Shown here: piece by piece, positions 1 through 21,267 of the stretch
Layout: each line of letters starts with the position of its first letter
How positions within the stretch are numbered: position 1 is the first letter of the stretch
Source: a virus
Virus record (IMG/VR): IMGVR_UViG_3300009104_000143
Span: 1-21,267 of that record
DNA: 21,267 nt
Direction: 5' to 3' (one strand)
Notes under the pieces: generated by a model
Seen by the model: only the letters and a program-made list of their open reading frames with translations
The model's database searches: none
Told to the model about the DNA's origin: nothing
Position numbers and translations under genes: made by a program

Positions 1-44
1 ACCACAAAATACATTATGAGCTTGAGAATAAATGATCTAATCAT
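1..44 (-). CDS. 5' end of a further lysis-region gene, truncated by the window edge
   Basis: An ATG at 44-42 overlaps the TGA stop of the preceding lipoprotein gene as ATGA, the coupling style used repeatedly in this window. The frame then stays open to the edge and reads MIRSFILKLIMYFV. The start is hydrophobic and basic, which would suit a membrane or secreted protein. Only 14 codons are visible, so no function can be assigned. A phage gene here, after holin- and spanin-like genes, could be an endolysin or another lysis gene, but that is position only. Confidence 0.45.
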   Translation of the reverse strand, partial: MIRSFILKLIMYFV

Positions 45-328
45 GGGGTTGTCGTGTTATTATCGTTGAGGTTTATGCCGCCGGCAAACCATCCCTCGGG
101 CAAGGTAACCTTGTTGCGGGATCGAATCCACTCGCCTTCTTTGGAATAGTAAAACACATGGCCGCGCACGTCGTCAGCCAAGCGCACCATCCCCGAGTCG
201 GGTGAAGTATCCACAAAGACCACTTTACTTGTCGCGCAACTGGCGCTCAAGCTTGCGGCGAAAACGATCGCGCAAAGTTTGAGGGGGAGTGGCGGCGTCG
301 GTGGCCTTGATGTCTTTTTTGACTTCAC
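41..328 (-). CDS. Small lipoprotein, probable outer-membrane spanin (Rz1-like)
   Basis: This 95-residue protein starts at a GTG, the only start after an in-frame stop. It has a basic, proline-rich N-terminus, a hydrophobic signal segment (residues about 14-28) and a lipobox LSASC whose cysteine (about residue 31) would be lipidated. The mature part is short and ends in a conserved-looking stretch around NKVTLPEGW. Lambda Rz1-type o-spanins are small lipoproteins encoded in a different frame overlapping the Rz gene. Here the first third of the gene overlaps the 3' part of the 52-residue gene at 225-383 in another frame, which matches that architecture. The length and the VTLPEGW tail differ from classical proline-rich Rz1, so a phage lipoprotein of other function remains possible. 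The lipobox is seen directly; the spanin role is inferred. Confidence 0.6.
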   Translation of the reverse strand: MKSKKTSRPPTPPLPLKLCAIVFAASLSASCATSKVVFVDTSPDSGMVRLADDVRGHVFYYSKEGEWIRSRNKVTLPEGWFAGGINLNDNNTTTP

Positions 329-383
329 CCTTTATCAACTCGGTGATGATTTCCAACAATGCCTTGAAAAAGGCCGCGAGCAT
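225..383 (-). CDS. 52-residue charged protein overlapping the lipoprotein gene, possible i-spanin-like partner
   Basis: The ATG follows the TAA of the holin-like gene without any gap (TAAATG). The product begins MLAAFFKALLEIITELIKG, an amphipathic or membrane-associating helix, followed by a strongly charged tail rich in K, R, D and E. Its last third overlaps the lipoprotein gene in another frame. Small size, tight packing and an N-terminal hydrophobic helix with a charged coil-forming tail resemble an inner-membrane spanin, but it is shorter than lambda Rz (about 150 residues) and the helix is only weakly hydrophobic. I recognise no family with certainty. Confidence 0.5.
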   Translation of the reverse strand: MLAAFFKALLEIITELIKGEVKKDIKATDAATPPQTLRDRFRRKLERQLRDK

Positions 384-602
384 TTAATCCTTTTTTGATC
401 CCTTGGCCAAGCCTCGGCTAACTTGATAGCCCAGCGCCGCAAGGCCGGCCATGGCCATGCCGCTGATTTTGTCAATGGTGCTCACGCCCTCGGGATTGAT
501 CCACCCGGCCATCACGGCCAAGCCGATCAATGAAGCCGCCAGGGTTAGCCACCACTCGCTTGTGCGGATGCCTCTGCTATTTTTTTGGTTTTCGTCTAAC
601 AT
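384..602 (-). CDS. Holin-like two-helix membrane protein
   Basis: The product has 72 residues with two hydrophobic segments, about residues 17-35 (WWLTLAASLIGLAVMAGWI) and 45-60 (KISGMAMAGLAALGYQV), joined by a short NPEGVSTID loop and ending in the basic tail SRGLAKGSKKD. Small size, two membrane helices, a charged C-terminus and a position among lysis genes are typical of phage holins, which form the lesion that releases endolysin or triggers lysis. The gene overlaps the preceding one by about 26 nt. Function is inferred from form and context, not from a strict family match. Confidence 0.6.
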   Translation of the reverse strand: MLDENQKNSRGIRTSEWWLTLAASLIGLAVMAGWINPEGVSTIDKISGMAMAGLAALGYQVSRGLAKGSKKD

Positions 603-786
603 TTTTTTTCTTTGGTTCGGGTTTCACATCCTCCCGCAATTGTGCGGTGAGGTTGTAAATCAATGCGTCGGCCTCGGCCGAAGCGGCAAATTTTCTCAGG
701 AGGTAACCAATGACGACCACCGAAAACATAACGCCGGCGCCGATTGTGAAGCCAATAAAAAAAGTTGCTGCCGTGTGAGTGTCCAT
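577..786 (-). CDS. Small single-pass membrane protein of the lysis cluster
   Basis: The product has 69 residues with one membrane segment (about residues 7-30, AATFFIGFTIGAGVMFSVVVIGYLL), a middle part that could be helical, and a very basic tail (PEPKKKNVRRKPKK). The start codon overlaps the stop of the upstream gene as TAATG, so translation is probably coupled. A holin-accessory, antiholin or i-spanin-type role is possible from the position. No diagnostic motif is present. Confidence 0.55.
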   Translation of the reverse strand: MDTHTAATFFIGFTIGAGVMFSVVVIGYLLRKFAASAEADALIYNLTAQLREDVKPEPKKKNVRRKPKK

Positions 787-1001
787 TAGTCGCGCTCCAA
801 TAACCGATCAAGCTTTGCCTCGATCCGATCAAGCCGGCCATCAAGGTCATCGGCTTGCTGTTTTTGTCGTGATATTTCCTTTTCCATTTTTGTCATGCGC
901 CGGGCGCCTTCCTCAAGTTGGTCAAATAGTTTCTTGAAAAAGAAACCAAAGACCGCCACCGCTATGGTCAACACGCTTTGCAATATTTGGCCCAACTCCA
1001 T
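786..1001 (-). CDS. Membrane-anchored coiled-coil protein (BhlA/holin-like)
   Basis: The product has 71 residues from the ATG at 1001: one N-terminal membrane segment (ILQSVLTIAVAVFGFFF), then a heptad-rich charged helix with DLDGRLDRIEAKLDRLLERD at the end. A TM helix followed by a short coiled coil is the layout of BhlA/XhlA-type phage holin-like proteins. I prefer the start at 1001 because it lies a few bases after the GGTG that ends the 28-bp intergenic repeat, as at two other genes. An ATG at 1010, inside the repeat, is in frame and would add three residues (MVS). The downstream gene is coupled by TAATG. Confidence 0.55.
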   Translation of the reverse strand: MELGQILQSVLTIAVAVFGFFFKKLFDQLEEGARRMTKMEKEISRQKQQADDLDGRLDRIEAKLDRLLERD

Positions 1002-1004
1002 ACT

Positions 1005-1032
1005 CACCATTGGGTCAATCGTTCAGTTGGCC
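1005..1032 (-). promoter_or_regulatory. Start-associated 28-bp repeat, copy A
   Basis: This copy carries the shared core CAATCGTTCAGTCGG (one mismatch, TTGG) preceded by CACCATTGGG on the plus strand. It sits directly upstream of the membrane/coiled-coil gene. Here the repeat also supplies the TGA stop of the upstream 59-codon gene (1023-1025). The other copies are at 8553, 14213 and 15089. Confidence 0.8.
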
Positions 1033-1202
1033 CGCTTGCGGCCCTTCCTTTTGGTCAGCTTTCCAGCCTTTCCCCGGCGCCGGTATTCCTTGCTTGCCCG
1101 CTTGGGGTTTTGCCGCACCGCCCACAAGAAATCTTTGAGGGGGATTTTACTGGCAACACTGTCGTCGCCATCCAAAAACTTTTCTGCTAACTCTTTGCTC
1201 AT
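1023..1202 (-). CDS. 59-residue highly basic hypothetical protein
   Basis: The ATG at 1202 overlaps the TAA of the fibre gene (TAATG) and the frame runs to a TGA inside repeat copy A. The product starts MSKELAEKFLDGDDSVAS and ends in a lysine/arginine-rich tail (KLTKRKGRKRAN). The overlap and the fact that it fills the gap between fibre and lysis genes support a real gene. There is no membrane segment or recognisable domain. A nucleic-acid-binding or assembly role would be a guess. Confidence 0.55.
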   Translation of the reverse strand: MSKELAEKFLDGDDSVASKIPLKDFLWAVRQNPKRASKEYRRRGKAGKLTKRKGRKRAN

Positions 1203-3730
1203 TAGGAGGAATACCAGTAACCGTCATGATAGGATGAGGACACCCAAGCCGCGTCGCCGTCGCTGGTCATCTCAATTGAAATCCATGTATATGCGGTTTC
1301 AATCGCACTCAATCCTCCCGTGGCATTGTTAATTTCATCGTAATTATCAAAGATCACATCCGACCCGGCGGCGGCAACCTTAAACGTTTCCCAATTAGCC
1401 TCCAATGCATAAAATCTATACGTGACCCCGCCCACGCTTGAGGCAGAGGGCAGGGTGAGGGTGAAAGTGCCACTCAGTCCGCTTTGATTTAGCCAATAAA
1501 TATGGTCATCGGTTGCGGTCGCCGTGTGGGATGTTCCAGACGTTAGCTCGGTTGCCCCCGGGCCGCCTCCCCCGCCGCCCGTCGCGGCAATTGTCACCGT
1601 CGACCCCGCGCCGCCGTCGGTGAGGGAAATGCCTGTGCCCGCAGTCAAGACACGCTCATTGGTTAACGTCCCATTGACTCCCAACGTTACATAACTCGCA
1701 TCCGTTGGGGCACCGCCGCCCCCCCCGCCGCTTGCCGCTTCAATCTTTACTGTGCCGGCTGAATTGCTTCCCGTGATTGTCACGTTGTCGCCCGCGACAA
1801 GGCCCACGGAATTTGCGGAAACAAAATTATCAAAATTTACTGTGCCATCCCCCGATGCTGTGCCGCCGTCGGCTGAAATATCAATTGACTGTGCCACCGT
1901 GTCATCAATCGCAAAGGTGACTGTATCGGTTGCGCTGGCCACAGAATCGAGTCCATTGCCTCCCGCCAGGGTTACGGTGTTGCCGTCCTCAACCGTTTGG
2001 GTGGTTCCCGAGTCGCCATCCAAATCAAAGGAGGTCATGCCAGCCGCGCCGGGGTCGGCCCATGTATTGTCGCCCCTTAAAAATGTTGAGGAGGATGCGG
2101 TGCCCGTCGCGCTTAAATCAGCGCGGATGGTTCCCGAGGATGTGATTGTGCCTCCTGTGAGATCAATAAATGTCCCGTCGTTGGCGCATTCAATTGAGGT
2201 GACGGTGCCGTTGTTGTCAGCGGAAATGTTTATTGAATTCCCTGCACCCCCACCGCCCGTTACCGTGATTCCTGTGCCCGCGTATATAAACCATTGGTTT
2301 GCATCCGCCGACGTGCCGTAAATCTGATTCCACCCACCTGCGCCGTCGGAGACGTTTGGAACAATCGCGGCGTTGTATGAGATGTAAATCGGTTGATCTA
2401 CAACATCGATGCTGCCTGCCGTATTGTTGACGGGGCCACCCGTTGTAATGAATGAAGGCACGCCAGTGTATCGGGTGCCGCCAGTAAGGCGAACCGTTGC
2501 TCTTGTGGTCGTAAAATCGACATATATTGGCCCCGAAAGCTCGCCCATGATCCCAAAAGTGGTGTGCGTGTTGCCAATTTCCATTATGCCGGAAGCTCCG
2601 GCCATAGTGATGTTTTTCCCCTGCTTTAATGTTATCCGTCCGGGTGTTGCATCTGCCCATGTAATCAAGGCCATCTGCGAGCCTGCCGAATTTAACGCCT
2701 CCCCCTGCGTGATAAGGCCCGAAATCGCCACCTCGCTCGCGCTTGTGATATGCCCTTGTGCATTTACGGCAATTTGGGCGACGTTTGACGCATCCCCAAA
2801 AGTTGCCGCAGATACACCGCTGGCGGAATGGTTGAGCGTGATTGTGTCGGTTGCGCTTGCAACGCTTGCCAGATCGGTTCCCCCAAGGATGAAAAGCGTG
2901 TTGCCATCTTCAATAGTTTGGGCCGGCCCACTGTCACCATCTACCTCAAAAGATGTCATCCCCCCGCCGCCGCCCGTTGCTGCGATCGTCACCGTTGAAT
3001 TGGCGCCACCGTCGGTTATGCTAATTCCCGAGCCCGCCGTCAGGACACGCTCGGCGCTCAAGTCGCCGCTTGCGCTCATTACCACATAGGTTGCATCCGT
3101 TGGGGCACCGCTCCCGCCCGCTCCCCATGAAAGGTTGCCGTTGCCGTCAGTAGTTAATACCTGCCCGTTGCTCCCATCGTTTGGCCAAAAATACGTCGTG
3201 TCGTCGGGGGATGAATTTGAGGCGTGATGGGTGCCGGGGTTGCGGGTTCCCGGCATACCGCGCCCAAGGGTCAAGACCCCACTCCCTCCCGCCGTGTTTT
3301 GGATTGTAACGGTGCCCGCGACAGTTGTCGTTAGGTATAAATCAAATTGCGGCGCATATATGACCTTGCCATTTGTGTTGAGGTCAGCCGACAGCATGGG
3401 TGCGCTGTCCCAGCGCAAATCAGTTTGCAACCAAAGCTCAACAAAATTCCCGTCGGGGGTAAAAACCAACTCGGCGCGGTTGCGCTGGGGCGAGCCGGTC
3501 ACCACGCGGCCCGCTGTATTGAAAAGAATGTTCTCAATGAACATCTTAACTTTTTGCGCCTCGATCGCATCAAGCAGGGTGGGGCAGGTTCCTTTCTTGA
3601 AACTCGGAAGCTTTGGAAAGGCAATCCCGTTGATGACAAAATCGACGGCTTGCCCGAGGCGCGAAGCGGCCGGGTTATTCCCGCGCCGGCCGGCGGCGCT
3701 GGACATAGACTCTTTTGGAACGAGGGGCAT
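1202..3730 (-). CDS. Tail fibre protein with internal repeats
   Basis: This 842-residue protein is very rich in Gly, Ser, Thr, Ala and Asp. The first roughly 130 residues look like a folded attachment domain. Then come a fibre motif (NGQVLTTDGNGNLSWG) and repeated shaft modules. A RVLTAGxGIS(I/L)TDGG module followed by a poly-Gly hinge occurs near residues 213-257 and 676-720. An MTSF(E/D)xDGDSG module occurs near 258 and 565. The C-terminal domain (about 720-842, ending in aromatic residues) may be the receptor-binding or trimerisation tip. Phage fibres of this type bind the host surface as trimers. The gene starts two bases after the stop of the upstream tail gene. The N-terminal attachment and tip assignments are inference. 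Confidence 0.8.
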   Translation of the reverse strand: MPLVPKESMSSAAGRRGNNPAASRLGQAVDFVINGIAFPKLPSFKKGTCPTLLDAIEAQKVKMFIENILFNTAGRVVTGSPQRNRAELVFTPDGNFVELWLQTDLRWDSAPMLSADLNTNGKVIYAPQFDLYLTTTVAGTVTIQNTAGGSGVLTLGRGMPGTRNPGTHHASNSSPDDTTYFWPNDGSNGQVLTTDGNGNLSWGAGGSGAPTDATYVVMSASGDLSAERVLTAGSGISITDGGANSTVTIAATGGGGGMTSFEVDGDSGPAQTIEDGNTLFILGGTDLASVASATDTITLNHSASGVSAATFGDASNVAQIAVNAQGHITSASEVAISGLITQGEALNSAGSQMALITWADATPGRITLKQGKNITMAGASGIMEIGNTHTTFGIMGELSGPIYVDFTTTRATVRLTGGTRYTGVPSFITTGGPVNNTAGSIDVVDQPIYISYNAAIVPNVSDGAGGWNQIYGTSADANQWFIYAGTGITVTGGGGAGNSINISADNNGTVTSIECANDGTFIDLTGGTITSSGTIRADLSATGTASSSTFLRGDNTWADPGAAGMTSFDLDGDSGTTQTVEDGNTVTLAGGNGLDSVASATDTVTFAIDDTVAQSIDISADGGTASGDGTVNFDNFVSANSVGLVAGDNVTITGSNSAGTVKIEAASGGGGGGAPTDASYVTLGVNGTLTNERVLTAGTGISLTDGGAGSTVTIAATGGGGGGPGATELTSGTSHTATATDDHIYWLNQSGLSGTFTLTLPSASSVGGVTYRFYALEANWETFKVAAAGSDVIFDNYDEINNATGGLSAIETAYTWISIEMTSDGDAAWVSSSYHDGYWYSS
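1567..1705 (-). repeat. Diverged copy of a fibre shaft module
   Basis: DNA encoding the ERVLTAGTGISLTDGG module and its poly-Gly hinge. It aligns without large gaps to 2967-3110, which encodes ERVLTAGSGISITDGG. Third-position differences are many, so the duplication is old or under protein-level selection. Confidence 0.7.
2967..3110 (-). repeat. Second copy of the fibre shaft module
   Basis: Partner of the module at 1567-1705. Both copies end at the shared segment GCATCCGTTGGGGCACCG on the plus strand. A second module pair (encoding MTSFxxDGDSG, near 1905-2040 and 2835-2965) shows the same pattern. Confidence 0.7.
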
Positions 3731-3732
3731 CT

Positions 3733-4533
3733 TTATTGAGCAACCGTTTGGTGCTCGTACCGCACCCAGATATTGCCGGCAAATCTTTCAAGCGTCGATT
3801 GTGCGGCATAAATATAAGTTCCGCCGCTGACATAGCCGGTATAGGTCGAGTATGTTGGCGTGCTTGAATCGTCAACCTTATCAAGCACCGCCTCGCCACT
3901 GTCAATTGATCGAAACATTTGGTTGGCCACCGTCAAGTCGGTTTCAGGGTCGGTGGTCAACGCATAGTCGGCGGTGGTTCTGATTGTTGAGTTTAGGTTT
4001 TGGGGGGCGCGGTAGTTGGTATCTGCCGGCACCGCATAGTACCCGGGAAATTGAAAAACCGCCTCACTATAATCATACCAAGAATTGGGCACGGTAGAGT
4101 ATCGCCGGGTAAACTCAACCATTTCACCGCCTAGCTTGCGCGGTGATGTCTCCTCAACCAAATAGGCAACCGAGTAAACATTTGCGCCGTCTGAATGAGA
4201 GCCCACCACCGTGCAACCCGTGAAGGTTGTTGCGGTTCTTCCCGTATAGGGCACCTCCTCAGAACCAACCTTGAAACTGCCCGCATGAGGAAACCCAGAG
4301 GTTGAATCAACGGCAACGGTGGTGGTGGCCGAAGTGATCCCCCCATCGAGCGTGGTTGATGCCATGACCGTATCAAGGGAAGTTTGGAAAAAATCCCCCT
4401 CGTTGATGACCACATCAACCTCATAAAAAATGGCCGAGGTATTTTGGGGGATCGGATAATCAACACGCGGCTCGGTGGTGGTGATTGTCTCGGTTTGCCA
4501 ATTCGTTGAGGGGGCGTCAAAGGTGATTGCCAT
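3733..4533 (-). CDS. Distal tail / baseplate-type protein with a small inserted beta domain
   Basis: The product has 266 residues and starts MAITFDAPSTNW. Residues about 57-125 (STTLDGGITSATTTVAVDS, then GFPHAGSFKVGSEEVPYTG) match a short beta-rich insertion pattern common in phage tail and fibre proteins: alternating TTT/TVAVDST, then GFP, then G(S)EEVxYTG, then a cysteine-containing TFTGCTVV. The rest is rich in aromatic residues and threonine with no transmembrane segment. Its position between the tape measure and fibre genes is where lambda-type phages encode tail-tip proteins, so it probably links fibre to tail tip. The exact role is not determined. Confidence 0.6.
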   Translation of the reverse strand: MAITFDAPSTNWQTETITTTEPRVDYPIPQNTSAIFYEVDVVINEGDFFQTSLDTVMASTTLDGGITSATTTVAVDSTSGFPHAGSFKVGSEEVPYTGRTATTFTGCTVVGSHSDGANVYSVAYLVEETSPRKLGGEMVEFTRRYSTVPNSWYDYSEAVFQFPGYYAVPADTNYRAPQNLNSTIRTTADYALTTDPETDLTVANQMFRSIDSGEAVLDKVDDSSTPTYSTYTGYVSGGTYIYAAQSTLERFAGNIWVRYEHQTVAQ

Positions 4534-4538
4534 GGCGT

Positions 4539-7463
4539 TTACTGGTTGGTGATGCAGCCGCGCAACCGCTTTTCGATGGCGGCAATGTTTCGGTCAATGT
4601 TATGAATTGAGGTGAATGCCGCCTTGAGGTTTGTTGCCATTTCGCTTGATGATAGTGGCGGGGCAAATTGATGGCCAACTCTTTTGGCGCCCTCCTCCTT
4701 TTTAATCAGCCCCAAGGCCATCTTCTCCTCGTGCGTCAAGGCGATGGCCCCGCCCACGGCGGCGCCGCCCCTAAATTTAGGAATCTTGAAACCCTCCTTG
4801 ATTTCCCACCCTGTTTGGCCGGGGAACATAAACGGCAGCGGGTCTTTTGGCCCGATTTTCCCGCCGCCCTTTTCCTTCACAAAATATGCACCCAGCCTTT
4901 CAATTGTCTCATCGCAAAGCGCGACGCAATCGGGAAACACAACCTCGCCCACGGCGGCCGCCACCTCGGTTGCCCCCTCCTTGACTGCCTCGCCAACGGC
5001 GCCAACCTCCTTGACGGTTTCCTTGGTGCCGGCGGCTTGTTGCTCGGTTTGCTCCTTCATCGCTTGGGCACCCTCGCCCTTTGTCCTGGCGACTTGCTCA
5101 TCAATGATTTTCTGAAAATCACCGGGCCGGGTTTCGGCGGCTTGCCGTTGCTCCTCGGTCATCTTCTCCCACATCTCGGCACGCTTTTCGCCCTCCTCCT
5201 GTGCCCTTTTTGCTTCCTCGGCATTGCGCAATTTTAGCATCTCCTCGCGCTTTTTCTGTGCCTCGATTTCAGCCTTCGACGTGCCCATTATCTTGCGCTC
5301 GATTTCGAGGCGCTCATTGAGCTTGCGGCTTATGATTTGCCGGGCCGGCCCACCAATTCGGCCGGCGTTATATTCGGCAATCATTTCTTTCTCAGACATG
5401 CCGAGGCTCTCGGCAAGCTTGGCCAACGATTTGCTTTGCAACTCCTTGAGGAATTGTTGTTGCTCGGCAAACTTGGCGCCCATGGCAACTATCCTTTGCG
5501 CTTGGCTTTTGCCAAACGAATTCTCAAGCATTTTCTCAAGCGTGAAAGTGCCGCGCCCAAGCATCTTGTAAAGTTCAGGCAAGTTGGTTGCCCCGGCCAC
5601 GGCATGGGTTTTTTGAAGCGCCAAAACCATCGCAGGCGTGAGCCCCATCTTGGTCACCATCTCCCGGCCCTTGGCCTCAAGGCTTTTCTCCTCCTTGCTT
5701 TCTACCTCCTTGAGCTTGCCCAACGCGCTGGCAACCATCGCCATCGATTGCCCCTGCATTCCCTCCATCTTGGAAAGTTCGCCCGACTCATATAGCTGCA
5801 TCATTTCTGAGACAGAAATTTTCCTTCCAAGCTGATAGTGCAAAAATTTGGCCAACTCCTTTTTCCCCTCGATTGATGACATCGCGGTGGCGGCCTCAAC
5901 TTGGGCCACGTTGCTCTCGCGCATTTTCTTCATTTTTTCGCGGCGGATACTCTCCCGATCCATTTCCTTTTGCTTTGCATCAAGCTCCTGCATTTTCTCA
6001 ATCTTGGAATCAACCGCATCCCCATAAGCGACAGCCTCGCCGGTGACCTTCCCCGCCAACCAAGACAAGCCCCTGCCAATTTTTGTCCATCCATCAATGA
6101 TTGCCTCCATGATGGCAAATAAATCCTTTAATATATCGATCAAAAACTTAATGGCGCCCACATCGGCAAGCCCTTTGTACAGGGCCAGCGTGCCCTTGGT
6201 CATTTTCACCAATAACATTAAAAATTGAAATCCAAGATCAACCAAGTCCTTGATTGCGGTCTTTCCCTCGCCACTAAATGCAATTTTTATTTGTTCGCCG
6301 AGATCACTAATGGCATCGCTGAACTCATGCCAAGGCAACTCCTCAATCATCTTGAAAACCTCATCGATGATCGGGCCAATTGCTTTCAGAATGGGGGTGA
6401 GTTTTTGCCCAAATTCTACCATGAAAACCTTGAGCCGGGCTTTCATTTTGTCAAAAGCTCTCGACCAAGAGAGCTCCATTGTCCCGAACGCTTGCCCGCT
6501 CGCGCCCGCCTTTTTTCCCATTTCCTCAATTGCGTGCCCAAGTTTTTTCCCGCCACCCTCGGTCAATCCCATAACTGCATTCACCGCCTCAACTCGACCG
6601 AGAAGCGTTTTCATGTCGCCAATATTGCCGCCGGTTTTTTCCCTCAACATCTGGAATACTTTCAACACGCCCCCCGGCTTTTTGATTCCCTCTGCCATGT
6701 CTTTAAAGCTTATCCCCAGCGCCTTGGCTTTCATCAAGCCCGCTTCGGTGGGGGTGTTCATCGCCAAGATAGCCGAGCGAATTTGGGTCATGGCCTCGGC
6801 CGTGGGCACACCATTGGCGGTGAGGGCAGCCGCCATAGCGGCCAAATCATCGAAGCTGACCCCGGCCGCTTTTGCTATCGGGGTGGCCACGGCAATCGAT
6901 GATGACAATTCTTCAAAGGTGGTTTTGCCTAGCTTGACCGCTGTGAACATGGCATCGCTTGCCTCCTCGGCCGAGATCGTTTCCAATCCGTAAGCGTTTA
7001 CCACCGAGGTGATACCATCAACGGCAACCTCAAGAGATGTCACCCCGCCTACGGCAGCCTTGCCGGCAACCTCCAAGAATTCAAAAACATTACCCTTGGG
7101 AACGCCCGCACTCAATGCTTGGTAAAGGGCTGGCACCGTCTCCTCTGGCAAAAAGCCCATGGTTTTTGAAAGCTTGAGCGCGTCTTTTTCCATTGCCCCC
7201 ATGGCGCCCTTGGAGATGCCCGGCAAAAGCGTGAAAACCTCTTTCATGCCCTTATCGAATGCCATCATTTCCTTGACCGATACGGCGGCAAATGCGGCCA
7301 CGGCGGCGGCGGCGGCGGCAAACGCGGCGGCGGCCGCCTTGCCAACCGCTTGAGTTGCCTTGCCTAGTTTGCTCAGTTCGCCCTCTGCATCCTTGGCGCC
7401 TTTCTTCATGCCCGACGCATCAAGGCCAAGCACGGCGGTGATGACATTTTTTAGATTTGCCAT
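4539..7463 (-). CDS. Tail tape measure protein
   Basis: This 974-residue, mostly helical protein has a basic start, an alanine-rich hydrophobic stretch (about 40-62), a PhageMin/TP901-type core (about 63-300 with MAFDKGMKEVFTLLPG, then LPEETVPALYQALSAGVPKG, then SEEASD-type and GxTTFEELSSSIA segments) and long lysine/glutamate-rich coiled coils. Such proteins fill the tail tube during assembly and set tail length; at the usual about 1.5 angstrom per residue this one implies a tail of roughly 145 nm. It begins 13 nt inside the end of the chaperone-like gene. The GCC-repeat DNA around 7295-7340 encodes the poly-Ala stretch. Confidence 0.93.
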   Translation of the reverse strand: MANLKNVITAVLGLDASGMKKGAKDAEGELSKLGKATQAVGKAAAAAFAAAAAAVAAFAAVSVKEMMAFDKGMKEVFTLLPGISKGAMGAMEKDALKLSKTMGFLPEETVPALYQALSAGVPKGNVFEFLEVAGKAAVGGVTSLEVAVDGITSVVNAYGLETISAEEASDAMFTAVKLGKTTFEELSSSIAVATPIAKAAGVSFDDLAAMAAALTANGVPTAEAMTQIRSAILAMNTPTEAGLMKAKALGISFKDMAEGIKKPGGVLKVFQMLREKTGGNIGDMKTLLGRVEAVNAVMGLTEGGGKKLGHAIEEMGKKAGASGQAFGTMELSWSRAFDKMKARLKVFMVEFGQKLTPILKAIGPIIDEVFKMIEELPWHEFSDAISDLGEQIKIAFSGEGKTAIKDLVDLGFQFLMLLVKMTKGTLALYKGLADVGAIKFLIDILKDLFAIMEAIIDGWTKIGRGLSWLAGKVTGEAVAYGDAVDSKIEKMQELDAKQKEMDRESIRREKMKKMRESNVAQVEAATAMSSIEGKKELAKFLHYQLGRKISVSEMMQLYESGELSKMEGMQGQSMAMVASALGKLKEVESKEEKSLEAKGREMVTKMGLTPAMVLALQKTHAVAGATNLPELYKMLGRGTFTLEKMLENSFGKSQAQRIVAMGAKFAEQQQFLKELQSKSLAKLAESLGMSEKEMIAEYNAGRIGGPARQIISRKLNERLEIERKIMGTSKAEIEAQKKREEMLKLRNAEEAKRAQEEGEKRAEMWEKMTEEQRQAAETRPGDFQKIIDEQVARTKGEGAQAMKEQTEQQAAGTKETVKEVGAVGEAVKEGATEVAAAVGEVVFPDCVALCDETIERLGAYFVKEKGGGKIGPKDPLPFMFPGQTGWEIKEGFKIPKFRGGAAVGGAIALTHEEKMALGLIKKEEGAKRVGHQFAPPLSSSEMATNLKAAFTSIHNIDRNIAAIEKRLRGCITNQ

Positions 7464-8101
7464 GGTTTTGGTTTCCCGTTGGCCCTTTCGGCGGCGTCAA
7501 TCTTGCTCACTTTCTTGAGGTAATCGGCCTTGGCCCGATCCGCGTGGCGCCCGAAGGCAACCGTATCCTTTCCCTCTGAAAGCCGCACGCCCATGGCCTT
7601 GGCCAAAACGCTCATTTGCAAAAGGGGCAGAGTGAGCACCTCACGCATGGGCCAATGGTATTGAGAACAAAACCCGTCCAATGTTTGAGCCACCCACATT
7701 GGTGATGCCTCTCCCCCATCTGCCTCGGCCCGGTTGGCTGATTGCATTTCCATTGTCGCGGCGAAATGCTCACCCACTTCCACCGCGTACCATTTCCAAT
7801 TGAGGATTATGTTGATGGTGACAAAAACGCGCCGCCGCCATCCGCCAGGGCGGAAGTATGGCGACATTACCCAAAGCAGGTTGAGCACGTCCATGCGTCC
7901 GGGCGCCTTGTCGGCCCCAACAAATGGGCTGTCAATCGCCTCAAGCCACAGGAGGCGCTCAAGAGTCAAGGGCGCAATCCTAAACCGACCGATCTTGGCC
8001 GGTTGGGCAAGGAAAACAAGCGTTCCCTCAAGCCGGTCAAACTCCTTGGCCTCGGCGAGCTTGGGTTTGTATTGCTCCCACAATTCAGCGCGGGAAAGCA
8101 T
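7451..8101 (-). CDS. Probable tail assembly chaperone-like protein
   Basis: The product has 216 residues. Near residue 40 it carries a pattern seen in tail chaperone-type proteins, RFRIAPLTLERLLWLEAIDSP, followed by helical segments and a basic C-terminus (GKPKPWQI). It lies directly between the tube-like gene and the tape measure gene, where siphophages encode the chaperones (lambda gpG/gpGT) that hold the tape measure soluble. I found no obvious slippery site or second overlapping reading frame for a gpGT-type frameshift product. The identification rests mainly on position plus the weak motif. Confidence 0.55.
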   Translation of the reverse strand: MLSRAELWEQYKPKLAEAKEFDRLEGTLVFLAQPAKIGRFRIAPLTLERLLWLEAIDSPFVGADKAPGRMDVLNLLWVMSPYFRPGGWRRRVFVTINIILNWKWYAVEVGEHFAATMEMQSANRAEADGGEASPMWVAQTLDGFCSQYHWPMREVLTLPLLQMSVLAKAMGVRLSEGKDTVAFGRHADRAKADYLKKVSKIDAAERANGKPKPWQI

Positions 8102-8108
8102 CGCCGCG

Positions 8109-8477
8109 CTAGTTTATTTTTTCATAGAACGAAATTGAGCATTTCGCATAATCCCCTTGAGTTTGGGCATCGCCAACCTCGGTCAAAACATAGGTTGAAT
8201 TGTTGCGGGCGTTGGTGGTGCTTGTTACCATCTCGTGCCCGATCGAGGGGTTGGGGGCGGTAACGGCGGTGTCGGTCGAGTATTGGAGGGTTGCCGATCC
8301 CTCAACGCGATTGGGGACAAGCGTGGTGCCCAGAGGCTCGCCGTTGCTGTCGTTTATATCCACCCGGTTTGATCCGTAAGTGAAAGTTGCATTCTCCATA
8401 ACATAAGAAATGGAATTGATTGTCACCGGCGAGTCTTGGATTCCAAAACTTTGGGTTCCGTCTGAGGTAATTGCCAT
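8109..8477 (-). CDS. Probable major tail tube protein
   Basis: The product has 122 residues, beta-rich, without hydrophobic segments, rich in Thr, Ser and Asn, and ends CSISFYEKIN. It starts MAITSDGTQSFGIQD. A small beta-rich protein encoded just before the chaperone and tape measure genes is normally the tail tube subunit. CAAAGG about 8 nt upstream of the ATG is a reasonable ribosome binding site, one of the few in this window. The in-frame upstream TGA at 8481-8483 fixes the start. The tube call is positional. It could be another small virion protein. Confidence 0.55.
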   Translation of the reverse strand: MAITSDGTQSFGIQDSPVTINSISYVMENATFTYGSNRVDINDSNGEPLGTTLVPNRVEGSATLQYSTDTAVTAPNPSIGHEMVTSTTNARNNSTYVLTEVGDAQTQGDYAKCSISFYEKIN

Positions 8478-8480
8478 TGT

Positions 8481-8555
8481 TCAAGCCTTTGATTTTTCCC
8501 CGCTTTTGCGGGTCGGTTGTTTCAACTCATGGGCGGAAAGCACCGCCTTGTTCAC
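8481..8555 (-). CDS. Possible 24-residue leader peptide upstream of the tube-like gene
   Basis: A GTG at the end of repeat copy B opens a short frame (VNKAVLSAHELKQPTRKSGE, then KSKA) that stops at a TGA two codons before the ATG of the tube-like gene and in the same frame as it. The composition is protein-like (KQPTRKSGEKSKA). It might be a translated leader that couples to the next gene, or the remnant of an older N-terminus or gene. There is no independent evidence for expression. Confidence 0.3.
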   Translation of the reverse strand: MNKAVLSAHELKQPTRKSGEKSKA

Positions 8556-8580
8556 CAATGGGCCAATCGTTCAGTCGGGC
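8553..8580 (-). promoter_or_regulatory. Start-associated 28-bp repeat, copy B
   Basis: The core CAATCGTTCAGTCGG is exact and is preceded by CACCAATGGG. It begins four bases after the stop of the tail-terminator-like gene. Unlike the other copies it is not followed at once by an ATG; a GTG at its end opens the short leader frame, and the next ATG is about 75 nt away. Confidence 0.8.
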
Positions 8581-8584
8581 GCCC

Positions 8585-9067
8585 TTACGCGGGCCACGCA
8601 TCGTCACGAATCTCAAAAATTACCGCATAATTCAGGGATGAAATATTCAAGTCCTCATCGACCATGATTTCCTCGCCTGTGCCGCGTAAATCCTTGATGT
8701 CATAATACGGGAGGGTGGTTGAATCCCAATTATCTGCCGATCGCATCATGGCGACGCGCACCTTGGTGCGGTGCGTGGCCATGTTGGCTGATTGGCCAAC
8801 CGCGTTATCGGTGACAATCTCGGCCGTGAAGCTCGCATTGAATGCCCGGTAATCGATTGAATTGGGGGCGGCGCCCCCGTTGCGTGGCGCTGGGGGATCG
8901 ATCGCGGCGCCCATGTCAAGGCGCACCTCAATGCGCGGCAAGGTTAGCGTGGCCTCGCTGGCCGTGCGGGTGCAGGTCAAGCCGGTGGCCGTGTTGAGGA
9001 AAGTGGCGGCGGCGCTTTCAAAGTGCGCCTCAAATGAAAGGAGGTCGTCAAGATCGGTGGCGGCCAT
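8585..9067 (-). CDS. Probable tail terminator / tail completion protein
   Basis: The product has 160 residues. The N-terminal helix (MAATDLDDLLSFEAHFESAA) leads into an alternating beta core with RIEVRLDMG and YRAFNASFTAEIVTD, a THRTKVRVAMM segment, and an end SLNYAVIFEIRDDAWP. The helix-then-beta layout with a closing strand and acidic end resembles lambda gpU-type tail terminators, which cap the tail and join it to the head. It lies between the stopper-like and tube-like genes, as expected. The call is from layout and order, not a sequence match. Confidence 0.5.
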   Translation of the reverse strand: MAATDLDDLLSFEAHFESAAATFLNTATGLTCTRTASEATLTLPRIEVRLDMGAAIDPPAPRNGGAAPNSIDYRAFNASFTAEIVTDNAVGQSANMATHRTKVRVAMMRSADNWDSTTLPYYDIKDLRGTGEEIMVDEDLNISSLNYAVIFEIRDDAWPA

Positions 9068-9070
9068 GGG

Positions 9071-9406
9071 TCAAGCTTGGTAGCGAGCCGAGCATTCAAG
9101 GCCAAACCCCACGCCGGCCGCGTCCTTGGTGATTGTTTCCACCTTGAATTCTGTGGTGCCGTCATCGAGCACCCACCCCTTGCTTGGCATGGTTGAGACG
9201 CCGTTGCCGTTGAGGAAAAAGCGCACATCTATTTGTGTCTCGCGCCCATTCTCCTCAATCACAAAGGCATTGACCATTGCTTGGCGGGTCGCCGAAAACT
9301 CGACACCCACCGAGCCGGTCGGGAGAACCACCGTCAACGTCTCGGGGAAATCATCAAGCGCATGATCCATGTCGGCGCTCAGGATGGCGGTTGATATGCT
9401 GGCCAT
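9071..9406 (-). CDS. Probable head-tail stopper (gpFII-like) protein
   Basis: The product has 111 residues from the ATG at 9406; a TTG two codons earlier is less likely. The C-terminal part (KGWVLDDGTTEFKVETITKD, then AAGVGFGLECSARYQ) follows the pattern of head-closure proteins in which a DG-T turn precedes two strands. It is encoded just after the major capsid gene and its terminator-like hairpins, and its stop lies three bases before the next start. In lambda the equivalent slot holds FI/FII. Confidence is limited by the short length. Confidence 0.45.
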   Translation of the reverse strand: MASISTAILSADMDHALDDFPETLTVVLPTGSVGVEFSATRQAMVNAFVIEENGRETQIDVRFFLNGNGVSTMPSKGWVLDDGTTEFKVETITKDAAGVGFGLECSARYQA

Positions 9407-9418
9407 TTTCAAAGATTA

Positions 9419-9449
9419 GCCGCCGCCCTCGTCAGCCAAGGGCGGCGGC
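9419..9449 (-). terminator. GC-rich hairpin downstream of the major capsid gene
   Basis: A perfect 11-bp inverted repeat, GCCGCCGCCCT and AGGGCGGCGGC, with a 9-nt loop. On the minus strand it is followed by TAATCTTT, only a weak U-tract. It lies seven bases from the stopper-like gene, so it could act as a partial terminator, an mRNA 3'-end stabiliser, or a block to ribosome entry for the next gene. Confidence 0.6.
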
Positions 9450-9468
9450 CGTTTGTCACGACAACAAA

Positions 9469-9489
9469 CTTGCCGGGTTTACCGGCAAG
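9469..9489 (-). terminator. Second hairpin after the major capsid gene, terminator-like
   Basis: A perfect 8-bp stem CTTGCCGG / CCGGCAAG with a 5-nt loop, followed on the minus strand by TTTGTTGT. It begins about a dozen bases after the capsid stop codon. The stem, short loop and following T-rich bases fit a Rho-independent terminator of moderate strength, which would give capsid and decoration mRNA in excess over the tail genes. Confidence 0.6.
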
Positions 9490-9501
9490 ATGGTCGGCGC
9501 A

Positions 9502-10428
9502 TTATGCGCCGGTGATCGTCTCGCCGGCGTTCGCGTTGACAACGATTTCATCGGTGGACATGCGCACGCGCACCACGTTTGCGGGTGGTTGCTCGGTGCG
9601 GAATGTCTCAGAGATGTAAATGCCGCCTCGCTCGGTATATGCAAGCGTGCGTGCGGCGCCACCGGCCGACAATGGACCACCCTTCACTTGAATGACGTAG
9701 TAAGAGGTGGTTGGCCATATCTTTGAGGTGCTGGCCGTTTGGCCCTTCATCGCCGAGTTGTAGCGCGTATTGCAAAGGATGATGCCATCAACACCCAACA
9801 CGCGGGCGACTTGATCTTGCGACCATGCGAGCGTGCCAGAGCCGTTAATCAAGTTGCGCATGTCATCGGTTTGTAACATTTCTTGATACAAGCTCGATTC
9901 CATCACAACATTGATGCCCCCAAATATGCCATCGGCATTCAGGCGCATCACGGCCGCGTTGATGTCGCTAATGGGCGTGGCCGAGGCCACAACGCTCATG
10001 GCGGCGGTTGCCGCCGTGCTTGTGAAGCTCGCGCCACTCAAGAGGTTGGCTACCCGAATTTCGTGGCCGATCCGCAACGCATCGCGCAACTGCATCGCCG
10101 CGCTGGCGGTGATGTCAAATTGCGCGTCCGTTTCTGCTTGAGCAATTTCTATGTCATCGAGTGGGTTTTCGACTCCATACTCGATGCATTCGAACGTGGC
10201 CGAGCCATATTCCGAAATCGTGCTGGCATAGTTTGAGCCAGCCGCCCGGGGCTTGGTGAGGTCGTTGTTGAATTGGTTTGCCGCCACGTTGACGTAGGAG
10301 CCCTTGCGGGTATTTACGGCAAGCGGTGGTGCGATTTGTTCACCCACAAAGGGTTGTTCCGAAACGGCATTGACCACCTCGGAAATTACCGGCGAAAAGC
10401 TCGCCGAACTACTTGGGAAATAAGACAT
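9502..10428 (-). CDS. Major capsid protein
   Basis: The product has 308 residues and starts MSYFPSSSASFSPVISEVVN. The region includes an N-terminal arm, an ENPLDDIEIAQAETD segment, a long helix (about 105-130, AAMQLRDALRIGHEIRVANLL), then WSQDQVARVLGVDGIILC and a C-terminal strand RTLAYTERGGIYISETFRTE. This is the layout of HK97-fold major capsid proteins (long spine helix, P- and A-domains) of a lambda-type head. The leader is A/C-rich (AACCAAAAATAAACT) without a Shine-Dalgarno. It follows the decoration gene and is itself followed by two hairpins. No cross-linking Lys/Asn motif can be judged from the sequence alone. Confidence 0.85.
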   Translation of the reverse strand: MSYFPSSSASFSPVISEVVNAVSEQPFVGEQIAPPLAVNTRKGSYVNVAANQFNNDLTKPRAAGSNYASTISEYGSATFECIEYGVENPLDDIEIAQAETDAQFDITASAAMQLRDALRIGHEIRVANLLSGASFTSTAATAAMSVVASATPISDINAAVMRLNADGIFGGINVVMESSLYQEMLQTDDMRNLINGSGTLAWSQDQVARVLGVDGIILCNTRYNSAMKGQTASTSKIWPTTSYYVIQVKGGPLSAGGAARTLAYTERGGIYISETFRTEQPPANVVRVRMSTDEIVVNANAGETITGA

Positions 10429-10448
10429 AGTTTATTTTTGGTTATGGG

Positions 10449-10829
10449 TTAGGCCAAGAATGTTTGGTGTGGGATAACCTCGATGACATCGCCATCGGCG
10501 CTTGATGCTTGGAGCGCCACGCCGATCTTGGTGTTGCTTGAGTCGGTGCCGACCTTGCCGGTGCCGTCGATGTAAACGGTATCTGCTACGGCAATGGTGT
10601 TGCCCCCCGCGAGCACCTCAATGGTGCCGCCGGCGTTTAACAATTGCACATTGCCATAACCGCTTGCCGCGATGTCCTCGGTTGTAACGCCGATGATTTG
10701 CTCAGTAGCATTGTCGCCACTTGCGGCAATTGTGCCGCTTGAGTCGAGTGTCACGAGGGAGTAAGCCCCGAGAGCAACCGCCGTTGCTTGAAACGTGCGG
10801 CTGTTGAGTTGATGTGTGGTTGATCCCAT
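10449..10829 (-). CDS. Capsid decoration protein (DUF2190-like)
   Basis: The product has 126 residues and starts MGSTTHQLNSRTFQATAVALG. It is beta-rich and glycine/alanine-rich with the pattern AYSLVTLDSSGTIAASGDN, then IIGVTTEDI, then VADTVYIDGTGKVG, then GVALQASSADGDVIEVI. This matches the small capsid cement proteins often grouped as DUF2190 or decoration proteins, which stabilise the expanded head, like lambda gpD. Its place immediately before the major capsid gene is the lambda D-E order. It starts three bases after the stop of the protease/scaffold gene. Confidence 0.75.
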   Translation of the reverse strand: MGSTTHQLNSRTFQATAVALGAYSLVTLDSSGTIAASGDNATEQIIGVTTEDIAASGYGNVQLLNAGGTIEVLAGGNTIAVADTVYIDGTGKVGTDSSNTKIGVALQASSADGDVIEVIPHQTFLA

Positions 10830-10832
10830 GAT

Positions 10833-11390
10833 TTAATTGAGTTGTGGGGTTGTGGTTTGTTGGTTGAAAAGATTCTTGTTGGCCTTGTAAACCTCAATGA
10901 GCGCAATGGCGCGAGTGGCGCCGGCGTGCGTTTCGAGATACTCAGATACAAGGGCTTGCTTGGTTGCCTCGGCATCAACCTCAAGGGCTTCATCGGGCGC
11001 ACAATCCTCCTCGACCGGATCGGTGCCGGCGATTAACTCATTGAGCCGGCCCACCTCGGCGCGGGCCTTGGTAAGCTCGGTTGACATGTCCGCAATTATG
11101 CGGTCACGCTCCTCAACTCGGGTTTTGTACTCGGCAAAGGCAAGCTCGATCGGATCGGCGCTGGCCTCGGGTGCCTCGGCATCCTCAAGCACCTCAATGG
11201 GTGCGGCCTCGGCATCAAGTTGCTTTTTCTTTCTTGATTTTTTCTTGGGCGCCTCTGGCTCGGGTTGCGCATCCCCGCTTGGGGACGCCTCACCGTTGCC
11301 CTCGGCCGCCAGTCGTTTCTCAAGCTCGGCGCTGGCGCTGCCATTGCCCTCAAGCTCGATCACATCGGTGGTTGGTGTTTCGGTATTCAT
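10833..11390 (-). CDS. Possible internally started scaffold protein
   Basis: An in-frame ATG at 11390 would give a 185-residue protein (MNTETPTTDVIELEG...) consisting only of the coiled-coil, acidic C-terminal domain. The sequence just before it (AAAAAAATAACCCAAACCCA) is an A/C-rich, G-free stretch like the leaders of the major capsid gene and the 43-residue gene. Lambda makes its scaffold Nu3 the same way, from a start inside C. Whether this start is used is not known. Confidence 0.5.
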   Translation of the reverse strand: MNTETPTTDVIELEGNGSASAELEKRLAAEGNGEASPSGDAQPEPEAPKKKSRKKKQLDAEAAPIEVLEDAEAPEASADPIELAFAEYKTRVEERDRIIADMSTELTKARAEVGRLNELIAGTDPVEEDCAPDEALEVDAEATKQALVSEYLETHAGATRAIALIEVYKANKNLFNQQTTTPQLN

Positions 11391-12326
11391 TGGGTTTGGG
11401 TTATTTTTTTCATAATCTGGATTAGAGAAAAGCGACGCATTGGCGGCGGGGTTGTCGACAAAATCGGCCGACTGAATGTCAACCATTTGCACGCTTGGTA
11501 ATTCATTGAGGGCATCGCCAGGGCGCGAGCTCATGCCCGCATATTCAACCGGCCCCGAATTGGTTTCCCAAACAAGGTTGCCCTCAAAAACAAGGGAGAC
11601 GCCAAAATTGTCGGGCATGTTTTCGGCCATCTCAAAGAGGCGCTCAAAACGCTCGGCTTGGAATTTCTCAAAGCTTTCAAATGCCTCAAATACCCGCGCA
11701 CGGATTCGGTCGCCATCGAGATAAAAGCCCGAGAAGAAACCCACCTCATCAAGTAGCCGATCGCCCATGGCGTTGCGATGCGTGATGTATGCGGGCAACT
11801 TGCGGTCAAGCAACTTGGTGGCCGCATCGCGCAACGTGTTTTGCGTGATTAGAATGCCGTGCCCCTTCGCCTCGCCAACGCTAATGATGGAAATGTCATT
11901 GATGACGCGGGCATCACGGTTGACGCCTTGTGGCCCCACCTGAAATGTCCACGCCCGAAGCGATCGAGCCTCAACCTTTGCCCGGGCCGAATCCATGAGG
12001 CCGCCAGCGGCGTTGAAAATATCCTCCTCGCCGGTTTGAGCCGATCGGGTGCGGATCGCCCGCAATCCATTCAATGAAACGGTGCGAAAATTGTCGGTGA
12101 AGGGGTAACGGTAACGCCCTTTTGTCTCGGCGTTGGCCTCTGTGTTGTGGCCAAGAAACCAATCCCCGAAATCATCCCAGCCCTCTCGCTCGATATAGGA
12201 ATTTTCGGCCTCGGGGCTGGGGCCATCCCAACTTGCTGTTTGGGTGACTCGGCCGGCCTTGATTAGCTTGCGGGCGTGCGCAAGGCCGGCCGAGTTGAGG
12301 GAGGTGGCGAGGGATATGGTTTCCAT
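10833..12326 (-). CDS. Capsid maturation protease fused to a scaffold domain
   Basis: The product has 497 residues in three parts. Residues about 30-115 hold a small domain seen in phage head proteins (SYIEREGWDDFGDWFLG, ETKGRYRYPF). Residues about 140-300 look like a prohead protease: THRNAMGD with H183, FGVSLVFEG with S244, and ADFVDNPAAN near 287-296 as the closing strand. Residues about 313-497 are Glu/Ala/Lys-rich with coiled-coil heptads, as in scaffolds. Prohead proteases cut the scaffold and often the capsid N-terminus before DNA packaging. The gene lies between portal and decoration genes, the lambda C/Nu3 slot, although the protease type here is not the lambda gpC (S49) type. The catalytic residues are inferred by pattern. 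Confidence 0.75.
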   Translation of the reverse strand: METISLATSLNSAGLAHARKLIKAGRVTQTASWDGPSPEAENSYIEREGWDDFGDWFLGHNTEANAETKGRYRYPFTDNFRTVSLNGLRAIRTRSAQTGEEDIFNAAGGLMDSARAKVEARSLRAWTFQVGPQGVNRDARVINDISIISVGEAKGHGILITQNTLRDAATKLLDRKLPAYITHRNAMGDRLLDEVGFFSGFYLDGDRIRARVFEAFESFEKFQAERFERLFEMAENMPDNFGVSLVFEGNLVWETNSGPVEYAGMSSRPGDALNELPSVQMVDIQSADFVDNPAANASLFSNPDYEKNNPNPMNTETPTTDVIELEGNGSASAELEKRLAAEGNGEASPSGDAQPEPEAPKKKSRKKKQLDAEAAPIEVLEDAEAPEASADPIELAFAEYKTRVEERDRIIADMSTELTKARAEVGRLNELIAGTDPVEEDCAPDEALEVDAEATKQALVSEYLETHAGATRAIALIEVYKANKNLFNQQTTTPQLN

Positions 12327-12328
12327 GG

Positions 12329-12460
12329 TTAAGGTTTCTTGGTGGCGTCTTTCTTGTCCGCGTCCTTTTGTGCGTCCACAAATTTTTGCTCCATGGTGGT
12401 CAATTGGTCGTAAAGCTTTTTTGATGGCTTGGTCAGGTAGTCGGTGACTTTTTTTCTCAT
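12329..12460 (-). CDS. 43-residue lysine-rich hypothetical protein
   Basis: The frame starts at an ATG 15 nt after the portal stop and ends two bases before the protease start, filling the gap. The product reads MRKKVTDYLTKPSKKLYDQL and then TTMEQKFVDAQKDADKKDATKKP. It is charged, probably helical, and has no membrane segment. The A-rich leader (AATAAAACCCAAAAAATACC) resembles those of other head genes. No family is recognised; small proteins between portal and protease genes occur in other phages without known function. Confidence 0.5.
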   Translation of the reverse strand: MRKKVTDYLTKPSKKLYDQLTTMEQKFVDAQKDADKKDATKKP

Positions 12461-12475
12461 GGTATTTTTTGGGTT

Positions 12476-13981
12476 TTATTCTTGGCCGTTGCCCCCAAGT
12501 TGCGGGTCAACGGGTTCTTGATTGGGTTCGAGAAGGTCGGTGAAATTAGCCGAGGCAAAAACCGGGAACGGGTTGAACAATTCTTTCCACCCGCCCGGGA
12601 TGCCGAATTTTTCCGCGATCTCGGCGGCTTGCTTGATGTTTTGAGCTTTCCGGGTAAGGGCGCTTTCGGCTGTGTAACCAAATTGCGTCGAGATGTCGTC
12701 AAGAGACATGGCCCCGGCTTGCAAATAGGATAAATCCGACTTTGCTTGGGCCACGCGGTTAATCCACCGAAACCCTGGCGTTTGCCAGCGCACCGCAAAA
12801 GGGTTGGCGCCAGTCGGCGGCGAAATTATTCCCTCGGCGATCCACCGCTTGACTTTCCACTTGTAAATCCTGTTCAGGGTGTTGGCCAAGTTGCGTTGCT
12901 CCTCCTCAAGTGCGGATTGATATTGAAGCACCAACCCTTGCGATGCGGAAAAGGAGGTTTCGCCGATCGTCGAAAGGATGAATTCAACGGGGATGCCGAT
13001 TGCCGAGCCCACCTTTCGCAAGTGGTACATGCAAAATTGAATTCCATCTACGTTGGGGCGCCCCGAAGTGGTAATGGTGGAAATGTCCTCGCCCGGTTCC
13101 AGATAATGAAACGTGCCCGGCTCAAAGCGTTCAAGGCGGCCAACGCTGTCTTGCTCGCTCTCGTTCATTCGGTCAATGAGCTCAAATTGTGCCGCATTAT
13201 CTTTTTTCACCACGGCCGACAAGCTGGCCGAAACCTTGGCAGAAATGATTTCAATGGTTTCGTATTCGTCCAAATCTTGAAGCGCATTCACGCAACTCGC
13301 CAACTCAGCGACGCCGCGCCATTGGGCCGGCCTCATGCGCTTAAAGTGCAAAATGAAATCCCGGGCGGGAATGGGTCTAACATCGGTGAGCGAACCGTTG
13401 ACGCGCTTCCCAACCAAGTAGCGCAAGGGGCGCCCAAGGCCATTCACAATCACGCCTTGTTTGTTGGGGTCAGATTCAGACCAGACCGCAACCGAGTTGG
13501 CGTTGCCGATCCGCGAGCCTTCTATCAATTGAAGCTTGCCCGATCGGGTGAGGAGCAAGCCAATGTCACCAAAGAAAAGTGTAGAATCGACCACCTCTTT
13601 TTGCACCTCGGCCATGCTCATTTGGTGGGTCACCTCGGGATATTCGCTCCATTCACCCCACAAATTGACCAGCGCATCGTTGAAAGTCTCATCGTTTGTG
13701 GCCGGTTGCGGCAACACGCCATTGCCCACCACATCGGTTTTGCGCAAGCGAGAGATGGCCTTGCAAACGGGGTTGTTGCGCTTGAAATCCATGAGGGTTG
13801 AAATGAGCCGGTCGCGATCATATTGCGGAAGCTCGATCTCCTCAGAACGCAAAGGCATCATGCCCCGATTTTTGCGGTTGCGGGTATTCTTCACCGCGTC
13901 ATAACCAAGGAGGATGCGGCCAGCGGCCTTGGCTCTGTCCCACAATCCATGGGTGCGGGTGGTTGTGCCGTTTAATTCCAT
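12476..13981 (-). CDS. Portal protein (lambda gpB type)
   Basis: The product has 501 residues and matches the lambda-type portal family in length and pattern. An N-terminal helical region (about 55-100) has ISTLMDFKRNNPVCKAISRL, then TDVVGNGVLPQP. A central region contains FFGDIGLLLTRSGKLQLIEG and RDFILHFKRMRPAQWRGVAE (about 208-227). A C-terminal region has FILSTIGETSFSASQGLVLQ and NRIYKWKVKRWIAEG. Twelve copies form the ring at one capsid vertex through which DNA enters and leaves. The start overlaps the end of the gpW-like gene by 10 nt. Confidence 0.9.
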   Translation of the reverse strand: MELNGTTTRTHGLWDRAKAAGRILLGYDAVKNTRNRKNRGMMPLRSEEIELPQYDRDRLISTLMDFKRNNPVCKAISRLRKTDVVGNGVLPQPATNDETFNDALVNLWGEWSEYPEVTHQMSMAEVQKEVVDSTLFFGDIGLLLTRSGKLQLIEGSRIGNANSVAVWSESDPNKQGVIVNGLGRPLRYLVGKRVNGSLTDVRPIPARDFILHFKRMRPAQWRGVAELASCVNALQDLDEYETIEIISAKVSASLSAVVKKDNAAQFELIDRMNESEQDSVGRLERFEPGTFHYLEPGEDISTITTSGRPNVDGIQFCMYHLRKVGSAIGIPVEFILSTIGETSFSASQGLVLQYQSALEEEQRNLANTLNRIYKWKVKRWIAEGIISPPTGANPFAVRWQTPGFRWINRVAQAKSDLSYLQAGAMSLDDISTQFGYTAESALTRKAQNIKQAAEIAEKFGIPGGWKELFNPFPVFASANFTDLLEPNQEPVDPQLGGNGQE

Positions 13982-14211
13982 GATCGAAAATCCATCCGGT
14001 TGTTGCCGATCACCTTGGTGGTGGTGTCGCGGGCCAATATTTCGCGGGTCAAATCTCGTATTTCCTTGAGCAAGGAGTGGCGCGACTCGTACCCAAAAGT
14101 GCGATCGCCGAGGGTATATGTGGCCGTTGGTGAGGTTGAAATGGTAGTGTATGCCGTGACCAGATTGTCACGCATTGTAGTCAAGTCCGCGATTGAGACA
14201 TTTGCCGCCAT
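13972..14211 (-). CDS. Head-tail connector protein (gpW-like)
   Basis: The product has 79 residues: an N-terminal helix (ADLTTMRDNLVTAYTTIS), a beta hairpin (ATYTLGDRTFGYES), and a second helix (SLLKEIRDLTREILARD). That is the helix-hairpin-helix fold of lambda gpW, which binds the portal and completes the head. As in lambda W-B it lies just upstream of the portal gene, and the two overlap. The ATG is two bases after the GGTG that ends 28-bp repeat copy C. The call is supported by both layout and gene order. Confidence 0.7.
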   Translation of the reverse strand: MAANVSIADLTTMRDNLVTAYTTISTSPTATYTLGDRTFGYESRHSLLKEIRDLTREILARDTTTKVIGNNRMDFRSWN

Positions 14212-14212
14212 T

Positions 14213-14240
14213 CACCATTGGGGCAATCGTTCAGTCGGGT
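14213..14240 (-). promoter_or_regulatory. Start-associated 28-bp repeat, copy C
   Basis: The core CAATCGTTCAGTCGG is exact and is preceded by CACCATTGGGG. It fills almost the whole gap between the stop of the basic 281-residue protein gene and the ATG of the gpW-like gene. Confidence 0.85.
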
Positions 14241-14241
14241 G

Positions 14242-15087
14242 TCAGGAAACGCGCACGTTGGGGTAGTTTTTGGCAACAAATTTCAGGTCATCAAAAAAGC
14301 CTTTTTTCATTCCTTTTCTGAATAAACCCACGCGCCCGTTGATGGCCGATTGCGCGGCCGCCACGCCTTTTGTGAAGGGGTTGAGCGTGTTTGCTGTTTC
14401 AATCTGAAATTTGATAAGGTAGCCCTCGGGCTCTTGTTTTGCTGACCCCGTTTGGGATTGCTGCCACGCCTTTGACGCCCCCCCGTGCTTTGGCCCCTTA
14501 CCCCTTGCTGCGGGGGCGCCCCGGCCTTTGCCAGCCCTCTTTTGCACCAAGTAAGCTTTTTTGATGTATTTTGAATCTGCCCCCCAATTCCTTCCGTATC
14601 CGGGCAGCTTGAGGGAGTCCTTGGCCGTTGCATAAAAGATCGCCTTGCTTAACCCGACGCGATCGAAGGCGCGTTTCTTGTAGAAATCGAGCCGTTTCTT
14701 GACGCGAGAATTGTGCGAGCTTAAATCTTGAGCCTTGATGAATCGACCCGACACCTTATCCCGCCCGGCCCCGGCCTTCAACACGCGGGTGCTCACAAGC
14801 TTGCCGTTAAGTCGCACAAAAGGAATAAATTTTGCGTTTGAGGGATTGTATCGGGCCTTGATTTTGTTGATGTTTGTGCGCTTTGTTTTCCTCGCCGCTC
14901 CTTGCAAAATGCTCAGAGCTTCCGAATTCATTACTTCAATTGCTGTGAGCGGGGGCTTGAATTGATCCTGTAATTGCACAAGCATCTTGTTGAATTCCGC
15001 GGTGTCTAACGTCCATGCGCCAGCGCCGCCTTTCGCTTTTACTTGTTGGAGAAAAGTTTTTTTGCGGGGCTTTTTTGCGGCGGCCAT
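14242..15087 (-). CDS. Basic 281-residue protein of unknown function, flanked by repeats
   Basis: The chosen ATG at 15087 (MAAAKKPRKKTFLQQVK) lies just after repeat copy D; an in-frame ATG at 15258 would add 57 residues overlapping terL and is unlikely. The protein is very lysine-rich. A helical segment at about residues 29-66 (EFNKMLVQLQDQFKPPL, then MNSEALSILQGAARKT) is faintly like minor tail or neck proteins that start with such a helix. A Gly/Lys-rich low-complexity part (about 190-220) and a mixed C-terminus follow. It sits between terL and gpW, where lambda has nothing. A head-tail joining or DNA-associated role is possible; no family is recognised with confidence. Confidence 0.65.
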   Translation of the reverse strand: MAAAKKPRKKTFLQQVKAKGGAGAWTLDTAEFNKMLVQLQDQFKPPLTAIEVMNSEALSILQGAARKTKRTNINKIKARYNPSNAKFIPFVRLNGKLVSTRVLKAGAGRDKVSGRFIKAQDLSSHNSRVKKRLDFYKKRAFDRVGLSKAIFYATAKDSLKLPGYGRNWGADSKYIKKAYLVQKRAGKGRGAPAARGKGPKHGGASKAWQQSQTGSAKQEPEGYLIKFQIETANTLNPFTKGVAAAQSAINGRVGLFRKGMKKGFFDDLKFVAKNYPNVRVS

Positions 15088-15088
15088 A

Positions 15089-15116
15089 CACCAAAGGCCC
15101 AATCGTTCAGTCGGCC
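15089..15116 (-). promoter_or_regulatory. Start-associated 28-bp repeat, copy D
   Basis: The core CAATCGTTCAGTCGG is exact and is preceded by CACCAAAGGCC. It starts immediately after the terL stop and ends at GGTG, two bases before the ATG of the 281-residue gene. It is in the same orientation as copy C, so the two copies form a direct repeat around that gene. Confidence 0.85.
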
Positions 15117-16934
15117 TCAGTCCCAAAAGCTTGAGGGCGGCGATGGCTTGGGCGTCTTGCCACCCTTTTTCTTGGGCTTGGTTGAGTGGGCTTTTGACGG
15201 CGCCGCGCCGCGCATGATCGCACCGCCCAACCCAAAGCACCGCGCCAGGGCGAGGCAATAGGTTTCACAATCCCAATAATGATCTTGGCGGTGGCCCTCA
15301 ACCACCCACTCGCGCTTGACGCGGCCGGCCTTGCTGACCTTCTCAACCAAGTTGGTGGCCAGCATTTGCCGGCAATATTCAGCATCGATTGCCGAATATA
15401 CCCACCAATCCCCGGCGGCACCATTGCGCTTGGCTAGCAACTCCTCTTGCCATGTCTGCTTGTTCACATGCAGCAAGTTGATGTGGCGCTTACCAACTTT
15501 CTTGGCCGCCACTTGATTGACTGCGAACGGGTCAAGCTTGGTCATGCGAAAAGGCGTTTGCATCCGATCCCAACCCTTGGCCCCAAACCAAAAGGGGCGG
15601 TGCGTATAGATTTCCTCGTAAATTTCCTGAGTGCGGTAGCCGGTATCAATCACGCCATACGCGATCTCATAGCGGTCAATAAGGGCCGCAAAATCGGCAA
15701 AGGCCGGCGCGTTGCCGTTGTCGATTAAGTAGGATTGACCGTCGGCATCAAAGCCGCGCACCACCCAAACAAAATGGTTTCGTTGAACGTCAACCGCAAG
15801 GATGCGGTATTCTCCTTTGATCTCGCCGCGCTGGTAATCGCGCTCAATTCCCCTGAATTGCTGGGGGTCAACCAAGCCAATATCGGGGCGCCATGGCTCG
15901 GCAAGCCACCCATTCACAAAGTTGCGGAACCCGTCAACGGTCGCCTTGCTCTTTAAGAATTCCACCATGATGCGGCCAAAAGTGAGGATCGGGGAATATA
16001 TCGAGTTGAGTTGATACGACCGCACGCCCTCCTCGGCCGAGCTTGAGGTTGGCGCCCATTCACCGGCTCGGAGCATCTTGGATTTCTGCGCATCGGTGAT
16101 GGCCTCGCCGCACGCCTCGCAAATGTAGCGACTCGACTTGGCCACCAAGGTGAGGTTGTGGGTGCCATCATCGAGCACCGCCGCCTCGTCAAATTGAATG
16201 TTGCGCTTGCCCTCGTCGTTTTTCCAGCGAAAGAAAAACCGCTCATTGCAATGCGGGCAGGGCATGAAGTAGCGGCGTCGGTCGCCCTCAAGGAATTCCT
16301 GCCAAATGCCGCCTTGCTCGTTGATCGGGGTTGAGCTTTGCAGAATCTTGTAGTCGGTCTTGCCCTTGATGCGGTCGAGACACTCGCGCCGGGTGCCCTC
16401 ATCGATAACATCAATTTCATCAAGCACAAGCACCGAGATGGGGAACGAGCGCACGTTGGCCGATGAACCGGCGCCGGCAAGGTTCATGGTGCACCGGCTG
16501 AATTCCTGCTTTTGCAAAGTGAATCGGTCAAGATCAATGGTGCCATCATTAAAGAGCGGTATATGCCGCACAAGGGCTTTTGATTCCCGACAGAAGGGCA
16601 ACCACCTCTCAGAAGAAAACGCCTTACAAAGCAACATGTTAGGAAATACCCACAAGATGGGTTTGGGCGATTGATCCACCACCCAGCCGAGCATGACGTA
16701 AAACGAGGTAGTTTTGGCGGTTTGTGAGCCCCAACAAAGCGAGATTTTTTTGATGGTGGGGTCACTCATGCAGTTGAGAACCTCGCGAACGTAGGGGTGC
16801 AGCCGGGTGGAGTAGGGGCCGGGTTGCTCGGTGATGCGCCCGGACAATTCAACCGATTTCTCGGCCCACTCAAGCACCGTCATCTTGGGCTTTACGCGGA
16901 AAAAGTTGAGGGCGTATTGGTCAAGGGTTTTCAT
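15117..16934 (-). CDS. terL: Terminase large subunit (GpA family)
   Basis: This 605-residue DNA-packaging motor matches the lambda gpA family. The ATPase part has a Walker A GSQTAKTT (69-76), Walker B VLVLDEID (168-175) and motif III SSTP (200-203). A zinc-binding pair CPHC (226-229) and CEAC (272-275) follows. The nuclease part has D382 in LAVDVQ, D430 in IDTGY and D555 in HYWDCETY as likely metal ligands. It cuts concatemeric DNA and pumps it through the portal using ATP. The start overlaps the DpdA-like stop as ATGA. In lambda the small and large subunit genes are adjacent; here two DNA-modification genes separate them. The first 17 coding bases repeat at the start of queD. Confidence 0.95.
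   Translation of the reverse strand: MKTLDQYALNFFRVKPKMTVLEWAEKSVELSGRITEQPGPYSTRLHPYVREVLNCMSDPTIKKISLCWGSQTAKTTSFYVMLGWVVDQSPKPILWVFPNMLLCKAFSSERWLPFCRESKALVRHIPLFNDGTIDLDRFTLQKQEFSRCTMNLAGAGSSANVRSFPISVLVLDEIDVIDEGTRRECLDRIKGKTDYKILQSSTPINEQGGIWQEFLEGDRRRYFMPCPHCNERFFFRWKNDEGKRNIQFDEAAVLDDGTHNLTLVAKSSRYICEACGEAITDAQKSKMLRAGEWAPTSSSAEEGVRSYQLNSIYSPILTFGRIMVEFLKSKATVDGFRNFVNGWLAEPWRPDIGLVDPQQFRGIERDYQRGEIKGEYRILAVDVQRNHFVWVVRGFDADGQSYLIDNGNAPAFADFAALIDRYEIAYGVIDTGYRTQEIYEEIYTHRPFWFGAKGWDRMQTPFRMTKLDPFAVNQVAAKKVGKRHINLLHVNKQTWQEELLAKRNGAAGDWWVYSAIDAEYCRQMLATNLVEKVSKAGRVKREWVVEGHRQDHYWDCETYCLALARCFGLGGAIMRGAAPSKAHSTKPKKKGGKTPKPSPPSSFWD
16917..16933 (-). repeat. 17-bp repeat at the 5' end of terL
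   Basis: TTGGTCAAGGGTTTTCA on the plus strand, identical to 17985-18001. On the coding strand it spells the second base of the start codon onwards, so both proteins begin (M)KTLDQ. Confidence 0.75.
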
Positions 16935-17560
16935 AAATCCAAAAAAAGTTGCGGGTCGGGTGCGCCGCTCAAGAAAAGCTCAAGTTTACGAAAATCGGCC
17001 TCCGGCCGCCGAAACCATCCCGTGCCATCAACCGACTCAACGCCAAGCTCATGGGATCGCCTGAGCTTTCCCAAGGTGTTGACGCGCCCCACATGGACGC
17101 GGGAAAAGGTGCGGCAAATCCACTCAAGGTTGCGCCATTTCCACCGATACGATCCACCCACAAAAATCAAGTCCGCATCGGGAGGAACATCGTCGGCGGC
17201 CATGCCGTCTTGCATAACAAAGGCCAACGGGTAACCATAGGCCCGACACCTCGGCGCATACTTTCCCCAATTCTCAAGGGTGGCCTCGCGATCTGTAACC
17301 ACATCGGGAACCGCAACCCACATGGGCTCTTGTGCTTGGGTTGCCACCCAATCTAAAAACTTAAAATACAAACCCTCATTCCACGGGGTGCCATTTTGCC
17401 ATGCGGCAAAGGCGTCATTATCGCAAGCAAACGGAACCCATGGGCGCAACTTGGTTTTTGACTCAGCGCTGGGGCCAATTAACCACCCAACGCGCCCCGG
17501 GAAACGTCCCGCCCAATAATGGAAAAGGGGGCTGGAATGATTACCCAACATTACGAGCAT
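16931..17560 (-). CDS. dpdA: Small DpdA-like / TGT-like 7-deazaguanine DNA modification protein
   Basis: The product has 209 residues. Motifs follow the barrel-type pattern of DpdA/tRNA-guanine transglycosylase relatives found in phages: FACDNDAF (44-51), VAVPDVVTD (82-90), FVMQDGM (114-120), LIFVGGSYRWK (131-141), HVGRVNT (156-162) and SVDGTGW (176-182). D47 and D178 are candidates for the catalytic aspartates by position. DpdA enzymes exchange guanine in DNA for a 7-deazaguanine such as preQ0. It is about half the length of classical bacterial TGT, so it would be a compact form. It overlaps queD, which makes the precursor; this linkage is the strongest support. AAGG seven bases before the ATG is a usable ribosome binding site. 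The family call is from memory of motifs. Confidence 0.7.
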   Translation of the reverse strand: MLVMLGNHSSPLFHYWAGRFPGRVGWLIGPSAESKTKLRPWVPFACDNDAFAAWQNGTPWNEGLYFKFLDWVATQAQEPMWVAVPDVVTDREATLENWGKYAPRCRAYGYPLAFVMQDGMAADDVPPDADLIFVGGSYRWKWRNLEWICRTFSRVHVGRVNTLGKLRRSHELGVESVDGTGWFRRPEADFRKLELFLSGAPDPQLFLDL

Positions 17561-18002
17561 AAATTGCCTTGCTGCGCCGTGTCTCCGATACGCTCACCCA
17601 GTCAATCCCAACGCTCGACACCGTTGACTTGCTCGCCTCGAAAAATAGCCACCGCGCCAAGTTTTCGCTCGTGGTGAAAAAATCAAATTGGTCATTGAGG
17701 TTTGAATGGTCGAGGCGCTCGATGATTGGCAACAAAACCGCGTCAAGGTCGGCAAAATCCATTACCATACCCCCCCCGCCAAGCTCGGCGGTGACTGCCA
17801 CCTCAACCGCATAGGAGTGCCCGTGGAGGGCGTGGCATTTGTGCGCGGGCGGCAAATGGGTCAAGGCGTGTGCGGCCTCAAAGGCATAGGCGCGCACGAT
17901 TGTGTTGCGGCCGGCTCGCCGCTTTTTTTCAAGGGCGGCAATCCTATCAACAGCATTATCGAGCGCCAGCGTTAGCATTTTAATTTGGTCAAGGGTTTTC
18001 AA
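17541..18002 (-). CDS. queD: 6-carboxytetrahydropterin synthase QueD
   Basis: The product has 153 residues. From about residue 36 it matches QueD/PTPS: FEAAHAL with H45, HKCHALHGHSY with C56, H60 and H62 (zinc ligands and the catalytic Cys spacing of QueD), VMDFADLD, LDHSNLND and the closing SVSETRRSKAIY with E140. QueD converts dihydroneopterin triphosphate to carboxytetrahydropterin, the second step to preQ0. The chosen start is a TTG, because its first 17 bases are identical to those of terL; an ATG at 17978 would give 145 residues. The extra N-terminal 35 residues look helical. No folE, queE or queC is in the window, so precursor supply must come from the host or elsewhere in the phage. 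Confidence 0.88.
   Translation of the reverse strand: MKTLDQIKMLTLALDNAVDRIAALEKKRRAGRNTIVRAYAFEAAHALTHLPPAHKCHALHGHSYAVEVAVTAELGGGGMVMDFADLDAVLLPIIERLDHSNLNDQFDFFTTSENLARWLFFEASKSTVSSVGIDWVSVSETRRSKAIYARNVG
17985..18001 (-). repeat. 17-bp repeat at the 5' end of queD
   Basis: Exact match to 16917-16933 at the start of terL. No homology is apparent beyond it, so it is not simply part of a longer gene duplication. Confidence 0.75.
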
Positions 18003-18013
18003 GTTGAGAGGTG

Positions 18014-18084
18014 GTTGCTTGTTGGTTGCTTGTTGGTTGCTTGTTGGTTACTCGTTGGTTGCTTGTTGGTTACTCGTTGGTTGC
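18014..18084. repeat. 11-bp tandem repeat, G/T-rich, between terS and queD
   Basis: Six consecutive 11-mers on the plus strand: GTTGCTTGTTG three times, GTTACTCGTTG, GTTGCTTGTTG, GTTACTCGTTG, then a partial unit. The variant unit recurs in alternation. Between 18010 and 18094 there are only two A residues. The gap from 18003 to 18182 has no coding sequence; besides this array it holds two overlapping inverted repeats (18088-18094 with 18118-18124, and 18099-18105 with 18131-18137) and a further GTTGGTTGTTTTG. Confidence 0.9.
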
Positions 18085-18182
18085 TTTGGTGGTTAGGCGC
18101 CCCAAGGCTCGGGCCAAAACCACCCTAAAATTGGGGCTCGTTGCGCTTTTCTTGTTGGTTGTTTTGCTGGTTAATTTTTGCC

Positions 18183-18716
18183 TTATTTCTCAAGCTCCTC
18201 GCCCATCATGGTGAAAACCTTATCGAGCCCGGCACGCACCGCCTCCTCGGCAAGCAACGGGTCGGTTGGGTTGGCTTGGAGCGCCACCGCCTTGGGCATG
18301 GATTCAAGCAAGCCCGCCAGGGGAGCGAGCACGCGCTTGACCGCATCCTTGGCCTCGGCCATGGGAACCAAGTTTTCAGACCTTTGCCGCAATTCAAGCT
18401 CGCGCAACTTGCGGATTGCCTCCTCTTTGCCGGTTTGGGCCGCCAAGAGCCGCGCACGGAGTTTTTGAATCTCGGCCGGCAAATGCTCGGCCGTTACATC
18501 ATTCAAGCCGGTGAGGTTGGCCGTTGCTCGCAACTCAAGGAATTTGCGCCACGCCTCAAGGTCATTGCCGGCCGGCGCTCCCTGCTTGCGCAAATGGGCG
18601 ATTGTGCGCACGCCGATGTGCAACGCCTTGGCCAGCGCCTCACGCGGCGGAAGCCTTTTCTTTTCACTCTTGCTAGGTTTCGCCGGTTTCGCCGGTTGTT
18701 TCTCTTTTTTTGGCAT
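18183..18716 (-). CDS. terS: Terminase small subunit (Nu1-like)
   Basis: The product has 177 residues from the ATG at 18716 (a GTG directly before it would add one). After a lysine-rich tail (1-22) comes a winged-helix-type DNA-binding motif like lambda Nu1: PREALAKALHIGVRTIAHLR, then KQGAPAGNDLEAWRKFLELR. A heptad-rich helix (about 78-112) and a helical C-terminus follow, as used for oligomerisation and binding of the large subunit. Small terminases recognise the packaging site on phage DNA. The non-coding block directly upstream is the natural place to look for that site. It is separated from terL by queD and the DpdA-like gene. Confidence 0.85.
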   Translation of the reverse strand: MPKKEKQPAKPAKPSKSEKKRLPPREALAKALHIGVRTIAHLRKQGAPAGNDLEAWRKFLELRATANLTGLNDVTAEHLPAEIQKLRARLLAAQTGKEEAIRKLRELELRQRSENLVPMAEAKDAVKRVLAPLAGLLESMPKAVALQANPTDPLLAEEAVRAGLDKVFTMMGEELEK

Positions 18717-18736
18717 CACTCTTGTAACGGTAAAAA

Positions 18737-18846
18737 AAGCCCATTTCTGGCATTTTTCACGATAAATCTAAACAACGTGATTTTCGGGCATTTTCCCAAA
18801 AAATACTCAAAACAGGGCAAATGCCCATTGTGGGCCGTATGCCCAT
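18737..18846. repeat. Cluster of GCCCAT repeats upstream of terS, candidate packaging or operator sites
   Basis: ATGCCCAT occurs at 18821-18828 and 18839-18846, 18 bp apart; AAGCCCAT at 18737-18744; the inverted form GGGCAT at 18786-18791. One copy is part of the near-palindrome GGGCAAATGCCC (18815-18826). Lambda cosB and many operators consist of such short repeated sites. This lies between the G-free tract and the terS start. Confidence 0.55.
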
Positions 18847-18910
18847 AAGTTTTGAGTCGCGGCCGCTCCCCTCAGAAAAAGAAAGAAAAGGGAGTACCTT
18901 AAACGGGGGG

Positions 18911-19225
18911 ATATTTAAAAAAACAAACAAATTTAAAAAAAACAAAACAAAATTAAAAAAAACAAAACAAAACAACCAACCAATCAAAACAAACAAAACA
19001 AAACAAACAACCAATCAAAACAAACAAAATAAAAAAACAAAACAAACAACCAACCAAAACAAACAAACAAACAAACAAAACAAACAAATTAAAAAAACAA
19101 AACAAACAAACAAAACAAACAAACAAAACAAACAAACAAACAAAACAACCAAAACAAACAAACAATCAAACAATCAACCAATCAACCAATCAACCAACCA
19201 AAACCAAACAACTCAAAACCAAAAC
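18911..19225. repeat. 315-nt G-free A/C-rich low-complexity tract
   Basis: No G occurs on the plus strand from 18911 to 19225. The sequence is built from AAAC, AAAAC, AACC and AATC units with a few T residues. The minus strand, which is the coding direction here, is therefore free of C. The tract fills most of the non-coding block between the small membrane-protein gene (its last codons lie in the tract) and terS. Open frames across it on either strand are trivial results of the base bias. A packaging site, a replication or recombination site, or a Rho-loading antisense region are possible roles. Confidence 0.9.
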
Positions 19226-19399
19226 GAGAAACCGCGCCGACGCGAGCCCGAGCACCACGACCCCCACCACCGCGATCCACGCACCGATCACGCCGCGCAT
19301 TTGGTCGGCGTGCTCGGTGCCGGCCACAAGGGCAGCGAAAACCAAAACAAAAATACCGATCGCCATGGCAGCGTCGCCAGGTTGCCACCTCCCCCTCAT
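19190..19399 (-). CDS. Small membrane protein
   Basis: The product has 69 residues with two hydrophobic segments, about 12-27 (MAIGIFVLVFAALVAG) and 35-69 (GVIGAWIAVVGVVVLG, then LASARFLVLVLSCLVLVG). Its ATG overlaps the stop of the helix-turn-helix gene as ATGA. The last third is encoded in DNA that is already turning into the low-complexity tract (TTTTGGTTTTGAG style), so the C-terminus may have been reshaped by it. Two-helix proteins of this size can be superinfection-exclusion or holin-type factors, but nothing here decides between these. Confidence 0.5.
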   Translation of the reverse strand: MRGRWQPGDAAMAIGIFVLVFAALVAGTEHADQMRGVIGAWIAVVGVVVLGLASARFLVLVLSCLVLVG

Positions 19400-19851
19400 T
19401 TTTTCGGCGCTCTCCTCGCCCGCTGGGGGCGGCTGGGTTTTTTCTTGGCACGGAGTGGGGGGCGCAATTTTTCTTGGCGTGCCCGCAACTGCCCGGCCTT
19501 GATCTTGAGGCGCATGGCCACCGGCAAAAGCTTGGCGCCGCTGACTCCCAACTCATCGCGCACGGCGGCCACATGCCGGGCCACCTCGCTCTTGGTCACC
19601 TTGAGCTCATGGGCAAGGCGGGCTTGCGATCGGTTTTGCAGGAGATCGGGGCGCACGATATAGGCGACAGCGACAAAGCGGCGAAAGGCCGTTGCGGTGG
19701 TGGCGGTGCCGGCAAAAACAAAAGCAAAGACAAAAGAAAGAACCTCGGCCACAATTGCGGTGGCAACGTCGTCGGGGTCAGGAAATGGATCGATGGCATC
19801 CCAATCAAAATCAATGGCCCCATGAAGATCGAAAAGCCGGTGCTCGGTCAT
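19396..19851 (-). CDS. Helix-turn-helix DNA-binding protein
   Basis: The product has 151 residues starting MTEHRLFDLHG at 19851, where the ATG overlaps the methyltransferase TGA (ATGA). An in-frame start 38 codons earlier would lie inside that gene and is unlikely. An acidic N-terminal part, then an alanine-rich helix, leads to a clear helix-turn-helix (NRSQARLAHELKVTKSEVAR, then HVAAVRDELG). A very basic C-terminus (RARQEKLRPPLRAKKKPSRP) follows. The role may be a late-gene regulator or a terminase-region DNA-binding protein. It is not a recognised repressor family. Confidence 0.65.
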   Translation of the reverse strand: MTEHRLFDLHGAIDFDWDAIDPFPDPDDVATAIVAEVLSFVFAFVFAGTATTATAFRRFVAVAYIVRPDLLQNRSQARLAHELKVTKSEVARHVAAVRDELGVSGAKLLPVAMRLKIKAGQLRARQEKLRPPLRAKKKPSRPQRARRAPKK

Positions 19852-21053
19852 TGGCACCCCTCCAAGGCTTTTGCCGCACCTCTGCCAATCCACTCGGCCA
19901 CGGTCACGGTCACGGCATTGCCGAGCATCCGATAGCGTGGGCCATCGGCGTGGCCTTTTGTCCAATCATCGGGGAAACCTTGAAGGCGCTCACACTCGCG
20001 GGGGGTTAAGCGCCGCACGGTGATGCCCTCAGTAACCGCCACGCCTTGCGGCTGGGAATTATCGAGCGGGGGCGTGTGGTCTTTTGCCGTGATGGGGTCT
20101 TGTCGGGTATGGACGGCAAAAATCCTCCCGCTGTATGCATCTTGCCCATTCATCCCGCCACCATGGTGCGCCCCATCGGTCAACGGGCCGCAAACCTCGG
20201 GAACAAACAACCCCATGCCTTGATCGATGTGCTGATTATCAAGCCCCCATTTTGTGCCATAGGCGGGGGTTAGCGTGGGGGTGGTGTTTTCGGGAATATA
20301 TGCCCCGCGAGAGTCTAGGCCGTGGCGGCTCTTGCCTCTAACGCTGCCAGCAACATCGCCGGCAACACCCTCCCCCTTTTCTCTGCGCGGCGGAGGATGC
20401 CCTTGCACGCTTTCGGCGAAAGATAATACTTGCCCGGCGCCTTTTTCTCTAAAATCTGCGACAACAAACAGGCGGCGCCGTCTTTGGGCCACTCCGAACC
20501 ATTGAGCATCCAGAATTCTCCAGCAGATATCCACCGCCCCGCATTTTGCCAACTCCCGCAAGACCATCGCAAAATCTCCTCCTCCGTTTGATGAGAGAGC
20601 CCCCGGAACATTTTCCCACACCGCAAAGCGTAATCCTCGGGCGACATGTCCGCGAATAATTCTTGTTGCTTCATAAAACAAAACCGAGCGCGATCCATCG
20701 AGGCCGGCGCGTTTTCCTGCAATGCTCAAGTCTTGGCATGGGCTGCCAAAGGTGATGGCGGTGGGGCACTCAAAATTGTCGGGCACAAATGTGGCCACAT
20801 CATCGTGCTGCTTGGCCTCGGGGAATTTCTTGGCGAGCACCTGGCGACACTTTGCGTCGAACTCACACGCCCAAAGGGTGCGAAACCCGGCACGCTCAAA
20901 GCCCAAGTCAAACCCGCCAATGCCGGCAAACAAACTGCCAAGGGTGAGGGGGGTGTCATTTTTAACCATGGCCGCCGCAAAAAACGGTGGCACGCCCGTG
21001 GTTGAAATTGGTGAGCCCCACGCCGGCCGGGGGTATGAAAAGGGTTGGGGCAT
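19848..21053 (-). CDS. dcm: DNA (cytosine-5)-methyltransferase
   Basis: The product has 401 residues with all the main C5-methyltransferase motifs in order: I FAGIGGFDLGF (42-52), IV GSPCQD (103-108, catalytic C106), VI ENVP (147-150), VIII QRRRRLFVVA (190-199), IX RLTPRECERLQGFP (348-361) and X GNAV (378-381). The target recognition region is about 200-345. It methylates C5 of cytosine in a sequence I cannot predict, most likely to protect phage DNA from host restriction; no endonuclease partner is visible. An ATG at 20969 (MVKNDTPLTLGS) is an alternative start closer to motif I. Its stop overlaps the next gene (ATGA). A second reading frame lies inside it. Confidence 0.93.
   Translation of the reverse strand: MPQPFSYPRPAWGSPISTTGVPPFFAAAMVKNDTPLTLGSLFAGIGGFDLGFERAGFRTLWACEFDAKCRQVLAKKFPEAKQHDDVATFVPDNFECPTAITFGSPCQDLSIAGKRAGLDGSRSVLFYEATRIIRGHVARGLRFAVWENVPGALSSNGGGDFAMVLRELAKCGAVDICWRILDAQWFGVAQRRRRLFVVADFREKGAGQVLSFAESVQGHPPPRREKGEGVAGDVAGSVRGKSRHGLDSRGAYIPENTTPTLTPAYGTKWGLDNQHIDQGMGLFVPEVCGPLTDGAHHGGGMNGQDAYSGRIFAVHTRQDPITAKDHTPPLDNSQPQGVAVTEGITVRRLTPRECERLQGFPDDWTKGHADGPRYRMLGNAVTVTVAEWIGRGAAKALEGCQ
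20315..20674 (-). CDS. Nested reading frame inside the methyltransferase gene
   Basis: In the +1 frame relative to the methyltransferase, an ATG at 20674 opens a 119-residue frame MKQQELFADMSPEDYALRC..., with an ATG at 20722 as a longer option (135 residues). The C-terminal half reads NGSEWPKDGAACLLSQILE and then YYLSPKACKGILRRAEKRG, then LPAMLLAALEARAATA. From memory, this (F/Y)LSxKACxGILRRAEKRG pattern recurs in small proteins next to or inside phage methyltransferase genes, which suggests a real overprinted gene. The alternative is that the same DNA is constrained only by the methyltransferase motif VIII region. No function is known to me. It needs a protein search. Confidence 0.5.
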   Translation of the reverse strand: MKQQELFADMSPEDYALRCGKMFRGLSHQTEEEILRWSCGSWQNAGRWISAGEFWMLNGSEWPKDGAACLLSQILEKKAPGKYYLSPKACKGILRRAEKRGRVLPAMLLAALEARAATA

Positions 21054-21196
21054 GAAAGGAACAAGGCGCCGCCAAGGAGTCGGAGTTTATTGGGGCCATG
21101 GAAAGCCCCAAACCGGGCGGCAAAACCAAACGCCGCGCCGGCACGCCTTTTGTGTCCCGGTGCCCCCAACCCATTGGCCGGGTGGGGCTCATAAAA
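21054..21196. other. Gap upstream of the methyltransferase gene
   Basis: About 140 nt with no convincing gene. The methyltransferase frame has a stop 12 codons above its first ATG. A G/C-rich imperfect hairpin (CCCCAACCC and GGGTGGGG, about 21165-21188) is present without a following T-run. The short overlapping frames here are not supported. Confidence 0.5.
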
Positions 21197-21267
21197 TTAT
21201 TTTCGATCATCGATATTGCCGGTGAATGCCATGCGCACCCCCTTGGCTCTTTGTTTGATTTGCGCTA
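21197..21267 (-). CDS. 3' end of an upstream gene, truncated by the window edge
   Basis: One frame is open from the edge to a TAA at 21197-21199 and ends AQIKQRAKGVRMAFTGNIDD then RK. The composition looks protein-like, but 22 codons are too few to prove a gene. Confidence 0.3.
   Translation of the reverse strand, partial: AQIKQRAKGVRMAFTGNIDDRK

Follow-up and report, generated by a model that had tools for sequence, protein, structure and literature searches.

The stretch of viral DNA analysed here, hereafter the window, comprises 21,267 nucleotides (positions 1 to 21,267 of IMG/VR record IMGVR_UViG_3300009104_000143). Its minus strand carries terL, a minor-head-like gene, a gpW-like gene, a fused protease-scaffold frame, a tail-tube-like gene and a holin-like gene (Table 1). 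Four copies of a repeat lie in the window, every one at a gene junction and on the coding strand, where they read CCRACTGAACGATTGNNCCNWTGGTG; they align over about 26-28 bp. We refer to the repeat and its counterparts in related phages as the element, and number the junctions where it occurs S1 (terL/minor head), S2 (minor head/gpW), S3 (protease/scaffold), S4 (g8585/tail tube) and S5 (before the holin). The core CAATCGTTCAGTCGG is on the plus strand as written at all four copies, so that its orientation to the minus-strand genes is the same throughout. It is exact at 8564-8578, 14224-14238 and 15100-15114 and has one mismatch at 1016-1030, as an earlier note on this DNA had described it. The four positions and the single orientation given in that note are likewise confirmed: with up to three mismatches allowed, 0.70 core matches are expected by chance, and none of 100 shuffles reached five.

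Table 1. Positions of the repeat copies and neighbouring features in the window
Feature	Positions	Strand	Remarks
Holin-like gene, downstream of S5	786-1001	-	phrog_1296 holin, E=3.8e-5; phrog_462, E=8e-9
S5 copy	1005-1032	-	precedes the holin-like gene
59-codon ORF	1023-1202	-	stop codon within S5
Tail-tube-like gene, downstream of S4	8109-8477	-	71-89% identical in most relatives
GC hairpin GGCGG/CCGCC	8532-8547	-	immediately past S4
S4 copy	8553-8580	-	3' of the stop of gene 8585-9067; tail-tube ATG (8477) about 75 nt further
Fused protease-scaffold ORF	10833-12326	-	internal scaffold ATG at 11390
gpW-like head-tail adaptor, downstream of S2	13972-14211	-	phrog_118, E=1.8e-5
S2 copy	14213-14240	-	separates the minor-head-like gene from the gpW-like head-tail joining gene; gap of 30 nt
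Minor-head-like position gene, downstream of S1	14242-15087	-	
S1 copy	15089-15116	-	separates terL (15117-16934) from the minor-head-like gene (ATG 15087)
Small HTH protein	19396-19851	-	upstream of terS; candidate reader of the element

The copies differ in how they fit between the genes. At S1 the element occupies the entire gap, with a TGA immediately upstream and an ATG 1 nt downstream, and at S2 an ATG also follows after 1 nt. At S5 the ATG at 1001 stands 3 nt past the repeat; the holin probably starts there because the alignment of its homologues begins at that methionine. The S5 copy contains its own TGA (1023-1025), the stop of the 59-codon ORF, so that the earlier statement that the copies begin at or just after the upstream stop codon fails at this site. 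An ATG 1-3 nt behind the repeat was correctly noted for three copies and is lacking at S4. Similarly, the repeat forms the complete intergenic gap at S1, as had been proposed for all copies, but not at S4, where the sequence before the tail-tube start contains hairpins. The fused protease-scaffold frame of the window has no recognisable element at S3. No database match was found for the minor-head-like gene.

The exact 15-mer is present in 47 stretches of viral contigs, which is about the chance level for a collection of that size, and a 19-base pattern was therefore used instead. This pattern matches only three IMG/VR contigs, all from the window's own species. They encode an MCP identical to the window's, and the longest is 99.2% identical to the window DNA; they are therefore the same phage species and provide no independent evidence. 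The earlier note had suggested looking for the repeat at start sites in close relatives, and these three contigs keep it there. In contig L097 of the species, a small SymE-like protein (type I toxin family) is encoded downstream of the lysis genes at 688-1017 (Pfam E=1.2e-5, under the curated cut-off).

Searches with the MCP and the tail-tube protein yielded about 40 related contigs, with protein identities of 41-71%. The MCP has no match in 50,697 phage records, and MCP and tail-tube queries detected no relatives in 84,980 bacterial and archaeal genomes, hence no host was found. The nearest isolates, judged by terminase, are less than 30% identical.

Most relatives carry their own 23-28-bp repeats at the orthologous junctions. 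The distant relatives thus keep the element at the same sites as the window with its sequence changed, and the absence from close relatives that would have counted against the earlier note is not observed. We distinguish seven sequence classes, each lineage-specific, with the approximate consensus sequences CTRAACGATNNNCCCAAGGGTGA (class W: the window, L089, L074 and L064), GGTAGACGTTTCGCCCTTTAGTAGA (class A), GGTTGACACCGAGCCCATTANTAGA (class B), GGGTGACAAATNNACNAAGGGTAAA (class C), TTGGGACAAACNNNCNAAGGGTGAAG (class D), GTAGACAANNGCCAATTANTAAAG (class E) and AAGTTGACGGCGCGCGCCTTNGTAAA (class F, which has an additional element at portal/protease). Most copies share a common layout: a conserved 5' block that contains GAC or AAC, a variable spacer, and a 3' block, GTR or a near variant, with 13 nt between the two anchors. 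Scans with lineage PWMs detected 3-5 strong sites per element-positive contig. Every one of them falls at S1-S5 in coding-strand orientation; the longest contigs, which include 11-18 kb of non-structural DNA, have none in that part. In the contigs scanned, the element is confined to the structural and lysis operon. L064, L073/L074 and L090 carry element variants; L055, L056, L060-L063 and L081 are element-negative. Matches to GGGACAAA inside terL were rejected as elements, as this sequence is coding (WDKKAN motif). The element-negative relative L055 has runs of 10-bp tandem repeats (TTGGTGAGAR; ACCAACTCTC) immediately 5' of start codons at 5770-5953 and 814-928.

The placement of the element relative to genes varies from site to site. 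In every class found at S1 and S2, the start codon falls at positions 24-27 of the 26-mer, apart from a single case at 32. It falls at about 25-37 for S5 and about 24-39 for S3, the spacing varying by more than 10 nt at both. At S4 the tail-tube start is usually 40-90 nt away, with no conserved small ORF in between in the relatives. Overall, the start codon lies between about 3 and about 90 nt past the 3' block, depending on the site. The gap between the upstream stop and the gpW ATG at S2 measures 25-30 nt with an element and 0-9 nt without one (L055, L056, L060, L073 and L096). All 17 copies at S3 are contained in an open frame of 336-719 codons running through protease and scaffold, and sit just 5' of an internal ATG. 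A fused protease-scaffold frame with an internal start resembles the C/Nu3 arrangement of phage lambda. Where genes or other sequences have been inserted at S4 (L089, L074) or S2 (L088, L075), the element remains with the downstream gene.

Hairpins accompany some of these sites. At S4, most classes have a GC hairpin that starts 3-11 nt past the 3' block, suggesting a resemblance to a capped leader. Separately, a small hairpin (CG-N-GCC-GAAAN-GGC-CG; window 8514-8529, minus strand) precedes the tail-tube start in both element-positive and element-negative phages (the window, L055, L056, L060, L081, L075, L083 and L088). Its five pairs are kept in 8 of 8 rows, two of them with changes on both sides, and it has no match in Rfam. 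Four lineages have an intrinsic terminator that precedes the element by 11-15 nt: L089 and L074 at S4, and L088 and L085 at S2. The succession of terminator, element and essential genes is suggestive of renewed transcription. It is no proof of a new start, because the terminator after the MCP gene has element-less genes behind it. That terminator-like hairpin (window ~9420-9489, minus strand, between the major head gene and gene 9071) recurs at the same place in most relatives of the clade.

The copies within one phage change in concert. Different sites of the same phage are 69% identical, against 42% for a given site compared between classes and 39% for different sites in different classes. 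When phage labels were permuted within sites, none of 2000 permutations reached 69% (mean 44%, sd 1.4%). The class labels track the MCP tree (8 changes, 16 expected), with the exception of L079 (class B) and L072 (class C). These are sisters in that tree (support 100/99), yet all of their copies differ in class, a natural specificity swap. Copies that change together while their positions stay would be expected of sites that share one trans-acting reader, which points to a phage-encoded, sequence-specific factor as the most likely reader. Among the three functions offered in the earlier note (translational enhancer, regulator-binding site and recombination linker), this concerted lineage-specific change supports the regulator-binding site best.

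The same pattern contradicts the linker. A recombination linker or boundary sequence that aids the exchange of gene modules would explain why elements lie exactly at gene boundaries and why extra genes are inserted beside them at S2 and S4. Lineages that exchange modules should share their linkers, however, whereas here the copies of one phage resemble each other and those at orthologous sites diverge between lineages, and one copy lies within an ORF (S3). We consider this explanation very improbable. The concerted change also disfavours a selfish, spreading short repeat or a chance duplication without function. Such an origin would be compatible with the element-negative relatives, but hardly with occupation of the same five junctions at ~60-70% and even 41-53% protein identity, on a single strand, with conserved block spacing and with S3 in frame throughout; we regard it as extremely improbable.

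Whether a regulatory site would act on transcription or on translation is a more difficult question. An element of translation initiation, that is, a conserved leader that replaces the Shine-Dalgarno sequence (SD) or serves as a binding site for a translation factor of the phage or the host, would have a role like that proposed for the start-associated sequences (SAS) of mycobacteriophages. The nearly fixed start codon at S1 and S2 and the position of S3 before an internal start agree with this, as does the weak anti-SD pairing of most gpW starts behind an element, which is weaker than that of the MCP, tail-tube and g8585 starts of the same phages. However, the tail-tube start remote from S4 usually has its own SD, and the highly translated MCP gene has no element. 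Classes C, D and part of W have a core able to pair with the anti-SD, which the 3' blocks of A, B, E and F lack. As the start-codon spacing and the SD pairing differ between sites, no single rule of ribosome placement fits. The seven classes changing in concert at shared junctions, with one copy within an ORF and one remote from starts, separate a role in translation initiation from that of a DNA (or RNA) site read by a trans factor. We also considered an RNA hairpin within the element and rejected it: RNAalifold gave no structure in six of the seven classes and a marginal one in class B. The element has no match in Rfam. A translational enhancer, as in the earlier note, is therefore disfavoured as a general function by the position of S4, the range of spacing, the classes that lack an SD-like 3' core and the absence of conserved RNA structure, and a translation-initiation role seems to us somewhat unlikely.

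Nor does the element have the geometry of a standard bacterial promoter. Its blocks are 16 bp apart, start to start, a spacing that fits neither sigma-70 nor ECF nor sigma-54 promoters, and these were rejected. Scanning for sigma-70 promoters (-35/-10 hexamers 16-18 nt apart) gave 12 sites in the window compared with 11.9 by chance, and none of the predicted sites overlaps an element in the window. Inspection of the ORFs in the long contigs showed no gene for a single-subunit phage RNA polymerase.

Gene content was compared for a possible trans factor, and one family alone stands out, although inseparably from phylogeny: a small HTH protein of 127-153 residues (alignment A2) encoded upstream of terS. 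All element-positive contigs that extend to this position have the gene (the window/G001, G003, G008, G012, G019 and G018). The element-negative 35-kb contig G004 lacks it, as do the 3.5 kb upstream of terS in G002. Members of the family are also encoded next to terL in some distant phages, represented by short contigs in which no element is seen. The correlation of element similarity with HTH similarity (r=0.84) is no better than that with portal similarity (r=0.80), so that the co-variation is confounded by phylogeny. The protein shows a generic, weak similarity to sigma region 4/GerE (Pfam Sigma70_r4_2, E=1.4e-4, in one member; PDB 1fse, E=0.0016). A fold search with its model (pLDDT 71) returned generic HTH proteins only, with E above 0.3, and no match to a curated activator family of the RinA/ArpU type was found. 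In the RinA/ArpU systems, a small HTH protein encoded upstream of terS activates late genes, and its counterpart here would be a candidate reader of the same kind; those systems are known for one late promoter, compared with five dispersed sites here. From its location and distribution, we infer that the HTH protein is the best candidate reader.

The neighbourhood of terS has further features. The window has a QueD gene upstream of terS (17541-18002, minus strand), L055 has QueC, QueE and FolE matches there (810-3385), and L069 has ORFs similar to these 7-deazaguanine pathway genes of L055 (345-2827); such genes suggest modified bases in DNA or tRNA. Between the HTH gene and terS/QueD, at 18887-19223 and 18001-18086, the window has 11-bp tandem repeats together with low-complexity sequence rich in CA/AAC. 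Relatives' contigs tend to stop near this region, perhaps at an assembly break or a genome end.

Our favoured reading, to which we give an even chance, is that the element is a control site of the late operon with a lineage-specific phage factor as its reader, probably active in transcription rather than as a ribosome-binding signal. A large, siphovirus-like clade of uncultured phages would carry a bipartite cis-acting site in its late operon, with the window's repeat as the form of one lineage. Heading five gene blocks, this DNA site would start or gate the expression of each late block and may be read by the HTH protein encoded just upstream of terS. In a possible promoter variant, transcripts would begin at the 3' block, giving near-leaderless mRNAs at S1 and S2 and a hairpin-capped leader at S4. 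A more specific proposal seems unlikely to us, namely that one small HTH protein resembling sigma region 4 directs expression at five dispersed bipartite sites, with near-leaderless mRNAs at some of them, and that protein and sites switch specificity together between lineages, the site positions remaining fixed.

A site of this kind could also serve repression. In a roadblock like that of the stoperators, a repressor would halt elongation of the late operon in the lysogen, as does L5 gp71. The sites are, like stoperators, asymmetric, intergenic, in one orientation and lineage-specific in consensus (PMC9283540, PMC6550527), and an integrase is present in the window's species. But there are only 4-5 sites, restricted to the late operon, with none near early or regulatory genes in near-complete contigs, although a stoperator repressor uses its site as an operator too, and no repressor has been identified in these phages. 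We therefore judge a roadblock to be quite unlikely.

Known repeats share single properties with the late-operon element. Cluster A stoperators are 13-14 bp long and occupy 20-30 sites genome-wide, promoters included, and their consensus and trans factor diverge jointly between lineages (PMC9283540, PMC6550527). The element similarly lies in short intergenic spaces and is oriented with transcription; in contrast, it has 3-5 strong copies per contig and none in the early regions covered by the contigs, which may be incomplete. The T1-like phages TLS and Stevie, which infect E. coli and Citrobacter, carry 16-21 copies of 21/22-bp intergenic repeats along the direction of transcription, with an undefined role; the TLS repeat is bipartite, with conserved ends and a variable middle, and lies ~76 nt upstream of starts (PMC11447400, PMC4319613). 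The element is likewise bipartite, intergenic and aligned with transcription, but its sequence is unrelated to these repeats. In Microbacterium phages, cluster EC has an 18-bp asymmetric motif in small intergenic gaps 21-30 bp from starts of mostly non-structural genes, and cluster EI has a 30-bp motif in five copies and a phage with a sigma factor gene (PMC7302621). These motifs, compared together with those of cluster EF, differ in sequence from the element, and the hosts of EC and EI are Actinobacteria. The Citrobacter phage Mordin, a Felix O1-like myophage, has a 26-bp SAS-like repeat upstream of eight hypothetical genes in its left arm (PMC4611695). It is comparable to the element in length and in its position upstream of translation starts, but has a GGAG core and an unrelated sequence.

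The likeness to mycobacteriophage start-associated sequences drawn in the earlier note is apt in kind. The SAS/ESAS of cluster K are short, asymmetric and in one orientation a few nt 5' of start codons; the upstream stop may fall within the repeat, and the consensus varies between subclusters (ESAS) (PMC3203893). The SAS is 13 bp long (GGGATAGGAGCCC) with an AGGAG Shine-Dalgarno core and has 11-19 copies among the non-structural genes of the right arm (PMC3203893); its function was still called undefined in papers of 2024 and 2025. The element is near start codons at S1, S2, S5 and mostly S3, but not at S4. It is 23-28 bp long, usually lacks an SD core, has 4-5 copies in the structural and lysis operon only, one of them remote from a start and one in an ORF, and the SAS consensus is unmatched by any of the seven classes. 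Short one-orientation repeats at gene starts are thus known from several unrelated phages, the SAS having been described in 2011. The kind is familiar; the restriction to the late operon, the in-frame copy at S3, the sequence and the concerted pattern are new, and seven classes at five shared junctions, with the copies of each phage changing together, offer something that the earlier cases of phage repeats lack.
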